In this document: piece after piece, positions 1 through 64,000 of the stretch
Numbering within the stretch: position 1 is the first letter of the stretch
How the letters are laid out: each line of letters opens with the position of its first letter
IMG/VR virus record: IMGVR_UViG_3300044730_000647
Span: 1 to 64,000 of that record
Strand: one strand, 5' to 3'
Source: a virus
Length of the DNA stretch: 64,000 nt
Position numbers and translations under genes: made by a program
Notes under the pieces: generated by a model
The model's database searches: none
What the model saw: only the letters and a program-made list of their open reading frames with translations
What the model was told of the DNA's origin: nothing

Positions 1-1074
1 GAAGATGAAACATTTAAAGAAACACTTATAAAGTTCTACACTGACATAGAGGCTACTGGTAATGGGTATCTGGAGGTCGGTAGAACGACGACTGGCAAGA
101 TAGGGTACATAGGACACATACCTTCCAAAACAATGCGTGTCAGACGCCTTAGAGACGGTTTTATACAGCTTCTTTACGGCAAGGCCGTATTCTTTAGAAA
201 CTTTGGAGACACAGAAACTGTAAACCCAATTGCTGGCCAAGAAGATAGACCTAATGAAATAATTCATTTAAAGAAGTACACCCCTAAGAATAATTACTAT
301 GGAATTCCAGATATTATTGCTGCACAAAATGCAATGGCAGGAAACGAATTTGCTGGTAAATATAACTTAGATTACTTTGAAAATAAAGCGGTTCCCCGTT
401 ATATTATTACAGTAAAAGGAGCAAAGCTTTCTACAGAGTCAGAAAGAAAATTGCTTGAGTTTTTTCAGGTAGGATTAAGAGGAAAGAACCATAGGTCCCT
501 GTATATTCCTCTTCCTCCAGATTCTCCAGATTCAAAGACTGAGTTTAAGATGGAGCCAATTGAGGCGGGATCACAAGAGTCTTCATTTAATATATACCGC
601 CAGTCTAATAGAGATGAAATACTAATGGCTCACAGAGTTCCAATTAACAAAATTGGTACCCCAGCAGGCATAAACCTTGCCGCCGCTAGAGACGCAGATA
701 AAACATTTAAAGAGCAAGTTTGTAGACCAGCTCAAGAAAATCTAGAAAAGAAATTAAATAAAATTATTCAGGAAATGACCGATGCGCTAGAGCTTAAATT
801 TAACGAGTTAAGTCTTACAGATGCAGACACCCAGTCAAAGATTGATGAAAGATATCTTAGATTCCAGGTAATAACTCCAAATGAGATTAGAGTTAGAATG
901 GGAATGGTCCCAAGGGACGGCGGGGATGTTCCAGTAGATTTAGCAGCCCAGGCAGCCGAAGTTAAGGCTCAGGCTAATCAAAGCCGAGCACGTGACCAAG
1001 AAAGATCGGCCAATTCTCCAGATAAATCTGGGGAGGGCAGAAATGCAAAGGGAGATGGAAGACAAGTCAACTAG
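1..1074 (+). CDS. Portal protein (5' truncated)
   Basis: The reading frame is open from base 1, so the window cuts the N-terminus; the first ATG at 133 is internal. Visible features are the EATGNGYLEV stretch typical of phage portals, a YYGIPDII segment, the helical stem region and a Gln/Ala/Arg-rich charged C-terminus. The family forms the dodecameric ring at the capsid vertex through which DNA is packed and to which the tail attaches. The next genes are protease and major capsid protein, the usual order in HK97-like phages. I am sure of the family from sequence character plus context; the missing N-terminus cannot be judged. Confidence 0.9.
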   Translation, partial: EDETFKETLIKFYTDIEATGNGYLEVGRTTTGKIGYIGHIPSKTMRVRRLRDGFIQLLYGKAVFFRNFGDTETVNPIAGQEDRPNEIIHLKKYTPKNNYYGIPDIIAAQNAMAGNEFAGKYNLDYFENKAVPRYIITVKGAKLSTESERKLLEFFQVGLRGKNHRSLYIPLPPDSPDSKTEFKMEPIEAGSQESSFNIYRQSNRDEILMAHRVPINKIGTPAGINLAAARDADKTFKEQVCRPAQENLEKKLNKIIQEMTDALELKFNELSLTDADTQSKIDERYLRFQVITPNEIRVRMGMVPRDGGDVPVDLAAQAAEVKAQANQSRARDQERSANSPDKSGEGRNAKGDGRQVN

Positions 1075-1092
1075 TCCTACTCAACTACTTAT

Positions 1093-1121
1093 TTGCCTTT
1101 TGATACAACAATCTCTATAAT
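1093..1121 (+). promoter_or_regulatory. Promoter upstream of prohead protease
   Basis: TTGCCT (1093-1098), a 17-nt spacer and TATAAT (1116-1121) precede the ATG at 1131 by only 9 nt. There is no Shine-Dalgarno-like sequence, so the transcript is expected to have almost no leader. Confidence 0.55.
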
Positions 1122-1130
1122 ATATAACAT

Positions 1131-2447
1131 ATGATCATAGAAAAGTCACATTGGTCTTCTAATGGAAATGCTATTAATTTATCAGTTCCATTTACGAAGG
1201 TCAATAGAGAAAAAAGAACAGTCTCAGGATTCGCAACATTAGATAACCTGGATCAGACTGGTGATGTCGTTACCCAAGAAGCTAGCATGAAAGCGTTTGA
1301 AAGCTTTAGAGGTAACTTAAGAGAAATGCATCAGCCACTTGCAGTTGGCAAGGTGGCATCATTTAGACCAGAAACTTTTTATGACCCTGCAACAAAAGAA
1401 TTTTACAACGGTGTTTACGTTGATGCATACATTTCTAAGGGCGCTCAGGATACTTGGGAAAAGGTTCTAGACGGAACACTAACAGGATTTTCCATCGGCG
1501 GAAAGATTATTGAATCAGATAACGAAGTAAACAAATCAACAGGAGCATCAGTAAGATTTATCAAAGACTATGCACTAGTTGAACTATCAATCGTTGATTC
1601 ACCAGCAAATGAACTATGTAACATTTTATCTATTGAAAAAGTAAATGGACAAATGATTTTTAAAGGCATCGCAGCAGATGTTAAAATGGAAAATATTTTT
1701 TATTGTGCAGAAAGCGATTCTGTATTTATGTCAACAGAATCAGAATACATATCTCCAGTTACTGGTAAAAAAACAGAACTCATTGGATGGGTAGAATCAA
1801 ACGACGTAAACAAAGGAAAAGAAATAGAGAAGATTCTTGATTCACGTAGATCAAGATTGCAAACATTGCCTGACAACACAAACATAAATATGGCAATTGC
1901 AGAAGGAGGAAATGAAGTGGAAAAGCTTAATGTAACAGAAGCAACTCCAGTAGTAGAAGAAGCAGTTGTAGAAACACCTGCAGAAATTATTGAAGAAGTT
2001 GCACCAGTAGAACAAGAGTCTGCTGAAGTTGTAGCTGAAGTAACTTCTGCCGAAGTTCTGGAAAAATCAGCAGAACTAACAGAACAGGAATCACCTGATT
2101 TTGTTAAGATGCTAGGCGACCTTAAGGGTTTCTTCTCAGAGACTTTGGAAAAGGCCTCTGAGGCAAACGCTGCTCAGGTTTCAACAATCAAGGAGACAGT
2201 CGAAGCTTTTAGCAAGAATGTTGATTTGAGAATTTCAGAATTAGCAGAAAAGCACACAGAACTCTCAACAGCAGTTGATTCAATTAAGTCCATCATGGAC
2301 ACAGTTGAAAAAAGAGTAGACGCAGTAGAATCAGACACTGCAATCAAGAAGTCCTCTGACCTTGGCGGGTCAGTTGGAGTAACAACAATCAAAAAATCAA
2401 AATGGAACGGCACTTTCCTCGGTTCCGTTAGCGAATTAACAAAATAA
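1131..2447 (+). CDS. Prohead maturation protease with scaffold-like C-terminus
   Basis: Residues about 20-165 look like the prohead protease / XkdF-like fold. The opening is a VSGFATLDNLDQTGD segment, and the catalytic pair is probably His67 (in EMHQP) and Ser121 (in FSIGGK); VELSIVDSPAN near residue 150 is typical of the family. Residues about 260-400 are very rich in Glu, Val and Ala and then coiled-coil-like, which suggests that the scaffold domain is fused to the protease, as the delta domain is to capsid proteins in other phages. The enzyme would cleave scaffold and itself in the procapsid. The start has no Shine-Dalgarno sequence but lies 9 nt after a TATAAT. Protease role confident; scaffold role inferred. 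Confidence 0.85.
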   Translation: MIIEKSHWSSNGNAINLSVPFTKVNREKRTVSGFATLDNLDQTGDVVTQEASMKAFESFRGNLREMHQPLAVGKVASFRPETFYDPATKEFYNGVYVDAYISKGAQDTWEKVLDGTLTGFSIGGKIIESDNEVNKSTGASVRFIKDYALVELSIVDSPANELCNILSIEKVNGQMIFKGIAADVKMENIFYCAESDSVFMSTESEYISPVTGKKTELIGWVESNDVNKGKEIEKILDSRRSRLQTLPDNTNINMAIAEGGNEVEKLNVTEATPVVEEAVVETPAEIIEEVAPVEQESAEVVAEVTSAEVLEKSAELTEQESPDFVKMLGDLKGFFSETLEKASEANAAQVSTIKETVEAFSKNVDLRISELAEKHTELSTAVDSIKSIMDTVEKRVDAVESDTAIKKSSDLGGSVGVTTIKKSKWNGTFLGSVSELTK

Positions 2448-2465
2448 GGGTATGGTGAAAAACTA

Positions 2466-3515
2466 ATGAGTAATGAACTATTAGCAAAAGCAGCTGAAGC
2501 AAACACAACACTAACAGGTGGAATGACAGGCTCAGCAAACCCTACCGACGGAATTCACGTAGGTTCCGAGGGTAAGGGAGGCTTGCTCAATCCTGAGCAA
2601 TCCGCAAGATTCCTTGATTACATGTTCGATGCAACAGTAATCGGTAAAGTAGCACGTACAGTTCGAATGAGAGCTGACACTACAGAGATTGATCGTATCG
2701 GCGTCGGAGAGAAGCTTATGAAGCTTGCATCCGAAGCAGAGAACACTGGCTCAAATGCAGCCGTACAGTTCTCAAAGATTTCTCTCACAACAAAGAAGCT
2801 TCGCCTAGATTGGGAACTTTCAACTGAGTCTCTAGAAGATAACATTGAGGGTGCTGATCTAGAAGATCACATTGCAAGACTTATGGCAACACAGGCTGGT
2901 AACGACCTAGAGGATGTAGTCCTTAACGGTAACACAGCGCTATCTTCAGATAACCTATACAAGGCATTTGATGGTATTGTCAAGATTGCAAAGACAAATG
3001 GTCGTGTAGTAGCTGGAGCGGGCGCAAACGTGTCTCGTGACATCTTCAACAAGGCACTAAAGGCTATGCCACGTAAGTACAAGCAACGTCGTCCAGACCT
3101 ACGCTTCCTTGCAGGCTCAAACCTAATTCAAGACTACTTGTACTCAACATCACAGAACATCCAGAACGTTAACCCACAAGATATTGCTTCAAGCATTATC
3201 CGTGGAGACCAGGGTGGTCTAGGTGGTCCAGCAGGATATGTGGCACCATTCGCATTTGGTATTCCAATTGTTGAAGTTCCACTACTTAAGGAAACACAGA
3301 CAGGTTCATATGCAACACCAACAGGAGAGCACGGAGACGTCCACTTGACATTCCCAAATAACGTTGTTATTGGTATCAAGCGTGATGTAACTGTTTACCG
3401 CTTCTTCTGGCCAAAGAAGGACTCAATCGAATATACAATGTATACTCGTGTGGGTACCCAAATTGAGCAAGCAGATGCATGGGTAGTCGTAAAAGACGTT
3501 AAGGTTGCTTCTTAA
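2466..3515 (+). CDS. Major capsid protein (HK97 fold)
   Basis: This 349-residue protein sits directly after the protease and has the pattern of the HK97-like family: an N-terminal arm, a TEIDRIGVGEKLM strand region, LDWELSTESLEDNIEG, a DLEDVVLNGN P-domain segment, a central KAMPRKYKQRRPDLRFLAG helix and strand, and a C-terminal YTRVGTQIEQADAWVVVKDV. Arg codons are mainly CGT/CGC, unlike the AGA-dominated tape measure gene, as expected for the most highly expressed gene. No good Shine-Dalgarno sequence precedes ATG 2466. A strong hairpin terminator follows at 3541. Confidence 0.93.
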   Translation: MSNELLAKAAEANTTLTGGMTGSANPTDGIHVGSEGKGGLLNPEQSARFLDYMFDATVIGKVARTVRMRADTTEIDRIGVGEKLMKLASEAENTGSNAAVQFSKISLTTKKLRLDWELSTESLEDNIEGADLEDHIARLMATQAGNDLEDVVLNGNTALSSDNLYKAFDGIVKIAKTNGRVVAGAGANVSRDIFNKALKAMPRKYKQRRPDLRFLAGSNLIQDYLYSTSQNIQNVNPQDIASSIIRGDQGGLGGPAGYVAPFAFGIPIVEVPLLKETQTGSYATPTGEHGDVHLTFPNNVVIGIKRDVTVYRFFWPKKDSIEYTMYTRVGTQIEQADAWVVVKDVKVAS

Positions 3516-3540
3516 TTAAATAAGAAATAACTACCGAAAG

Positions 3541-3566
3541 GCCCCCAATTAATTTTGGGGGCTTTT
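3541..3566 (+). terminator. Rho-independent terminator after capsid gene
   Basis: A perfect 8-bp GC-rich stem (GCCCCCAA / TTGGGGGC) closes a 6-nt TTAATT loop and is followed by TTTT. It lies 25 nt after the capsid stop codon and is nearly the same as the hairpin after the major tail protein. Confidence 0.9.
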
Positions 3567-3582
3567 CATTTTAATTTTATAG

Positions 3583-3591
3583 TGCTATAAT
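3583..3591 (+). promoter_or_regulatory. Extended -10 promoter for connector genes
   Basis: TGCTATAAT is a full extended -10 element. It lies just after the capsid terminator and 27 nt before the ATG at 3619, which has its own AAAGGAG site (3605-3611). The same nonamer in the same terminator-promoter order recurs at 7655. Confidence 0.65.
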
Positions 3592-3618
3592 TTATATACA
3601 TACCAAAGGAGTATACAC

Positions 3619-4017
3619 ATGTCATTTGACACACTTAAGGTCAAAGATCTAAAGACGTTAGCAGCGGACTTCGCAGTTGATGTTGATGGACTAAAAAATA
3701 AAGCAGATGTTATTGCAGCACTAACAGAAGAAGGAGTAACTTGGTCAGTTTACCAAGGTACACTTAAAAACATAGAGAACGCAAAAGAAGATGCAGATGA
3801 AATTCTTCCTAGACTTGATCCAAATCAAAAGCTTGATGAAGATATGGTTCTTGTAAAGATGGATCGACCAAACTACAGATACGATGCACTTGGATTTACA
3901 TTCACCATCGAGCACCCATTTGTAGCAATGAAGCCAGATTTGGCTCAAGAAATTTTTGATAAGGAGGAAGGGTTTAGATTGGCTACACCTAGAGAAGTAC
4001 AGGAGTACTACAACTAA
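3619..4017 (+). CDS. Head protein with SAP/Rho-N-like N-terminus (putative)
   Basis: A 132-residue protein with a strong AAAGGAG ribosome site. Residues 1-40 (TLKVKDLKTLAADF...KADVIAAL) resemble the short helical SAP/HeH-type DNA-binding motif often fused to phage head proteins. The rest (VLVKMDRPNYRYDALGFTFT, then EGFRLATPREVQEYYN) is a short beta-rich domain that I have seen conserved at this place in actinophages but cannot name. Its position between capsid and connector genes suggests a head completion or capsid-associated role; that is inference. Confidence 0.55.
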   Translation: MSFDTLKVKDLKTLAADFAVDVDGLKNKADVIAALTEEGVTWSVYQGTLKNIENAKEDADEILPRLDPNQKLDEDMVLVKMDRPNYRYDALGFTFTIEHPFVAMKPDLAQEIFDKEEGFRLATPREVQEYYN

Positions 4018-4026
4018 GCCTAACAC

Positions 4027-5010
4027 ATGGCAGAGATATACATAAACACAAGCACGGCAGCAACAACAAAACTTTACGTAAAAGGTGAAGCTATAACGCC
4101 AACATCATCCGTAGTTGTAAAATTTTATGACATAACTGGCGATCCGCTTGTTTCTCCACAGATTAGTCCCTCATCAATTATTGCTACTGTAACAGCAGAA
4201 GCGAGTGAAGTTGACCAAGGATCATTTAGTGTTTATCTGCCAGTGCAGCATTCAACAAGAAATAGAAAGTTTAAGTTAGTTTGGGATTGGCAGTATGACT
4301 CAGTTGCTTACTCTAGTACTACGTACCTTGATGTAGTTACTCCATATGTAGATATTCAAGAGGCAGCACAGGAGATAGGGTTTGGCTCAGACTCTAATGA
4401 TCCAAACCATAAAACTTATCAAGAGCTAAAATTGGCTGAAAGATATGCTAGAAACATAATAGAAGGATATACTGGCCAAAAGTTTTATTTATATGACTCA
4501 AACTTTTCTACTATTGGTGATGATTCAGATACATTATCTTTCCCAATTAAAATAAATAGGCTACACACATTATATGCCAATGACCAGTTGTTAATAGATA
4601 ATATTAATAACATAAACTCATTGGGAATGGTTATAGAGAATACCGCAAGTGGGTTTGGAATAAGAGTTAATCAGTCATCAATATTAAATAATGATGTGTA
4701 TATTGCAAACGGAATGGTTCCTCCGTCAATAAATGACTCTTCGCCAAACATATTTAGAAGATCTCAATCTTATAAAGTTTACGCTAGATTTGGGTGGGAT
4801 AACGTTCCAAACGAAGTGCGTGATGCCTCAGTAGAGCTGATGAAGATGTATTTTGCAAAAGACAGAGTCTGGAGAGAAAGATATATTAAGAAAATATCTA
4901 CAACAGATTGGGATTTTGAGTATTCCTCTGAAGCATTTAGCGGAACGGGATCTTCCTATGCTGACAAGCTTCTAGCAGACTACGTTACAACTCAAATGGT
5001 ATTACTATAA
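4027..5010 (+). CDS. Head-tail connector / adaptor protein
   Basis: 327 residues. The N-terminal ~105 residues form a beta-rich, Ig-like stretch (SSVVVKFYDITGDP to YLDVVTPYVDI). From about 110 (IQEAAQEIGFG...YQELKLAERYARNIIEGYTGQKF) it has the helical pattern of gp6-like connector proteins that bind under the portal. The C-terminal DKLLADYVTTQMVLL helix also fits. No ribosome site is obvious; it starts 9 nt after the previous stop. It shares the last base of its stop codon with the next start. Confidence 0.65.
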   Translation: MAEIYINTSTAATTKLYVKGEAITPTSSVVVKFYDITGDPLVSPQISPSSIIATVTAEASEVDQGSFSVYLPVQHSTRNRKFKLVWDWQYDSVAYSSTTYLDVVTPYVDIQEAAQEIGFGSDSNDPNHKTYQELKLAERYARNIIEGYTGQKFYLYDSNFSTIGDDSDTLSFPIKINRLHTLYANDQLLIDNINNINSLGMVIENTASGFGIRVNQSSILNNDVYIANGMVPPSINDSSPNIFRRSQSYKVYARFGWDNVPNEVRDASVELMKMYFAKDRVWRERYIKKISTTDWDFEYSSEAFSGTGSSYADKLLADYVTTQMVLL

Positions 5011-5435
5011 TGTTTGAGGCAGTTAGTGGTCTTATGACCATGAAAATGGATGTATATAGACAACAAGAGCAACAAAATAAAGATACTGGTGCAATTGTTA
5101 GAGAGTTTTCCTATATAAAAACATTAGACTGCTATGCCAGAGGAATAGTTACAGAAAGTAGAAACAGAACAAACGATAATCAAAATTTTTCAAATAAATA
5201 TTCTAATAATCAATATGCAGAAGTTAGAACATCAGAAAGATTAACCCCAAGAGATAAAGTAAAAAATATTAGAGATGCTAGCGGTAAGCCTATATGGTAC
5301 GAGCTAAATTACCCAAGCGACACACCAACAGTGTTTGATGTAGTAGGAACAACCCCTATATCAGATCCTTTTGGAAATGTTGTCGGATATAACGCATCAT
5401 TGCAGAGAGCGGAGAACCAGCAAATTGGCATCTGA
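5010..5435 (+). CDS. Head-tail stopper-like protein (putative)
   Basis: 141 residues starting in the stop codon of the connector gene (TAATG). The size, the YARGIVTESRNRTNDNQ segment and the position between adaptor and tail-terminator-type genes fit a head closure/stopper protein. No motif is decisive. The end overlaps the start of the next gene by 11 nt, which implies translational coupling. Confidence 0.5.
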   Translation: MFEAVSGLMTMKMDVYRQQEQQNKDTGAIVREFSYIKTLDCYARGIVTESRNRTNDNQNFSNKYSNNQYAEVRTSERLTPRDKVKNIRDASGKPIWYELNYPSDTPTVFDVVGTTPISDPFGNVVGYNASLQRAENQQIGI

Positions 5436-6216
5436 AATTTTAGCTATTAAAGCAGCAAGCGGTCTAGTTAGCTTAATGTCTAACAAACCCGCAAGCGGTG
5501 CTATAAAAGATAGCACAGTAGCTCAGATATCTGCAGCATTATTTTATAAAACAAATGTTATGGCAAAGCTAGCATCAAATCCTCAATTCCAATCAGCATT
5601 TAGAAATGTAATATTTGATCAATTGCAAGTTGACTTTGGTGATTATATTGATGCAAAATCAAGAACTTCCCCAAAATCTTTTCATCACGTTTATGAGTGG
5701 GACAGGGTGGGTCAAGACGAGGCAAGATTGTTTAAATTAAAACAACTTCCAGCAGATGGCTTATCATTAAAACTCAATTATGAATTGACCGATTCTAAAT
5801 CTTTCGTACCTTCTGAAAATTCTAAGAATAAGCATGTCTTTGTAAAAAAGGCTGAAATAATGGAGCAAGGAAAGACTGTAGTTATTGCTCCAAGATTTTC
5901 AGAAAGACTTGTGTTTGATATAGATGGATATACTATATTCATGCCAAAGGGGCAATCAGTTACTGTTAGAAAGCCAGGCGGAGCGGCAACTAAAAATGCA
6001 TTCTTTGCACAGTATAGATACTTCTTTACTGGACAGCTAGTCAACATGTCAATAAAAAAATCGGGATTTCAAAGATTATTTAACTCATCATTATCTAGAG
6101 CATTAGGTGTTCCAGCACAAATTAGAACAGTTAAATATAGCTTCTCGCCAAATCAGCTGGCAAATGAAGCAGAAGCTGCTACATCGGCAGCATTTGCGAG
6201 GTTAGTAAATGGCTAA
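5425..6216 (+). CDS. Minor head/tail completion protein (putative)
   Basis: I place the start at TTG 5425 because GGAGA (5411-5415) lies 9 nt upstream and this gives a natural MASEILAIKAASGLV start; an in-frame ATG at 5371 would lie deep inside the preceding gene. The 263-residue protein has a helical N-terminus and a beta-rich middle. It is conserved in position with tail completion proteins (HK97 gp10-like), but I see no diagnostic motif. It overlaps the next gene by 8 nt. Confidence 0.6.
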   Translation: MASEILAIKAASGLVSLMSNKPASGAIKDSTVAQISAALFYKTNVMAKLASNPQFQSAFRNVIFDQLQVDFGDYIDAKSRTSPKSFHHVYEWDRVGQDEARLFKLKQLPADGLSLKLNYELTDSKSFVPSENSKNKHVFVKKAEIMEQGKTVVIAPRFSERLVFDIDGYTIFMPKGQSVTVRKPGGAATKNAFFAQYRYFFTGQLVNMSIKKSGFQRLFNSSLSRALGVPAQIRTVKYSFSPNQLANEAEAATSAAFARLVNG

Positions 6217-6718
6217 TTATAAATTAGATTCAATGTTTGAAATAAGAAAGTTCTTATGGAACAGACTCACACTTCTTGGTATATTTGATGAAGATGAGTA
6301 CTATTCAGACAATCTTGGAGAAGCTCTTGTTCCAATAGTGCCAGTTCAGCAACAGCCAGAAATGAATCAATTCTTGAGCGGTAAGAAGCACATAGTCTAC
6401 GACAAGGTAGGTATGTCCTATGAGAATAACTGGATGATATGTTGCGAGCAAATCCTATTAACCCTATATTCACCAGACATTCTGGATATTGTTGAGATGA
6501 GAAACTTCCTAACTGATGAGTTTAGAAGAATGGATGAGTCTGCAAGAGATGTTAATAAGTGGGCGGGATTATCAGATAAATTCAAGTTCTATAGCATTCA
6601 GGTAGCAGATATATCATCTACAGCCCCATCAGAAGAAATCCAAGGATTCTATGCAGCAGATGTCATATTAGAGATAAAGTACTCAAGAATATTAGATGGC
6701 AAAGGTAGATTTGCCTAG
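6209..6718 (+). CDS. Tail terminator / tail completion protein (putative)
   Basis: 169 residues, with a helical start (MFEIRKFLWNRLTLLGIF) and then beta strands (ENNWMICCEQILLTLYSPD) and a helix (IVEMRNFLTDEFRRMDESA). This arrangement and the position immediately before the major tail protein fit the tail terminator family that caps the tail tube. Function is assigned from order and size, not from a signature. Confidence 0.5.
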   Translation: MANYKLDSMFEIRKFLWNRLTLLGIFDEDEYYSDNLGEALVPIVPVQQQPEMNQFLSGKKHIVYDKVGMSYENNWMICCEQILLTLYSPDILDIVEMRNFLTDEFRRMDESARDVNKWAGLSDKFKFYSIQVADISSTAPSEEIQGFYAADVILEIKYSRILDGKGRFA

Positions 6719-6822
6719 TTTGCCTTTTATAAGCTAGTAGAGTAAAATTAGAACAGAGGAAAGGGCCTAGCCAGCCAAAATATATATATTAATTTCATAT
6801 GAAATCAGGAGGCAATACAATT

Positions 6823-7584
6823 ATGGCATATCAAAATACAGGAGACGCCCGCAACATTCTTGTTGGAGCATCACCACTATTCTTGTCAGTAGAAGACTCA
6901 ACAGTATCTGGTTACGATTCAAGCATGGATGCAGGCGAAGCAAACGCTTTTGTTGCATCAAAGAACCGTTTTGTACCAGCATTCTCATCAGGAGAGTCTT
7001 ACACTACAACACTAAATAAAGTCTTAACAACAACAGGTGCTACTCAGACAGCAACACCTTCAGAATCAACACCAGCAATTGGTGGAGCTTACCGTAACGT
7101 TGGTTACACAAATAACGGTCTACAGATCAGCTACCAACCAACATTTGACTCAGTAACTGTTGACCAGTTGCTAGATACAGCTAAGCTGTTTAAGTCTGCA
7201 ATGATGGTTCAGATCTCAACAGAAATGGCAGAAGGTACTCTAGAGAACGTTCTTGCAGTATTTGGTCAAAAGGGATCAACACTTACATCAGCAGGAACAG
7301 GTGCAACAGCAGTTGACACACTAGGTTTGGAAGCAGGTGCACTAGGTGCAGCTCCAACAGAGCGTCAACTAATTGCAATTGGACAGGCTCCAACTTCAGA
7401 AGCATCAGCAACTGAGCGTGTATATTATGCACGTCGTGTTTTGTCTGTTGAACAGTCACAGTTCTCTTTGGCTCGTACAGCAGCAACAACATTCCCAGTA
7501 ACATTCCGTCTTCTACCATCAGGTGACTCAGCTCACGCTGGTTCAGAATACGGTAAGATTATTGACCGCGTTCTAGCAATTTAA
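6823..7584 (+). CDS. Major tail (tube) protein
   Basis: I choose ATG 6823 because AGGAGG (6807-6812) lies 10 nt upstream; an in-frame ATG at 6799 lies before that site. The 253-residue product is rich in Thr, Ala and Ser and beta-prone. It stands between the tail terminator and the frameshifted chaperones, where the tube protein belongs. Its Arg codons are all CGT/CGC where I read them, matching the capsid gene and indicating very high expression. A terminator follows. Family assigned from position, composition and codon bias. Confidence 0.8.
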   Translation: MAYQNTGDARNILVGASPLFLSVEDSTVSGYDSSMDAGEANAFVASKNRFVPAFSSGESYTTTLNKVLTTTGATQTATPSESTPAIGGAYRNVGYTNNGLQISYQPTFDSVTVDQLLDTAKLFKSAMMVQISTEMAEGTLENVLAVFGQKGSTLTSAGTGATAVDTLGLEAGALGAAPTERQLIAIGQAPTSEASATERVYYARRVLSVEQSQFSLARTAATTFPVTFRLLPSGDSAHAGSEYGKIIDRVLAI

Positions 7585-7604
7585 TTATATTAATAATTAA
7601 TATC

Positions 7605-7630
7605 AAAGCCCCCAAGAAATTGGGGGCTTT
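7605..7630 (+). terminator. Terminator after major tail protein
   Basis: A perfect 11-bp stem (AAAGCCCCCAA / TTGGGGGCTTT) with a GAAA tetraloop. The U tract is short because the terminal Ts are part of the stem. The core is the same as in the terminator after the capsid gene. Confidence 0.88.
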
Positions 7631-7654
7631 GCTGTTGTACCCTTATAATGGTTA

Positions 7655-7663
7655 TGCTATAAT
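7655..7663 (+). promoter_or_regulatory. Extended -10 promoter for tail chaperones and tape measure
   Basis: TGCTATAAT lies 28 nt before the TTG start at 7692, which has a full AAGGAGG site at 7680-7686. It repeats the arrangement at 3583. Confidence 0.65.
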
Positions 7664-7691
7664 AATTTAGACGATCCTTAAGGAGGATAAA

Positions 7692-8024
7692 TTGGCAACA
7701 ACAGTATATGATGTAGAAGAGATTGAACTACAAAGCGGAGCTAAAGTAAAGCTCAAGCCACTATCAATCAAGCAGCTACGAAAGTTTATGGAAGTAATTA
7801 AGAAAGTTCAAGATGCAGAAGATGAAACAGCAACACTTGGAATTTTGGTTGAAGCATGCGGAGTAGCACTAGAAACACAGCTTCCAGACCTAGTTGCTGA
7901 TCTTGACAAGCTAGAAGATGCATTGGATGTTCCAACAATTAATAGAATCCTTGAAGTTTGCGGAGGAATCAAGATGGACGACCCAAACCTAATAGCGGCA
8001 GCGGTACTGGCTGGTCAGAACTAG
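7692..8024 (+). CDS. Tail assembly chaperone, short form
   Basis: 110 residues from a TTG start with AAGGAGG 5 nt upstream. The protein is small, acidic and helical and lies between tube protein and tape measure, the fixed place for the gpG-type chaperone that coats the tape measure during tail assembly. The last codons contain a -1 slippery heptamer at 7982, so a fraction of ribosomes should continue into the next frame to make the long form. The AGCGGC-rich stretch after the heptamer encodes both ends. Confidence 0.85.
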   Translation: MATTVYDVEEIELQSGAKVKLKPLSIKQLRKFMEVIKKVQDAEDETATLGILVEACGVALETQLPDLVADLDKLEDALDVPTINRILEVCGGIKMDDPNLIAAAVLAGQN

Positions 8025-8359
8025 ATTTAGCCGCTTTAGAAGGACAAGTTTTTCTTCTGGGTCACTGGAAGAATTACGAAGAATTAGAAGAAAATTTATC
8101 AATGCCAGAATTGGTTCAAACCATAACAGCGATAAATGAGAAAGAGCATAACCAAAGAAAATTTGCAGCGTCACTAAAAGGAATACAATTAGATGATGGT
8201 GTAGAAGAAAAAGAAAAAGGTTCTACCTTTGAAGATATCCAAAGAAGAGCACTTGGAATAAATGCATCAGCAGATGATGTTGTTGGTTTACAAGGGCCCT
8301 TCGCAGCAAAAGCTGGATTTGGAATTGGCGCAGGGTTAGGATACTCTAGGAGTAATTAG
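7958..8359 (+). CDS. Tail assembly chaperone, frameshift extension
   Basis: This frame is -1 relative to the short chaperone and overlaps it. Its apparent ATG at 7958 has no ribosome site. After slippage at 7982-7988 the product continues DDP-K-PNSGSGTGWSELD and ends at TAG 8357, giving a fusion of about 222 residues. The extension contains a GHWKNYEELEENLSMPEL helix and a charged middle part, as in gpGT-type proteins, whose T part recruits tail tube subunits. The tape measure GTG start overlaps its stop codon. Confidence 0.85.
   Translation: MRRNQDGRPKPNSGSGTGWSELDLAALEGQVFLLGHWKNYEELEENLSMPELVQTITAINEKEHNQRKFAASLKGIQLDDGVEEKEKGSTFEDIQRRALGINASADDVVGLQGPFAAKAGFGIGAGLGYSRSN
7982..8035 (+). 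promoter_or_regulatory. -1 programmed frameshift signal
   Basis: The heptamer CCCAAAC (7982-7988) lies in the zero frame as C-CCA-AAC, matching the X-XXY-YYZ rule. Five bases later AGCGGC (7994-7999) can pair perfectly with GCCGCT (8030-8035) as a 6-bp stem. Slippage joins the two chaperone frames. Confidence 0.88.
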
Positions 8360-11300
8360 TGGCTGACGAACAAATTGTAACCAGTATAGTCGCCAAAGCC
8401 GACTTGTCTAGCCTTGTGTCTGAAGTACACAGGGCTAGTTCTAGTCTCCAACAATTACAAAGAGAACTTCTTTCATCGAATAGAGCAATATCTGCTTCAA
8501 CAAAATTAGCAAATAACTTATTTAGAGATACACTAACTGGAAGCGGACAGTTTTCTAGTCACTTTGTAAACCTTAATTCTGATGTAGATAAGTTTGGTAA
8601 AAACCTAGACTCTGGAAGATTAAAGCTTAAGAACTATTTCCAGACATTTAGAGAGCATGCTACAACTCAAAAGGGAATGATAAGGGAGCTTGCCAAAGAG
8701 CAGGTAATGCTTCAAAACTCAGTTCTACAACCTTTAGGTAGAAATGCTCAAGGTCTAATGCAGTACAACGTTATGATTCCAAGAGGTTTGGATGCCGTAA
8801 AAAATAGCGCACAGCTAGCTCGCATGGAACTTCAGATAATGAATCGTGCACTATCTGAAGGAGCAGGATCTTTAATTAACTGGGGTAAAAATACCCAGTG
8901 GGCAGGTCGTCAGCTTACAGTTGGACTTACAGTTCCATTAACAATGTTCGGTGCTGCAGCAGGAAAAGCTTTTAGAGAAGCAGACCAAGAGCTTGTAAGA
9001 CTTACAAAAGTTTATGGTGGGCTAGCTGCAACTTCTGCAACCGACTTAAAAGCAATTAGAGAAGAAGTTGTACAGACAGCAAAATCTTTATCTCAAACAA
9101 TGGGAGCTTCTTTTAAAGATACGATTGCCCTAGGTGCAGATATTGCGGCAACTGGAAAGATGGGCAACGACCTTTTAGGTTCCATAGAAGAAACAACCAG
9201 ACTTGCAATCCTTGGAGAAGTAGATAGACAAGATGCCATGAAGGCTACTCTTTCAATTCAAACAGCTTTTAAGCAAAATACACAACAGCTTACAGAATCA
9301 ATTAACTTTCTTAACGCAGTTGAAAACCAGACTTCTACAACACTTAATGACTTAGTGGAAGCAATTCCAAAAGCTGGTCCAGTTATACAGCAGCTCGGAG
9401 GCAGCATTGAAGATTTAGCTCTTTACATGACTGCAATGAGAGAGGGTGGAATTAACGCATCTGAAGGTGCAAACGCATTAAAGTCAGGTTTGGCTTCTCT
9501 TATTAATCCAACAAAGCAAACAGTTGGCATGATGTCTGATTTCGGCATAGATGTTCTGGGTATGGTTGCAAAAAATACTGGAAACACAACTGGAATGCTT
9601 ACAGATTTACAAACAGCTCTTAACAAACTAGATCCTTTAAGCAAAGCTAGAGCACTAGAACAAATGTTTGGTAAATTCCAGTTTGCAAGAATGAGCGCAC
9701 TCCTAAACAACCTTGGAAAAGAAGGAAGCCAGACGCTTCAGGTTATGGATTTAATGAAAGCAAGTACTTCAGATTTGGCGGGAATTGCAGAGCGAGAATT
9801 AGGAATGATTACAGAGTCTGCATCTGGTAAATATAGAAAGGCAATGGAAAGCCTTAAAGCAGAGCTTGCAAGCGTTGGAGAAGAGTTTCTTGGAGTAGCA
9901 ACAAAGCTTATAAATGCAGCATCAAAAATTCTAAACTTCTTTACTGAGTTGCCAACACCAATTAAAAAAGCTCTCACATTTATGGCAGGATTTACAGCAT
10001 TAGTTGGTCCACTAATTATGTTAACTGGTGTACTTGCTAACTTCTTTGGTTATATAACAAAGGGAATAGTCCAGCTTAGATCTTTCTTTATGAGAGCAAA
10101 TGGATGGAAGATGCTTACTCCAGAAATTATTGCTGCTCAAAAAGCAGCAGAAATGGTTGAGAATGCATTTTATTCAGATGCCGCTGCAGCTCAAGTTCTT
10201 CATAATGCATTACAAAAACTTGTTTTAGATTATCAAAACCTTCAAGCAGCATCAATGAAGAGCGCAGTTCCAGTAAACGCAGGAGTGTCTACAGTTGCTG
10301 GAAATGCAATTGTTGCTCCTGCTCATGGAAGAAGAGTAGTTGACCCTAACGATCCATATGTTGGAGATCTTAATACTAGAGCAATGTCTCACATTAGACC
10401 AAGAGATCCTAATAACCCAGCCACCTTGTTTGGTGGTGTGCCAGGAGCTATACCAGTAAATAGAGGAATATCTAGAACCCCTCAAATTTATATGCACGAT
10501 AGACTTCCGAATGTTGAAGGGCTAACAAGTGTAAAGGGAATATCAACAGGAATTGTTGCGCCAGAGGCTGCAAAATTCCATGCGTTGATGGCAACTCTAG
10601 GAATGCAAACAGAGCAAGAAGTTGCAAATCTAAAGAAAACAATTGCAATGGGTGGAACGGTAAGCAGAGAACTGCTAGATACATTCGATGATATTCTTCC
10701 AATAACTCAAAGATTTGCAGATAGCGCAGCAACTCAATCTGCATTAATTGTTCAACAAATGAGAAATGCAGAAATTACTGTTGATCAAGCAAAAGCAAGA
10801 ATACTTGCACTTAATGCACAAATAGAAGCAGACATGGGATCAGCAGTAAGTATGTATGCTGCTGGACGAGGAAGAACAATTGATTTAACAAGAGCTCCAA
10901 TGATGGATCAACCAGTTGTTGATGCTAATGGACAGTTTACACTTAGAGATTTGTATAAGAAAAAGACAAATGCTGCCGTCATGGAAGAGTTTGGAAGAGT
11001 CCGTGGTGTAAGAACATTTGGCGCACCTTACAGTATTCAAACAACAAGAATGCCTAAATTTAATATAGGTGGAGACATTGAATCATTTGGTCCAAACAAA
11101 ACAGTGGTTTCAGGACCATCTTCAGTAGACTATGATGATAGATTGGGAAGTGTTCCACTAGGCGGATATGTTTTGAACCAGCAAGCTGCAATGGATCCAG
11201 CAAATGCCCCATTAGTTGCAATGGCTCCAAGCACATATTTAAATGACGGTGGAAATATTACAGCAGCTCTTACTCCACGGGAAGTAGTTTTTGGTCCTCA

Positions 11301-14300
11301 AATTCAAAGAATGCCTGAGCTTTATGCAGCAGTTGATGCAGCAAATAGCGGATACAATTTTGGTGGGCAGATTATGAACGGTATTCCTGGCTATGGGAAG
11401 AAGACAGATAAGACACCATCTAGCAAGATGGACGAAAGACTATTTAAAAAACAATACAAAGAATATTTAAGATTTATAAATAATCCAAGATATGAAGATG
11501 ATCTAAGAATTAGAATGATTATGCTGGATGCAGCAGAGCTGGCTGGAACTGCAGGAATGCCAGTAGATGAAGCTATTAAGAAAGCAACATCTAACTTTGA
11601 TAAAGCAAAGATGATGTCTGGTGGATCTGATGAAGAGTTCGTTAAGATAAGAATTAAACAGGTACAAAATTTAGAAAAGAAGTATCCAAAGTTACGTGTT
11701 AAGAATGCTAAAACAGCTCAAGAAAGCAAGAGCAACGCTTTAAATTATAAGCTAAATGATGTTAGAGATGCTATGATGGATAAAAATCGTTTTCCAAATT
11801 TTGTTGGAGTAAAGGATTTAATAGAAGCGGTTTCACCAACAACATTTAAAAATAAAGATGGTATGCCAATTATTCAAGGATTGCATGAAAGAGCACATTT
11901 TAGAAGACGTAAAGATCTTGGATATATGACTAGTGGCTATATGGGATTAGCTGCAGTACTACCTCCTGGAATAAATAACATAATGAGCAGACTTGAAGGA
12001 ATTGGTCTCTCTAGAGATGTTCTAAATTTAAATGCAGCAGATGCAAGAGAAAACTTCGAGCTAGCCTTAAAGCGCACAGGAATGGATAAGTTTGCAACAG
12101 TAGATGATCTATATGCCGCAGTTCAAGATGATGGAAAGTTTAAAACCAAATCTGAATATGAATCAGGAAGAGTTGTTAGGGCAACTAAAGAGCAAAAAAA
12201 TTCTTTACGGATGTTTTTAGAAGCAGCTGCAAAAAGACAAAGATGGCTACCAACAAGACCTCCTAGGCTTGTTATGGGTGGATACAATCTTGGCGGAATG
12301 ATTCCAGGTGGATACATATCTAGGGGCAGATCAAATTATGGAAATATTGCTCCTGCATTAAGATTGCTTGCACCAGATAAACAATTAAAGATTTTAGCAA
12401 AGGCAAGAGAATTAAGCTCAAGAAGCTCGCTAGGCAAGTTTGCCGATATGCCAGTAACTGAGTATGGGCATCAAATTTCTGCAAGCACAGGGATGAGTTA
12501 TCCTGTACCTGGTGTATCTGGATTGTATAAGGTCGGTAACAAAAAAGTTTTTGTTAAAGGTGTTCCTAATGAATTAACTGCCGTCCATGAGCCAATTGGC
12601 ACTCAAATTGCAAGAGATCTTTTTGGAATACATTCTCCAGTACAAACAGCTAGGACAGTTGCAAATCCAGTAGATCCAACAAAAAGAACCAAGCTACTTG
12701 CTTTAGAATCAGATTACGACCCACGCTTTGCAAACACTAATGTGCCATGGGATGAAGATACAGTGCTCAGACAGCTTGCTAATTCTCTTCTTTTAAACAA
12801 CAAAGATTTATCTAGAGCAAACGTGTATGGTAATTTTAATCCAGATGTTGGGCAAGCTGGAGTATTACCTAAAGCATCTGGCAATACACGTCTTGCAACA
12901 GCTGATGAAATGAACTCTATGGAAAAGCAAGCAATGATTAATCTACTTGCCGTTAAAGGTGGAGCAAGAAAAGATTTCGCACGTGACACTGCACCAATAA
13001 TTTCTAAGATGAGTCCGAAAAAATATGGTCGACGAATGAAGAAAATATTAGAAGATGCTCGTCCAAAATTATTAAAAATAATAAATGATTTACCTGTAGA
13101 TCTTAGACCTCCTTATCAAGCAATGCTTAAAAGATTGGATGATGGTATAGAGGTTGATTGGAGTCAATATCATGCCGTGCATGCTAATCCAAAATATCTT
13201 AATGCTGGAGGTCCAGTTGGTGGCGGCCCAATTAAGCCAGGAAGACGTGCCTATGGTCGAAAAGATGGTTCACGTAGACCAGGAAACCCTGCTGCAAGAG
13301 CTAATTGGGAAGCGGAACAACGTGCACAAAGAGAAAGAGATTTAGCAGCAGAAAGATCTAGGGCTTCATCTCGTCAAATTACTGGTCAACAGGCTTTAAC
13401 AACAGGATTAGGAAGAGAAGCAGTTAGATCTGGAACAACAAGCTTCTACAACCCTGGACAAGTAATGGTTAACAATATGATCGACCCATTTAGAAATTCA
13501 GCAGCAATGAAAACTCAATATTTATCAGCAGCTTTTAGATCTATGGGAAATTCAATTAAGGTAGACTCTATGCAGCTAGCAAAAGCTATAGATATAAATG
13601 CAAGAGTTATTACTCAGTCTATAAAGAATACTGCTACAACCATGAGCAGTTCTGTAAGATCAGCTGCCACATCAACATTAAATTTTGCCAGAAGAGCACA
13701 AAACGCAATCATAAGAGAGCAAAATGCATTTGCAGCAGCTAGATATCCTGTTGGACAAGCACCAGCACAAGGATTCTTTGGCCCAGGTTTTGTTGGAAAT
13801 TACAAGGATTTGGGCGATAATATTCAGTCTAGAAAAGTAGGAACTCTAGGAATGAGAAGAACAGAGTACCTTGTAGACGGAAACGTAATGACCGCAAAGC
13901 AAGCTAAAGCTGAAGGAATAAATATCCCAAGAAGATACAATGGTATGAGTATGGGTTCTCAAATGGGAATTGGAATGGCTGGATCAATGGGCGGAATGGC
14001 ATTGATGAGCAAAGAAAAGGTTAACATCCTAGGAAAAGAAATGTCAGGTATGAATGTTGGCATGGGTGTTATGGCTGCTACTTCAATACTTCCAATGCTT
14101 CCATGGGGTAAAGTTGGTACTGGCATAAAGTCTGCTGGAACTGCGCTAAAAGGATTTTCATTGTCAATGAGCGGGCTAGCAAAATTTGGAGCTATGCTTG
14201 CAAGATTTGCTAAGGGCTTTGGTTTAATAGGAGCAGCAATAACGGTTGCAACTGCAGCATTTAAAATTTATAAGGATTATAAAGATGCTCAGCAAGATGC

Positions 14301-17300
14301 TTCTATAGGACTTTCTATGACAGCTAAAGCTGCGGAGCAGGCTGGAATAAAGTATTTTAATCTTAAAGAAACCATGCAAGGCTACATAGATAAACAAAAA
14401 TTAGCAACCGCAGCAGCCAAGGGTGCAGAAGGAAACTCAATTGGTATGCCTGGACTACCTCAATCAATAGAGGAACTAAAGAAGGCAAAAGAAGAAGGAA
14501 AACAATTAAAAGATGTAATTGAATCCTTAAATAGATCAGAAACAACAGCAGAAACACAAAGATTAATTAATAATCAAAAAGCACAAATGGTTGCTGCTGG
14601 AATGAGCGTTGAAGAAGCAAATAAAAAAATATACGGTGCTTTAGCAAATAGCAATAAAGCCTCTCAAGCATACAAACTGCTTGCAAATACAGAATTTGGA
14701 GCAATAACAGATAAAGCTACAGCGGCAGAATTTTCTGTTGGAAATTTGGTAAACACCTTAAGCAAAGGAACAGGAACTGCTGATTGGTATAAAGAGGTAG
14801 GAAACGGTTTTGAAGGACTAATAGGTGTATTTTCTGAAGCAACAAAATCTTTAGTTGGAACAAAAGATGAGCTTGGAAATGTTATAGATGAGTTTAAAGC
14901 TTATGAAATGGTTATGTCTAAAGCAGAAACAAATAACCCAGGCATGAATAAAGAAATAGGTAGAGACGTATACTTAAATCTTCAAAAAACACAACCTTTG
15001 CTAGCGGGAATCATTAATGAATCAGACACTATAAAGGGAATACTTGCAAAGTGGAAACTTTTTACTGCTGGAATAAATATTGATCTAAGCAAAATAGATT
15101 CTACTCTAGCATCAAAACTTGCTGGATTTACTTCAGCAATCGGAACAGGAATCTCCCAGCTAACACAAGCTGCTGATTCTGCTACCACATACGCGACTGT
15201 TGGATCTGCTTTATCTAAACTTCAAAAAACAATTGCTGCAACTTCTGCAGCAGCTCAAAGAGCAAATGCAGCTTCTCAAAGAAGTGCACAGGAAGAATTA
15301 AAAGCAATTGCTAAAAAAATTAAGCTTATAGATGAAGAAAAAAATAAAAAGCTGGAGGCCTTAAGAGCAACTCAAGATGCATCAAATTATGCATTGCAAT
15401 TACAAAAGCTTCAGATAGAATATGCAGATGCTGTCTCTCGTGGAGACATGGCTGCAGCAAATCAAGCCAAGTTGGATATAGATCAACTCACACTTAATAG
15501 ACAAGCCGACCTTGCTCAAAAAGCAATAGAGGATGCAGCAAATAAAGCAAAGGCACCTTTAGAAAAAGATGCACAAGCAATACAAGACGCACAAGATAAA
15601 AAGAATACTGTTTTTCAAAATAATCAAGATAACTCTGCAGTAGCAGCTGATATAAAAGAATCTCTTGAAAAATTCCAGCTAACGTATAACGAGCTTAGTA
15701 CAAGAGCTGTTAACGCACAGCTTCTTTCAGGTAAAGATAGAGTTGAAGAAGAAGCAGATATTAAGAAACAGCTTATTAGTTTCCTAAAAGAAATGCAAAA
15801 GGCTGGTACTGGACCAGGCCTGCTTGCACAAACAATAAGAAATGCATTCCCAGGATATTTTAATTCAGACGGAAAGCCAAAAGTTCCTGAAACAGTAACT
15901 ACTGGATCTCCAACTGGATTTGATGCACAGGGAAGACCTATTCTTTCAACAAATACAACAGTAAACAATGATTCTCTTTCCCAGTTTAATAAAGATATTG
16001 CAGCTGTAAGCAAGCTAGCAGTTGCTATAACTGGAAATGTTACTTTGAGAAAATTACGTGACGACCTTGTGGAAGCACTAGGTAAGTATAAGGGTGATAT
16101 TAAATACGGATCAAAGGCTCAAGCATTAGAAGTTAAAGGTAGCAAGTATGATAAGTATTTGCAAGAAGACGGAAGCTTAAATTCTCAAGGTAGAAGAGCT
16201 TTAATGAAGGACAATAAATTAGGAGCAGATCAGTTCTTTACATATAAAGGAAAGACATATAGGGGGCAGGGAGCTGGCGCAGATGACTTATTGCCAGCAG
16301 TTTTGCAAAAAGCAGATGGCGGATATATAAAACACTTTAATCCAGGAGGAAAAGTTACTGGTCCAGGAACGGCAACATCGGATTCTATTCCAGCAATGCT
16401 TTCAGATGGAGAGTATGTATTTAGTGCAAAGGCTGTAGACGCCGCTGGTGGTGCAGATGTTGTAGATGGTTGGCACAAAGCACTTAGAAGAGCAGATGGC
16501 GGTCCAATTCTTACATCACCAAGACAAAAGAAACCAGGTGTTCCATATTCAAGATCTGGAAGACCGATAGGAAATCCTTTTGGACAATACTGGGGAGAGC
16601 TTTCAAGATTTATTGGACCACGTAGTCCAGGCATGGATATTTGGGGCGGAACAGAAATACCAGGACTTAAGTTTACTGGAAAGGTTCCACAGCATTCAGA
16701 CTACATGCATCAGATGCTTGAGCAGCCACGCAAGCCATTTACAAGCCCAGGAATGGGTCTAGACAAAGACCCTATGCGCCTTGCAGGCTCTGGAGCCTCT
16801 ATGGGCGGTATCGGTAATGGAGCCTATGGACTAGGGCCACTCATGTTTGCAAACGGTGGTCCAGTATCTTCGTTTGGGTATCATGCAAAGCCAGACCCAA
16901 AACAATCATTCTTAAATAGAATTCTATTTGGAGTAAAGTATGTTGGGGGGCCACAGCCAACGCAATTAGGTGTTCCATTTGGTCCTGGTGGAGTAGCAAA
17001 AATTGCTAAAATGTTAGCAAATATTAAAGAAGCAAAAGCGTTTACACATTTTGCTCATTCTCCTATAGATTCATTACAGCCATCAATAGGAAGAAAAAGC
17101 CCAGCAATGGCAAACTTTGGTCTTGGCACTTATGGATCCACTAAGGGGATATTTGAGGGCGCACAATTTGGAGAAGTGGCACATAAACTAAGCTTGTCAC
17201 CATTTGCTTGGATTAAAACAGCTTTAGGTAAAGGACCGATTGACGATGCTGGATTGGCATTAGAGGCAGCGGCATTTAATAAAGCAACAGGATCAAAAAT

Positions 17301-17814
17301 TAGTGGAAGCTCAATGTATTTACACAATGAAGATTTTGTAAAATTCTTATCTAGCAGAGGATACACTGGTTATAAAACTGGAGACATAGTTACAAATTGG
17401 AAAGTTGGTTCCCCAGGATTTGGTTTAAAAACCTCACTAGGAAAAGTTCCTTTCGGTGGTATTCCAAAGTCTACATCTTCTCAAACAATTGATCCACCTA
17501 GCGGACTAATCCTTGCCAACGGTGGTTTTGTTACTAAATCTCTTTCAAACCTTGGCGTACCGATGTTTGAAAATGGAATTAATATGGTTCCTGCAAATAT
17601 GCTTGCGATGCTTCATAAAGATGAAGCAGTTATCCCAGCTAACATGAATCCATTTAATCCAAATGCTACGGCGGCAGCAACAGGATCAGTATATAATATA
17701 AATGTAGAATTAAATGGAACAAACGTGACAGCAAAAGATGTTGCACTAGAAATACGTAATGAGATGAGATTAAAAGAAATGGCAGCTGGAGTAAATAGAA
17801 AGGTTGGGTCATAA
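8359..17814 (+). CDS. Tape measure protein with extra enzyme-like modules
   Basis: 3151 residues from a GTG start in the stop of the chaperone frame. Residues ~150-480 carry the TP901-type tape measure core (LVRLTKVYGG, IAATGKMGND, YMTAMREGGINASEGANALKSG). Hydrophobic Gly/Ala segments lie near 540-570 and 1870-1980; a coiled coil spans about 2290-2440. Gly-rich hinges of the type GG-x(n)-GPG...SDSIPAMLSDGEYVF recur near 915, 975, 2680 and 3085 and separate non-helical modules. One (about 1385-1610) resembles a kinase fold: Lys1400 in VFVK, Glu1411, and Asp1483/Asn1488 in NKDLSRANV. Another (about 2890-3040) resembles an ADP-ribosyltransferase. The family sets tail length and enters the host with the DNA. 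Tape measure call certain; modules are inference. Confidence 0.93.
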   Translation: MADEQIVTSIVAKADLSSLVSEVHRASSSLQQLQRELLSSNRAISASTKLANNLFRDTLTGSGQFSSHFVNLNSDVDKFGKNLDSGRLKLKNYFQTFREHATTQKGMIRELAKEQVMLQNSVLQPLGRNAQGLMQYNVMIPRGLDAVKNSAQLARMELQIMNRALSEGAGSLINWGKNTQWAGRQLTVGLTVPLTMFGAAAGKAFREADQELVRLTKVYGGLAATSATDLKAIREEVVQTAKSLSQTMGASFKDTIALGADIAATGKMGNDLLGSIEETTRLAILGEVDRQDAMKATLSIQTAFKQNTQQLTESINFLNAVENQTSTTLNDLVEAIPKAGPVIQQLGGSIEDLALYMTAMREGGINASEGANALKSGLASLINPTKQTVGMMSDFGIDVLGMVAKNTGNTTGMLTDLQTALNKLDPLSKARALEQMFGKFQFARMSALLNNLGKEGSQTLQVMDLMKASTSDLAGIAERELGMITESASGKYRKAMESLKAELASVGEEFLGVATKLINAASKILNFFTELPTPIKKALTFMAGFTALVGPLIMLTGVLANFFGYITKGIVQLRSFFMRANGWKMLTPEIIAAQKAAEMVENAFYSDAAAAQVLHNALQKLVLDYQNLQAASMKSAVPVNAGVSTVAGNAIVAPAHGRRVVDPNDPYVGDLNTRAMSHIRPRDPNNPATLFGGVPGAIPVNRGISRTPQIYMHDRLPNVEGLTSVKGISTGIVAPEAAKFHALMATLGMQTEQEVANLKKTIAMGGTVSRELLDTFDDILPITQRFADSAATQSALIVQQMRNAEITVDQAKARILALNAQIEADMGSAVSMYAAGRGRTIDLTRAPMMDQPVVDANGQFTLRDLYKKKTNAAVMEEFGRVRGVRTFGAPYSIQTTRMPKFNIGGDIESFGPNKTVVSGPSSVDYDDRLGSVPLGGYVLNQQAAMDPANAPLVAMAPSTYLNDGGNITAALTPREVVFGPQIQRMPELYAAVDAANSGYNFGGQIMNGIPGYGKKTDKTPSSKMDERLFKKQYKEYLRFINNPRYEDDLRIRMIMLDAAELAGTAGMPVDEAIKKATSNFDKAKMMSGGSDEEFVKIRIKQVQNLEKKYPKLRVKNAKTAQESKSNALNYKLNDVRDAMMDKNRFPNFVGVKDLIEAVSPTTFKNKDGMPIIQGLHERAHFRRRKDLGYMTSGYMGLAAVLPPGINNIMSRLEGIGLSRDVLNLNAADARENFELALKRTGMDKFATVDDLYAAVQDDGKFKTKSEYESGRVVRATKEQKNSLRMFLEAAAKRQRWLPTRPPRLVMGGYNLGGMIPGGYISRGRSNYGNIAPALRLLAPDKQLKILAKARELSSRSSLGKFADMPVTEYGHQISASTGMSYPVPGVSGLYKVGNKKVFVKGVPNELTAVHEPIGTQIARDLFGIHSPVQTARTVANPVDPTKRTKLLALESDYDPRFANTNVPWDEDTVLRQLANSLLLNNKDLSRANVYGNFNPDVGQAGVLPKASGNTRLATADEMNSMEKQAMINLLAVKGGARKDFARDTAPIISKMSPKKYGRRMKKILEDARPKLLKIINDLPVDLRPPYQAMLKRLDDGIEVDWSQYHAVHANPKYLNAGGPVGGGPIKPGRRAYGRKDGSRRPGNPAARANWEAEQRAQRERDLAAERSRASSRQITGQQALTTGLGREAVRSGTTSFYNPGQVMVNNMIDPFRNSAAMKTQYLSAAFRSMGNSIKVDSMQLAKAIDINARVITQSIKNTATTMSSSVRSAATSTLNFARRAQNAIIREQNAFAAARYPVGQAPAQGFFGPGFVGNYKDLGDNIQSRKVGTLGMRRTEYLVDGNVMTAKQAKAEGINIPRRYNGMSMGSQMGIGMAGSMGGMALMSKEKVNILGKEMSGMNVGMGVMAATSILPMLPWGKVGTGIKSAGTALKGFSLSMSGLAKFGAMLARFAKGFGLIGAAITVATAAFKIYKDYKDAQQDASIGLSMTAKAAEQAGIKYFNLKETMQGYIDKQKLATAAAKGAEGNSIGMPGLPQSIEELKKAKEEGKQLKDVIESLNRSETTAETQRLINNQKAQMVAAGMSVEEANKKIYGALANSNKASQAYKLLANTEFGAITDKATAAEFSVGNLVNTLSKGTGTADWYKEVGNGFEGLIGVFSEATKSLVGTKDELGNVIDEFKAYEMVMSKAETNNPGMNKEIGRDVYLNLQKTQPLLAGIINESDTIKGILAKWKLFTAGINIDLSKIDSTLASKLAGFTSAIGTGISQLTQAADSATTYATVGSALSKLQKTIAATSAAAQRANAASQRSAQEELKAIAKKIKLIDEEKNKKLEALRATQDASNYALQLQKLQIEYADAVSRGDMAAANQAKLDIDQLTLNRQADLAQKAIEDAANKAKAPLEKDAQAIQDAQDKKNTVFQNNQDNSAVAADIKESLEKFQLTYNELSTRAVNAQLLSGKDRVEEEADIKKQLISFLKEMQKAGTGPGLLAQTIRNAFPGYFNSDGKPKVPETVTTGSPTGFDAQGRPILSTNTTVNNDSLSQFNKDIAAVSKLAVAITGNVTLRKLRDDLVEALGKYKGDIKYGSKAQALEVKGSKYDKYLQEDGSLNSQGRRALMKDNKLGADQFFTYKGKTYRGQGAGADDLLPAVLQKADGGYIKHFNPGGKVTGPGTATSDSIPAMLSDGEYVFSAKAVDAAGGADVVDGWHKALRRADGGPILTSPRQKKPGVPYSRSGRPIGNPFGQYWGELSRFIGPRSPGMDIWGGTEIPGLKFTGKVPQHSDYMHQMLEQPRKPFTSPGMGLDKDPMRLAGSGASMGGIGNGAYGLGPLMFANGGPVSSFGYHAKPDPKQSFLNRILFGVKYVGGPQPTQLGVPFGPGGVAKIAKMLANIKEAKAFTHFAHSPIDSLQPSIGRKSPAMANFGLGTYGSTKGIFEGAQFGEVAHKLSLSPFAWIKTALGKGPIDDAGLALEAAAFNKATGSKISGSSMYLHNEDFVKFLSSRGYTGYKTGDIVTNWKVGSPGFGLKTSLGKVPFGGIPKSTSSQTIDPPSGLILANGGFVTKSLSNLGVPMFENGINMVPANMLAMLHKDEAVIPANMNPFNPNATAAATGSVYNINVELNGTNVTAKDVALEIRNEMRLKEMAAGVNRKVGS

Positions 17815-18404
17815 TGAGTTTTCAAAATTTAAGTAAAGGCTCAATTTTATACATAGAGGCACTAGACCCATTTGCAATTGATACAGCAAACAACTCATTT
17901 GATTACAAAGGAGCGTCTGTTGTTGCACCAGGTAATTCATATACATCATCTGTAGCAACTAGAAACAACTTGTCCTACAGCTCTAAAAATCAATTAAGAT
18001 TTAGAAGAGTTACTGAGCATAATAGACAGCCAATCTCAATAGATACAAACAGAATTGAGCAATCGTCTAGAATGTCAAATGGCACACTCAGAAAATATTT
18101 TGTTGCTGATAAACTTACCATAAATATTTCATGGGAAATGCTACCTTCTTTTAGAAATGAAACAGTTGACGGTGCCTGGGGCGCAGAAGATTTAAAAAAC
18201 TTTTATGAAAGTTCTGCTGGTAGACTACCTTTTAGAATTAAATTAAACCCAACAGTTTTTAGTACAGATTTAATTGAGCAATCTGATGGAGCCTTATCAG
18301 ATGACTATACTTACACAGTAATGTTTACATCTTGCAGTTTTTCAGTTATTAAAAGAGGACTACAAACATTTTGGAGTGTTGACATATCTTTGGAGCAGGT
18401 ATGA
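17814..18404 (+). CDS. Distal tail protein (putative)
   Basis: 196 residues; its ATG overlaps the tape measure stop codon by one base. It is beta-rich and ends in strands such as YTVMFTSCSFSVIKRG and TFWSVDISLEQV, as in Dit-type tail proteins that cap the tube before the hub. It overlaps the next gene by 4 nt (ATGA), so the two are coupled. The assignment rests mainly on position. Confidence 0.6.
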   Translation: MSFQNLSKGSILYIEALDPFAIDTANNSFDYKGASVVAPGNSYTSSVATRNNLSYSSKNQLRFRRVTEHNRQPISIDTNRIEQSSRMSNGTLRKYFVADKLTINISWEMLPSFRNETVDGAWGAEDLKNFYESSAGRLPFRIKLNPTVFSTDLIEQSDGALSDDYTYTVMFTSCSFSVIKRGLQTFWSVDISLEQV

Positions 18405-21400
18405 TAACTGTATCAAATGAAACTAAAGATTTAATTAAAAAAGGATATTCGCTATCAACTTCAGCTGGAGCTACAATTGAATACAATCTTAACTCTATGG
18501 TTGAATATATAAAAGCAACATCATCTGCTTTAACAAACCCGTTTGGTCCTGCTTTTAAAAAGCTATTTCCAATAGATACTATTTATAAGCCATTTAGACC
18601 ACTATCTCCAGGAATTAAATATCTAGTTCATACAAATAATAACACAGACACCCCCGTTGATTCTTTTGAAAGACCAAGGGATTTAGATATTGGAACAAGG
18701 CCAAGGCTTTATTATCCTGGACCAGATATGGTTTATAAATATTGGTTAGCGCCTAAAAACACTAATATAGATATTTCTTTAGAGTATTTTTCAGATGAAG
18801 CAAAGACTACTGCAAAATTAGTTCCCGCCAATAAGATTGTTGCCAGATTTGAAACTAGCCACGACACACCCACATCATGGACAATAACTGGAGTTAAGCA
18901 AGATAACACAACCATAACGGTATCTGGCACAACTCTCACCCAAAAAGAAGCGCCAGATTATAAAGGCGGGGAAGCAATAATATATTATGATGGAACTACA
19001 TGGTCAACTGCAGAACCTACTACATATACAACAACTCAATACTTTAAAAAGATATCTTTAGCTGCAGTTAATTCAAATACAGGAAAGTTTTTGGGAGTAA
19101 TTGAGTTAAGTCCAAGATGGGTTATGTCAATAGATTCAGACATTGTTTCGTTTACAGTAAATAAAGAAACTACTTCAGATGATACCTCTATTGTTCCAGT
19201 TGGGGTTATAACGGCAAACTACCTCAGCCTTTTGATAACAAAATACAATACTACATCTAGGCAGATAGTTGAATATGATAGGTTTGGCCCAATAGATAAC
19301 TCAAAACTATATTTGTTTAAGAATGCAATTATAAGACCACACATAAATATTGGAGACGGATCTTCCGTGCAAAAGGTACCTCAAGGAGTTTTTTATGTAG
19401 CCTCTTGGTCACTATCAGAGTTTGGAGAAGCATCCATAGATGCAACAGATGCTGCAAAAATACTTCAAGATACTATATGTCCTCAGCTTTTAGTAGAGTC
19501 TTCACCTGTAACTTCAGTAATTAAAAGAATTTTAGACTCAGTTGGATTTTCTAATTACAAGATAAATATTAAAAAAACAGATGGGAAGGTTGATGACGAC
19601 TCTATTCCATCTTTAGTTTATTGGTGGTCGGACGGTGAACAAACAGTCTGGGAAGTTTTGCAAGAGCTATGTAGAGACATACAGATGAATGCATTTGTAG
19701 ATGAATACAATGTATTAAACTTTTATACTAGAAACTTTATATACGACAAAGAATTACCTACCTCATGGATATTTACAAATGAGGAAATCAAGTCTGGATC
19801 TAATGTAGAATATGCGCCTAACATAATTAGGTTGTCTACCAAGGAGCTTTTTTCAGCTAATAATGTTAGAGTAAGATATAAAACAGCATTTGTTTCTACC
19901 AATTCAGAATCATCCTCTCCTTTGTGGAAATCTGAATCTTCATTTCTAGGTGCTGGCTCCCTTGCAACAGATATCAATGACGACAGTACAAAGTTTCAGC
20001 TTAATCAAAATACAATAAATTCTGCAAGAGTAGATAAAATCTTAGATCAGTTTAACGGTTATGTTTTAATAAACGGAGAAGTTATTGAGTATGATGGAGT
20101 CTGGTATCAGTATGTACCTGAAGAGAAAGACACAACATTTACTCCTCCACGTGATAAGCCTCCAGTTAGAGTGCTAATTAAAAATCAATCTGACATATGG
20201 AAGTATTCAGCTTTAGCTAAACCAGGTTATAAATATTTTTATCCTACTGGAGAGTATAATATAAAAACCAGAGGAGCTTTGTCCACCTCTAAAATGTCTC
20301 ACAAAAAAACTTTAAACTCTTACATAAATGAGCCTGGGCAAAATGATTCAAATAGATTTAATAAATATAATATTACCCTAGCTACTCCAGATGTAGCAAA
20401 GCTAAAGCCTGGTGTGGGAAGTATTACAACTCCAGCAAACACCGAAGAAGAAACAATTGCAAAAAGCTTTTTAGCAATTTCAAATCTAGATAAAGATAAA
20501 AAAACTTTTGATATTGCAGTTAAAGATTTTAATTCAGTAGATACTACAAAGCCTTTTGTTTCATTTGGAACAAGGATGTTTTTTGATAGCCAGCTTAATA
20601 CACCAGAGCAGGTAGGTGGCATTGGATTTTGCTTAGACTCAACTGGCAAAAATGGTTACTACGTGCTTGTACGCACAACTGCATTTTCTGGCCTTCAAAA
20701 AGATATTATGGTTGTTAGAGTTAATAATAATAAGCTTACAGTTTTAAAAGATAGCCAGCAGACATCTACCAAAACATTGGCTGGAATTTACGCTGGCAGC
20801 TCTTACAATATAGATGTACTGGTAAAAAAAGAATCTTTAAAAAATATAATTACTGTCTTTATTAATGGATTTAAAATTGAAGCAATTGATTCTGGAAGTG
20901 ATTCTGTTAATTTAACTATTCCACCTCTTTCAATAACAAAAAATGTTGGACTACACTGTGGTCAGGGAATTGCTTATTTTGAATATCTGTATGCTAAAAG
21001 TATTGATGAAGATGTATACAAAAATATATCTTTAACCAGGAATTATGAATACAATGGTGTTTATGCTGATGATACTCTTTCTATGCTATTTGGAGATTTA
21101 ATTTACAATGCTGGCCAAACCGCTGCCGACGAAAACGGTGCCCTTTTTGAATTCGGAACTACCGCTAGAGAAATAAGAAAAGTAAAAGAGTCTTATGATG
21201 ATGAGTCTAGACCAGCCGTACCAATTACTTTTAGAACCGCATTAAATAAATATGTTAAAATATTAGATCAAAGGTTACAGCCTTTCGGTGCCGAATCTTA
21301 CGTTTTAAATAACACTTCAACTACTGTAGTTTTAGATGATAGTAATAATACAAGTTTTTATGTTTTGGGAAATTCTATAAGAAGGTCTGGCGCCATAGAC

Positions 21401-21703
21401 TACGATACAGATCAGTCAGAGGACTCCTCAAATAAAGAATTTGTTGTTTTTGAATCTTCTTGGATTCAGTCTGAAGAGGACGCAAAAACTTTAGCAGATT
21501 GGATAAAGTCAAGCGTATTAAATAAAGGAAGGTTTGTGGACATAGAAGTTTTTGGAAACCCTTTAATTTCTGCTGGCGATATTATAAGTATTAAATACCC
21601 AGTTTTGGGCATGTCTGAAACAGATACTAAATATTTAGTTGTTAGATGCTCCTTGCAATATAGTGAGGGGGTAACCACTACGCTTTCATGTAGAGCAATC
21701 TAA
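18401..21703 (+). CDS. Tail hub / baseplate protein with lectin-like insert
   Basis: 1100 residues. The section about 300-480 (FYVASWSLSEFGEASIDATDAAKILQD, then YWWSDGEQTVWEVLQELCRDIQMNAFVDEYNVLNFYTR) has the pattern of tail hub proteins (Tal / gp27-like) that form the base under the tube. Residues about 690-870 (FVSFGTRMFFDSQ, GIGFCLDSTGKNGYYVLVRT, VFINGFKIEAID, VGLHCGQGIAYFEYLYA) look like a concanavalin/laminin-G jelly roll, likely for sugar binding. The C-terminus returns to hub-type sequence (GDIISIKYPVLGM). Hub role likely, lectin fold inferred. Confidence 0.7.
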   Translation: MITVSNETKDLIKKGYSLSTSAGATIEYNLNSMVEYIKATSSALTNPFGPAFKKLFPIDTIYKPFRPLSPGIKYLVHTNNNTDTPVDSFERPRDLDIGTRPRLYYPGPDMVYKYWLAPKNTNIDISLEYFSDEAKTTAKLVPANKIVARFETSHDTPTSWTITGVKQDNTTITVSGTTLTQKEAPDYKGGEAIIYYDGTTWSTAEPTTYTTTQYFKKISLAAVNSNTGKFLGVIELSPRWVMSIDSDIVSFTVNKETTSDDTSIVPVGVITANYLSLLITKYNTTSRQIVEYDRFGPIDNSKLYLFKNAIIRPHINIGDGSSVQKVPQGVFYVASWSLSEFGEASIDATDAAKILQDTICPQLLVESSPVTSVIKRILDSVGFSNYKINIKKTDGKVDDDSIPSLVYWWSDGEQTVWEVLQELCRDIQMNAFVDEYNVLNFYTRNFIYDKELPTSWIFTNEEIKSGSNVEYAPNIIRLSTKELFSANNVRVRYKTAFVSTNSESSSPLWKSESSFLGAGSLATDINDDSTKFQLNQNTINSARVDKILDQFNGYVLINGEVIEYDGVWYQYVPEEKDTTFTPPRDKPPVRVLIKNQSDIWKYSALAKPGYKYFYPTGEYNIKTRGALSTSKMSHKKTLNSYINEPGQNDSNRFNKYNITLATPDVAKLKPGVGSITTPANTEEETIAKSFLAISNLDKDKKTFDIAVKDFNSVDTTKPFVSFGTRMFFDSQLNTPEQVGGIGFCLDSTGKNGYYVLVRTTAFSGLQKDIMVVRVNNNKLTVLKDSQQTSTKTLAGIYAGSSYNIDVLVKKESLKNIITVFINGFKIEAIDSGSDSVNLTIPPLSITKNVGLHCGQGIAYFEYLYAKSIDEDVYKNISLTRNYEYNGVYADDTLSMLFGDLIYNAGQTAADENGALFEFGTTAREIRKVKESYDDESRPAVPITFRTALNKYVKILDQRLQPFGAESYVLNNTSTTVVLDDSNNTSFYVLGNSIRRSGAIDYDTDQSEDSSNKEFVVFESSWIQSEEDAKTLADWIKSSVLNKGRFVDIEVFGNPLISAGDIISIKYPVLGMSETDTKYLVVRCSLQYSEGVTTTLSCRAI

Positions 21704-21711
21704 TGGCGTAA

Positions 21712-21720
21712 TGGTATAAT
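21712..21720 (+). promoter_or_regulatory. Extended -10 promoter, leaderless start
   Basis: TGGTATAAT ends 6 nt before ATG 21727. With normal spacing the transcript would start at the A of the ATG. No ribosome site is present. Confidence 0.65.
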
Positions 21721-21726
21721 AAATAA

Positions 21727-22074
21727 ATGGGAATTGAAGTAGGAAAAATACCAGTCATCTTTGATGATGACCCTCGTTTAGCCGAAGTTTGGAAGGGCAA
21801 GTCTGGAGAGACTAAGTCCATTACTCAATCCTTTCCATTTGGATCAAACAGTTCTGTAGGATCTCCTGGGGACGAAGATGGAGACGACGATCCCAAAGGC
21901 GGTAAAAGGCCTCAGCTTTCAGACATAGTTTTAAAAGGATTTGAGCTGTATGAGGATGCATCTGGAATGCAAAGAGCAAGAGCTAAGTTTAGAATTTACA
22001 ATTCAAGCGAAGAGAAGATAGATGGTTTCTTATACGCAATAACAATATCAGATAAGCAGGGAGGAAGATCATGA
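21727..22074 (+). CDS. Small tail-module protein, unknown
   Basis: 115 residues. It has an acidic Gly/Asp linker in the middle (SPGDEDGDDDPKGG) and a C-terminal beta-rich part (VLKGFELYEDASGMQRARAKFRIYN). I do not recognise it. It starts 6 nt after an extended -10 box, so its mRNA should be leaderless, and overlaps the next gene by 4 nt. Placement among receptor-binding genes suggests a baseplate accessory. Confidence 0.6.
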   Translation: MGIEVGKIPVIFDDDPRLAEVWKGKSGETKSITQSFPFGSNSSVGSPGDEDGDDDPKGGKRPQLSDIVLKGFELYEDASGMQRARAKFRIYNSSEEKIDGFLYAITISDKQGGRS

Positions 22075-22931
22075 TAACTAAATTTGGTAAAAGATTTCTT
22101 ACTAATTTTGTAGCTGGTAACTCATCATTTTCTTCAAAAGAAATGGCTATTGGAATTGCAACAGGAACTGAATATGCTTTGTCAGATACAAACTCAAGAC
22201 TTGGTTTTGAGTTCTATCGTGTTCCAATTAGGGTCGGAGGGATCGATATAGACTCTTCTGTATCACCAATAAAATATACAGTAATCTATTCAGCTACACT
22301 TCCTACAAACATTGCAGGTAAGATTAATGAAATTGGAATCTACTCTGGCCAGTCTTATTCAAGAAATTTATATGAAAGCAAATTTATATCTAACTTTGAA
22401 TTGCCATACCAGTGGAGTCCAGAGCCAGAGCTAGATCAAACAAACTTTAGAGTTGGAGATAGTTCGTTAACATTTACATCAAATGGGGCGGCCCCAAAAG
22501 AGTACACTTACATACTTGATAGTATGGATATATCTGGGTACAACCCATTAGATACATTATCATTTTCATACAAAGCAAATGATGCAAACCTGTCCTCATT
22601 GAAGGTAAGGCTCTATAGCTCAAATACCGATTACTTAGAATTTACATTTACTGGACACTCAGTTGGAAACAATATAAAGAATTTAAACATGTCTACTGGG
22701 GTATCAACAGGAACATTTAATCCACAAAGTGTTGTTAAGTTAGGAATTATTGTTACTCCAACAACTGCTCAAACATCTGTATCTATGGATGGTCTTAGAA
22801 TAAATGACGAGGACACCTTTGATCCAGAATACGGTCTCATTGCCAGATCTATACTAGACTCAACAATGATTAAAGTAATTGGAAGAGAAGCATCAATAGA
22901 ATTTAAACTAGACCTTTCGTTTGGGGTTTAA
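22071..22931 (+). CDS. Tail fibre / baseplate protein (putative)
   Basis: 286 residues, ATGA-coupled to the gene before. The N-terminal ~110 residues (FGKRFLTNFVAGNSSFSSKEMAIGI...PTNIAGKINEIGIYSG) resemble attachment domains of phage tail fibre proteins, including the conserved EIGIYSG-type strand. The C-terminal half (LDSMDISGYNPLDTLSFSYKAND...LKVRLYSSNTDYLEFTF) looks like a carbohydrate-binding jelly roll. Role in adsorption is inferred. Confidence 0.6.
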   Translation: MITKFGKRFLTNFVAGNSSFSSKEMAIGIATGTEYALSDTNSRLGFEFYRVPIRVGGIDIDSSVSPIKYTVIYSATLPTNIAGKINEIGIYSGQSYSRNLYESKFISNFELPYQWSPEPELDQTNFRVGDSSLTFTSNGAAPKEYTYILDSMDISGYNPLDTLSFSYKANDANLSSLKVRLYSSNTDYLEFTFTGHSVGNNIKNLNMSTGVSTGTFNPQSVVKLGIIVTPTTAQTSVSMDGLRINDEDTFDPEYGLIARSILDSTMIKVIGREASIEFKLDLSFGV

Positions 22932-22932
22932 T

Positions 22933-25900
22933 GTGTCAGAACAATATCCAGATCTAGGAATAACTCAGAGTCAAGATGGAGACTACTGGGATGTTGTAAT
23001 CCCAGATCTAGATTGTAATACTGATTATGCATTGCAGGCTGCTTGGATATATAGCGATAAGTCTTTGGGAACAAGCGAATTTTCAGACAGATTTAATTTT
23101 ACTACACCTGCACCCTCAAGGGTTTGCCCAATAAACGTAGTCGCCACATGGGATGCAACGGCTGGATTAAATTTAACATGGACAAAAAATGATGACCGTG
23201 TAAGAAATTATGTAGTGTCGCTAACTGCTGGTGGATATACAAGATCTCAACTTATTCCAGCATCTGGCTCATCATTAAATTATTCATGGGTTCTTACTAA
23301 AGAAAATAATATTTTTCAGTTTGGAAATAAATTTAGAACAGAATTTACATCTTTTACTATTCAAAGTGTGTATGGTGATGGAAGCTCAGACCAATGCCCA
23401 GTAACGCTAGCACCGTATGTTGATCCAATATGTGCAAACTCTATACCAGACGATAAATGGAAAGTGGCAAGTACTATAGATGGAATAATGGTATCTTGGC
23501 AAGATGATCTATCAAAAGCTTTAACGTATAGAGAGACAAGAGTTTTTGTATCTTTAACCAATAACCCTTACAATTGGGTTCAAAGGTATACTGGAATTGG
23601 CCCTGCCGATATAGGCCTAGATACAATAAATGATGTTTATGTTAAAGTTAATCACTTATCATATTCCGATTGCCAGGGTCTGGACTCTTCTGTAAAAACA
23701 GCAAAGATATTTGATCCTCAAACATTTGATAAAGAGCCTCCAAACGAAGTAGTTCTAGGAAATGTAACCTGGTCTGGAGAGGACCTTGTTATACCATACA
23801 CAATGCCTTTAACAAACCCTCCAGATAGATTTAAGATTACTTTAACAAATACTTTAACTCCTCCAACATCAGCAATATTTTATGGCGAGCCTCCATCTGC
23901 TTCTGGAACTCATAGTTTAAAAATACCATATTCTGATTTTCTTCTAAATTTTGGTTATTTAAATTTAACACCCTCATACACTGGGCTTTTTCAGTCTAGA
24001 GATATTGCTGGAAACTTTACTGCTGGAGTATCATTCACAACTCCCACAATTGGATGCCAAGGAACTGGATTAACTCCCACCATTGATGACGCATTTGGCA
24101 TAAGTGCTGGTTACACTGTTATATGGACAGCACCATCGTGGGCGGTAGCAACAGAAGTTTATGCGAGAGATGCTGGTAGCCAGCAATCAACTTTAGTTTA
24201 TTCTGGCCCAAGCCCAGCAATAAAAGGCACCGAGCTTGACACAAGCCCTTTTGCAGATAAGATAGTAAAAATAAGATACGTTGGAAAATTTGGCTGCTAC
24301 TCTAATTTTTCTTTAGAGAAAACAGTAAAGCCAATAGATTCAATTGCATTTGATGACAACCCTCCAGAGAATGATTTTGAATTGCAATCAGCTACAGTAT
24401 CCGATGACTCTAACGGCTTATTTTCTTTTGATAAAAAAGTTTTATTTACATGGACAGAAAATACAGATCCAGACACTGCTGGATATAGAATTAGATTTAG
24501 GATACAGGGATCAACAGGTCCTTACACATACATGTCTGTACCAGGAAGAACCAAAACTTCCTCTTATCTTTATGGTCTAAAAGGCGGAAAGACATATGAG
24601 ATTGCTGTTAGCACATTTGATATTTACGGAAACACAAATGAAACCGCATGGAGAACTTATGATCCTGTAGTATCTCCAGTCAGCAACTCCTTGCTTCCAG
24701 ATGTAGCAATAACCGCTGGAGACATGAAGCTTGGATATGGAATTGACGGAGATAATTCTCAAAAAGGACTTTACGTAGCGCCAAATAATTATTGGTATGT
24801 GCAAGGAAATACTAATGAGTCGAGTGCTGCTTACTTTACAGTCGGTGGAACAACAGACAAAATGGTTTGGGACGGAATGGATTTATCAGTAACTGGAACT
24901 GTAAATGCAAATGCTGGAAACTTTACTGGATCAGTTGATATTGGAAGTGCTACAGTTCCTGGCCAACTAAGAGTTTATTCTGGTGCCAATAAATTTGAAG
25001 TAGGACAATTAAAAAATTCATCTGGTGCATTTATAAATGAGTATGGAATTCAGGGGACAGATGCAAGTGGACAGCTGTTTCAGCTCGATACATTAAATGG
25101 AATTATAACAAATAAAGGACGCATTGGCGGATGGGAAATTTCTTTAGACAAGATAGAAAAGGGAAACACGGTTTCTGTAGGAACCCCTGCTGTTTCATCT
25201 ATGAGATATGCGGGAATGTCTCCAGGAAGCACCTATTCATTTTGGGCAGGCTCACCTTCAGCAGGCGGATCTGATGCAGCAGAATTTTACGTTAAGCCTA
25301 ATGGATATGTTAAAGCAAACAATATTGATATTACTGGCGGTAAGATAAAAGTTGGCTCAGGGTTTGAAGTTGCAGCAACTACTGGATTACTAAAAGCCAA
25401 TGATGCTAATATACGAGGAAGCATATATGTAGACAATGGAGTGATAGGTTCTATTCAAATAGGTGGATCGGCTACAAGAACTGGTGACACATCTCCTACT
25501 AACTTCGGCGACGGCCAAATACTTTTGAACACAGACCAAGGAAAGATAGAGTTTGGAGTTTTAAAAGATCAACTCGGTGCTAAAATTGGAACTGGTATTC
25601 AGGTAACAAGCACAGCAGACGGACAATTTGTTTCTTTGGATACAGTGAATGGAATTAAAGCAGTAAAAGGATTAATAGCTGGATGGACATTGTCAAAGGA
25701 TGCATCTGGCTCATCCATTAACTATGGTGGAAATGTTGGACTATATGCTCCAAATACATCATCAGATTCAACAGTAATGATTTGGGCTGGAGGATCTAGA
25801 ACGGTCTCTCCTAATTTCTCTGTTACCTACTCAGGTAAAATGACTGCAGTAGATGCAGTTATTAAAGGAGCACTATTTGCAGGTCAAGGAGGTTTCGGAA

Positions 25901-26652
25901 CAGCTGTTCCTACAACAGCCGCAGATATTGCTGCAGGTAATACTACAGGATATAAGATTACAAGCGGCTGGACAATCGATTCTGCAAATATTAAGTCTAC
26001 AAATACATTATCTCAAGTAACACTTAATGGAGAACAAGGCTCTATTATTGGCGGAAACATTGTTGGGTCAAATCATTACTTTACAACACCTGCTGAATGG
26101 AATACAGTATATCCAGGATCGGGAAGCGGCAACCCAGGAAATATTGATTACATATCTTCATCTGGTGCATTTAGATTAGCTGGCGGAAAAATAACCTATT
26201 CAACTCCTACCCAAGAAAACCCTAATGGAACATTTAATATTCAAACAGATTTAGTTGCATCAAATATATTTTTAGGAGCAGGTGAAAGTTTTTCAAATGA
26301 TTATTTACTAGGAAAATCTACAACTATACCAGCAACAGGACCAGGCGGGGTAACAAAAGGTGCTGGAAGCTTTAGTTTAGGAAACAGATCAGTTGTTTAC
26401 GAAAATGGAATTTTTTCAATAAATCCAGATCAAAAACCTTATGCTGCCTTTAAAATCAGATTAAGCGTAACATCAAATAATGATGGGTATGGCGGAGACA
26501 CAACTGTTGTGCAGGATAAAGATGGATACTTGACTACTGGTAGAGCATTTCATTATGGAGGAGGAAACCTTCCTAACGGTGCTTTAACTAGAGACGTTGG
26601 CGGTACATCTGTAAGCTTTAATCCTGGAGATATATGGCTTTCAAGAATTTAA
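22933..26652 (+). CDS. Receptor-binding tail protein with FN3-like repeats
   Basis: I place the start at GTG 22933, because GGGG (22923-22926) gives a 6-nt spacing; a TTG at 22921 lies inside the previous gene. The 1239-residue product begins with several ~100-residue FN3-like beta sandwiches (NVVATWDATAGLNLTWTKND, PDKWKVASTIDGIMVSWQD, LFTWTENTDPDTAGYRIRFR). From about residue 590 it changes to a repetitive shaft (AGDMKLGYGIDGDNSQKG, VTGTVNANAGNFTGSVDIG, IRGSIYVDNGVIGSIQIGG) like the trimeric beta structures of host-specificity proteins. It ends in an 80-residue Gly-rich tip. Host recognition is likely. Confidence 0.75.
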   Translation: MSEQYPDLGITQSQDGDYWDVVIPDLDCNTDYALQAAWIYSDKSLGTSEFSDRFNFTTPAPSRVCPINVVATWDATAGLNLTWTKNDDRVRNYVVSLTAGGYTRSQLIPASGSSLNYSWVLTKENNIFQFGNKFRTEFTSFTIQSVYGDGSSDQCPVTLAPYVDPICANSIPDDKWKVASTIDGIMVSWQDDLSKALTYRETRVFVSLTNNPYNWVQRYTGIGPADIGLDTINDVYVKVNHLSYSDCQGLDSSVKTAKIFDPQTFDKEPPNEVVLGNVTWSGEDLVIPYTMPLTNPPDRFKITLTNTLTPPTSAIFYGEPPSASGTHSLKIPYSDFLLNFGYLNLTPSYTGLFQSRDIAGNFTAGVSFTTPTIGCQGTGLTPTIDDAFGISAGYTVIWTAPSWAVATEVYARDAGSQQSTLVYSGPSPAIKGTELDTSPFADKIVKIRYVGKFGCYSNFSLEKTVKPIDSIAFDDNPPENDFELQSATVSDDSNGLFSFDKKVLFTWTENTDPDTAGYRIRFRIQGSTGPYTYMSVPGRTKTSSYLYGLKGGKTYEIAVSTFDIYGNTNETAWRTYDPVVSPVSNSLLPDVAITAGDMKLGYGIDGDNSQKGLYVAPNNYWYVQGNTNESSAAYFTVGGTTDKMVWDGMDLSVTGTVNANAGNFTGSVDIGSATVPGQLRVYSGANKFEVGQLKNSSGAFINEYGIQGTDASGQLFQLDTLNGIITNKGRIGGWEISLDKIEKGNTVSVGTPAVSSMRYAGMSPGSTYSFWAGSPSAGGSDAAEFYVKPNGYVKANNIDITGGKIKVGSGFEVAATTGLLKANDANIRGSIYVDNGVIGSIQIGGSATRTGDTSPTNFGDGQILLNTDQGKIEFGVLKDQLGAKIGTGIQVTSTADGQFVSLDTVNGIKAVKGLIAGWTLSKDASGSSINYGGNVGLYAPNTSSDSTVMIWAGGSRTVSPNFSVTYSGKMTAVDAVIKGALFAGQGGFGTAVPTTAADIAAGNTTGYKITSGWTIDSANIKSTNTLSQVTLNGEQGSIIGGNIVGSNHYFTTPAEWNTVYPGSGSGNPGNIDYISSSGAFRLAGGKITYSTPTQENPNGTFNIQTDLVASNIFLGAGESFSNDYLLGKSTTIPATGPGGVTKGAGSFSLGNRSVVYENGIFSINPDQKPYAAFKIRLSVTSNNDGYGGDTTVVQDKDGYLTTGRAFHYGGGNLPNGALTRDVGGTSVSFNPGDIWLSRI

Positions 26653-26664
26653 TGGTGTAGAAAT

Positions 26665-29600
26665 ATGACAATCTGGAGAAGAATTAACGACTCAGGCGGT
26701 GAGGTTTCTGTAGCCACTAATGGCTGGGTAAAAATAAAAAATATTTTTAGAAGAATAAATGACTTCGGTGGAGAAGTCAACGTGGCTGATCGTGGCTGGG
26801 TAAAACTTAAAAGCATATGGAGATACGAAGGAAGCGGCATCTGGAGAAGAATATTTGGAGCAGCGTTCCCATATCCAAAATCAGACGTGGGTCTTGTATT
26901 TATATCTCCATCATCGATAGAGTCAGAGTATCAGTGCACTCAGCAAGACAAGATGTATGTCAGAAGAGGAAAGTGGTACGAAGACCCTAAATCCTTTTTA
27001 ATAAAAATTCAAAAGGCTGCCCTTGGCGGGTGGGCAGATCAAACAGATTTAATAACTCAAGAATTAGAGTATCTAGAATATAAAGACTCTGACTACCTAG
27101 ATCAGGTTCCAACGAATACTGCATTGCGCCCAGTAATTAATTTAGAAGACATTAAAAATAAAGTTGGGTTTAGAGCAAAGATTCAAGCTGCAGAAGATAA
27201 AAATCCAGAAGAGTCGGATTACTTAGAGGCAACTACATGGTATCCAAGTGCAAACGGAATATTCCCAAAACTAACATTTGGATTTCACACATACAGCACT
27301 GGAGATCAAATAATTGAAGATGAAACACTTAGCATGCCTGAATTTAAAATATTTGGATTTAAATGGCAGTACCTAACATCATCTGCATCATCATATCCAA
27401 ATGGACAATATTTTTCTTCATCTCGGACTGATGAGTTTATTGGAAAGCAAATAGTTGAGTTTACTGATTTTTATGGTACAAGGATAGGAGATCTGAAAAG
27501 CGAAGACGTACTTCCAAATCACCAGTACTCTAGTTTTGTACAGTATACACAAGCAATGATTGATTCTGGTGAAGACTATATAATTAATGTTTATGCAGTT
27601 GCAAAAGATTACTATTATAATCCCAGCCTTTCTTTGGAGCAGCACCTGCTAGATTTTAATGAAACCCAACAAGTTGCTTCATATGTATTTACCCCTCCTA
27701 GGGAAATAGAAAACCCAGAAATAACAATATCAAATAGAACAAAAAGCTCCGCAGACATTTCTTGGTATTCACCAGATGCAGAAAGATACAAGGTTGATCT
27801 AATTGATTCTATTACAGGTAACTCTTTGCCTGGCTATCCATTAGCCTCAACAACAAGTACTTCTGCCAGCCCTTTTGGATTAACGGAAAACAGACTGTAT
27901 ACCGTTTTGGTAACGGCACTTGCTGGAGAAGGAGATAAGTACAAAAGCGACGAGGTTTCTAAAAGCTTTAGAACAATTTCTACTGGCGTAGAGGCAATTC
28001 TTGGAGAGCCTTATGATATTACAGAAAATAGTTATAAGGTATATATAGCAAACTATAGCAGCTTATCTGGATTTACTATAACAGCAAATGTAAGCTTAGG
28101 GTCAGCATCCATATCTGCAGATGTAATTTCAGTATCTGGAATAACAAGCAGTGGAGATTCCTGCCTAACTGTTACAACTGAAAAAATAGATAATGTCAAT
28201 TTAACTGCAGTCTCTTATGAGCAAGCTACATCCGACACTCTATGTACAGAAATAGGTTCCATATGGTACTGCTTAACATATGGAAATACTCAGCCAGTAG
28301 TTTGTTCTGGGCCAACAATTGAGTTATCGGATAAATCTGGAGGCGCTAGCGGATACTCTATAACCTGCTCTAAAACAGAAATATGTTGTCAAAAGGTCGT
28401 GCTGGAGCCAAAGGTTTATACAGAATGGGTTATTGGATTGTGTACAGTTTTCCCTGCAGATCCTAAGAGACCAAGAACTAGACAATGGACACAGCAACAA
28501 AAAACTACTTCTCAAAATTGCGTAGTTACTACTGTTGAGCTTTCTGGCTCAGAAACAGAATACATAGATTGTTGTATTGCCACCTCAACTTTAGGCGAAA
28601 AGACTTATGGAACTCCTGGTCCTTGGGGTACGTGTACTCCTAACGTAGGAATAACTAGACTAGTACCATGGACTGCTACTAGAACTAATTACAGCAGAGA
28701 CTGCATTACCACTACAACTCAAGAGTCTGGGAATGAGCAGCAGTTTAAAGATTGTTGTGTTGCCAGCACAGTTGACGGGGATAAGACATACAGTGCCTGG
28801 TCTGAATACGGCGAGTGTTATGGAGCTGATCCTAGAAGAACTCGATCAAGAACCTGGACTGCACTAAGAATAACAACAAATACTAGCTGTGTTGAAACAA
28901 CAACAGAAATAAGTGGTACAGAGCAACAGGACACAAGCTGCTGTACACCTTCTACAACTTATGGACCAAAAACTTACGGAACACCTGGCCCATGGGGTAC
29001 ATGTAATTTAAATACTGGACAAATAGGAAGACTAATTCCCTGGACAGCAACAGCTACTACTATAAACTCAAGCTGTGTTACTACGGTTGGTCCAGGATCT
29101 GGAAATGATGTCGATTATAAAGATTGCTGTACTTCCAGCGTCACCACTGGCCCAAAGACATACAGTGACTGGTCTGCATACGGAAGCTGTATCCAAGGAG
29201 AAAGAACACGCTATAGAACCTGGACGGCAATTGAAACAAGCAATACAATTAACTGCACATCATCAACAAAAGAAGTAAACGGAACTGAGTTTGGGTATGC
29301 GCCATGCTGCACAGCTGGGTGTACTCTGGGTACTAAAACCTACGGTGATTGGTCTGCATACGGAAGTTGCAGTAATGGCGAGAGAAGAAGACAGAGATCT
29401 TGGACTGCAATAAATACGTGTATCGATTCAAGCTGTAATATAATTTCTCAAAATGAATTAAATAGTGTTGAGTATGAGTACACATCATGTTGCACTCAGG
29501 TATGTACAACTGGTGAAAAGACTTATGGGGCCTGGGGTGCGTATGGAAGCTGTAATCTATTTACCTCACAGATTTGCAGAACAAGACCTTGGACAGCTCA

Positions 29601-30741
29601 ACAATCTTGTTTTACAACAAGCTGCACAAATGAAGTAACTACTATTTCTGGAAATGATATTGAGTGTATAGATTGTTGTACTGCTAGCGTTACCACTGGT
29701 CCAAAGACATATAGTGCCTGGTCTGCATACGGAAACTGTAGCCAAGGAGAAAGAACACGCTCTAGAACCTGGACGGCAATTGAAACAAGCAATACAGTTA
29801 ATTGCACTTCATCAACAAAAGAGGTTAGCGGAACTGAGTTTGAGTATGCGCCATGCTGCACGGCAGGATGTACAACTGGTGATAGAAGTTATAGCGCATG
29901 GGGGTCATGGGGGTCATGTAGCCAAGGAGAACAGGCTAGAATTAGAACTTGGACTGCTATAGAAACATGTATTAATTCAAGCTGCAATGTTTTGTCTACC
30001 AGAGAAGTTAGTAGTTTTGAAATAGAATACAGAAACTGTACCACTATTAATACAATTAATACTATTAACACAATTAATACTATTAACACAATTAATACTA
30101 TTAACACAATTAATACTATTAACACAATTAATACTATTAACACAATTGATACAATTGATACAATTAATACTATTAACACAATTGATACAATTAATACTAT
30201 TAACACAATTGATACAATTGATACAATTGATACCATTGACACAATTGATACAGGCGGTGGTGGATGTCACGTTGTAGGAACTAAAATACAGATGGCAGAT
30301 GGCACATTTAAAAATATTGAAGACCTTTATATTGGAGATGAAGTAATGGCAGCAGACGTTCCAGGTGTTGGCGACAACGAAGCTGACATAAGCAATCTAT
30401 CTCTCTGGTCATCCGAAGATATTTCTGGAACAACTAAGACTGTAGCAAATGTAACAAATGTTATTATAAGATCTTATGGACAGTACTACTTAATAAATGA
30501 TACAATTAAGATAACGTACGAGCATATTATTCCAGCAAGACAAAACGGTGTTTGGAAATTTATTGAGGTTAAAGACTTAAATGTGGGTGATACAGTTATG
30601 AATGAGAATTTAGATAACGTTACGGTTACCTCAAAAATTTTAGTTGATGAAATAGTCGAAACAGTTTCAATTAATATTGAAAATAAAGACATATACTTTG
30701 TTGAGGGCTTAATGGCTCACAACTTCAGCGAAAAGACATAA
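26665..30741 (+). CDS. Tail protein with TSR-like repeats and C-terminal Hint domain
   Basis: 1358 residues. The N-terminus has a duplicated ~30-residue unit (RRIND..GGEV.VA..GWVK). Residues about 355-445 resemble FN3. Residues about 583-1126 hold nine thrombospondin type-1-like repeats of ~60 residues with a W-x2-W/Y-x2-C, then R-x-R-x-W pattern and paired Cys. A (Thr-Ile-Asn/Asp)23 run follows (30043-30249), then Gly4 and Cys1201, which opens a Hint domain: CHVVGTKIQMADGTFKNIEDL, His1287 in ITYEHI, and a final AHN (Asn1353) followed by FSEKT. The Hint has the catalytic Cys, block B His and terminal His-Asn of inteins but no Cys/Ser/Thr after Asn, so cleavage rather than splicing is expected. 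An adjacent gene encodes a hydroxylase. Confidence 0.85.
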   Translation: MTIWRRINDSGGEVSVATNGWVKIKNIFRRINDFGGEVNVADRGWVKLKSIWRYEGSGIWRRIFGAAFPYPKSDVGLVFISPSSIESEYQCTQQDKMYVRRGKWYEDPKSFLIKIQKAALGGWADQTDLITQELEYLEYKDSDYLDQVPTNTALRPVINLEDIKNKVGFRAKIQAAEDKNPEESDYLEATTWYPSANGIFPKLTFGFHTYSTGDQIIEDETLSMPEFKIFGFKWQYLTSSASSYPNGQYFSSSRTDEFIGKQIVEFTDFYGTRIGDLKSEDVLPNHQYSSFVQYTQAMIDSGEDYIINVYAVAKDYYYNPSLSLEQHLLDFNETQQVASYVFTPPREIENPEITISNRTKSSADISWYSPDAERYKVDLIDSITGNSLPGYPLASTTSTSASPFGLTENRLYTVLVTALAGEGDKYKSDEVSKSFRTISTGVEAILGEPYDITENSYKVYIANYSSLSGFTITANVSLGSASISADVISVSGITSSGDSCLTVTTEKIDNVNLTAVSYEQATSDTLCTEIGSIWYCLTYGNTQPVVCSGPTIELSDKSGGASGYSITCSKTEICCQKVVLEPKVYTEWVIGLCTVFPADPKRPRTRQWTQQQKTTSQNCVVTTVELSGSETEYIDCCIATSTLGEKTYGTPGPWGTCTPNVGITRLVPWTATRTNYSRDCITTTTQESGNEQQFKDCCVASTVDGDKTYSAWSEYGECYGADPRRTRSRTWTALRITTNTSCVETTTEISGTEQQDTSCCTPSTTYGPKTYGTPGPWGTCNLNTGQIGRLIPWTATATTINSSCVTTVGPGSGNDVDYKDCCTSSVTTGPKTYSDWSAYGSCIQGERTRYRTWTAIETSNTINCTSSTKEVNGTEFGYAPCCTAGCTLGTKTYGDWSAYGSCSNGERRRQRSWTAINTCIDSSCNIISQNELNSVEYEYTSCCTQVCTTGEKTYGAWGAYGSCNLFTSQICRTRPWTAQQSCFTTSCTNEVTTISGNDIECIDCCTASVTTGPKTYSAWSAYGNCSQGERTRSRTWTAIETSNTVNCTSSTKEVSGTEFEYAPCCTAGCTTGDRSYSAWGSWGSCSQGEQARIRTWTAIETCINSSCNVLSTREVSSFEIEYRNCTTINTINTINTINTINTINTINTINTINTINTINTIDTIDTINTINTIDTINTINTIDTIDTIDTIDTIDTGGGGCHVVGTKIQMADGTFKNIEDLYIGDEVMAADVPGVGDNEADISNLSLWSSEDISGTTKTVANVTNVIIRSYGQYYLINDTIKITYEHIIPARQNGVWKFIEVKDLNVGDTVMNENLDNVTVTSKILVDEIVETVSINIENKDIYFVEGLMAHNFSEKT
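26668..26820 (+). repeat. Tandem duplication at N-terminus of TSR tail protein
   Basis: Two copies of a unit encoding RRIND-(S/F)-GGEV-(S/N)-VA-x2-GWVK-(I/L)-K-x-I lie head to tail, with a partial third WRR. Protein identity between copies is high and synonymous changes are few. Confidence 0.75.
29128..29320 (+). repeat. Recent duplicate repeat, copy 1
   Basis: About 190 nt that match 29677-29870 nearly base for base, with mostly third-position differences. The similarity is far above that of the other TSR units, so this pair duplicated or converted recently. Confidence 0.75.
29677..29870 (+). repeat. Recent duplicate repeat, copy 2
   Basis: Partner of 29128-29320. The two copies are in the same frame, 0.5 kb apart, so recombination would delete or add three TSR units without breaking the frame. 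Confidence 0.75.
30043..30249 (+). repeat. (Thr-Ile-Asn/Asp)23 coding minisatellite
   Basis: Twenty-three 9-nt units (ACAATTAAT, ACTATTAAC, ACAATTGAT variants) in an 18-nt higher-order pattern encode TIN eleven times, then a mix of TID and TIN ending in five TID. The unit keeps the frame whatever the copy number. The run joins the TSR repeats to the Hint domain. Confidence 0.95.
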
Positions 30742-30755
30742 GATGGGGGAACAAG

Positions 30756-31337
30756 TTGAAGGTAGAAGACCTGGGAAATAAAATATTTATGTATAAGAAT
30801 GCAATAGAAAATGATTTGCAAATTCTTACTGAGCTAAATAGTATATTTTCTGATTATAATCAAGACTATAAGTCCGCAACAATAAATAATCATGACTATG
30901 ACCCCTCCTTGCGTTCGTGCACTGTTTTTTCATTATACACAAACTTGCAAGACAAATCCGATTACAATAATGCAAAAAGAGTTCTTAATAAAAAAATAGA
31001 TCTAGCATTATCTAAGTGTATATTGCATTTTGTAAGATCAACTGGAATAAAGATAAAAGAAAGGGAGCCGTGGGAGATATTAAAGTATGAGCAGTCTCAA
31101 AAGCTCACATGGCACAGTGACGATGGAAAAAGCCACCCGTCTACTATATCGTTTGTTTACTATATAAATGATGATTATGAGGGAGGGGAAATTCAGTTTA
31201 AAGATAAAGCATACAGCATACCGATAAAGCCTCAAAAGAATAGCCTGATAATATTCCCTTCCAGCTCAGATTATATACACAGGGTTTTGCCAGTAGTAAG
31301 CGGAGTGAAGCACTCGGTAATATCCTTTGGCAAATAA
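30756..31337 (+). CDS. 2-oxoglutarate/Fe(II) oxygenase, prolyl-4-hydroxylase-like
   Basis: 193 residues from TTG 30756 with a GGGGGA site upstream. The iron-binding triad is visible as His120 and Asp122 (WHSDD) and His175 (YIHRVLPV); Lys185 in GVKHSV sits where the family binds the 2-oxoglutarate carboxylate. YYINDDYEGGEIQF and SLIIFPS are typical strands. Such enzymes hydroxylate protein side chains, commonly proline, using oxygen and 2-oxoglutarate. It follows the TSR/Hint tail protein by 14 nt, so a tail protein is a plausible substrate; that link is inference. Confidence 0.88.
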   Translation: MKVEDLGNKIFMYKNAIENDLQILTELNSIFSDYNQDYKSATINNHDYDPSLRSCTVFSLYTNLQDKSDYNNAKRVLNKKIDLALSKCILHFVRSTGIKIKEREPWEILKYEQSQKLTWHSDDGKSHPSTISFVYYINDDYEGGEIQFKDKAYSIPIKPQKNSLIIFPSSSDYIHRVLPVVSGVKHSVISFGK

Positions 31338-31346
31338 ATTTTTTAC

Positions 31347-31375
31347 TAGACATCTATTGCAATAAATGATATGAT
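31347..31375 (+). promoter_or_regulatory. Promoter before 31397 gene
   Basis: TAGACA (31347-31352), 17-nt spacer, then TATGAT (31370-31375) preceded by TGA, forming an extended -10. The gene at 31397 has an AAGGAGA site. Confidence 0.5.
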
Positions 31376-31396
31376 TCATTGTGTTAAGGAGATATT

Positions 31397-31630
31397 ATGA
31401 ATAAGTCAGACATGCAAGGAAGTACATACATGGTTCTTGTTGATGGTGAGTATGCTGGGTGGTTTAATATCGCTGGCCCTGGAACTGATCTATTAAGAGC
31501 TGGTCTTTCTAGCACACCAATTTTAGTAGATATGGAAGACATTGCAATTGATATTCCAGATTTACCAAAAGCTGGCGCTAATTATTTTTGGAACGGCCAG
31601 TCGTTTGAATTGAGGGAAATAAGTGGCTAG
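31397..31630 (+). CDS. Small conserved-looking protein, unknown
   Basis: 77 residues with an AAGGAGA ribosome site. Beta-prone: STYMVLVDGEYAGWFNI, then ILVDMEDIAIDIPD and NYFWNGQSFEL. I do not recognise the family. It overlaps the next gene by 8 nt. It lies in the tail-to-replication boundary, so a virion accessory or chaperone is possible. Confidence 0.6.
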   Translation: MNKSDMQGSTYMVLVDGEYAGWFNIAGPGTDLLRAGLSSTPILVDMEDIAIDIPDLPKAGANYFWNGQSFELREISG

Positions 31631-31859
31631 TAAATGGGAGCAAGCAAAAAAGCTTGTTTCTTCAAATGAAGTAAAACCCTGGGATTTTTTAAATCCAAAC
31701 ACAGAGTATTCTTCAGAAGAAGAGTCAAGTGCCAGGTATTCTTTATGTAAAGCCTGCCCTAAATTTAATGACGGGGTAAAGACCTGCCAAGAATGCGGTT
31801 GCTTTATGCCAGCGAAAACAAGATTAAAGGGAGCGGTTTGCCCAATAGGTAAATGGTAA
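31623..31859 (+). CDS. Zinc-ribbon microprotein (CxxCP / CxxCGC type)
   Basis: 78 residues from GTG 31623. The C-terminal half holds LCKACPKF, TCQECGCFMPAKTRLKGAVCPIGKW. This Cys4 arrangement with a C-terminal CPxGKW is common in T4-like cyanophages and other aquatic phages, always of unknown function. It probably binds zinc. The N-terminus contains PWDFLNPNTEY, possibly a docking peptide. Confidence 0.75.
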   Translation: MASKWEQAKKLVSSNEVKPWDFLNPNTEYSSEEESSARYSLCKACPKFNDGVKTCQECGCFMPAKTRLKGAVCPIGKW

Positions 31860-31868
31860 TGGTATAAT
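31860..31868 (+). promoter_or_regulatory. Extended -10 promoter
   Basis: TGGTATAAT overlaps the end of the preceding gene and lies 26 nt before ATG 31895, which has AAGGAGG at 31880-31886. Confidence 0.6.
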
Positions 31869-31894
31869 AATATGACAAACAAGGAGGAAGTAAA

Positions 31895-32116
31895 ATGGCA
31901 GAATACGTATTAACCAATGAAGAAAAAAGCTCAATAATTGAGTCTCACCTGAGAACGCTTGCATACTCAAAGTATAATTTACAGGTAAATTTAATGGAAG
32001 AGGAAGCAGCAGAAACTCCATCTACAGATGGTATTGCATCTATTAATGTGCAAATTGCTTCAGTTAATAAAAAAATAGAGGCTCTTGTCGAAGAGCTAAC
32101 TTCTCTATCAGAATAA
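31895..32116 (+). CDS. Small coiled-coil protein
   Basis: 73 residues with AAGGAGG upstream. An N-terminal helix (LTNEEKSSIIESHLRTLAYSKYNLQVNLMEEEA), a short linker and a C-terminal heptad helix (IASVNKKIEALVEELTSL). No family recognised. The three genes from here to 32743 form one tight group. Confidence 0.65.
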   Translation: MAEYVLTNEEKSSIIESHLRTLAYSKYNLQVNLMEEEAAETPSTDGIASINVQIASVNKKIEALVEELTSLSE

Positions 32117-32128
32117 GTTAGGTAAAAA

Positions 32129-32317
32129 ATGTCTTCTAAAGAAGAATTAATTATAACTGCTCTTCAAGAAAGAATTGGCCAGATGGCGGCTCATCATGAA
32201 TTGCAGATTGCAATGCTAAGAGCAGAGCTTACTACAATTATAAATCAAAATCAAGAAAAAGAAAAAGCTATTTCTGAGTACTCTAATCAAATAGAGTCAA
32301 AGGTGGAGGAAATTTAG
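32129..32317 (+). CDS. Small coiled-coil protein
   Basis: 62 residues, nearly all helical with heptads (LIITALQERIGQMAAHHELQIAMLRAELTTIINQ). Unknown function. It could pair with the adjacent coiled-coil protein. The next gene begins at the base after its stop. Confidence 0.6.
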   Translation: MSSKEELIITALQERIGQMAAHHELQIAMLRAELTTIINQNQEKEKAISEYSNQIESKVEEI

Positions 32318-32743
32318 TTGACAGTTACATTCCAAGATGGAGAGCCAGTAGATCCTAAAAAATTACAGGATCTTCAAACACAAATAGATAGCATTAAGCT
32401 TCAGTCTGATGAGACTTATAAGCTTAGTACAACAACTGCAGGTAGTATCACACAGTCAACTAGAATGCATTTAGAAGCTGGCGTAGTTACATTTGAAACT
32501 GGATTACCTGGCGGAAAAGTTAGCTCAATCGAAATTGATTTAGGTTGGGGACCAGAATATGAAATTGCTTATGTTGTTGCAACACCAAGAAACCAAGATC
32601 CTAAAACTAATAACATGAGATGGTCTATTTCTGGACAGTGGTCGGGATCAACTAAACTAAATGTGTATGCTGAAAAAACTATATCTGGACCAGTTAATTT
32701 TCACTGGTTGAGTGCAGGTAAAAAGGTTATAAGCAAACCTTAA
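32318..32743 (+). CDS. Beta-rich protein with N-terminal coiled coil, possible fibre accessory
   Basis: 141 residues from TTG 32318 with GGTGGAGGAAA just upstream. Residues 1-40 form a helix (PKKLQDLQTQIDSIKLQSDE). Residues 45-141 are beta-rich (MHLEAGVVTFETGLPGGKVSSIEIDLG, SISGQWSGSTKLNVYAEK, VNFHWLSAGKKV). This looks like a small trimeric fibre or decoration protein, but no family is recognised. Confidence 0.6.
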   Translation: MTVTFQDGEPVDPKKLQDLQTQIDSIKLQSDETYKLSTTTAGSITQSTRMHLEAGVVTFETGLPGGKVSSIEIDLGWGPEYEIAYVVATPRNQDPKTNNMRWSISGQWSGSTKLNVYAEKTISGPVNFHWLSAGKKVISKP

Positions 32744-32751
32744 AGTATCTA

Positions 32752-32779
32752 TTGACACATTGATTTAATATGTTACAAT
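32752..32779 (+). promoter_or_regulatory. Strong promoter at tail-replication boundary
   Basis: TTGACA (32752-32757), 16-nt spacer and TACAAT (32774-32779), the latter with a TGT extension. It is the only promoter ahead of the long replication run starting at 32833. A perfect palindrome follows within its expected leader. Confidence 0.7.
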
Positions 32780-32791
32780 TGCTATAACATT

Positions 32792-32813
32792 AAGCCACGA
32801 TATCGTGGCTTTT
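32792..32813 (+). terminator. 20-nt perfect palindrome in leader: attenuator or terminator
   Basis: The 20 bases at 32792-32811 equal their own reverse complement. As RNA they form an 8-bp AAGCCACG/CGTGGCTT stem with an ATAT loop followed by a short U-rich stretch. It lies 13 nt after the -10 box, inside the leader of the replication operon. It may end upstream transcripts, attenuate the new one, or bind a dimeric regulator. Confidence 0.6.
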
Positions 32814-32832
32814 ATATATATTAAGGGTTTTA

Positions 32833-33633
32833 ATGAGCAACGATTTAAAGTGGATGATATCATCCGATCAACAATTTCCGTATCAAGATGATAAGATGAT
32901 TGCGCTTTGGTTTAAAGTCATGAAGTGGTTTAAACCAGATGTCGTTGATTACCTCGGAGACACAGATGATCAGGCTTGCTATAGCAAGTATACTGAGGGC
33001 AAATCAGCAGAGTTTTTAAACTATCATAAGAATGATAGCAAAGATCTTATTGTTCCGATGATGAGGCATGAAGCAAAGGGCGCAAGAGACTTTTATGCAA
33101 AGACAAGAGAGATGCTTCCAGATGCTCAGCTTTTTTCAGCATTAGGAAATCATGATATTAGAATATTTAATTATGTAGATGCTAAGTTGCCAGAGTACAT
33201 TTCTGAAGTAACTCCAGAATCAATGTGGAGCCTAGATTCTCTAGGCTATGAGTATATTTATTATAATGAACTTCCTAAGCGCCGCTTTGGAGATATACAT
33301 GTTCATCATGGACTTTCAATTGCTTCAACTGGTTCAGTAAGAAAAGATATGGAAGACCTTCAGATATCTTTGATGAGAGGCCACTCTCATAGAATAGCAT
33401 CACACTTAGTTACTTATGAGTTAAGAAACGGTGGACAGGGAGAAACTCTTCGAGGTTATGAGCTTGGCCACATGTGTGATGAAAAATCAGATGGAATGAA
33501 ATATATGCAGCACCATGATTGGCAAAAGGGTTTTGCCATTGCACATATTGTAAATGACTACCCACATATTCAAATGATCCATGTGGCACCAGATTACTCA
33601 TGTGTTGTTGATGGGAAGCTATTTACACTATGA
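32833..33633 (+). CDS. Calcineurin-like metallophosphoesterase
   Basis: 266 residues. The metal-binding motifs appear in order: SSDQQFPYQDD (Asp-x-Gln rather than Asp-x-His), YLGDTDD, ALGNHDIR, VHHG and RGHSHR. These are the five blocks of the family, which hydrolyses phosphate esters or nucleic acid ends. As first gene of the replication run it may act as a nuclease or phosphatase on DNA ends or nucleotides; substrate unknown. ATGA overlap with the next gene. Confidence 0.85.
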   Translation: MSNDLKWMISSDQQFPYQDDKMIALWFKVMKWFKPDVVDYLGDTDDQACYSKYTEGKSAEFLNYHKNDSKDLIVPMMRHEAKGARDFYAKTREMLPDAQLFSALGNHDIRIFNYVDAKLPEYISEVTPESMWSLDSLGYEYIYYNELPKRRFGDIHVHHGLSIASTGSVRKDMEDLQISLMRGHSHRIASHLVTYELRNGGQGETLRGYELGHMCDEKSDGMKYMQHHDWQKGFAIAHIVNDYPHIQMIHVAPDYSCVVDGKLFTL

Positions 33634-33818
33634 TGAAATGCAATAAGTGTCAGGGGAGAGTTTTTGTAGATAGGGTATTTTCACAAAAACTACACGTAGA
33701 GCTTTTCTGCATGATGTGCGGTAAAAGATGGATGATTAATAAGGATACGAGTGCACTAGGTAAATGGATAGAAAAAAGAGAAAACAATCAGCTAAGAGCA
33801 TTCGGTATTTCTTCTTAA
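33630..33818 (+). CDS. Zinc-ribbon microprotein
   Basis: 62 residues, 4-nt overlap with the phosphoesterase. MKCNKCQGRVFVDR and LFCMMCGKRW give a CxxC...CxxC ribbon. Proteins of this shape are often translation- or transcription-linked, but nothing specific can be said. Confidence 0.7.
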   Translation: MMKCNKCQGRVFVDRVFSQKLHVELFCMMCGKRWMINKDTSALGKWIEKRENNQLRAFGISS

Positions 33819-34246
33819 ATAACAAGATACATAAAGTATTAAGTCATTCAAGATCTAAAGACCAGATGGTTGCTTGGTGCTATCCAGATAAAAAGAGATT
33901 GCTATACTCTTATTCACAAGTTTTAAAAACTATGGAGAATGCATACTCAACTAGTCAGGTAGCTCAACTGCTTGGTAAGCATAAGGTTACTATAGAAGAT
34001 TATATTTTGGACGGCAAGATAAGATATCCTCAGAAAGTATATCCAATAGGTAATCCAGATAGTACATGGTATAAGTTTATGTATAGTGAATCGGACATAA
34101 TGGACATTCATGAGTTTATATTAGAATCAGGATATTCTAATAACATGCCTTCAAAAAATGAGATGAGGGCTCTTCTCAAACACAACACTATATTGTATAC
34201 TAAGACAACAGAAGGGAACTTTGTACCAGTATGGAAAGCGGAGTAG
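33764..34246 (+). CDS. Helix-turn-helix DNA-binding protein (MerR-like)
   Basis: 160 residues. AYSTSQVAQLLGKHKVTIEDYILDGKIRYPQK is a clear winged-helix/excisionase-type HTH, and SESDIMDIHEFILESG is a second helix. This family is common beside actinophage replication genes. The ATG at 33764 overlaps the previous gene by 55 nt. Conserved sequence seems to begin near IHKVLSHSRSKDQMVAW, so the true start may be slightly downstream at a rarer codon. Confidence 0.75.
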   Translation: MDRKKRKQSAKSIRYFFLNNKIHKVLSHSRSKDQMVAWCYPDKKRLLYSYSQVLKTMENAYSTSQVAQLLGKHKVTIEDYILDGKIRYPQKVYPIGNPDSTWYKFMYSESDIMDIHEFILESGYSNNMPSKNEMRALLKHNTILYTKTTEGNFVPVWKAE

Positions 34247-34353
34247 CACAAGCAAGAGTTGTAGTATGTGAAGTATGTAAGAAAGAATTAGTAGTGCGTT
34301 GGGGCATTTTTGCTCATGACACTTTAAGCAGACATAGAAAGGCGGAGCACTAA
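34231..34353 (+). CDS. 40-residue zinc-finger microprotein
   Basis: Short frame overlapping the previous gene by 16 nt. The product has VCEVCKKELVV then FAHDTLSRHRKAEH, a C2H2-type arrangement. Its stop (TAA) shares one base with the ATG of the next gene, so it fits the tightly packed operon. I believe it is real because of the motif and the TAATG junction. Confidence 0.7.
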   Translation: MESGVAQARVVVCEVCKKELVVRWGIFAHDTLSRHRKAEH

Positions 34354-34562
34354 TGGAAAAAGGAACTCAGGTTAGAGTTGATTTGTCTTTTACACGCAAC
34401 CTAGGCAATTTTGAAAGCATTAAGATTGGTATTGGCGTTGACGACTTTGTTCGAGACGGCGAGACAGTAGATGCTGCAGCAGACAGAGTCTATAAGTTTG
34501 TTGAAGACAAGCTTATTCAAAAGACACAAGAAGTAGAAGAGGAATTGCGTGGCAGTAAATAA
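34353..34562 (+). CDS. Small conserved phage protein, unknown
   Basis: 69 residues: beta strands (TQVRVDLSFTRNLG, SIKIGIGVDDFV) then a long helix (AAADRVYKFVEDKLIQKTQEVEEEL). Proteins of this shape are common next to phage helicases but have no assigned role. It overlaps the next gene by 14 nt. Confidence 0.65.
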   Translation: MEKGTQVRVDLSFTRNLGNFESIKIGIGVDDFVRDGETVDAAADRVYKFVEDKLIQKTQEVEEELRGSK

Positions 34563-34863
34563 AGAACCCTACATCCTCTTATCTTTATATTCAAACTTAT
34601 ACGAAGGCCTGTACAATACAAAGCCAACAATTAATAGATATAAAGAGAAGTGGGCTATGCAGGATGTAATTGATAGCATAGGGTTTGATAGAGCTAGAGA
34701 TGTTTTAGAATATTATTTTAAGACTGGAAAGAATAGACACCCACTTAATTTCTTTTACAATAATTTTGACAGAATAGAAGACATGATGATTCAAATTAAA
34801 GAAGATAAAGTTAACAGAAGCCGTCTGTTGCAAGAAACTAAAAGAATGGTTGAGGATAATTAG
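34549..34863 (+). CDS. Possible helicase-loader-type protein
   Basis: 104 residues from GTG 34549. Mostly helical, with KWAMQDVIDSIGFDRARDVLEYYFKTGKNRHPLNFFYNNFDRI. It stands directly before the DnaB-like helicase with stop and start overlapping by one base. Position and size suggest a replication accessory such as a helicase loader, but no motif proves it. Confidence 0.55.
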   Translation: MAVNKEPYILLSLYSNLYEGLYNTKPTINRYKEKWAMQDVIDSIGFDRARDVLEYYFKTGKNRHPLNFFYNNFDRIEDMMIQIKEDKVNRSRLLQETKRMVEDN

Positions 34864-36098
34864 TGAATACAGAAGCAGAACTAATTTCAGCAGTTTGTAA
34901 AAACAAAGACATAAGCACCATTCTTGCAGATAATTCAGACGACCTATTTGTATCTCATAAAGATATCTGGGAAGGTCTCAAGTCATACTATTATAAGTTT
35001 AGGGCAGTTCCAGAGGCTGGAATTTTGCAGGATAAGTTTAAAGACTTTGAGCCAGTTGAAACAAAAGGGGAGACTGGATACTATTTAGACAAACTAAAAA
35101 ATGAATTTGTGGGCAACAAGCTAAAGACAATTCTTATGCAGGCTGGCTCATCTCTAAAAGAAGATGCACCATCTAGAGTGCTTGGAACAATGCAGTCTCA
35201 ATTAGCAAACTTAAGTAGATACACTAATAATGTTAAAGACTTAGATATCACAGACCTTGACTCAGCTGAAAGACACTATGAGTCAGTTAAAACTAGATCT
35301 CTAGCAATGGGAGGAAGCCCAGGAATTTTAACTGGCTTTGAAGCTATAGATAAGGCCTACCCAACTGGTATGGCTCCAGGCCACCTCATTGTTGCAATTG
35401 GATGGCCAGGCCGAGGAAAGACATGGTTCACATCTTACTTAGCATGCAAAGCTTGGGAGCAAGGGTTTAAGCCAATGATTGTTTCTCTTGAAATGGCTCC
35501 AGAAAATATGCGAGATCGAATTTACACAATGCTAGGATCTGGATTATTTAGAGCCAGCGATCTTTCTAAGGGTGATATTAATATTGATGATTTTAAAACT
35601 TGGGGAAAGAAAAAAACCGAAGGTAAGAATAGTTTTATCCTTGTCTCAAATGAAGGTGCTGGAGAAGTAACACCAGCAACTATTCAAGGAAAGATCGATC
35701 AACATAAACCAGATCTAGTTATCCTTGACTACCATCAGCTGTTCAATGATAATAAGAGAAGTAATTCTGAAGTTGAAAGAAATAGAAATATCTCAAGAGA
35801 CTTCAAGCTCCTTGCTGTAACAAATGGAATTCCTATTATTGATATTACTGCTGCAACTGCAGATGATATCTCAGATCAAAAGGAACCCCCAATGATGAGT
35901 CAGGTTGCATGGTCAAAAGCCATTGAGTATGATGCTGATATGGCTATTGCAATTCATAAGCATGCTAATACAGATCTTATTGAGGTTGTCTCTAGAAAGA
36001 ATAGACATGGACATGACTTCAGGTTCTTCCTTGACTGGGATATAAATAGGGGAGTAATTACTCCAATCTATGAAGACCTTCCAGAGCTGAGCAAGTGA
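34863..36098 (+). CDS. dnaB: Replicative DNA helicase (DnaB-like)
   Basis: 411 residues from GTG 34863. Walker A is GWPGRGKT (180-187), Walker B ends in VILDYH (Asp289). The N-terminal ~110 residues are helical as in the DnaB primase-binding domain, and VSLEMAPENMRDRI is the characteristic segment after Walker A. The hexamer would unwind DNA ahead of the DnaE polymerase. The primase gene follows after one small gene. ATP-binding and family signatures are clear. Confidence 0.92.
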   Translation: MNTEAELISAVCKNKDISTILADNSDDLFVSHKDIWEGLKSYYYKFRAVPEAGILQDKFKDFEPVETKGETGYYLDKLKNEFVGNKLKTILMQAGSSLKEDAPSRVLGTMQSQLANLSRYTNNVKDLDITDLDSAERHYESVKTRSLAMGGSPGILTGFEAIDKAYPTGMAPGHLIVAIGWPGRGKTWFTSYLACKAWEQGFKPMIVSLEMAPENMRDRIYTMLGSGLFRASDLSKGDINIDDFKTWGKKKTEGKNSFILVSNEGAGEVTPATIQGKIDQHKPDLVILDYHQLFNDNKRSNSEVERNRNISRDFKLLAVTNGIPIIDITAATADDISDQKEPPMMSQVAWSKAIEYDADMAIAIHKHANTDLIEVVSRKNRHGHDFRFFLDWDINRGVITPIYEDLPELSK

Positions 36099-36385
36099 CT
36101 CATAAAAATATTAAAAGGTTTCAGATAAGAGTTGAGTTTTTAGATGATTCTGACATGATCAGAATTAAAAAACAATATGAAGATTTGCTTGTAAGCCAAA
36201 TGAAAGATTCTGGATACGCCAGGGTACTTGACATAGACCCAGCTTTTTCGGTAGAATTTGACGGACAGACATGGAAGTTCTTAATGACTCTCCATGGAGT
36301 TTATGTAGGAAAGAAGAAGGCATGGCAATTAGAGGGTATGACACAAGGAAAGTTGATACAACGGAATATTCCCATGCCCACATAA
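36095..36385 (+). CDS. Small protein between helicase and primase
   Basis: 96 residues from GTG 36095, overlapping the helicase stop by 4 nt. FQIRVEFLDDSDMIRIKKQYEDLLVSQMKDSG and QTWKFLMTLHGVYVGKKKAWQLEGM give an alpha/beta protein that I do not recognise. It overlaps the primase start by 64 nt, an unusually long overlap here. Confidence 0.6.
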   Translation: MTHKNIKRFQIRVEFLDDSDMIRIKKQYEDLLVSQMKDSGYARVLDIDPAFSVEFDGQTWKFLMTLHGVYVGKKKAWQLEGMTQGKLIQRNIPMPT

Positions 36386-37311
36386 GGTCAATAGTACAAA
36401 GCCTAGGAATAGATATGGTTGGAGAAACATCCAACGACTTTTTGGCATACTGTCCATTTCATTCAAACAGACACACATCAAGCTTTAGCATAAGTAAAAC
36501 AAAAGGTGCCTACATATGTTTTAATCCATCCTGTGGCGAAGCTGGAACATTAAGCGATCTAGTAAAAAAGATTTTAAACAAAAATGAATTTCAGTCTTTA
36601 AGGTATATTGAATCAAAGCAGTCAGAGTCTCTAGAAAACTTTGATGAATCATTAAAGGATATCTTAGAGGATAAGCCAGACTTTATTGAATTCCCAGCAG
36701 AAAAATTGATTAACTTACATAATGGATTAATCAATAGCGACAAGGCTCAGGAATACTTAAAGTCTCGTGGTATTGATTTAGATTCAATTAAACATTTTTC
36801 ATTAGGATATTCAGACAATATGGACATGATAACTGTTCCAGTTCATAGCCCAGACGGTATAGCAGTAGGTGTTGTTGGTAGATCTATTTCTGATAAGAGA
36901 TTTAAGAATAGCAAAGACCTTCCAAGAAGCAAAACTATGTTTAATATTCACCGTGCTAAAAAAATTGGAGATAGGGTTATTGTTGTAGAGTCTAGCTTTG
37001 ATGCAATTCGTGTTCACCAAGCTGGATTTCCAAATGTGGTAGCAACTCTTGGTGGACACATATCAGGGCAAAACCTTAGTCTATTAAATAGATACTTTAA
37101 TACAGTTATAATTATGACGGATGCTGATAAGGCAGGAAGAGATTTAGGCTCAACGATTGCATATAAACTAAATAATAAAAACATCTTGTGGGCATCGCAT
37201 TCTTATGGTAGAATATATCCAGAGGGTGTAAAAGATGCAGGTGATATGTCTGATGAAGATATTAAATCTTGTATAACAAATGCCATATCTAATTTCGAAT
37301 ACAGAACTTAA
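36322..37311 (+). CDS. dnaG: DNA primase (DnaG-like, CHC2 zinc finger and Toprim)
   Basis: I start at ATG 36322 because AGGAAAG (36307-36313) lies 8 nt before it. The 329-residue product has the zinc-binding Cys44, His47, Cys66 and Cys71 (CPFH...CFNPSC) and a Toprim domain with Glu223 (VVESSFDAI) and Asp267/Asp269 (TDADKAGRD). It lacks the large C-terminal helicase-binding domain of bacterial DnaG, as usual in phages. It would make RNA primers for the DnaE polymerase. Confidence 0.9.
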   Translation: MAIRGYDTRKVDTTEYSHAHIRSIVQSLGIDMVGETSNDFLAYCPFHSNRHTSSFSISKTKGAYICFNPSCGEAGTLSDLVKKILNKNEFQSLRYIESKQSESLENFDESLKDILEDKPDFIEFPAEKLINLHNGLINSDKAQEYLKSRGIDLDSIKHFSLGYSDNMDMITVPVHSPDGIAVGVVGRSISDKRFKNSKDLPRSKTMFNIHRAKKIGDRVIVVESSFDAIRVHQAGFPNVVATLGGHISGQNLSLLNRYFNTVIIMTDADKAGRDLGSTIAYKLNNKNILWASHSYGRIYPEGVKDAGDMSDEDIKSCITNAISNFEYRT

Positions 37312-37363
37312 AAAATACGTGGTTACAAACGGATATATACCGTTACATACATAAGGAGAAAAA

Positions 37364-38038
37364 ATGGGAATAGTAAAAGGTTTGTCAGGAATGACAAAGG
37401 CAATGGACAAGGTTACATACACTAGTTCAGAAGATAGCAAGGCAAAGTGGTTAAAGATTGAAGATGGTGAAGCAGTAAAGATTCGCTTCTTGCAAGAGCT
37501 TGATCCAGATTCACCACACTATAATGAAAAAATGGGTTGCGGATTTTTTGCAATTGAACACACAAATCCTAAAGATTATCGCCGTAAGGCATTAGATACA
37601 ATGGAAGATGAAGGCCGTGACTGGGCTCAAGAGCAGCACCGCAAGGATCCAAAGGCTGGTTGGGGCGCAAGAAAGCGTCTTTACATTAATGTTCTAGTCG
37701 ATGATGGAAAGACTGAGCCATATGTAGCAATTCTTTCTCAAGGAGTAAGCGGTAAAACAATTACACCAACACTGATTGAATATGCAAATGAAATGGGAAG
37801 CATCACAAATCTAATGTGGCGTGTAAAGCGTAGTGGTCTTAAGACAGACACAAGCTACACAATTATACCGTTGGCTAAAGATGAAAAGCCATTCGACTTT
37901 TCCGCTGTCGAGCTGTTTGATTTAGAAAAAACAGCAGTGCGTAGCGTTCCATACGCAGAGCAGGAAGCATTCTATACTGGTGAGTCATCTCCAGAAGAAC
38001 GAGAGTCATCTTCAACAAGCAGCAGCGTAGACTGGTAA
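37364..38038 (+). CDS. gp32-like single-strand DNA-binding protein
   Basis: 224 residues with AAGGAGA upstream. The core (WLKIEDGEAVKIRFLQELDPDS, GARKRLYINVLVDDG, NLMWRVKRSG, YTIIPL) is an OB-type fold, and the C-terminus is acidic and Ser-rich ending in VDW, like the tails that recruit partners in T4 gp32-type proteins. Arg codons are mostly CGT/CGC, indicating high expression. A small inverted repeat (AACGG/CCGTT, 37328-37344) lies before it. Confidence 0.75.
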   Translation: MGIVKGLSGMTKAMDKVTYTSSEDSKAKWLKIEDGEAVKIRFLQELDPDSPHYNEKMGCGFFAIEHTNPKDYRRKALDTMEDEGRDWAQEQHRKDPKAGWGARKRLYINVLVDDGKTEPYVAILSQGVSGKTITPTLIEYANEMGSITNLMWRVKRSGLKTDTSYTIIPLAKDEKPFDFSAVELFDLEKTAVRSVPYAEQEAFYTGESSPEERESSSTSSSVDW

Positions 38039-38063
38039 GAGAGAGTATAGGCGGAGAATTAAG

Positions 38064-41000
38064 TTGAACTTCACACATTTGCATGTGCATTCTTTCTATT
38101 CATTAATGGATGGGCTTAATTCTCCTGCCGAACTTGTAAAAGCTGCAAAAGAAGCTGGTCAGACTTCTCTGGCTATTACTGACCACGGAACACTATCTTC
38201 ACACCGTGAAATGCAAATTGCATGTAAAGAGCAAGGGATCAAGCCAATTCTTGGAGTGGAAGCATACATTTCTCCAACAGATAGATTTGATAGATCTTCA
38301 AAGACAGATAAATCAATTCAGGCCTATAACCATATTATTCTTTTAGCTAAGAATAAAAAGGGTCTAGAGAATATCAACACCCTTCAGGAGCTTGCATGGA
38401 CAGAAGGCTTTTATCATAAGCCACGTATTGATAGAGAGGTATTGAAAGAGTATGCAGAAGGTATTATTGTATTGTCTGGATGCCTTAACGGGCTTATTAG
38501 TAAGGCTATTGAACGCCAGGAATTCTCAGAAGCAAAACTTGTACTTCAAGACTTTAAGAAAACTTTTGGTGAAGACTTTTACGTTGAGGTGCAGTCTCAT
38601 AACCCGACAGAAATCAACTCAAAGCTTTTGGAGCTGGCTGATCAACTCAAGATAAAAGCGGTGGCAACAGGAGATGCTCACTTTGCTAAAGAAGAAGATA
38701 GAGTATTAGAAGAAGCAATGCTTATTCTATCAACATCTCCTAAGTCGGATAAAGATGCAGACTTTGAAATGTCTAGACAAATGCCAGACATGATGGATAG
38801 ATTTAATTACTTATACCCAGACCGTAGAATATCATTTCAAGATTATAATCTATTTATTCAAAGCAGGTCTGAAATTGAGGCGGACTTTAATAAGGCAGGA
38901 ATTACTCGTACAGATATATATGATAATACAATGGAAATTGCTAATAAGATTGGCGAGTATGACTTCTATGAGGGTCTAGATCTGCTGCCTATCCCAAAGA
39001 CCAATGCTGATAAGAAACTGGCTGATATGGCCTTAGAAGGCCTTAAAAGACTATCTCTGGACAAAGATCAGGTCTACTTGGATAGAATTGCAGAAGAGTT
39101 ATCTATAATTAAAGATAAGGCGTTTGCTTCATATTTCCTAGTTGTAGCAGATATGATTACATGGGCTAAGTCAAATAATATTATGGTTGGTCCAGGTCGT
39201 GGTTCTGCAGCTGGCTCTTTGGTCTGCTACGCTCTGGGCATTACAGATGTAGATCCAATTAAATATGATTTACTTTTCTTTAGATTTATTAATCCAGAAC
39301 GTAATGACTTTCCAGATATAGATACAGACTTTGAGGATCGCCGCCGTAAAGAAGTAAAAGATTATTTAAAGAAGAAGTTTAAGCACGTTGCATCTATTTC
39401 TACATTCACTTATTTTAAAGATAAGGGTGTAATTCGAGATGCTGCAAGAGTGTTTATGGTTCCTCTTTCAGATGTTAATCGTGCAATGAAGTCTATCGAT
39501 ACATTTGAGGACTTTATGGATTCTCCAAATACAAAAGAGTTTAGAGCAAAATATCCAGAAGTAACTTGGCTTGCGGAAAGACTTCGTGGAAAGATTCGAA
39601 GTGTTGGAGTCCATGCTGCAGGTGTAGTTGTTGCAAAAGATGATTTGAGAAAGTATGCTCCAATAGAGTCCAGAGCTGATGCAAATGATGATGTTTCTGG
39701 AAGAATTCCAGTCGTGGCATACGATATGGATACGGTTGCAGATATAGGTCTTATTAAGCTAGATGCCCTAGGTCTTAAGACTTTATCTGTGATCTCAGAT
39801 ACATTGAAATCAGTTAAGGATAGACACGGTAAAGAAATCAATCTATACTCCATACCGCTTGATGACCAAAAAGTTTACAAGATGTTTAACGATGGTTATA
39901 CAAAAGGTGTGTTCCAAGCAGAAGCAACACCGTACACAAACCTGCTAATTAAAATGCAGGTAGATAAGTTCGAAGACCTTGCAGCGTCTAACGCTTTGGT
40001 TAGACCAGGTGCAATGAATACTGTAGGTGCTTCATACATTAAGCGTAAACATGGAAATGAAGCGGTTAATTATATCCATCCAATTATGAAGCCATTTACA
40101 GAAAATACATACGGAGTTATTATTTATCAGGAGCAGGTTATGCAAGCATGCGTACACCTTGGCGGAATGACTTGGTCGGAAGCAGACAAGGTTAGAAAGG
40201 TTATTGGTAAGAAGCAAGATGCAAAGGAACTCGGTCCATTCAAAGATAAATTTATTCAGGGTGCTAAAAAGCATATCAGCGCCGATGAAGCAGAAAGTCT
40301 CTGGAAAACATTCGAAGCTCACGCTGGATACTCATTCAATCGTAGTCACGCTGTCGCTTATTCTATGCTTTCTTATTATACCGCTTGGCTTAAGTGCTAT
40401 TATCCTTTGGAATTTTTATTCTCGATCCTTAAAAATGAAGGAGACAAAGACGCAAGAACAGGTTATTTGATCGAAGCCAAGAGGCTTGGAATTAAAGTTA
40501 AGCTTCCACATGTAAATGAATCAGATGTAAATTTCTCATTACAAAAGGATTCAATTAGATTTGGTTTAGCTGAAGTTAAATTTATTTCAGACAGCATTGC
40601 AAATAAAATTATTGAAAAGAGACCATATGAAAACTATAAAGATTTTGTTGACAAAGCATCCAAAAAGGGTAGCGGCATTAATTCTAGGGCCATTAATTCT
40701 CTCAATGCTATTGGGGGTGCTGCTTTTGATGATAATCCTAGAAGCGGTAAAGAAGGAGAGTCTTATTACGAATTTTTAGGAATACCTTCGTTTAATCTTT
40801 CTAACTTAGAGCCAAGGGTCAAAGCACAGGCTAGACCTATTGATGAGTTTGAAGAGCTAGGATCGTTTGTTATGTTTGGTATGGCTAAAAGCATAAAGCG
40901 TGGGAATGGTTGGTCACGAATAGAACTTGTTGATGAAAGTGGATCAGTTGGATTGTTCGATATTGAGCAGACAAAAATAGAAACAAACAAAATGTATTTT

Positions 41001-41333
41001 GTTTTAGTCGGAGACAATAGAATATCTAGGTATATAGATGTAGACTCTATCACTAAAGATTCAGACGATGCATTTGTAAAGTACTTGTATGCAAAGTCAT
41101 ACCCTATTGACGAAAACCAAAGGTTTGTGATAAGCTATACTCCATATAAAACAAAAGCTGGCAAGACCATGGCACACCTTGTAATGTCAGATAAAGATAA
41201 AAATTTAAATAGAGCAATTGTATTTTCAAGTATGTATCCGATTTCGTTGGCAAAAATGCGAGAGGGAATGATATGCGAGCCAGTTCTAAAAACTTTAGAA
41301 GATGGAACACTTATGGTTAAGGAAGTAAAATGA
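38064..41333 (+). CDS. dnaE: DNA polymerase III alpha subunit (DnaE)
   Basis: 1089 residues from TTG 38064. The PHP domain opens with FTHLHVHSFYSLMDG and LAITDHGTL and keeps its metal-binding histidines (ATGDAHF). The polymerase core has VGPGRGSAAGSLVCY and the catalytic Asp418, Asp420 and Asp422 (PDIDTDF); GVHAAGVVVA and the helix-hairpin-helix-like RAINSLNAIGGAAFDD follow. It ends near 1089 with an OB domain. This replaces the family A polymerase found in many siphophages. PHP residues look intact, so 3'-5' proofreading is possible. Confidence 0.95.
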   Translation: MNFTHLHVHSFYSLMDGLNSPAELVKAAKEAGQTSLAITDHGTLSSHREMQIACKEQGIKPILGVEAYISPTDRFDRSSKTDKSIQAYNHIILLAKNKKGLENINTLQELAWTEGFYHKPRIDREVLKEYAEGIIVLSGCLNGLISKAIERQEFSEAKLVLQDFKKTFGEDFYVEVQSHNPTEINSKLLELADQLKIKAVATGDAHFAKEEDRVLEEAMLILSTSPKSDKDADFEMSRQMPDMMDRFNYLYPDRRISFQDYNLFIQSRSEIEADFNKAGITRTDIYDNTMEIANKIGEYDFYEGLDLLPIPKTNADKKLADMALEGLKRLSLDKDQVYLDRIAEELSIIKDKAFASYFLVVADMITWAKSNNIMVGPGRGSAAGSLVCYALGITDVDPIKYDLLFFRFINPERNDFPDIDTDFEDRRRKEVKDYLKKKFKHVASISTFTYFKDKGVIRDAARVFMVPLSDVNRAMKSIDTFEDFMDSPNTKEFRAKYPEVTWLAERLRGKIRSVGVHAAGVVVAKDDLRKYAPIESRADANDDVSGRIPVVAYDMDTVADIGLIKLDALGLKTLSVISDTLKSVKDRHGKEINLYSIPLDDQKVYKMFNDGYTKGVFQAEATPYTNLLIKMQVDKFEDLAASNALVRPGAMNTVGASYIKRKHGNEAVNYIHPIMKPFTENTYGVIIYQEQVMQACVHLGGMTWSEADKVRKVIGKKQDAKELGPFKDKFIQGAKKHISADEAESLWKTFEAHAGYSFNRSHAVAYSMLSYYTAWLKCYYPLEFLFSILKNEGDKDARTGYLIEAKRLGIKVKLPHVNESDVNFSLQKDSIRFGLAEVKFISDSIANKIIEKRPYENYKDFVDKASKKGSGINSRAINSLNAIGGAAFDDNPRSGKEGESYYEFLGIPSFNLSNLEPRVKAQARPIDEFEELGSFVMFGMAKSIKRGNGWSRIELVDESGSVGLFDIEQTKIETNKMYFVLVGDNRISRYIDVDSITKDSDDAFVKYLYAKSYPIDENQRFVISYTPYKTKAGKTMAHLVMSDKDKNLNRAIVFSSMYPISLAKMREGMICEPVLKTLEDGTLMVKEVK

Positions 41334-41554
41334 CATACAATGCAGAAGATGTATTTAAGACAATGAATGCCTCTAGAGTTTTAGTAGCTATATTAAGCAA
41401 GATGGGTTCTGTTGAGGTATCAACTGAAGATTTTATGAAGAGTACTAATGATGACATGCAGCTTTCAGTTACATACAATGATCAGTCACTATCTTTTGAG
41501 TTTAAGCTAGAGCCACTAGGATTTAAATCTGATTATGAATTGGCTAACGATTAA
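41330..41554 (+). CDS. Small protein between polymerase and recombinase
   Basis: 74 residues, 4-nt overlap with dnaE (ATGA). It has a helix (AEDVFKTMNASRVLVAILSKMG) and two strands (MQLSVTYNDQSLSFEFKLEPLG). No family recognised. Its coupling to the polymerase suggests a replisome accessory. Confidence 0.6.
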   Translation: MTYNAEDVFKTMNASRVLVAILSKMGSVEVSTEDFMKSTNDDMQLSVTYNDQSLSFEFKLEPLGFKSDYELAND

Positions 41555-41558
41555 TTAA

Positions 41559-42563
41559 ATGGACATTAACCTAGATGATATTCTGGCAAAGCTGGACCCT
41601 AAAACTAGAGCAAGGGTTCAGTCTGCAGTCGATATTCAAATCGAAAAGCAGCCAACGCCAAGCATAGGTTTAAACTTTGCCTTGAATGGCGGATTTGCTT
41701 ATGGACGACAGATATTGGTTTGGGGAAATAAGTCAGCAGGAAAATCTTCATTTTGTTTGCAAATGATAGCACTTGCACAAAAAGAAGGAAAGACTTGTGC
41801 TTGGATTGATGCTGAGCATTCTTATGATCCAGAGTGGGCAGAAAAACTAGGAGTTAATTCAAAAGAACTAATTTATTCTCCAGCTAAAACTGTTAATGAC
41901 ATGGTAGATGTTGCAACAAAGCTTATGGAGGCAGGAGTTGATTTAATAGTAGTTGATTCTATTTCAGCATTGCTACCAGCAATCTACTTTGAAAAAGATG
42001 GAAATGAAATGAAAGATTTGCAAGACACTAAGCAAATCGGCGCAGAAGCAAAGGATATGACTCACGCAGTCAAGATGTTAAATTATGCAAACAAAAACAC
42101 ACTACTTGTTCTCATCTCGCAACAGCGAAATCAATTTGGATCTATGCATGCTAGTCACATCCCAACAGGTGGCATGGCAGTCAAGTTCTTTTCTTCCACG
42201 GTCATCAAGCTATGGTCTTCAGAAGCTGAGGCTAATGCTATTAAAGCTGGTATTAAAGTTGGCGACAAAATTATTGAACAAAGAGTTGGGCGACCAGTTA
42301 ATTGGATTGTTGATTACAACAAAGTTGGCCCCCCAAATTTATCAGGACAGTATGACTTTTACTACCAAGGGCAAGCTCTTGGTATAGATTATGTTGGAGA
42401 GACATTAGATGTTGCAGAAATGTGTGGCATTATTGAAAAGGGTGGCGCATGGTATACAGTAAATGGAGAACGTTTTCAAGGACGTGCAAAGGCTGTAGCG
42501 TATTTAAAGGAAAATCCAGATGTTGTAGACAGCTTAATAGGAGAAATAAATGCCAAGCATTAA
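41559..42563 (+). CDS. recA: RecA/UvsX-type recombinase
   Basis: 334 residues. Walker A is GNKSAGKS (56-63), and CAWIDAEHSYDPEWAEKLGVN, LIVVDSISALLP, LVLISQQRNQFG and HIPTGGMAVKF are the RecA blocks in order. It would coat single-stranded DNA for strand exchange, repair and replication restart with the gp32-like protein, the SSB, the Cas4-like nuclease and the RuvC-like resolvase around it. Overlaps the next gene by 14 nt. Confidence 0.93.
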   Translation: MDINLDDILAKLDPKTRARVQSAVDIQIEKQPTPSIGLNFALNGGFAYGRQILVWGNKSAGKSSFCLQMIALAQKEGKTCAWIDAEHSYDPEWAEKLGVNSKELIYSPAKTVNDMVDVATKLMEAGVDLIVVDSISALLPAIYFEKDGNEMKDLQDTKQIGAEAKDMTHAVKMLNYANKNTLLVLISQQRNQFGSMHASHIPTGGMAVKFFSSTVIKLWSSEAEANAIKAGIKVGDKIIEQRVGRPVNWIVDYNKVGPPNLSGQYDFYYQGQALGIDYVGETLDVAEMCGIIEKGGAWYTVNGERFQGRAKAVAYLKENPDVVDSLIGEINAKH

Positions 42564-42741
42564 TGAGTTTTTTGGTTCAAAGACTGAAGAGCCTGTAGAT
42601 AGCAGAGTTGAAAAGATAGAGCAACAAAGACCATGCAGTAAATGTGAATTGTATGCTCCATATTATAACTTTAACCAGGCTACTTTAGAGATGTACTGGA
42701 AATGCCCATCTGGTCATGAGACAAAGCACAAGCTTAACTGA
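42550..42741 (+). CDS. Zinc-finger microprotein
   Basis: 63 residues. RPCSKCELYAPYYNF and YWKCPSGHETKHK give Cys-x2-Cys ... Cys ... His. It overlaps recA and touches the next start. Function unknown. Confidence 0.65.
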   Translation: MPSINEFFGSKTEEPVDSRVEKIEQQRPCSKCELYAPYYNFNQATLEMYWKCPSGHETKHKLN

Positions 42742-43049
42742 TGTCAGAAAGAGCAGAAGTAAAAAGAGATGGCGCCAAGGCACAAAAGAATAGTGGCCGT
42801 GGAGAATATCAAAAAGGTGATGCTAAGTGGAAAAATTTTGTAGTAGACTACAAAGAATCCAAAGCTTCATTTAATTTAAATAAAGATGTATGGGCTAAAA
42901 TCTGTACGGATACTTTTAAGGTTAGCAGGGACATGCATCCAGCCCTTAAAATTATTATTGGTGGGGATTCCAAGGTCCGTCTTGGAATCATAGAGTGGTC
43001 AGTACTAGAAGAGCTGATCACATTTTGGGAGGAAAATAAAAATGGCTAA
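42741..43049 (+). CDS. Conserved recombination-module protein, unknown
   Basis: 102 residues: a basic N-terminus (KRDGAKAQKNSGRGEYQKGDAKW), then FVVDYKESKASFNLNKDVWAKICTDTFKV and VRLGIIEWSVLEELI. I recognise the type as a phage protein that often stands among recombination genes, but no function is known. It overlaps the SSB gene by 8 nt. Confidence 0.65.
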   Translation: MSERAEVKRDGAKAQKNSGRGEYQKGDAKWKNFVVDYKESKASFNLNKDVWAKICTDTFKVSRDMHPALKIIIGGDSKVRLGIIEWSVLEELITFWEENKNG

Positions 43050-43434
43050 TCCGATTATTACAATCGTTGGACGAGTTGGTAGTGAACCAGAGTCTGTTGG
43101 GTCAAATGGCCTTAGATTCAGAGTTGCAACCAATGATCGTGTCAAGAATGATTCTACTGGTGAATGGGAAGACAAGAATACTTCATGGTGGACAGTCAAG
43201 GCTTGGCGCACACTTGCAGATCAATCAAAGTCTGTGATTAAAAAGGGCATGGAAGTTATTATCGTTGGAAAGATTTATGAAGAAAACTGGACAGATAAGG
43301 ATGGCGTTAAGAGAAGCTCATATGAAATTAACGCAGACTCAATCTCAGTAACAGCATACACGTTGTCTAAGGACAAGTCTCCAAGTAATAACGACTTTCC
43401 TTCATATAAGACATATGCTGAGGTTCCATTCTAA
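43042..43434 (+). CDS. ssb: Single-strand DNA-binding protein (bacterial SSB type)
   Basis: 130 residues with an OB fold: ITIVGRVGSEPES, LRFRVATNDR, TSWWTVKAWRTLADQSKSVIKKGMEVIIVGKIYEENW. The C-terminus YAEVPF resembles a shortened form of the acidic-Ile-Pro-Phe tail by which SSBs recruit partners. The phage thus seems to have two single-strand binders, this and the gp32-like one. Confidence 0.9.
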   Translation: MANPIITIVGRVGSEPESVGSNGLRFRVATNDRVKNDSTGEWEDKNTSWWTVKAWRTLADQSKSVIKKGMEVIIVGKIYEENWTDKDGVKRSSYEINADSISVTAYTLSKDKSPSNNDFPSYKTYAEVPF

Positions 43435-43538
43435 TGCTATACTTTGTTTATGGAACCCTGTTTGGCTTTGTTGTTGGATATGGAGTCGGTCTATTAATGG
43501 ATAAGTGGGATAAAAAGATTAAAAATGACAGAGGATAA
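43434..43538 (+). CDS. 34-residue membrane microprotein
   Basis: The frame begins in the SSB stop codon (TAATG) and overlaps the next gene by 14 nt. Residues 2-21 (LYFVYGTLFGFVVGYGVGLL) form one transmembrane helix followed by a basic tail (DKWDKKIKNDRG). Packing and the clean membrane segment argue that it is real. Function unknown. Confidence 0.6.
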   Translation: MLYFVYGTLFGFVVGYGVGLLMDKWDKKIKNDRG

Positions 43539-43863
43539 GAATACATTAGAGTTAATTAATTCTATAACAGAGTTCAATGATCTACATGAGTATATGAACG
43601 ATGCTCAATTAGACAGAGCACTAGCTGTTATAGTAAAGCTTTTATTAAATCCAGATGTACCTGCTGCAAAAGCTCCTCAACTTATTATTGAGCTTCAAGC
43701 TATGTCAACTAAGTTTGCTATGATGGCATCTTACTATTCAACAATAGCAAAAGATAAAGCGGGAACAATGAACAATAATAAGAAAAATATATATTATTCA
43801 GCAAAGGAGTCCATAGACAAACTTGTAGATGCACTTAAGTATGTCGTTAGGTATAATTTGTAA
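43525..43863 (+). CDS. Helical protein, unknown
   Basis: 112 residues, almost entirely helical, including YMNDAQLDRALAVIVKLLLNPDVPAAKAPQLIIELQAMSTKFAMMASYYSTIAKD. It overlaps the Cas4-like nuclease start by one base. Proteins of this type usually accompany the nuclease in actinophages, suggesting a partner role. Confidence 0.65.
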   Translation: MTEDKNTLELINSITEFNDLHEYMNDAQLDRALAVIVKLLLNPDVPAAKAPQLIIELQAMSTKFAMMASYYSTIAKDKAGTMNNNKKNIYYSAKESIDKLVDALKYVVRYNL

Positions 43864-44651
43864 TGGGTAGAAACATAGTTAAAAATTTAAAGTTTAAAAA
43901 GCATACTGGTAAGTTCTTTGATCCAGAGCTTTTTGCATCAATGCTTGATGAGTCATATAAGAATACTAAAAGGGAAGATGGAGAAATGACTAAGAAGTCT
44001 TTTAGTCCAAGCTCTTTGGGTTATGGTCATGGAACATGCCCAAGGTATTGGTATATGGCTTTTTCTGGCGCAGTCTTTATTGACAATAATGATGCTGTTG
44101 CAGTCGCTAACATGGCTCAGGGTACCCAGGCCCACGAGAGACTTCAGAACTTAATTAAAACTATGCCTCAATGGGTTGCAGAAGAAGAAGAGATTATAAA
44201 TGAGTATCCACCAATTCGCGGCTTTATTGACCTTATTATGGAATATGATAATGAAACCGTAATTGGAGAAATTAAAACTGCAAAGCAAGAGGTCTGGGAT
44301 ACAAGGCAAGCAGAGATGAGCCCATCACCAAACCATTTGCTTCAGCTTTTAACATACATGAAACTTAAGGATGCCAAAGAAGGATTCTTTCTTTATGAGA
44401 ATAAGAATACTCAAGAGATCCTAATTATTCCAGTGTCAATGAACGACAGGAATAAAAAGATTATCGAAGATACATTCTTGTGGATGAGGGAAGTCTGGGA
44501 TAACTTTAAAGAAGGTGACCTACCAATGAAGCCAGAGGGCGCAACAAAAACAAAGATGCCTTGCACGTATTGCCCAATTAAAAAAGAGTGTTATTCAAAA
44601 GACACACCAGTTGGAACGGTACAGATAGAAAGATTTAAGGTGCCTTCGTAA
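43863..44651 (+). CDS. Cas4-like PD-(D/E)XK exonuclease
   Basis: 262 residues. The nuclease core shows His91, Asp123 (RGFIDLIM) and Glu136-x-Lys138 (GEIKTAK). Cys59 (TCPRYWY) and three C-terminal Cys (PCTYCPIKKEC) would hold an iron-sulfur cluster as in Cas4/AddB/RecB-like enzymes. No CRISPR parts are near, so this is a phage recombination or end-processing exonuclease. Confidence 0.88.
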   Translation: MGRNIVKNLKFKKHTGKFFDPELFASMLDESYKNTKREDGEMTKKSFSPSSLGYGHGTCPRYWYMAFSGAVFIDNNDAVAVANMAQGTQAHERLQNLIKTMPQWVAEEEEIINEYPPIRGFIDLIMEYDNETVIGEIKTAKQEVWDTRQAEMSPSPNHLLQLLTYMKLKDAKEGFFLYENKNTQEILIIPVSMNDRNKKIIEDTFLWMREVWDNFKEGDLPMKPEGATKTKMPCTYCPIKKECYSKDTPVGTVQIERFKVPS

Positions 44652-44944
44652 TGATATGCGCTAATTCAGATTGCACAAATGAAAAAGAGTTTACCCCAAA
44701 AACACATAATCAAAAATATTGTTCAGATGATTGCTGCAGAATAGCAACAAATAAAAAGATTATGGAGAAATACTATGAGAAAAAAGCAATTAGATCTGGG
44801 CAAAAAAGACTATGCAAGTCATGCAGCTCAAGATTGAGTAGGTATAACAGCTTAGACATATGCTCTAGATGTGAAAAAAATAACTCTGAGTCTGATAGGA
44901 GTAAAATATTAAGGATGATACGTGACTCTGGCGAAATTATCTAG
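44651..44944 (+). CDS. Cys-rich zinc-binding protein
   Basis: 97 residues with two clusters: ICANSDCTNEKEF...YCSDDCCR, and RLCKSCSSRLSRYNSLDICSRCEKN. The first looks like a MYND/TRASH-like or HNH-flanking ribbon. It overlaps the RuvC-like gene by 23 nt. It could be a nuclease accessory or regulator. Confidence 0.65.
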   Translation: MICANSDCTNEKEFTPKTHNQKYCSDDCCRIATNKKIMEKYYEKKAIRSGQKRLCKSCSSRLSRYNSLDICSRCEKNNSESDRSKILRMIRDSGEII

Positions 44945-45488
44945 GACAAAAGCAAGCAGAGTCCTTGGAATAGATGCATCAACATCATCTGTTGCCTTTT
45001 GTTTAATCGAAGGTAGCACACCAATTAAATGGGGTAAGATTAATTTAGTTGGAAATGATATATACGAAAAGATTTATAATGCTAAAAGTAGAGTTGCTAT
45101 GATGCTAGATGAGCTAAAAAGCGATTACATTGCAGTAGAAGGAGCTATACTTGTCAGATCACCAGATGCTGTGATAAAATTATCATATGTTTATGGTGTT
45201 GTCATTGCTGAGCTTATGTCTACGGGTGCTTCAGTTATTACTATATCTCCTAGCTCTTGGCAATCGTATATTGGGAACAAGAACCCTACTAAAGAAGAGA
45301 AGGCGGCAATACGTTTAGCCAATCCAGGTTACGCAGACTCGTGGTACAAAAACCAGTTACGAAATATGCGTAAGCAAAGAACGGCAGATTACTTTAATAA
45401 AAAGCATGGTTTATCGATAGAAGATTTTGATGTAGCTGATGCATTCGGCATCGCTTATTATGCTAGAGAGGTTCTCACAAATAAATGA
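44922..45488 (+). CDS. RuvC-like Holliday junction resolvase
   Basis: 188 residues from GTG 44922. RNase H-fold acidic residues are Asp18 (LGIDAST), Glu73 (AVEGAI) and Asp170/Asp173 (FDVADAFGIAY). ITISPSSWQSYIGNKNPTKEEK fits the RuvC family. It would cut branched DNA before packaging. Confidence 0.85.
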   Translation: MTLAKLSRTKASRVLGIDASTSSVAFCLIEGSTPIKWGKINLVGNDIYEKIYNAKSRVAMMLDELKSDYIAVEGAILVRSPDAVIKLSYVYGVVIAELMSTGASVITISPSSWQSYIGNKNPTKEEKAAIRLANPGYADSWYKNQLRNMRKQRTADYFNKKHGLSIEDFDVADAFGIAYYAREVLTNK

Positions 45489-46075
45489 CACAAGTATGGA
45501 ACGATAGAAGTGCACAGGAAGAGTTTGTTTTAGAGCTTCTAGATAATAAAAAAGAAGGATACTATGTTGAGCTAGGAGCATTTCATTCAAAAAATGGAAG
45601 CAATACCAATAGGCTAGAAAATGAGTTTGATTGGAAGGGTGTGTCTTTTGAAATTAAAGAAGAACTAAGAGCAGAGTTTAATGAGAACAGATCTAACCCA
45701 TGTATGGGAGATGCTCTAGATTTCAACTATATATCCTACTTTGAAGAAAACTCATTTCCTAAACAAATAGATTATCTTCAGGTAGACATTGATGCTGGTT
45801 ACAATCTAAACGGAAGGCCAGATGGAAATGCCTACACAAGTTTGCATGGACTAATAGCAGTACCATTAAATTCATACAGGTTTACTGTTATTACATTTGA
45901 GCATGATGCAAACATGTACTGGCGTAATGTTGCTATGAGAGATGTTCAGAGAGAGATACTAGACTCACTTGGGTATTCAATTGTTGCTAGAACTGAATCA
46001 GAAGACTGGTGGGTTGATCCAACTGTCATTGATTTAGAATCTTACAGAAAACATTTTAGATGGGATCATCTGTGA
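45485..46075 (+). CDS. FkbM-like methyltransferase-fold protein
   Basis: 196 residues, ATGA-coupled to the resolvase. GYYVELGAFHSKNGSNTNRLENEFDWKGVSFEIKEELRAEF follows the FkbM-type SAM site, with YLQVDIDAGYN as the second acidic loop and FTVITFEHDAN as the third. Such proteins are common in aquatic phages; target (sugar, protein or base) unknown. Confidence 0.65.
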   Translation: MTQVWNDRSAQEEFVLELLDNKKEGYYVELGAFHSKNGSNTNRLENEFDWKGVSFEIKEELRAEFNENRSNPCMGDALDFNYISYFEENSFPKQIDYLQVDIDAGYNLNGRPDGNAYTSLHGLIAVPLNSYRFTVITFEHDANMYWRNVAMRDVQREILDSLGYSIVARTESEDWWVDPTVIDLESYRKHFRWDHL

Positions 46076-46212
46076 AAATGTATAAAAATAAAGATTGGCT
46101 ACATAGGAGATACGTTGTTCAAAGGAAAAGTATGGAAGAAATTGCACAGGAATGTGGCGTAACAGTTATGACCATATATAGAGCATTAAAAGAAAAGGGT
46201 TTAATTAAATGA
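46072..46212 (+). CDS. 46-residue helix-turn-helix microprotein
   Basis: GTG 46072 overlaps the previous stop (GTGA), and its own stop overlaps the next ATG (ATGA). The product has SMEEIAQECGVTVMTIYRALKEKG, a textbook HTH. An ATG at 46078 is an alternative start. Double coupling and the motif make it real. It may be a small transcription regulator or the DNA-binding remnant of a homing enzyme. Confidence 0.75.
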   Translation: MKMYKNKDWLHRRYVVQRKSMEEIAQECGVTVMTIYRALKEKGLIK

Positions 46213-46550
46213 CACCTTCACCAGTTTTTGAGGATTCAAAAGTATTTAAATACGATGACCTTTATTTGCTTACAGTAGGGACAGAAGCTGGTAAAGAAAT
46301 TCTATCAACATGCCTTGATATTGCTCATATGCTTATAAAGAAAAATATTTCATATGGAAATTCAGCCCTAGATCCAGTTCGTATATTTTCCAAGGCAGGT
46401 CCAAGAGAGCAGCTATACGTCAGAATTGATGATAAATTAAATAGATTAATTAAGGGAGAAGAATATCCAGGGGATAATGATATTGATGACCTTATTGGAT
46501 ATTTAATATTACTCAAAGTTGCTAAGGAATTTGCTATTTCAGTCGACTAG
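46209..46550 (+). CDS. DUF1599 / nucleotide-modification-associated protein
   Basis: 113 residues. KKNISYGNSALDP, VRIDDKLNRLIKGEEYPGDNDIDDLIGYLILLKVA is the pattern I associate with DUF1599 (nucleotide modification associated domain 1), helical with acid residues as in MazG-type proteins. It could act on nucleotides or modified bases. Fairly confident of family, not of reaction. It ends with the promoter for the terminase. Confidence 0.6.
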   Translation: MTPSPVFEDSKVFKYDDLYLLTVGTEAGKEILSTCLDIAHMLIKKNISYGNSALDPVRIFSKAGPREQLYVRIDDKLNRLIKGEEYPGDNDIDDLIGYLILLKVAKEFAISVD

Positions 46551-46559
46551 AAGTATAAT
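46531..46559 (+). promoter_or_regulatory. Terminase promoter, near-leaderless
   Basis: TTGCTA (46531-46536), 17-nt spacer, TATAAT (46554-46559); ATG 46568 comes 8 nt later with no ribosome site. Confidence 0.7.
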
Positions 46560-46567
46560 GTATTTAT

Positions 46568-47104
46568 ATGGAAATTGAACTAGCTGATCATTTTGATCGT
46601 ATGAATAAAGTAGTTGAAGAACTACTTAGGGGCAACAGCCCTACACAGATTGCTACCCTTACTGGTCTTAAGAGGGCAGAAGTCATTGAGCTAATAGATG
46701 AGTGGAAGAGTGTTGTCCACAACGATACATCAGCCCGTGAACGTGCTAAGGAGGCTATCTCTGGAGCTGACCAACACTATGCAATGCTGATAAAAGAAGC
46801 ATGGAAAACAGTTGAAGACGCTGATCAAGCAGGTCAGCTTAGTGTTAAATCTGGTGCACTTAAGCTAATCGCTGACATTGAGGGCAAAAGAATTGGAATG
46901 TTACAAGAAGTCGGTTTGCTTGACAACGCAGAGATGGCAGGACAGATAGCTGAGGCGGAAAGAAAACAAGAAGTTCTAGTTAAGATTCTAAAAGAAGTTA
47001 CTGCAACATGTCCTAAGTGTAAGATGGAAGTGGCTAAACGTTTATCACAAATTACTGGAATTGTTGAGCCGATAGAGATTATTGAGGAAGTCAGTGGAAT
47101 TTAA
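46568..47104 (+). CDS. terS: Terminase small subunit
   Basis: 178 residues. NSPTQIATLTGLKRAEVIELIDEW is an HTH for recognising the packaging site; a long helical oligomerisation region follows, and CPKCKMEVAKRL adds a Cys pair. It directly precedes the large subunit and overlaps it. It would select phage DNA for packaging. Confidence 0.8.
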   Translation: MEIELADHFDRMNKVVEELLRGNSPTQIATLTGLKRAEVIELIDEWKSVVHNDTSARERAKEAISGADQHYAMLIKEAWKTVEDADQAGQLSVKSGALKLIADIEGKRIGMLQEVGLLDNAEMAGQIAEAERKQEVLVKILKEVTATCPKCKMEVAKRLSQITGIVEPIEIIEEVSGI

Positions 47105-48884
47105 TTTTGATGACCTCATTGATATACTTGATGGAGAAGAGTTTGAAGAAAGACCTGTCGATCTAAGAACATTTGTAACAGACAAAAATTATTTAGGTCT
47201 TCCTGAGTTGTCAGAAAATCAGTATACTTTAATTGAAAAATCTTCTCAGATTTATAAAGAGTCAACTCTAATTAAACTTTTTGGTGAAAAGGAAGGTTCT
47301 TTAAGATATAAACAGACATGCAATGAAGTTGTAGCTCAATTAGGTAAGGGTAGTGGAAAAGATTATTGCTCTACCATATCTGTTGCTTATATTGTTTATC
47401 TTCTACTATGCCTTAAAGATCCAGCATCCTATTATGGTAAGCCACCAGGTGATTCAATTGATATTATCAATATTGCTATAAATGCCCAGCAAGCAAACAA
47501 TGTATTCTTTAAAGGATTCAAGAATAGGGTAACACACTCACCCTGGTTTGTAGGTAAGTATTTTGAAAAAGCTTCAGAGATAAAGTTTGATAAGAATGTT
47601 ACAGTTTACTCTGGACACTCAGAAAGAGAAGCTTTTGAAGGCTATAACGTTCTTGTCGCAGTGCTTGATGAAATTTCTGGTTTTGCTTTAGACAGTACAA
47701 GCGGACATGATCAGGCAAAAACAGCAAGTGGCATCTATGATATGTATAGGGCATCTGTAGATTCTCGTTTCCCAGATTACGGCAAAGTAATTCTTCTTTC
47801 ATTTCCACGTTTTAAGAATGACTATATTCAGCAAAGATATGACGAAATTATTTCAGAAAAAGAAGTTATATCAAGATCACATAGATTTAAACTAGATCCA
47901 GACCTTCCAGAAAATACAGTAGGTAATGAGTTTGATATATTTTGGGATGAAGATCAAATTATTTCTTACAAGTATCCAAGAGTCTACGCAATACGTAGGC
48001 CCACCTGGGAAGTTAATCCAACAAGAAGTATAGAAGATTTTAAAATTGCATTCTACAGAGACGTAACAGATGCTCTGGGAAGATTTGCATGTATGCCACC
48101 AGAAGCAATTGATGCTTTCTTTAAATCTCGTGAGAAGATTGAGATGGCATTTAAAGATCTATCTATAGCAGTTGATGGCTTTGGAAGATTTGAAGATTGG
48201 TTCTTGCCAGAAGAAGATAAAGATTACTACATACACGTTGACTTAGCTCAAAAACATGACCATTGTGCTGTATCTATGGCCCACATTGAAAAGTTTGTTA
48301 GTGTAAAAGTTACTGATACTTACTCTCAGCCAGCACCAATTGTTAAGGTGGATGCTGTTATGTACTGGACACCTACTTCAGACAAGTCAGTGGATTTTGC
48401 TGAAGTAAGAGATTATATTCTGTCTCTTAGATCCAGGGGATTTAATATTAAGATATGCACATTTGATAGATGGAACTCTCACGACATGATGCAGCAGCTC
48501 AAGCAGTATGGAATAAATACTCAAACTTTATCTGTTGCAAAAAAACATTACGATGACATGGCTATGGTAGTTTTAGAAGAAAGATTAAATGGACCTCATA
48601 TACCATTGCTTGTAGATGAATTATTAGAGTTAAGAATTATGCGTGATAAAGTTGACCACCCAAGAAAAGGCTCTAAAGACTTAGCCGATGCTGTTTGTGG
48701 TTCAATATATAATGCGATTAGTTTAACAAGAGAAGCTTTTGGAGACATTGAGGTTCATGACTATGCTTCTGTAAAAAAACAATATAGAGAAAGTTTAACA
48801 CAAGAAAGCCCGAATTTAATTAAGGCACCTTCAGCAATGCCTAGGGATCTTTCTGATGCATTAAGTGGAATGGAAATACTATGA
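47094..48884 (+). CDS. terL: Terminase large subunit
   Basis: I place the start at GTG 47094 because GAGG (47084-47087) lies 6 nt before; a TTG at 47082 is possible. The 596-residue product has an ATPase with a Walker A-like loop GKGSGKD (84-90, Asp in place of the usual Thr/Ser), Walker B VLVAVLDEIS, and an RNase H-like nuclease with YIHVDLAQKHDH, ICTFDRWNSHDMM and KDLADAVCGS. It cuts concatemers and pumps DNA through the portal. The portal lies at the other end of this window. Confidence 0.92.
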   Translation: MEFNFDDLIDILDGEEFEERPVDLRTFVTDKNYLGLPELSENQYTLIEKSSQIYKESTLIKLFGEKEGSLRYKQTCNEVVAQLGKGSGKDYCSTISVAYIVYLLLCLKDPASYYGKPPGDSIDIINIAINAQQANNVFFKGFKNRVTHSPWFVGKYFEKASEIKFDKNVTVYSGHSEREAFEGYNVLVAVLDEISGFALDSTSGHDQAKTASGIYDMYRASVDSRFPDYGKVILLSFPRFKNDYIQQRYDEIISEKEVISRSHRFKLDPDLPENTVGNEFDIFWDEDQIISYKYPRVYAIRRPTWEVNPTRSIEDFKIAFYRDVTDALGRFACMPPEAIDAFFKSREKIEMAFKDLSIAVDGFGRFEDWFLPEEDKDYYIHVDLAQKHDHCAVSMAHIEKFVSVKVTDTYSQPAPIVKVDAVMYWTPTSDKSVDFAEVRDYILSLRSRGFNIKICTFDRWNSHDMMQQLKQYGINTQTLSVAKKHYDDMAMVVLEERLNGPHIPLLVDELLELRIMRDKVDHPRKGSKDLADAVCGSIYNAISLTREAFGDIEVHDYASVKKQYRESLTQESPNLIKAPSAMPRDLSDALSGMEIL

Positions 48885-49120
48885 GTATATATCAAGAAAA
48901 AGCTAAAGAGTGCAAGTGCTGCAGCAAGCATGTTCCTTTGCCAACAAGACTAAAGGATTATGATGGCATACTTGTATGCCCAACAACATTTGACAACATT
49001 CATGAATATAAAAGAGTGTGGTCTGATATTGGCAAGAGACCGCCTGGCAGCATAAGAAAACATTTTTCAGAGTATGTTCAACAAATAGTAGAGCAGTCTA
49101 TTGACAAAATCGGTAACTAA
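48881..49120 (+). CDS. Zinc-binding microprotein
   Basis: 79 residues, ATGA-coupled to terL. ECKCCSKHVPLPTRLKDYDGILVCPTTFDNIHEYKRVW gives a Cys-rich site then helices. The promoter of the tRNA overlaps its last codons. Function unknown. Confidence 0.65.
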   Translation: MSIYQEKAKECKCCSKHVPLPTRLKDYDGILVCPTTFDNIHEYKRVWSDIGKRPPGSIRKHFSEYVQQIVEQSIDKIGN

Positions 49121-49130
49121 ATAATATAAT
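49101..49130 (+). promoter_or_regulatory. Strong promoter of tRNA-CAT
   Basis: TTGACA (49101-49106), 18-nt spacer, TATAAT (49125-49130). The first base of the tRNA (49139) is 9 nt after the box, at the expected transcription start. Confidence 0.75.
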
Positions 49131-49138
49131 TAGGCTAA

Positions 49139-49212
49139 GCAACAATAGCTTAGTTGGTTAAAGCCCCGAACTCATAATTCGGTAATCGTAGGTTCAAGTC
49201 CTACTTGTTGCA
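49139..49212 (+). tRNA. tRNA with CAT anticodon (Met or Ile2)
   Basis: A complete cloverleaf: acceptor GCAACAA/TTGTTGC, D stem GCTT/AAGC, anticodon stem CCGAA/TTCGG with loop CTCATAA, T arm GTAGG-TTCAAGT-CCTAC, discriminator A at 49212. CCA is not encoded. CAT may be elongator Met or, with lysidine, Ile(AUA); ATA is common in this phage. No initiator-type GGG/CCC anticodon stem. Confidence 0.93.
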
Positions 49213-49225
49213 CAGAAAGGTAGCA

Positions 49226-49564
49226 ATGTCAAAACCATTTGATGAAGAAGATGAAGAAGATCTAATGATTAAGATTCAGCATTATCTAGATATTGGTGCA
49301 ATTAAAATTGTTGGATTCTCAAAAGACGGAGAAGCAATTTTTGAGTTAAATGAAAATGTAACTCCATTACTTGCACCAGATTTGTGGGAAGCTCATGAGC
49401 ATTATGTAGAATCCGAACTAATAGATCTATTAAATAGTGATTTAATGCAGGTTGAGTATGATGAAAATCTTCGGGTAACATATAACTTTACAGAAGAAGG
49501 ATATAATATAGCAAAGCAAAAGGGAATAATTCCATTAGAGGCTATTGAAGATTTTGATTTTTAA
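49226..49564 (+). CDS. Acidic protein between the tRNAs, unknown
   Basis: 112 residues from ATG 49226 (AAAGG 5 nt upstream); an upstream TTG lies inside the tRNA and is rejected. Very acidic N-terminus (FDEEDEEDLMIKI), then an alpha/beta pattern ending RVTYNFTEEGYNIAKQKGIIPLEAIEDFDF. Winged-helix-like features at the end but no clear family. The Arg tRNA promoter lies across its last codons. Confidence 0.65.
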   Translation: MSKPFDEEDEEDLMIKIQHYLDIGAIKIVGFSKDGEAIFELNENVTPLLAPDLWEAHEHYVESELIDLLNSDLMQVEYDENLRVTYNFTEEGYNIAKQKGIIPLEAIEDFDF

Positions 49565-49573
49565 TAGTATAAT
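49545..49573 (+). promoter_or_regulatory. Promoter of tRNA-Arg
   Basis: TTGAAG (49545-49550), 17-nt spacer, TATAAT (49568-49573); the tRNA begins 9 nt after the box, the same spacing as for the other tRNA. Confidence 0.7.
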
Positions 49574-49581
49574 TTAATTAT

Positions 49582-49656
49582 ACCTCTGTAGCTCAGAGGA
49601 AGAGCAACAGACTTCTAATCTGTTGGTCGCTGGTTCGATTCCAGCCAGGGGTACCA
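49582..49656 (+). tRNA. tRNA-Arg (TCT anticodon)
   Basis: Cloverleaf with acceptor ACCTCTG/CAGGGGT (one G-T pair), D stem GCTC/GAGC, anticodon stem ACAGA/TCTGT with loop CTTCTAA, T arm GCTGG-TTCGATT-CCAGC, discriminator A (49653) and encoded CCA (49654-49656). It reads AGA, which is the dominant Arg codon in most of this phage's genes but rare in its capsid and tube genes. Confidence 0.93.
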
Positions 49657-49688
49657 CAACAAGTATCGCTTATAAATAAGGAGAAAAA

Positions 49689-50225
49689 ATGAAAACAGTA
49701 GGAGATAGATTAGGTAACTTTGCGGTTACTGGAGTTAAGCCAGGGGCTTTGTCGTATGATGAATCTTCTTTTGAGATAGTTAATCAAGATTCTTTCCCAG
49801 GAAAATGGAAGATTATTGTATTCTATCCAAAAGATTTCACATTTGTATGCCCAACAGAAATTGTTGCGTATGACGCTTTAGTTAATGACTTTAACGATAG
49901 AGATGCAGTTTTAATGACTGGTTCAGTTGACAATGAGTTCTGCAAGATTGCATGGAGAAATGCTCATGACGACCTAAAGAAAACAAACTCTTGGTCATTT
50001 GCAGATACTGCACACCAACTAGCAACCGACCTTGGTGTTCACCACTCTTCTGGAGTAACTTATCGTGCCACCTTTATTGTTGATCCAGACAATATTATTC
50101 AGCATGCAACAGTAAACAATTTGGATGTTGGAAGAAACCCAGACGAGACATTGCGTATTCTAGATGCACTTCAAACAGGAGAGCTATGCGCTTGCAATAG
50201 ATCTTTGGGCGGGGAAACGCTGTAA
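49689..50225 (+). CDS. ahpC: Peroxiredoxin AhpC
   Basis: 178 residues with AAGGAGA upstream. The peroxidatic cysteine is Cys54 (FTFVCPTE), and the C-terminus ELCACN holds Cys167 and Cys169, as in the three-cysteine AhpC of mycobacteria. It reduces hydrogen peroxide, alkyl peroxides and peroxynitrite. It is followed immediately by AhpD, its reductant in actinobacteria (stop and start share a base), so a working pair is expected. The thioredoxin at 63307 could also feed it. Host-derived gene. Confidence 0.93.
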   Translation: MKTVGDRLGNFAVTGVKPGALSYDESSFEIVNQDSFPGKWKIIVFYPKDFTFVCPTEIVAYDALVNDFNDRDAVLMTGSVDNEFCKIAWRNAHDDLKKTNSWSFADTAHQLATDLGVHHSSGVTYRATFIVDPDNIIQHATVNNLDVGRNPDETLRILDALQTGELCACNRSLGGETL

Positions 50226-50737
50226 TGAATTGGGTGGATCAGCTTAAAGATTCTCTTCCAGAATATGCTAAAGATATAAAGCTAAATCTAGATGCAGTAA
50301 TTAATAGGTCAACAATTGAACCAGAGCATGCCACGTATTTATCAATTGCTGCAGCCTTTGCAACTGGAAATTCTAAGTTGCTTGCATTTATTACTGCAAG
50401 CGCTACTGATGAAGTTGAAAAAAATGCAGCCTTAACGGCTGGTGCTATTATGGCTCAAAACAATGTATGGTATCCATTTATTGAAATGGCAGATGATCAA
50501 AACCTTAAGGGGTTGCCAGCCCAGCTAAGAATGAATGCAATCACCTCTCACGGTGGAACAACAAAGGGTAGGTTTGAAGCTTATTCTTTAGCATCATCAA
50601 TTATTGGCAAATGTCATTTTTGTGTTAAAGCACACTATGAAACATTGAAAGAGGAAGGCTATACGGTTGAGCAGTTGCGTGATATCGGAAGAATTGCAGC
50701 AACAATTAATGCATTAGCAAAAATTCTTTCTGCTTAA
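50225..50737 (+). CDS. ahpD: Alkylhydroperoxidase AhpD
   Basis: 170 residues, all helical. The catalytic set known from Mycobacterium AhpD is seen at matching positions: Glu118, Cys130, Cys133 and His137 (FEAYSLASSIIGKCHFCVKAH). It takes electrons from lipoamide-bearing proteins and passes them to AhpC. The order ahpC-ahpD is the actinobacterial operon order, pointing to a host origin. Confidence 0.92.
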   Translation: MNWVDQLKDSLPEYAKDIKLNLDAVINRSTIEPEHATYLSIAAAFATGNSKLLAFITASATDEVEKNAALTAGAIMAQNNVWYPFIEMADDQNLKGLPAQLRMNAITSHGGTTKGRFEAYSLASSIIGKCHFCVKAHYETLKEEGYTVEQLRDIGRIAATINALAKILSA

Positions 50738-50763
50738 TGCCAATGTAAGGTTATGGATATATT

Positions 50764-51432
50764 ATGAAGAAAGCAATTGTTACTGGAGTTGGTGGAGGAG
50801 TAGGTAACCTATTGGCAGAGCGCTTGTCTGATAGCGGTTACTTTGTTATTGGAACATCAAGAAATCCAGAGGGAGTAAAGAATTTAAATTTTGATAATAT
50901 AAAAATTGAACACTTAGATTTGTCAGATGAGACAAGTATTGGTAATTTTTATAAAAAATATCAAGATGAAACAATAGATCTAATTGTAAATAATGCTTCA
51001 TGCGCTGGGATTGATGGGGCTAAACAGTTATCTTCAGAAACCCCTAAAAACTTTTTGCATTCATATATGGTTAATGTTGCTGGCCCAATGTATTTGTCAA
51101 AACTTTTTATACCAAACCTTAAAAAATCTGACAATGCCACCATTATTTTTATATCTTCATTTGCAAAAAAACATTTCTATGCTGGCGGAGGAAACTATGC
51201 TACCTCAAAGCTATCAATATCTGGACTTGCAAAATTATTTAGGCTAGAGCTATCTCATTTTAAGGTAAAGGTTACAGAGGTATGTCCAGCAGCAATTAAT
51301 ACCCACCAGCATAATGATGGGGCATTGGAAGCAGAAGATATAGCAAATGCTATATTGTGGGTAGGTAAATTGCCTCAGAGATGTAATATTGATCTTATTG
51401 AGATATCCCCTTCTACTGGAGCACAGGCATGA
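50764..51432 (+). CDS. Short-chain dehydrogenase/reductase
   Basis: 222 residues. Nucleotide site TGVGGGVG (7-14), NNAS (76-79), Ser131/132 (FISSFAKK) and the catalytic Tyr145-x3-Lys149 (NYATSK) are all present, so it should be active with NAD(P)H. It overlaps the halogenase gene by 4 nt (ATGA), and together with the membrane protein they form one coupled unit. It may act on the same small molecule or supply a reductive step; substrate unknown. Confidence 0.88.
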   Translation: MKKAIVTGVGGGVGNLLAERLSDSGYFVIGTSRNPEGVKNLNFDNIKIEHLDLSDETSIGNFYKKYQDETIDLIVNNASCAGIDGAKQLSSETPKNFLHSYMVNVAGPMYLSKLFIPNLKKSDNATIIFISSFAKKHFYAGGGNYATSKLSISGLAKLFRLELSHFKVKVTEVCPAAINTHQHNDGALEAEDIANAILWVGKLPQRCNIDLIEISPSTGAQA

Positions 51433-52952
51433 ATAAAAATATAGTTGTTGTTGGTGGAGGTAGTGCTGGATGGCTTACTGCTTTAACAGCAAAGAAGAAT
51501 TATCCAAAACTAAATGTTACTGTAATAGAATCAAAAGATATTGGAATACTTGGTGCAGGAGAAGGATCTACTCCGTATCTTCCTGCATTCTTAAAAACAT
51601 TGGATATAGGGGTAGAGGATTTAGTAAAAAATTGTGATTTAACTATAAAAAATGGAATTAAGTTTACTAGATGGAACAACCAAGATGATTTTTACTACCA
51701 CGGATTTGACTTTACAGACCCAACTGTTGGAACAGAAGGACTTTCTTCTATGTTTTTGTCTTCAAGCCCCATCCTCGTTTCAAGTATTGCACTAAACAAT
51801 AGCTTAAAAAATGTAGACTTTACAGAAACAGTTTCAGAAAATAACAAAGTTCCCTTCATTATTGAAAAAAATAAAGATGGAAAATCTATATCAGACTATA
51901 AACAGATAGGTCTTGTTTCTTTTCATTTTAATGCTACAAAACTTGCAGCAAGGCTTAAAGAGATAGGAATAGAAAGAGGAATTAAAGTTTTTGAAGATAC
52001 AATAATCAAAGTGTCTTTAGATGAGTCAAGCAATGTAACAAGCTTGGATCTTGATAACGGAAATAGCATTCCTTCCGATTTTGTTTTTGATTGCAGTGGA
52101 TTTCATAGGCTTATTATTGGAAAAACATTTAACTCAAAATGGAAAAGCTATAAGGAATTTTTACCAACAAATTCTGCCGTCCCATTTTTTATTGAAATGA
52201 CAGATGCGATTCCTCCATACACAGAAGCAATTGCAATGAAATATGGTTGGATGTGGAAAATCCCATTACAATCAAGATTTGGCTGTGGCTATGTGTATGA
52301 TTCTTCTTTAATATCAGAGCAATCTGCCATTGAAGAGATAGAAGAATTACTAGGATTTGTTCCAACATATCCAAGAAAAGATAAAGGCGGATTTAGTTTT
52401 AGTCCAGGGTCATTCGAAGAGCCTTGGCAAAACAACTGTGTTGCAGTTGGGCTTGCAGCAAACTTTGTAGAGCCCCTAGAGGCAACTTCTCTTTGGGTCA
52501 GCATGGTTCAGCTGACAGAAATATTTGGCGCACCAAGCCTATTTGTTAGCAACACTCAGCAAATAAGAGATGAGTTTAATAAAAAGATTGTAAGAATGAA
52601 TGACGATATACTTAACTTTATATACTTTCACTACATGTCTTTAAGGAAAGACACACCATTTTGGGAAAAATTTTCTTATGAAAACGCCCCAGAAGAACTA
52701 AGGAATAAGATAAAAATTTGGGAAAGCAGAATGCCAGGGAAACTAGACAATGGAGAGTATTGGAAGTCCAAGAGCTGGTTTGTGGTAGGATCTGCTATAG
52801 ACAAAATAAATAAAGAACTTGCCAAAGAATACGTAGAAATTTATAATGAGTACAAAAAAGCTATTGATCTGTATGACTACTATAGTACATATCGTAATCA
52901 CAAGGTGTCAGAATGTGTAGATCACAGGAAATTTTTGGAGGGATTAAAATGA
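51429..52952 (+). CDS. Flavin-dependent (tryptophan-type) halogenase
   Basis: 507 residues. FAD site IVVVGGGSAGWLTAL (4-18) and GAGEGSTP (41-48), then the W-x-W-x-I-P signature at 274-279 (GWMWKIP), which keeps the enzyme from acting as a monooxygenase, and FVEPLEATSLW. All hallmarks of flavin-dependent halogenases are present. The family halogenates tryptophan, pyrroles or other aromatics with FADH2, oxygen and halide; a reductase must supply FADH2 and is not evident here. Related halogenases occur in cyanophages. Substrate unknown. Confidence 0.9.
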   Translation: MNKNIVVVGGGSAGWLTALTAKKNYPKLNVTVIESKDIGILGAGEGSTPYLPAFLKTLDIGVEDLVKNCDLTIKNGIKFTRWNNQDDFYYHGFDFTDPTVGTEGLSSMFLSSSPILVSSIALNNSLKNVDFTETVSENNKVPFIIEKNKDGKSISDYKQIGLVSFHFNATKLAARLKEIGIERGIKVFEDTIIKVSLDESSNVTSLDLDNGNSIPSDFVFDCSGFHRLIIGKTFNSKWKSYKEFLPTNSAVPFFIEMTDAIPPYTEAIAMKYGWMWKIPLQSRFGCGYVYDSSLISEQSAIEEIEELLGFVPTYPRKDKGGFSFSPGSFEEPWQNNCVAVGLAANFVEPLEATSLWVSMVQLTEIFGAPSLFVSNTQQIRDEFNKKIVRMNDDILNFIYFHYMSLRKDTPFWEKFSYENAPEELRNKIKIWESRMPGKLDNGEYWKSKSWFVVGSAIDKINKELAKEYVEIYNEYKKAIDLYDYYSTYRNHKVSECVDHRKFLEGLK

Positions 52953-53233
52953 AATTTAGAACAGAGTGGATTAATGCTCTAAAGACAATGAGGCATAAGT
53001 CTTATTGGGACCTACCAAATACCGTAGAGTTCTTTGCCTTTATGACCAAGGCAGCAATTATTATTCCAGGTCTTATTTTTGGTGTACAGTTTTGGTGGCT
53101 ATACATCTTTGCACTAATAACTAGTTTATCTTTAATTTGGTCATCAACAGTTAAAACATTACCAACAATTATTTGGTTTAATATAATATGGTCTTTGCTC
53201 GCCACAACTGCTATAATTAAGTATTGGGTCTAA
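52949..53233 (+). CDS. Membrane protein coupled to halogenase
   Basis: 94 residues from ATG 52949, chosen because GGAGGG (52937-52942) lies 6 nt upstream; a longer frame exists. A basic N-terminus then three hydrophobic stretches (about 31-48, 50-66, 72-91). It overlaps the halogenase stop by 4 nt. A channel, exporter or anchor for the SDR-halogenase product is conceivable. Confidence 0.65.
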   Translation: MKFRTEWINALKTMRHKSYWDLPNTVEFFAFMTKAAIIIPGLIFGVQFWWLYIFALITSLSLIWSSTVKTLPTIIWFNIIWSLLATTAIIKYWV

Positions 53234-53243
53234 GGAGGACTAT

Positions 53244-53651
53244 ATGTTTGAATATTATGTAAAGAAAGTAAGCAAGGTTGTAGATGGGGATACTATTGAT
53301 GTAGATATCGATCTTGGATTTGATATATCATTTACTTCAAGGGTAAGACTGGCTGGTATAGACACCCCAGAAAGCCGTACAACAGACAAGATGGAAAAGG
53401 CACTGGGTCTTGAAGCCAAGGCTTATCTTAAGAATGCAATCGACTCAGCTAAAACTGTCGTTATTAAAACAGAAAAGATGAACTCATCTGAAAAGTTTGG
53501 TCGCATTTTAGGTTGGGTTTTCTTGGACGGATCAGATAAATCTATTAATCAAAAGATGATTGAAGATGGTCATGCTTGGGGTTATATGGGAGAAACAAAA
53601 ATTAAAGACTTTGATGCACTAGCAAAAGCTAGGGCTAAATCAAAAAAATAG
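53244..53651 (+). CDS. Thermonuclease (SNase family)
   Basis: 135 residues with AAGGAGG upstream. KKVSKVVDGDTIDVDIDLG, RVRLAGIDTPES, EKFGRILGWVFLDGSDKSINQKMIEDGHAWGY give the nuclease OB fold with its catalytic Asp, Arg and Glu region (GIDTPE; FGR). No signal peptide, so it acts inside the cell, perhaps on host DNA or in nucleotide scavenging. Confidence 0.88.
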   Translation: MFEYYVKKVSKVVDGDTIDVDIDLGFDISFTSRVRLAGIDTPESRTTDKMEKALGLEAKAYLKNAIDSAKTVVIKTEKMNSSEKFGRILGWVFLDGSDKSINQKMIEDGHAWGYMGETKIKDFDALAKARAKSKK

Positions 53652-53681
53652 TTGCAATTTTATTTGCTTAAATGATATAAT
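53652..53681 (+). promoter_or_regulatory. Promoter of Hsp20 gene
   Basis: TTGCAA (53652-53657), 18-nt spacer, extended -10 TGATATAAT (53673-53681). Leader of about 50 nt before ATG 53737, which has AAAAGGAG. Confidence 0.65.
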
Positions 53682-53736
53682 ATATTAGTGCCTGCCAAAT
53701 GGGGGTACTAATTTAACTCGCTTAAAAGGAGCAAAA

Positions 53737-54153
53737 ATGGTAACAAATTTCGCCATGGATCTTTTCAAGGATCCATTTTTTATTGGTTTCAACCGAGAGT
53801 TGGAACGTTTTAACAGTCTAAGTAAAGTAAATAATACAGCTTTCCCGCCGTATGATTTGTTAAAGCTAGACGAAGATAACTATCAGCTTTCGCTGGCAGT
53901 GGCTGGATTCACAAGAGATAATCTAACTGTATCTATTGAAGACGGAAGTCTATGGATTACAGGTGAAATCAAAGAGGTAATAGACGCAGAAGTTGTTCAT
54001 AAAGGAATAGCTGCACGTAAGTTTACAAGAATCTTTGAGCTTAGTGAATACATGGAAGTATCCAATGTCGAGCTGAAGGATGGAATGCTACACATTAATG
54101 TAGTAAGAAACATCCCAAAGGAAAAGCAACCAAAAATTTTAAAGATCAAATAA
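53737..54153 (+). CDS. Small heat-shock protein (Hsp20)
   Basis: 138 residues. The alpha-crystallin core runs about 35-130: FPPYDLLKLDEDNYQLSLAVAGFTRDNLTVSIEDGSLWITGE and FTRIFELSEYMEVSNVELKDGMLHINVVR, in the IbpA class. The C-terminus has PKILKIK, the I-x-I type motif. Common in cyanophages. It would hold unfolded proteins during infection. Confidence 0.9.
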   Translation: MVTNFAMDLFKDPFFIGFNRELERFNSLSKVNNTAFPPYDLLKLDEDNYQLSLAVAGFTRDNLTVSIEDGSLWITGEIKEVIDAEVVHKGIAARKFTRIFELSEYMEVSNVELKDGMLHINVVRNIPKEKQPKILKIK

Positions 54154-54205
54154 TATTGCGACCTGGGTAAGTCCAAAAACTGCCTACTAATATTAAGGAA
54201 TAGGT

Positions 54206-54394
54206 ATGCCAGTATACGAATACAAATGTTCATATGATGAAGCACATGCATTGATGTCAGTAAATAGATCAATTACAGATAGTGATCCAGGTTATACATG
54301 TGTTGAATGTGATTCAAGTATGATAAGACATTTCACCCCATTTGGTATACAATTTAAAGGTAATGGCTTTTATAAAACAGATAATCCTAAATAG
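54206..54394 (+). CDS. FmdB-like zinc-ribbon protein
   Basis: 62 residues. PVYEYKCSYDEAHALMSVNRSI, then YTCVECDSSMIRHFTPFGIQFKGNGFYKTD is the FmdB pattern (MPxYEYxCxxC... FKGxGFYxTD). The first pair is Cys only once (C8), so the ribbon is incomplete. Family function is poorly known, thought to be regulatory. Confidence 0.8.
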   Translation: MPVYEYKCSYDEAHALMSVNRSITDSDPGYTCVECDSSMIRHFTPFGIQFKGNGFYKTDNPK

Positions 54395-54400
54395 TTAAAG

Positions 54401-54409
54401 TGGTATAAT
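54401..54409 (+). promoter_or_regulatory. Extended -10 promoter of PA14/lysis operon
   Basis: TGGTATAAT lies 36 nt before the TTG start at 54446. The gene's AGGGG site is at 54435-54439. Confidence 0.65.
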
Positions 54410-54445
54410 TACTAGGTAGACATATTGTTTACTTAGGGGCCCTAC

Positions 54446-56647
54446 TTGACAAGGAATAAATTATTTAGAATAACAGCAGCCACAATGCTTGCATTTGGTT
54501 GGCTCTTTATGTCACCCGCTTATTCTGATGATCCACTAAGCTTAGCAGCTCAAGAAATTGAAGACCTAAACAATAGCGTTGACGACCTTGGTTACAAGGA
54601 TAAATTTATATCCTTAATCCAAGAAGCAGAAGACAAATATGATCTTGCCGTATCTGCAGAAGAAGCCAAGACACAAACCTCTGTCCTATATGATGACTCC
54701 CTTGACGCAGAAACCACGGCACTTGAAGAAAAAGATTTAGCCCAATCAGCAGTAGATGGACAAACAGCCACAGTAGCCACTGCCCTAACTAATAAGAATA
54801 ATGCACTAGATGCACTTGAAGTAGCCAACATTAATCTACAAACAGCACAATCTAACATGCAGTCTGCTGGAGGAACAGGTTTGGCATACACTGTTTATAC
54901 TCTTGTTAGACAGGGTAATGTTGCTACCCCAGGATCTGTTCTTTGTTCTGGTACTTGGAACTCAAGCCACATGCAACTACCAGTTTGTGGTAACAGATAC
55001 GAAAACTTTATAGTTAAGTTCACTGGTCAAATAACAGTACCGTCTTGGTTCACATCAACCTACTTTGCAGGATATACAGATGATGGGTTTAGAATGTATG
55101 TTGATGGGCAACTTGCCGTTGATAACTGGGTAGAGCAAGGTGCTACATGGAGCGACTATTCTCCAGCATATGATGTTAGTGAAGACAAGACTTTAGATGT
55201 AGAAATATGGTGGTATAACGGCGGAGGCCCAGGTTCATATCATCTTGGATGGGCAATTCCTGGAGGATGGACTGGAGCAGGATGTGACTATGCTGGAAAT
55301 CCAAGAGTCTGGGGACAAAATTTTAGCTGTAACCTTAATACATTTTCTTCTGGACCAGGTGCAACACAGGAGCAGATAGATGATTATAACCAAGCACTTG
55401 CCACAAAGAACTTAGCACAAGATGTATATAATGACAAACTAAATATTTATAATCAAGCAGTTTCAACATTAAATAATTATAATCAAACATTAATTAATAA
55501 AACAAACGAATATAACAACGCAGTTTTAAATGTTGCCACTGCATTGCAAAATAAAAATAATGCTGAAGATGCATACGAGCAGTCAATAAATAATCTTAAT
55601 AGTGCGATTGATAACGCATGGCGTTACTATGAAGAACAATTACAAAGAGAAATTCAGTCTGCTATTGCTCAGGCAGCAGCTAACGCTGCAGCCAATCAGC
55701 CTACTCCAGAACCAACTCCAGAAACAACTCCAGAACCTACCCCAGAACCAAGTACTGAACCTACAGATGAACCTACAGATGATCCATCTCCAAAGCCTAC
55801 AGAGGAACCTACAGGTGAGCCAACAGAGGAGCCAAGTCCTGAGCCTACAGAAGAGCCTACTGAGGAACCAAAGCCCACTCCTACGCCAAAGCCCACTCCT
55901 ACGCCAAAGCCATCTACTGAGCCTACAGCAGAGCCTACAGAGGAACCAACTCCTGAACCTACAGTAGAACCTACACCAGACCCAGAACCAACTACAGAAC
56001 CAACTACAGAGCCTACTGAGGAACCCACAGAAGAGCCTACGCCTGAACCCTCGCCAGAACCAGGACCAGATCCTGAGCCTGAAGAAAACCCATGGACTGA
56101 GCCAGATGTAGAAGTTAAAGATGAGGTTTTAGCAGAACTTATTCCTGAAAAGGGTACAGGAACAGCAGAAGACTTATCTGGAGTTATTGCTAACCTTACA
56201 AGCAAGGATAATAAGTTAGTTACTCTTTCCCCTGAACAAGTAACAGCAGTTAGCCAAACACTTAGAGCCTTGACGCAAGAAGCAAAGGCTGAGGTTGCAG
56301 AAGACCTTGGGATTAAGCCTTCAGAGGTTGCACAAATTGCTGAGCAGATGAAGTCTAACCCAGCACTGGCAGAAGCATTCGTTGAGTTTACAGATAGAGA
56401 GGCGGAGGCAGGAGAAACTCCAATGCCATTTACATTAGCAGATGCAGTAACAGAAGTACAAACAGAAGAATTCTTAGCAGACCCACTTGGAGCGGTATTT
56501 GCGGTGGACCCAGTAGAACTACTATCTAATTTCTCTGAATTAGGTATGGACATGACAGATGATCAGAGAGAAAAAGCACAGGAAGTAATTGTCCCAGTGG
56601 TCATTGTATCACAAATTGCAGGGGCAATGATAAGGAGGAATAAATGA
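54446..56647 (+). CDS. Secreted PA14-domain protein with proline-rich wall-spanning repeats
   Basis: 733 residues from TTG 54446 (AGGGG 6 nt upstream). Signal peptide 1-26 ends MSPAYS-DD. A coiled coil (about 27-140) leads to a PA14 domain (about 145-300: FIVKFTGQITVPSWFTSTYFAGYTDDGFRMYVDGQLAVDNW), a second coiled coil, then a Pro-Glu/Thr-Pro tract (420-550). The C-terminus is helical and ends in a hydrophobic segment (VIVPVVIVSQIAGAMIRR). PA14 binds sugars. The tract may span the cell wall. Its place ahead of holin and lysin suggests a role at the cell surface late in infection. Confidence 0.75.
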   Translation: MTRNKLFRITAATMLAFGWLFMSPAYSDDPLSLAAQEIEDLNNSVDDLGYKDKFISLIQEAEDKYDLAVSAEEAKTQTSVLYDDSLDAETTALEEKDLAQSAVDGQTATVATALTNKNNALDALEVANINLQTAQSNMQSAGGTGLAYTVYTLVRQGNVATPGSVLCSGTWNSSHMQLPVCGNRYENFIVKFTGQITVPSWFTSTYFAGYTDDGFRMYVDGQLAVDNWVEQGATWSDYSPAYDVSEDKTLDVEIWWYNGGGPGSYHLGWAIPGGWTGAGCDYAGNPRVWGQNFSCNLNTFSSGPGATQEQIDDYNQALATKNLAQDVYNDKLNIYNQAVSTLNNYNQTLINKTNEYNNAVLNVATALQNKNNAEDAYEQSINNLNSAIDNAWRYYEEQLQREIQSAIAQAAANAAANQPTPEPTPETTPEPTPEPSTEPTDEPTDDPSPKPTEEPTGEPTEEPSPEPTEEPTEEPKPTPTPKPTPTPKPSTEPTAEPTEEPTPEPTVEPTPDPEPTTEPTTEPTEEPTEEPTPEPSPEPGPDPEPEENPWTEPDVEVKDEVLAELIPEKGTGTAEDLSGVIANLTSKDNKLVTLSPEQVTAVSQTLRALTQEAKAEVAEDLGIKPSEVAQIAEQMKSNPALAEAFVEFTDREAEAGETPMPFTLADAVTEVQTEEFLADPLGAVFAVDPVELLSNFSELGMDMTDDQREKAQEVIVPVVIVSQIAGAMIRRNK
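55698..56090 (+). repeat. Degenerate proline-rich coding repeats
   Basis: About 390 nt of imperfect 12-nt units encoding Pro-(T/E/S)-Pro-(T/E) and (E/D)-(E/D)-P-T, with an EPKPTPTPKPTPTPKP block near the middle. The opposite strand gives a long spurious Gly/Ser/Val open frame. Confidence 0.85.
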
Positions 56648-56874
56648 AAATAATGAAAAAGGCATTTAATCTTATAGGCAAGGCTATTAAGGGCTTGGCT
56701 AAGTGGTTTAAAGATGCAGGAATGGAGCTAATTGCCCAGGCATTCACCCTCCTTGGATTCTTTATCGCATGGTTAACTTTGACTGGCTCAGCTAGAGATA
56801 TTGTTGGAATTGCAGTATTAATAACTACTGTAATTTGGCTAATAACTATACCACTTAGAAAAGACGATAAATAG
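56644..56874 (+). CDS. Holin candidate, two membrane helices
   Basis: 76 residues with AAGGAGG 5 nt upstream and ATGA overlap with the PA14 gene. A basic amphipathic N-terminus (LIGKAIKGLAKWFKD) is followed by helices at about 28-47 and 50-71 and a charged tail. Size and site two genes before the endolysin fit a holin, but a second candidate exists at 57103. Confidence 0.6.
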   Translation: MKIMKKAFNLIGKAIKGLAKWFKDAGMELIAQAFTLLGFFIAWLTLTGSARDIVGIAVLITTVIWLITIPLRKDDK

Positions 56875-56876
56875 TG

Positions 56877-56882
56877 TATAAT
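56877..56882 (+). promoter_or_regulatory. -10 box giving leaderless lipoprotein mRNA
   Basis: TATAAT lies 6 nt before ATG 56889, overlapping the stop of the previous gene. It decides the start codon: a GTG at 56874 would be upstream of this box. Confidence 0.6.
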
Positions 56883-56888
56883 TGTACT

Positions 56889-57110
56889 ATGAGAAAAATA
56901 TTTTCTATTGCTTTAGCAGGCTTACTAATGATATCATTAAGTGCATGTTCACCAGAATCTTTAAATAGATACCGATATCCATGCCAAGATCCTAAAAATT
57001 GGGAAATTGCAGAATGTAATCCTCCAGAATGCGAAGCTACGCAGACTTGCACAAAAGATGTAATAAAAATTACACCTAACACACCAGAACAGGAAATAAC
57101 AAATGGCTAA
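56889..57110 (+). CDS. Small lipoprotein
   Basis: 73 residues from ATG 56889. Signal sequence MRKIFSIALAGLLMISLSAC with the lipobox LSAC (Cys20). The mature part is short and Cys-rich (YPCQDPKNWEIAECNPPECEATQTC), likely disulfide-bonded outside the membrane. It sits between the two holin candidates, so an o-spanin-like or anti-superinfection role is possible; neither is proven. Confidence 0.7.
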   Translation: MRKIFSIALAGLLMISLSACSPESLNRYRYPCQDPKNWEIAECNPPECEATQTCTKDVIKITPNTPEQEITNG

Positions 57111-57513
57111 ACAAAAACTAACGCCCGCAGATTTAGATGCTCGATTAAAGTTTATTCTAGGAATAACTCTTGGAAGTATTCTTTTTATGACAGCTCTTGG
57201 AATTATCTATGGGCTGTTGTTTGTAACACAACCTATTGGAGCTCAGTCAGAAAATGACAAAATGTTCTTCAATGTTCTAGGTAGCATTGCAACATTTATT
57301 ACAGGAACACTTGCAGGAATTCTAATTGGTAACTCAGGCGCTAAAGATATTATGGCGGCACAGATACAAAATAAAGAAGTAGATGCAAAAAATACACAGG
57401 CAGATAAAAAATTAGAAGCAGAAATTGATGCAACTGCAGCTCGTTTGGCAGCAAAGCCAGATGGAGCAATGCCAGAAGAGCAACCAGTTGATCTAGATTG
57501 GGATAAAGACTAA
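57103..57513 (+). CDS. Holin candidate with charged tail
   Basis: 136 residues with helices at about 17-40 and 60-78 and a long soluble C-terminus (KEVDAKNTQADKKLEAEIDATAARLAAKP). It stands directly before the endolysin, sharing a base with its start, which is the usual place of the holin. It is the stronger of the two candidates by position. Confidence 0.65.
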   Translation: MAKQKLTPADLDARLKFILGITLGSILFMTALGIIYGLLFVTQPIGAQSENDKMFFNVLGSIATFITGTLAGILIGNSGAKDIMAAQIQNKEVDAKNTQADKKLEAEIDATAARLAAKPDGAMPEEQPVDLDWDKD

Positions 57514-58142
57514 TGTCAGAACAAGGTACAGCAGCTCGTCTAATAGAAGTTGCTACAGCAGAGCTAGGAACTATTGAAGGTCCTAAAGACAACGAAACTA
57601 AATACGGTGCTTTTATGAAAGCAAACTTCCAACCATGGTGCGGAAGTTTCGTAAACTGGTGCGGGTCAGAATCTGGCGTAAAGATTCCTAATACTGTTTA
57701 CACACCAGGAGGTGCAGCAGCATTTAAAAAAGCTGGTGCTTGGATTGATGTAGATGTTGCAGATCCAGAGCCAGGAGATATAGCGTATTTTGATTTCCCT
57801 TCAGATGGCGTCGATAGAATTTCTCACGTAGGTATTGTTGTTAAAGACAATGAGGATGGAACTGTTTGGTGTATAGAAGGAAACACATCTTCAAAAAAGT
57901 CTGGAAGCCAAAGAAATGGCGGAGAAGTTTGCAAACAACTTCGTGCTTACAAGAAAAATAAAGCTGGTGTTCTTATTTCAATCGTAGGATTTGGAAGACC
58001 AAAGTTTGGTGCTTCAGCAACTACAGCAAAAAAGGCGGCGGCAACAAAAGATACTGCACAAAAGATACCAGCAAAAGTGGATCCTAAAGTAAAAGCAGCA
58101 ATTGATTTATTAACTAAAAACGGATATACTGTATCAAAGTAA
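57513..58142 (+). CDS. CHAP-type endolysin
   Basis: 209 residues. Residues 10-165 form a CHAP/NlpC-like peptidase with catalytic Cys43 (FQPWCGSFVNWC), His105 (ISHVGIVV) and Glu122/Asn124 (CIEGNTSS). A Lys/Ala-rich linker leads to a short helical C-terminus (VDPKVKAAIDLLTKNGYTVSK) that could bind the wall. No signal peptide, so it needs a holin. It would cut peptidoglycan cross-links. Confidence 0.88.
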   Translation: MSEQGTAARLIEVATAELGTIEGPKDNETKYGAFMKANFQPWCGSFVNWCGSESGVKIPNTVYTPGGAAAFKKAGAWIDVDVADPEPGDIAYFDFPSDGVDRISHVGIVVKDNEDGTVWCIEGNTSSKKSGSQRNGGEVCKQLRAYKKNKAGVLISIVGFGRPKFGASATTAKKAAATKDTAQKIPAKVDPKVKAAIDLLTKNGYTVSK

Positions 58143-58298
58143 ATGAATAAATATTTGATTAAGCTAGAAATTTCAGCAGAGGTAGAAGCTTTTGATGAAA
58201 ATGATGCAAAGGAATACATTTCGGATGTATTTGGCACAGACGATGAAGTAAAGTCTGTAAAAATTGCATCAATAAAAATAAAAGGGGACAAAAAATGA
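58143..58298 (+). CDS. 51-residue acidic microprotein
   Basis: The frame starts at the base after the endolysin stop and overlaps the next ATG by 4 nt (ATGA). The product reads as a small alpha/beta protein: YLIKLEISAEVEAFDENDAKEYISDVF then VKSVKIASIKIK. Double junctions argue that it is real. Function unknown. Confidence 0.7.
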   Translation: MNKYLIKLEISAEVEAFDENDAKEYISDVFGTDDEVKSVKIASIKIKGDKK

Positions 58299-59182
58299 AA
58301 TCACTATATGACCTAGAACTAAATGCAGCAGACGGCACACCAGACTTTTTGAAAAAGTATAAGGGTAAGGTTACAATGTTTGTAAACACTACAGTAGGTT
58401 GTGGAAATGCAAACCAAATGGAGGTCTTAGAGTGGCTTCAGCAGAAATACAAGGACAGAGGCTTTGAGATTGTAGCTCTTCCAACAAATGATTACTGCGG
58501 TCCAGGAGTTACAAAGGGAGCATGGTCACAAGGATTAGTTGAAGGAATGGATTCACAAAACTATGGTTGCGATGTATACGGGACTACATTTGGATTCTCT
58601 GAAAAAGTAAACTCAATTCCAAACAGAGAGATAGTCGGAGATCTAAATGGAATAGACCAGCCATTTGGAGAGCCAAGCGAAGTTTTTAATGTAATTTCAG
58701 ATCACGCAAATAATTTATGGGGTAAGGCCCTAGAGCTAGGAATACAATTCCCATTCGACCAGTATTACTCATGGTGGCTATGCCAAGGCTTTTATGCTGG
58801 AGCAATCCAGGCCGCAAATTTTGAAAAGTACTTAGTAGACAAAGATGGCTTTGTAGTTAAGCACTATTCACCTTCAGTTCTCAACCTTGATGTTGAAAAA
58901 ACATTAAAGGAGAACCTAATAAAAGATTTAGGTCTAGACTACGGAGATTTTGGATCAGAGCTATCTAGAATAAATCACGAACCTAATCTTTCTATAGGGG
59001 AAGGTGGCAGAGTAGAGCTTGCTGCCGACCATATATTAATGGTCTCTCATAGACAACAAATTGCACCAGGACCAGGGCACGGAAGATCTTACAAGCTATT
59101 TGAAGAAGAGTGGGATGTTGTATGCTCACACATTGAAGAATTGCTAAATGGTGAAGTTTCAATGATTAACCCAAATAAATAA
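58295..59182 (+). CDS. Glutathione-peroxidase-like protein with insert and extension
   Basis: 295 residues versus about 160-180 in the family. The thioredoxin-like core has VTMFVNTTVGCGN (Cys36 at the selenocysteine/cysteine site), IVALPTNDYCGPG (Asn65; Cys68 in place of the usual NqF), and FEKYLVDKDGFVVKHYSP. A large insert (about 75-170) and a C-terminal ~75-residue extension are unusual. It probably reduces peroxides with thioredoxin rather than glutathione. With AhpC, AhpD and Trx it completes a redox set. Confidence 0.75.
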   Translation: MKSLYDLELNAADGTPDFLKKYKGKVTMFVNTTVGCGNANQMEVLEWLQQKYKDRGFEIVALPTNDYCGPGVTKGAWSQGLVEGMDSQNYGCDVYGTTFGFSEKVNSIPNREIVGDLNGIDQPFGEPSEVFNVISDHANNLWGKALELGIQFPFDQYYSWWLCQGFYAGAIQAANFEKYLVDKDGFVVKHYSPSVLNLDVEKTLKENLIKDLGLDYGDFGSELSRINHEPNLSIGEGGRVELAADHILMVSHRQQIAPGPGHGRSYKLFEEEWDVVCSHIEELLNGEVSMINPNK

Positions 59183-59191
59183 CAAAAACAG

Positions 59192-59221
59192 TTGACAACT
59201 ACTGTTTTGCTCCTGTATAAT
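59192..59221 (+). promoter_or_regulatory. Strong promoter overlapped by inverted repeats
   Basis: TTGACA (59192-59197), 18-nt spacer, TATAAT (59216-59221). The -35 is covered by AGTTG-A-CAACT (59190-59200), and arms AAAACAGT/ACTGTTTT (59185-59192, 59201-59208) also flank it, so a repressor or activator site is likely. Drives the WhiB region. Confidence 0.7.
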
Positions 59222-59254
59222 AATATATAGGTATAAATAAGACAAATTGGACAA

Positions 59255-59488
59255 ATGCTACACTTATATGAAAACGGAGTAGAAATTCTAAGGAATAGAA
59301 TTCCTAGTAATAAGTTTGATTTATACTGGAACAATTATAACTTAATTGTTTGGGAGAAAAATAATAGCGGATATTTTGACACCAAAGGTATTTATAAAAA
59401 CAATTCCTGGGGAATCGCAAATGAATTTCCAGTTAATTCAAAAGGGGCATGGACTCTTCCGCTAAAGTATGTCAAATATTTTAAATGA
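59255..59488 (+). CDS. Small protein before WhiB, unknown
   Basis: 77 residues, beta-rich and aromatic (YLYENGVEIL, DLYWNNYNLIVWEKNNSGYFDTKGIY, AWTLPLKYVKYF). No Shine-Dalgarno sequence is clear. It overlaps whiB by 20 nt. I do not recognise it. Confidence 0.55.
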   Translation: MLHLYENGVEILRNRIPSNKFDLYWNNYNLIVWEKNNSGYFDTKGIYKNNSWGIANEFPVNSKGAWTLPLKYVKYFK

Positions 59489-59780
59489 ATTAGATTCAGA
59501 TGAACAGTCAGTAAGATGGTGGCATTTAGCTGCATGCAGTGGAATGGATACTAATCTATTCTTTGATCAATACGAGTCAGATGTTAATATGGCTAAAGCT
59601 ATAGATCAGTGTTGTTTATCCTGCCCAGTCAGATCCATTTGCTATGAGTCTGGAGTAAAAAACAGCGAGTATGGTGTTTGGGGTGGAGTTTTTCTTTCAT
59701 CTGGTTTGGTTGATAAAATGAAAAATGCTCACAAAACAAAAGAAGTTTGGAAGCATCTAAAGGCTAATAAAAATGTCTAA
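59469..59780 (+). CDS. WhiB-like iron-sulfur transcription regulator
   Basis: 103 residues. Cluster cysteines Cys23, Cys49, Cys52 and Cys58 (C...C-x2-C-x5-C) and the GVWGG turn (69-73) are exact, with a basic C-terminus (KTKEVWKHLKANK) for DNA contact. The family is restricted to actinobacteria and their phages and works with the primary sigma factor. It may shift host transcription or block host WhiB proteins. Confidence 0.93.
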   Translation: MSNILNELDSDEQSVRWWHLAACSGMDTNLFFDQYESDVNMAKAIDQCCLSCPVRSICYESGVKNSEYGVWGGVFLSSGLVDKMKNAHKTKEVWKHLKANKNV

Positions 59781-60078
59781 TGTGTATGACAACCATCATT
59801 TTAAATATGGAATGAATCAGTGGACTGGTGAACCAAACAAGCCAGTTTTTTATAATGAAGATATGAAGAAAAAGCTAAGAGAATTAAATAAACCAATGTT
59901 TTTGTTAATGGATGTTGTTCAGTATCCAGAGTTTCTTGCTTTAAGGTTATATGAGGATAATTTTATACAGTTTGATGGAATTGAAAAAGAAAAGGTTATA
60001 GATTATGTGTCTAAAGCTAAAAAACTACTTGAGTCGTATGGTGTTCGAGTAGAACTAGAAGGAAGGCCAATGGCATGA
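59773..60078 (+). CDS. Hypothetical protein
   Basis: 101 residues overlapping whiB by 8 nt and coupled by ATGA to the next gene. NKPMFLLMDVVQYPEFLALRLYEDNFIQFDGIEKEKVIDYVSKAKKLLESYGVRVELEG is an alpha/beta unit. Unknown. Confidence 0.6.
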   Translation: MSNVYDNHHFKYGMNQWTGEPNKPVFYNEDMKKKLRELNKPMFLLMDVVQYPEFLALRLYEDNFIQFDGIEKEKVIDYVSKAKKLLESYGVRVELEGRPMA

Positions 60079-60539
60079 GTGAATTAAAATCAGAACATAT
60101 TTCCGTAGTTGATAATTTTCTTAAAGAAAACTTAAACGGCAGCACCCACTATATGTTAACTATTGCAAGAGATGGAGAAAGTCCCGCTAGATCTATCTAC
60201 CACTACAACAGCCCAATAGATGTCACTGATGCATACAATAAGTATACTGACTGGGGATTTGCAAAAGATTACCTAACAGTAACAATGTACGGACCAGGTG
60301 GACAACTAGCCCAAAAAGTTAATCGCAGATCGTCGGGCGGAACCCAGGGAGACTGCACTTTTGTCAGAGAAGATTACATAAAAGCAGAAAAAATAATTCT
60401 AAGCTATAAAAATGATATGACAAAAGATGTATACACAAGCCTAGTAAAAGATTTTGCTGGGCTTTTTTCAAGAGACAACATTAGATTTAATGTTAGTCGT
60501 TTTTTTAAAGAAACAGAATGCGAAGAGGTTTTTGAATGA
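60075..60539 (+). CDS. Hypothetical protein
   Basis: 154 residues. Contains STHYMLTIARDGESPARSIYHY, DYLTVTMYGPGG and a helical C-terminus (IKAEKIILSYKNDMTKDVYTSLVKDFAGLF). Conserved-looking but no known family. ATGA-coupled on both sides. Confidence 0.6.
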   Translation: MSELKSEHISVVDNFLKENLNGSTHYMLTIARDGESPARSIYHYNSPIDVTDAYNKYTDWGFAKDYLTVTMYGPGGQLAQKVNRRSSGGTQGDCTFVREDYIKAEKIILSYKNDMTKDVYTSLVKDFAGLFSRDNIRFNVSRFFKETECEEVFE

Positions 60540-60775
60540 GTGAAAAGATATTTTGTTATTCATGTAACAAAACAAAGAATAAGCTAAACTTAAAGAAGTC
60601 ATCATTGCTTACAATAAACTTATTTCTTTGCCAAACATGCATAGACAATAAGTTTGAGCCAAGGTGGGTAATCCTTATTGCTGGAAGACAAAATGGGCAC
60701 GAATTAGTTAAAGATTTTATACAAAAAAAGAGATATATTGGCGCGGATATTACAGCATCTGAGTTATTAATTTAG
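60536..60775 (+). CDS. Zinc-ribbon microprotein
   Basis: 79 residues. IFCYSCNKTKNKLNLKKSSLL and LFLCQTCIDNKFEPRWVILIAGRQNGHELVKDFI give a Cys4 ribbon followed by a helix. A short match to actinophage HNH-associated or recombination-endonuclease-like N-termini is possible; no nuclease residues seen. Confidence 0.65.
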   Translation: MSEKIFCYSCNKTKNKLNLKKSSLLTINLFLCQTCIDNKFEPRWVILIAGRQNGHELVKDFIQKKRYIGADITASELLI

Positions 60776-60780
60776 ACTAA

Positions 60781-60804
60781 TTATAAGGTATAATTACCTT
60801 ATAA
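60781..60804 (+). promoter_or_regulatory. Promoter inside an inverted repeat
   Basis: TTATAAGGTA - TAAT - TACCTTATAA forms a 10-bp inverted repeat. TATAAT (60789-60794) lies inside it, and the last base is the A of the ATG at 60804. The site may be an autoregulatory operator or an RNA hairpin. The mRNA would be near-leaderless. Confidence 0.6.
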
Positions 60805-61118
60805 TGGAAACAATTTATATAACGGTTGTAGCATCAATATTAGCTGCAACGCTTAGCGGATTTGCTACTGCGTTGGTTAATGGATTTAGAGACTCTAAAA
60901 AGGAAAAAATCAGGCGGGAAGAGCGTGAAAAAGACCACCTTAAATTAGATATAAAAGATCTAAAGATAGAGTTATACCAACTTGAAAAAGAATTAAATGA
61001 GTGGAAAGATAAATATTATAAAGCCATTCAAGACCTAATTGAAATGAAATCTGAGCTGGAAAGCGTATTATCACAATTAAATCATATAGAATATCATGAG
61101 ATGCTGGACACAGAATAA
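60804..61118 (+). CDS. Membrane-anchored coiled-coil protein (spanin-like?)
   Basis: 104 residues. One N-terminal membrane helix (IYITVVASILAATLSGFATALVNGF) then a long coiled coil (EKIRREEREKDHLKLDIKDLKIELYQLEKELNEWKDKYYKAIQDL). This topology resembles Rz/i-spanin proteins. In a one-membrane host a different job is likely. Starts near-leaderless. Confidence 0.65.
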   Translation: METIYITVVASILAATLSGFATALVNGFRDSKKEKIRREEREKDHLKLDIKDLKIELYQLEKELNEWKDKYYKAIQDLIEMKSELESVLSQLNHIEYHEMLDTE

Positions 61119-61133
61119 TTAAAATAGTACAAT
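61105..61133 (+). promoter_or_regulatory. Leaderless promoter of proteasome-like gene
   Basis: TGGACA (61105-61110), 17-nt spacer, TACAAT (61128-61133), and ATG 61140 after 6 nt. Confidence 0.6.
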
Positions 61134-61139
61134 AAAGGT

Positions 61140-61697
61140 ATGACTTGTATTGTTGCAATTGCTCAAGGTGGTGTCGTTTATATGGCATCAGATCATGCTG
61201 CCTCAGATGATAAAACTGGTTGGATCCTAGCAAGAAAAGAACCAAAGTGTTTTAAAGTTGGTCAGTATGCTATTGCATTTACAGATTCATTTCGCATGGG
61301 TCAAATTCTTCAGTATATGTGGACACCACCAAAATATACTCCAACTAAAACAAATTCTGGTTTAGATAAGTTTATGAGAACCAAGTTTGTTGATTCAGTT
61401 AAGGCTGCATTTAAAGAGCATGGATATGGAAGCATTGGATCCTCTTCAGAAGAGGATACAGGTGGAATTTTTATAGTTGGGCTTGAAGGTAGAATCTTTA
61501 CTATAGATGAAGACTTCCATGTTGGAGAAAATGTTGTAAACTATATGGCAGAAGGTAGCGGTGGAATGATTGCGCTAGGTGCACTTCATGCTACAAAGAA
61601 TCAAAAAAATCCTAGACTGAGGCTTAAGGCAGCATTAGAAGCAGCAACTGAGTTTAATATGAGCGTAGCTGCCCCCTATACATATATTCAAGTTTAG
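61140..61697 (+). CDS. Proteasome-beta / HslV-like Ntn hydrolase
   Basis: 185 residues. Removal of Met would expose Thr2 (M-TCIVAIAQGGVVYMASD), the N-terminal nucleophile of the family; CFKVGQYAIAFTDSFRMGQIL and TGGIFIVGLEGRIFTIDEDF are the matching strands, and the C-terminus AALEAATEFN the helix. No long propeptide is present, as in HslV. It may form its own ring, replace host proteasome subunits, or act as a peptidase. Similar proteins occur in some phages, but the role is unknown. Confidence 0.75.
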   Translation: MTCIVAIAQGGVVYMASDHAASDDKTGWILARKEPKCFKVGQYAIAFTDSFRMGQILQYMWTPPKYTPTKTNSGLDKFMRTKFVDSVKAAFKEHGYGSIGSSSEEDTGGIFIVGLEGRIFTIDEDFHVGENVVNYMAEGSGGMIALGALHATKNQKNPRLRLKAALEAATEFNMSVAAPYTYIQV

Positions 61698-61699
61698 TG

Positions 61700-61705
61700 T
61701 ATAAT
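61700..61705 (+). promoter_or_regulatory. -10 box giving leaderless transcript
   Basis: TATAAT lies 6 nt before ATG 61712 with no ribosome site; no good -35 is seen. Confidence 0.55.
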
Positions 61706-61711
61706 TGAACA

Positions 61712-61921
61712 ATGGACATCAATGACCTAAGACCAGACTATTCACATTCAATGGACATAAGAGGCGTTCCAACACATGTATGTCCATGCGGTTGTGAAGT
61801 TTGGAATCTTAAAGTCATTTTTGATAGTTGCGAGATTGCAACTTATTTTTTAGACATGGAGTGTGCTAATTGTGGCACACTGGCAACTGCACCAACGCCA
61901 CTTGATAGAGATGAAGAATAA
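61712..61921 (+). CDS. Zinc-ribbon microprotein
   Basis: 69 residues. HVCPCGCEVWNLKVIFDSCEIATYFLDMECANCGTLATAPTP gives a Cys4 ribbon of the CPCGC...CxxCG type. Leaderless start 6 nt after TATAAT. Function unknown. Confidence 0.7.
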   Translation: MDINDLRPDYSHSMDIRGVPTHVCPCGCEVWNLKVIFDSCEIATYFLDMECANCGTLATAPTPLDRDEE

Positions 61922-62097
61922 TGAGAGCGCAAAGAAGAATAGATTTACTAGAACTTGAGCTATTTAAACTTAGAATTGAATTAGATATAATGCATGAAAT
62001 TATGAGCAACATTGTAAATACTCAAGTGCAGGCAGCGGAAGCCAAAAATATGGATTCTGGAAAATGGTATCCACGCACAAGACCACCACAGAGCTAA
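61921..62097 (+). CDS. 58-residue coiled-coil microprotein
   Basis: Starts in the stop codon of the gene before (TAATG). Helical start (RAQRRIDLLELELFKLRIELDIMHEIMSNIVNTQVQ), then a polar tail KWYPRTRPPQS. Good junction and composition make it likely real. Unknown function. Confidence 0.65.
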   Translation: MRAQRRIDLLELELFKLRIELDIMHEIMSNIVNTQVQAAEAKNMDSGKWYPRTRPPQS

Positions 62098-62104
62098 CAG
62101 CCTA

Positions 62105-62133
62105 TTGACAACCATCGCTGCATTTAGTAGAAT
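62105..62133 (+). promoter_or_regulatory. Strong leaderless promoter of subtilase
   Basis: TTGACA (62105-62110), 17-nt spacer, TAGAAT (62128-62133); ATG 62141 follows after 7 nt. It shows that a TTG at 62105 is not the start codon. Confidence 0.7.
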
Positions 62134-62140
62134 TAGCTTT

Positions 62141-63103
62141 ATGAAAAAACTAATAACTATGGCAATTATCGCCAGCACACTCGCTATTACCACAATGCCT
62201 GCACAGGCAAATCTAAAGCCAAAAACAGTTGTCCCAACATTGGCTATTTTAGACACAGCGCTAGACACATCAATCCCATCAATTAAGTCAAGACTAGTTG
62301 CTGAGGTATGCATTTTAGATTGGCCATCATGTCCAAATAAAACTAAATTTATGGAGGGCGCAGGAGCATCAGTTCTTCCAATTAGTATGTTATCAACAAA
62401 TAATTTTAACCATGGAACCCAAATGGCTTCCGCAGCAATTGCATCTAACCCAAATATTAATATTGTATTTATTAGAATTGTTGGTAACACAACAAAAGGC
62501 GGACAGCAAACTTATGGTCTAAACACTCTTGTAAACGCTTTAACATGGGTTAATAACAACAAGGCAAAGTATAATATTGTAGCAGTTGCATCATCTCATG
62601 CTACTAATGCTCCAGTTATTAAGCGCAGCGCAACATCTGCTTATTGTTTACCAACAGCAGTTGATACAGTAGTTTCTAATTTAAATAACTCTGGTGTACC
62701 AGTATTTTTCCCTTCTGGAAATAGCGCGGGAAACCCAAATATGGCAGGCAAGATTGAATGGCCAGCATGTATTAGCCAGTCAATTGCAGTTGGTGGAGTT
62801 GAAACTCTAAATCTAGATAAGCCTCAAGTTTCTTTAACAAGTAACTATGATGTAAACCTTGTAGATCTATGGGGTGAAATCCAGCAGCCAACTATTTATC
62901 CTGGAAATGTTAACGGGTATTCTTATGGAACATCTGTTTCCGTTCAGGTAATTGCTGCAAAGTACGTACACCTTAAGACTACAAAGCCTACATTAACATC
63001 AGCACAGCTGATTTCATTAATGAAGACCGCTTCTGATCCAGTAGAAAACCGTTATGGACAAAAGGTTTATTTGTTTAACTTGAGTAAAGTAATCAATGGA
63101 TAA
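62141..63103 (+). CDS. Secreted subtilisin-like protease (S8)
   Basis: 320 residues. Signal peptide MKKLITMAIIASTLAITTMPAQA (cut after Ala23). Catalytic Asp38 (LAILDTALD), His91 (NHGTQMASA), oxyanion Asn194 (FPSGNSAG) and Ser265 (YSYGTSVSVQV) are in order. Four to six Cys suggest disulfides. It would act outside the membrane, on surface proteins or during lysis. No pro-domain is visible. Overlaps the next gene by 8 nt. Confidence 0.88.
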   Translation: MKKLITMAIIASTLAITTMPAQANLKPKTVVPTLAILDTALDTSIPSIKSRLVAEVCILDWPSCPNKTKFMEGAGASVLPISMLSTNNFNHGTQMASAAIASNPNINIVFIRIVGNTTKGGQQTYGLNTLVNALTWVNNNKAKYNIVAVASSHATNAPVIKRSATSAYCLPTAVDTVVSNLNNSGVPVFFPSGNSAGNPNMAGKIEWPACISQSIAVGGVETLNLDKPQVSLTSNYDVNLVDLWGEIQQPTIYPGNVNGYSYGTSVSVQVIAAKYVHLKTTKPTLTSAQLISLMKTASDPVENRYGQKVYLFNLSKVING

Positions 63104-63305
63104 TAAGCTAACTGTACTAGAAGAAATTATTAAAGACATTGGTGAGGAGTTGTACCAGAAATGGTACAACGCCTTAGCAATTGAAGATAGAACAGAAGAA
63201 GCCTCTAAGGCAATGGCTGCTAATGCAGGAGAGACTGCAATTTGGGTAATTCAAACATTTATGAATAAGTTCAATGATGCAGCGGATGAATTAAAAGGAG
63301 ACTAA
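63096..63305 (+). CDS. Small helical protein, unknown
   Basis: 69 residues, all helical: LTVLEEIIKDIGEELYQKWYNALAIEDRTEEASKAMAANAGETAIWVIQTFMNKF. It overlaps the subtilase stop and precedes thioredoxin by one base. No known family. Confidence 0.6.
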   Translation: MDNKLTVLEEIIKDIGEELYQKWYNALAIEDRTEEASKAMAANAGETAIWVIQTFMNKFNDAADELKGD

Positions 63306-63306
63306 A

Positions 63307-63609
63307 TTGATTGTTACAGACGAAAGCTTTGATAGGGTTTTAGATTCTCACGCTTTAGTCCTTATCGACTTTTGGGCACCATGGTGCGGTCCTTGCAAAA
63401 GGATATCTCCTATACTAGATGAGATATCAAATGAGTGCGGGCTCTGGGTAGGAAAGCTAAATGTTGATGAAAATCCTGTAAAATCAGCAGAATACTCTGT
63501 AACTTCTATCCCTTATATGGTACTATTTAAGTCGGGGAAACCAGTAAAGACTATTACTGGAGCAAAACCTAAGCATGTAATGCTAGAAGAACTTTCAGAA
63601 TGGATCTAG
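63307..63609 (+). CDS. trxA: Thioredoxin
   Basis: 100 residues from TTG 63307, with AAAAGGAG upstream. Active site WCGPCK (Cys27, Cys30), FWAPWCGPCKRISPILDEIS, and the cis-Pro loop TSIPYMVLF. It can reduce ribonucleotide reductase, the AhpC, or the GPx-like protein of this phage. Overlaps the next start by 10 nt. Confidence 0.92.
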   Translation: MIVTDESFDRVLDSHALVLIDFWAPWCGPCKRISPILDEISNECGLWVGKLNVDENPVKSAEYSVTSIPYMVLFKSGKPVKTITGAKPKHVMLEELSEWI

Positions 63610-63794
63610 AAAACATAGATTCAAATCATTTAGAGTTTGAGATATGGCTCAAAAATGGTTACGATAGGGGCTGGGTCTCAGATGTATTTTGCGATACACA
63701 CGATGGTCCGCCTTTAACAGATGAAGAAATGCAAGAATGGGAAGAAGGAGGAGATCCCTGCTCTTTCCATGTAAAAGTAAATGCACTACACTAA
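63600..63794 (+). CDS. Small acidic protein
   Basis: 64 residues with FEIWLKNGYDRGWVSDVFCDTHDGPPLTDEEMQEWEEGGDPCSFHVKV. I recognise this as the short actinophage/actinobacterial protein of the type GWxSxxxCxTHDGxPxTxxExxxxExGxDPCxxxxR, function unknown. Two Cys and a His may bind metal. Confidence 0.7.
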   Translation: MDLENIDSNHLEFEIWLKNGYDRGWVSDVFCDTHDGPPLTDEEMQEWEEGGDPCSFHVKVNALH

Positions 63795-63842
63795 ATTTCT
63801 GTAATCGCAAAGATGACAGAGGAAATAAGGAGAATAAATTAA

Positions 63843-64000
63843 ATGAACTCATTTAAGAAAATCGCACTAGCCATGGTTGCAGCCATGACTTTGGGCACAA
63901 TGGTAGCAACACCTGCAAGTGCTAACACCATGTCAGTTGTAGCATCCACATGGAATGCCGCAAAAACAGGTGGCGCAGGATATGACACGCCAGCAACTGC
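63843..64000 (+). CDS. Secreted protein (3' truncated)
   Basis: 52 residues are seen before the window ends. AAGGAGA (63827-63833) lies 9 nt upstream. Signal peptide: basic MNSFKK then a hydrophobic run to TPASA, cut after Ala27 or so. The mature start (NTMSVVASTWNAAKTGGAGYDTPAT) is rich in Ala, Gly and Thr. It may be a surface or S-layer-like protein; the rest is outside the window. Confidence 0.75.
   Translation, partial: MNSFKKIALAMVAAMTLGTMVATPASANTMSVVASTWNAAKTGGAGYDTPAT

Follow-up and report, generated by a model that had tools for sequence, protein, structure and literature searches.

Architecture and genomic setting of the fibre-like gene

The question raised by this locus is whether a phage fibre protein is made as a precursor whose C-terminal, intein-like domain removes itself, and what end the fibre would then be left with. 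The window, that is, the whole stretch of DNA analysed, is a 64-kb portion of a 65,078-base IMG/VR viral record. Upstream of the fibre-like open reading frame, and on the same strand, lie genes for a tape measure protein of 3151 aa (8359-17814), a minor tail protein (18401-21703) and a tail protein (22071-22931). On the basis of this gene position and of PHROG labels, a tail role is likely for the fibre-like ORF, its C-terminal domain alone matching PHROG 38766 ('virion structural protein', 4.3e-13); 'adhesin', as the original prediction called the protein, is best read as a presumed role. A literature search found no virion proteomics for this uncultured water phage, and the 1243-aa protein encoded upstream, compared as a possible paralogue, showed no similarity. 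The following features were located, all of them on the plus strand:

26665..30741, +, fibre-like protein ORF, 1358 aa and stop (near-identical ORFs in loci L001, L002 and L004, partial in L003)
26665..26862, +, N-terminal short Trp/Arg repeats (WRR...GWVKIK.I.R), read from the translation, with similar N-termini in L005, L007, L008 and L017
27718..27960, +, fibronectin type III domain (residues 352-432; exceeds the Pfam fn3 gathering score, at 26.5 bits)
28378..30039, +, about nine Cys-rich repeats of about 60 aa (W..[YFW]G.C....R.R.WTA...C...CC), all-beta in the model
30042..30251, +, low-complexity linker (TIN/TID)n, a tandem array in the DNA with period 18/27 (TRF)
30253..30264, +, Gly1197-Gly1200, on the acyl side of the bond predicted to be cut (Gly-1 in 30/30 relatives)
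30265..30723, +, Hint domain of the A-type bacterial intein-like (BIL) kind, Cys1201-Asn1353 (sequence profiles, AlphaFold2 model, fold matches)
30514..30525, +, block B motif T1284-Y-E-H1287 (with T, E and H unchanged throughout alignment A2)
30718..30723, +, terminal His1352-Asn1353, block G (invariant in 30/30 relatives)
30724..30738, +, C-terminal tail FSEKT, five residues, in which the +1 residue is Phe1354 and not Cys, Ser or Thr
30756..31337, +, 2OG-Fe(II) oxygenase gene (Pfam 2.9e-15; PHROG 61, 4.2e-26)

The N-terminal Trp/Arg repeats are a possible virion-anchoring part. The linker differs in length between phages that are otherwise near-identical, with 23 units in the window and 31 in L002. 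From Cys1201 onward the C-terminus comprises 158 residues, and four glycines precede it. As a separate observation, the 2OG-Fe(II) oxygenase gene adjoins the fibre-like ORF, a link of position only, and such a gene was also found directly downstream in L007, L017 and L022.

The original prediction had described the Cys-rich region as a TSR arm. Two of the repeats were modelled with AlphaFold2 (pLDDT 96.6), and the model is all-beta and TSR-like. The TSR identity itself was not established, as the Pfam scan of the repeats returned no TSP1 domain and the properdin TSR matches obtained with Foldseek were weak and non-significant (ranks 3, 8 and 9, E-values of 0.06-0.12).

Identity of the C-terminal domain

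The catalytic residues expected of a Hint domain are in place, namely Gly1200-Cys1201, T1284-x-x-H1287 within ITYEHI (1283-1288), and His1352-Asn1353 followed by Phe-Ser-Glu-Lys-Thr and the stop codon. Thus Cys1201, the block B histidine and the terminal His-Asn with Phe behind it were each recovered at the position originally read from the letters. Cys1201 is the sole cysteine within the domain. As a point against the processing proposed below, the Asp that many inteins carry in block F is apparently Ser in the window, as read from the alignment, and Asp in the jumbo-phage relatives.

Profile searches confirmed the Hint assignment, which is far beyond chance. Searched alone, the domain passed the Pfam PT-HINT gathering score (28.1 bits against 27.7, 2.7e-6), while the whole protein, at 19 bits, stayed under it. 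A profile built from 30 relatives had as its best PDB match the BIL of Clostridium thermocellum (2LWY, 7e-16), followed by Tetrahymena BIL2 (6Y75 and 6TMM, about 3e-12) and then by inteins. The AlphaFold2 model of the domain (pLDDT 90, pTM 0.84) matched the folds of BIL2 (6Y75, 5.7e-9) and 2LWY (2.9e-8), with inteins and Hedgehog (1AT0, 7.6e-5) as further matches. The nearest relatives by both sequence and fold are therefore BILs, in keeping with the expectation that the domain belongs to those Hint domains without a +1 nucleophile. Furthermore, the defining features of A-type BILs were all found: a Hint fold, an N-terminal Cys, a block B TxxH, a terminal His-Asn and no conserved Cys, Ser or Thr at +1. 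Judged by sequence, modelled fold and motifs, the C-terminal domain is an A-type BIL.

Relatives and conservation of the catalytic residues

A tblastn search against 50,697 phage records retrieved 94 records, 52 of which had at least 80% query coverage; the long matches came mostly from Erwinia jumbo phages, and also from Dickeya AD1, Yersinia fHe-Yen9-02 and Phage NCTB. IMG/VR was scanned twice, yielding 58 loci, which clustering at 90% reduced to 30 complete, non-redundant viral members. The module occurs in freshwater phages and in Erwinia, Dickeya and Yersinia jumbo phages, while no bacterial or prophage relative was confirmed in 84,980 genomes scanned by one peptide pattern. Outside the clade of the window, the 30 relatives share only 26-39% identity with it.

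Despite this divergence, Gly-1, Cys1 and His-Asn were invariant in all 30 relatives, and, since the search patterns did not include any of these residues, selection by the search does not account for it; the TxEH block was likewise invariant in alignment A2, its motif having belonged to the search pattern. The +1 residue was of nine types (F, N, I, Y, L, A, T, V and P, with Thr in the jumbo clade), a variability that fits a BIL and not a splicing intein. The stop codon lay 4-31 residues past the Asn in every relative. Moreover, at least three glycines stood immediately before Cys1 in 17 of the 30, a run that may serve as a flexible, unhindered acyl donor.

Within the clade of the window, comparison with L005 over the Hint region (dN 0.11, dS 0.90) indicates that the region is under purifying selection. 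In Phage NCTB, a stand-alone Hint (L013, 6492-6953) lies beside an intact one and no longer carries Cys1 or the block B His, although it has kept His-Asn; from its sequence, this copy shows what a relaxed domain looks like. Given the invariant catalytic residues, the ability of the Hint domain to cleave is strongly implied, and the C-terminal A-type BIL is very probably active.

Modular spread over fibre bodies

The Hint module was found on at least nine groups of protein bodies with no detectable mutual similarity, including the group of the window, the jumbo-phage collagen-like proteins, proteins with BACON domains and Pro/Thr linkers, and a body of 1628 aa. At all loci it was strictly C-terminal on a fibre-like body, and outside the jumbo clade the linkers in front of it were low in complexity, being (TIN)n, (PVG)n, (PTAT)n or Pro-rich. 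Bodies and modules did not diverge together: L007 and L019 had identities of 0.87 in the body and 0.70 in the Hint domain, while the window and L005 had 0.69 and 0.81, respectively. In L017, the linker of the window and a Hint domain 76% identical to its own were found on a body matching that of the window only over the first ~370 residues, at 29%. This disagreement between body and Hint identities among relatives argues that the module recombines as a unit. It would seem to be a removable C-terminal cap that phages have put on many fibre bodies.

Proposed processing and alternative explanations

We consider it probable, from the sequence evidence, that the fibre precursor ends in a self-processing A-type BIL, the last 158 residues including the five-residue tail, which is removed after synthesis. 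The domain, its catalytic residues, their conservation and the modular spread were computed, and from them we infer activity, an order of steps and a purpose. After folding, Cys1201 would attack the carbonyl of Gly1200 in an N-to-S acyl shift assisted by Thr1284 and His1287, leaving a thioester at ...TGGGG. Cyclisation of Asn1353, assisted by His1352, would free the tail FSEKT, and water or an amine would resolve the Gly1200 thioester, upon which the Hint domain would depart. The mature fibre would then end in the (TIN/TID)n-GGGG linker, either bare or joined to another amine, for instance that of the five-residue tail. Such a course would follow known BIL chemistry, in which a Cys1 thioester forms and Asn cyclises with no nucleophile at +1, giving mostly cleavage and some ligation; the experimentally studied BILs cut at both ends and ligate weakly (PMC4031507, PMC7664689).

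The retention of Asn1353 for freeing only five residues lacks an explanation unless the tail joins the reaction, and the invariant His-Asn ahead of such short tails suggests that the C-terminal step matters, through either ordered release or ligation of the tail. If the tail is ligated, both ends of the Hint domain would be cut and the alpha-amine or the Lys of the tail would attack the Gly1200 thioester, giving ...TGGGG-FSEKT or an isopeptide, so that a short peptide replaces the removed domain. We hold this outcome to be unlikely. We know of no function for so short a tail, which counts against it, and in the jumbo phages the Glu-Lys codons of the tail also resemble a ribosome-binding site, which would serve the gene that follows and overlaps. 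In its favour, His-Asn is invariant although merely 4-31 residues come after it, the route is known for A-type BILs (PMC4031507), and the best structural match, Tetrahymena BIL2, forms an isopeptide to Lys (PMC8616854). Lys was also present in 30/30 tails and 10/10 lineages, with a product of background frequencies of ~0.002, for a test that was picked post hoc out of 20 residue types; as a conserved acceptor, the tail Lys is a suggestive lead. It is improbable that the Gly1200 thioester is instead passed to an amine of a neighbouring virion protein or of the host surface, in the way that Tetrahymena BIL2 joins ubiquitin-like domains; this would produce a covalent weld with no ATP or added enzymes. 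The original prediction had also placed cleavage after assembly or on host contact, with release or cross-linking of the arm; both that timing and the cross-linking are conjectural.

Somewhat more doubtful than ligation of the tail is a role as a removable chaperone or cap, in which the Hint domain would mainly aid folding of the fibre or keep its tip inactive until it is cut, much as Peptidase S74, the self-cleaving C-terminal intramolecular chaperone of tailspikes, but by other chemistry. The strict C-terminal position on fibre-like bodies at all loci and the flexible linker ahead of the cut site are what would be expected of it; that same low-complexity linker, placed between the body and the Hint domain, makes direct help in folding unlikely, and to our knowledge Hint domains do not act as chaperones. 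It is very improbable that the domain is catalytically dead and retained purely as a structural tip: the degenerate copy in Phage NCTB is a precedent, but Cys1, Thr, His and His-Asn are invariant in 30/30 divergent members and dN/dS is low.

The least credible explanation is that an ordinary splicing intein, or a split one that is broken, was inserted in a longer host gene. The fold and blocks A, B, F and G are alike, and pieces of UvsX split inteins from other phages were among the matches, but no insert-free homologue, C-extein or homing endonuclease was seen, the +1 residue of the window is not Cys, Ser or Thr, the stop codon comes after five residues, and the relatives are all arranged alike. 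Among particular intein classes, the canonical (class 1) kind was ruled out by the +1 Phe and by the lack of a C-extein and of a homing endonuclease, and class 3, in which a block F Cys within the WCT motif replaces Cys1, by Cys1201 being the only cysteine in the domain. A split intein as in the UvsX of T4-like phages was rejected as well, those matches spanning the first two thirds only and lying within recombinase genes. Processing of a pretoxin was ruled out in the same way, given that no toxin domain follows the Hint domain and that the tails are 4-31 residues long in 30/30 relatives.

Prior record and comparison with known systems

A phage tail adhesin ending in a Hint domain had been put forward as an undescribed combination, which was overstated: structural proteins with a C-terminal Hint are present in about 50 jumbo-phage records, and in GenBank those of NCTB and Y3 bear the label 'putative phage tail protein, contains intein domain'. 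On the other hand, a search of full-text literature on Hint domains, BILs and inteins in phage tails and on Erwinia phage Y3 yielded no paper on a C-terminal Hint of phage fibres; the papers on CBB, phiCbK and PaBG either mention no inteins or place them only in a terminase or a ribonucleotide reductase, and for the virion proteomics of Dickeya phage AD1 the literature search returned nothing relevant. The combination is thus already annotated in GenBank, with no paper found that discusses or tests it.

A few C-terminal self-cleaving chaperones are known to trim phage fibres. Intein-type chemistry at the same site of the fibre, on at least nine body groups and with strict catalytic conservation, would point to a general step of processing, during assembly of the virion or attachment to the host. 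Being small and natural, and perhaps leaving a Gly thioester, these BIL domains would also be useful for protein ligation, and the cultured Erwinia and Dickeya jumbo-phage relatives make the processing directly testable; the point of interest is what becomes of the Gly thioester.

Compared with known systems, Peptidase S74 and the Hint domain of the window are both C-terminal on a phage fibre and differ in fold and chemistry, the Pfam scan of the fibre-like protein having given no S74 match. The PT-HINT of polymorphic toxins belongs to the same superfamily, the domain of the window alone barely passing the Pfam score; however, PT-HINT directly precedes the C-terminal toxin whose release it brings about (PMC3482391), while no domain comes after the Hint of the window. 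The Hedgehog C-terminal autoprocessing domain (1AT0) shares the C-terminal Hint and the Gly-Cys cleavage site, whereas the domain of the window has no sterol-recognition region, only FSEKT following the Hint, and retains the terminal His-Asn seen in inteins and BILs. The jumbo-phage proteins (NCTB SBV38305, Erwinia phage Y3 YP_009794284, PHROG 38766) have a homologous C-terminal Hint with the same catalytic residues and a short tail, which there ends a collagen-like structural protein within the tail region; they differ in this collagen-like body, in mostly lacking a long Gly run before Cys1 and in a +1 residue that is often Thr. BIL2 of the Tetrahymena BUBL1 polyubiquitin-like locus (6Y75 and 6TMM; PMC8616854) is the best fold match, also has Gly before Cys1 and does not perform standard splicing. 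It joins its upstream Gly end to a Lys by an isopeptide (PMC8616854), and that Lys is supplied by a second domain downstream, whereas the Hint of the window is followed by a short tail only. Finally, the A-type BIL of C. thermocellum (2LWY) shares with the domain of the window Cys1, the block B TxxH, His-Asn, the lack of a fixed +1 nucleophile and the Hint fold; unlike BILs of the 2LWY type, the Hint of the window ends a phage structural protein, which in this family stops 4-31 residues past the Asn.

Repeats and linker of the Hint fibre protein

Two tracts precede the C-terminal Hint domain of the tail-fibre-like protein:
window 28378-30039, nine Cys-rich repeats
window 30042-30251, TIN/TID linker of 23 units

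The AF2 model of the Cys-rich repeats was all-beta and confident (pLDDT 96.6). A fold search with it returned no significant match, and among the weak matches the properdin TSRs were the most plausible. As for the linker, the near-identical phage L002 carries 31 units against the 23 of the window, a difference of eight and a fast-changing length polymorphism within the fibre gene.

Genes adjacent to the Hint proteins

In several lineages, whose Hint fibre proteins have TIN/TID or PVG linkers, 2OG-Fe(II) oxygenase genes were found immediately 3' of the fibre gene or with one gene between. In the window and the relative loci (L-numbers), these and a free-standing Hint gene were located as follows:
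window 30756-31337, oxygenase
L007 6486-7064, oxygenase
L017 6495-7076, oxygenase
L022 1130-1768 and 2024-2629, two oxygenases
L023 6959-7576, oxygenase
L013 (Phage NCTB) 6492-6953, free-standing Hint protein BN7874_135

The Asn/Asp- or Pro-rich linkers might be hydroxylation targets of the neighbouring oxygenases; aquatic phages often carry oxygenase genes of this kind, so the adjacency may be a chance neighbourhood. In Phage NCTB, BN7874_135 lies immediately 3' of an intact Hint fibre gene and keeps the His-Asn pair, while lacking Cys1 and the block B His.

Downstream of BACON-domain proteins ending in the same C-terminal Hint (L025, L027, L049 and relatives), ORFs of 267, 687 and ~184 aa lie in conserved order. 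Compared with PHROGs at a cut-off of 1e-4, all three were without a match; in size only, the set recalls a contractile-tail (sheath/tube) module.
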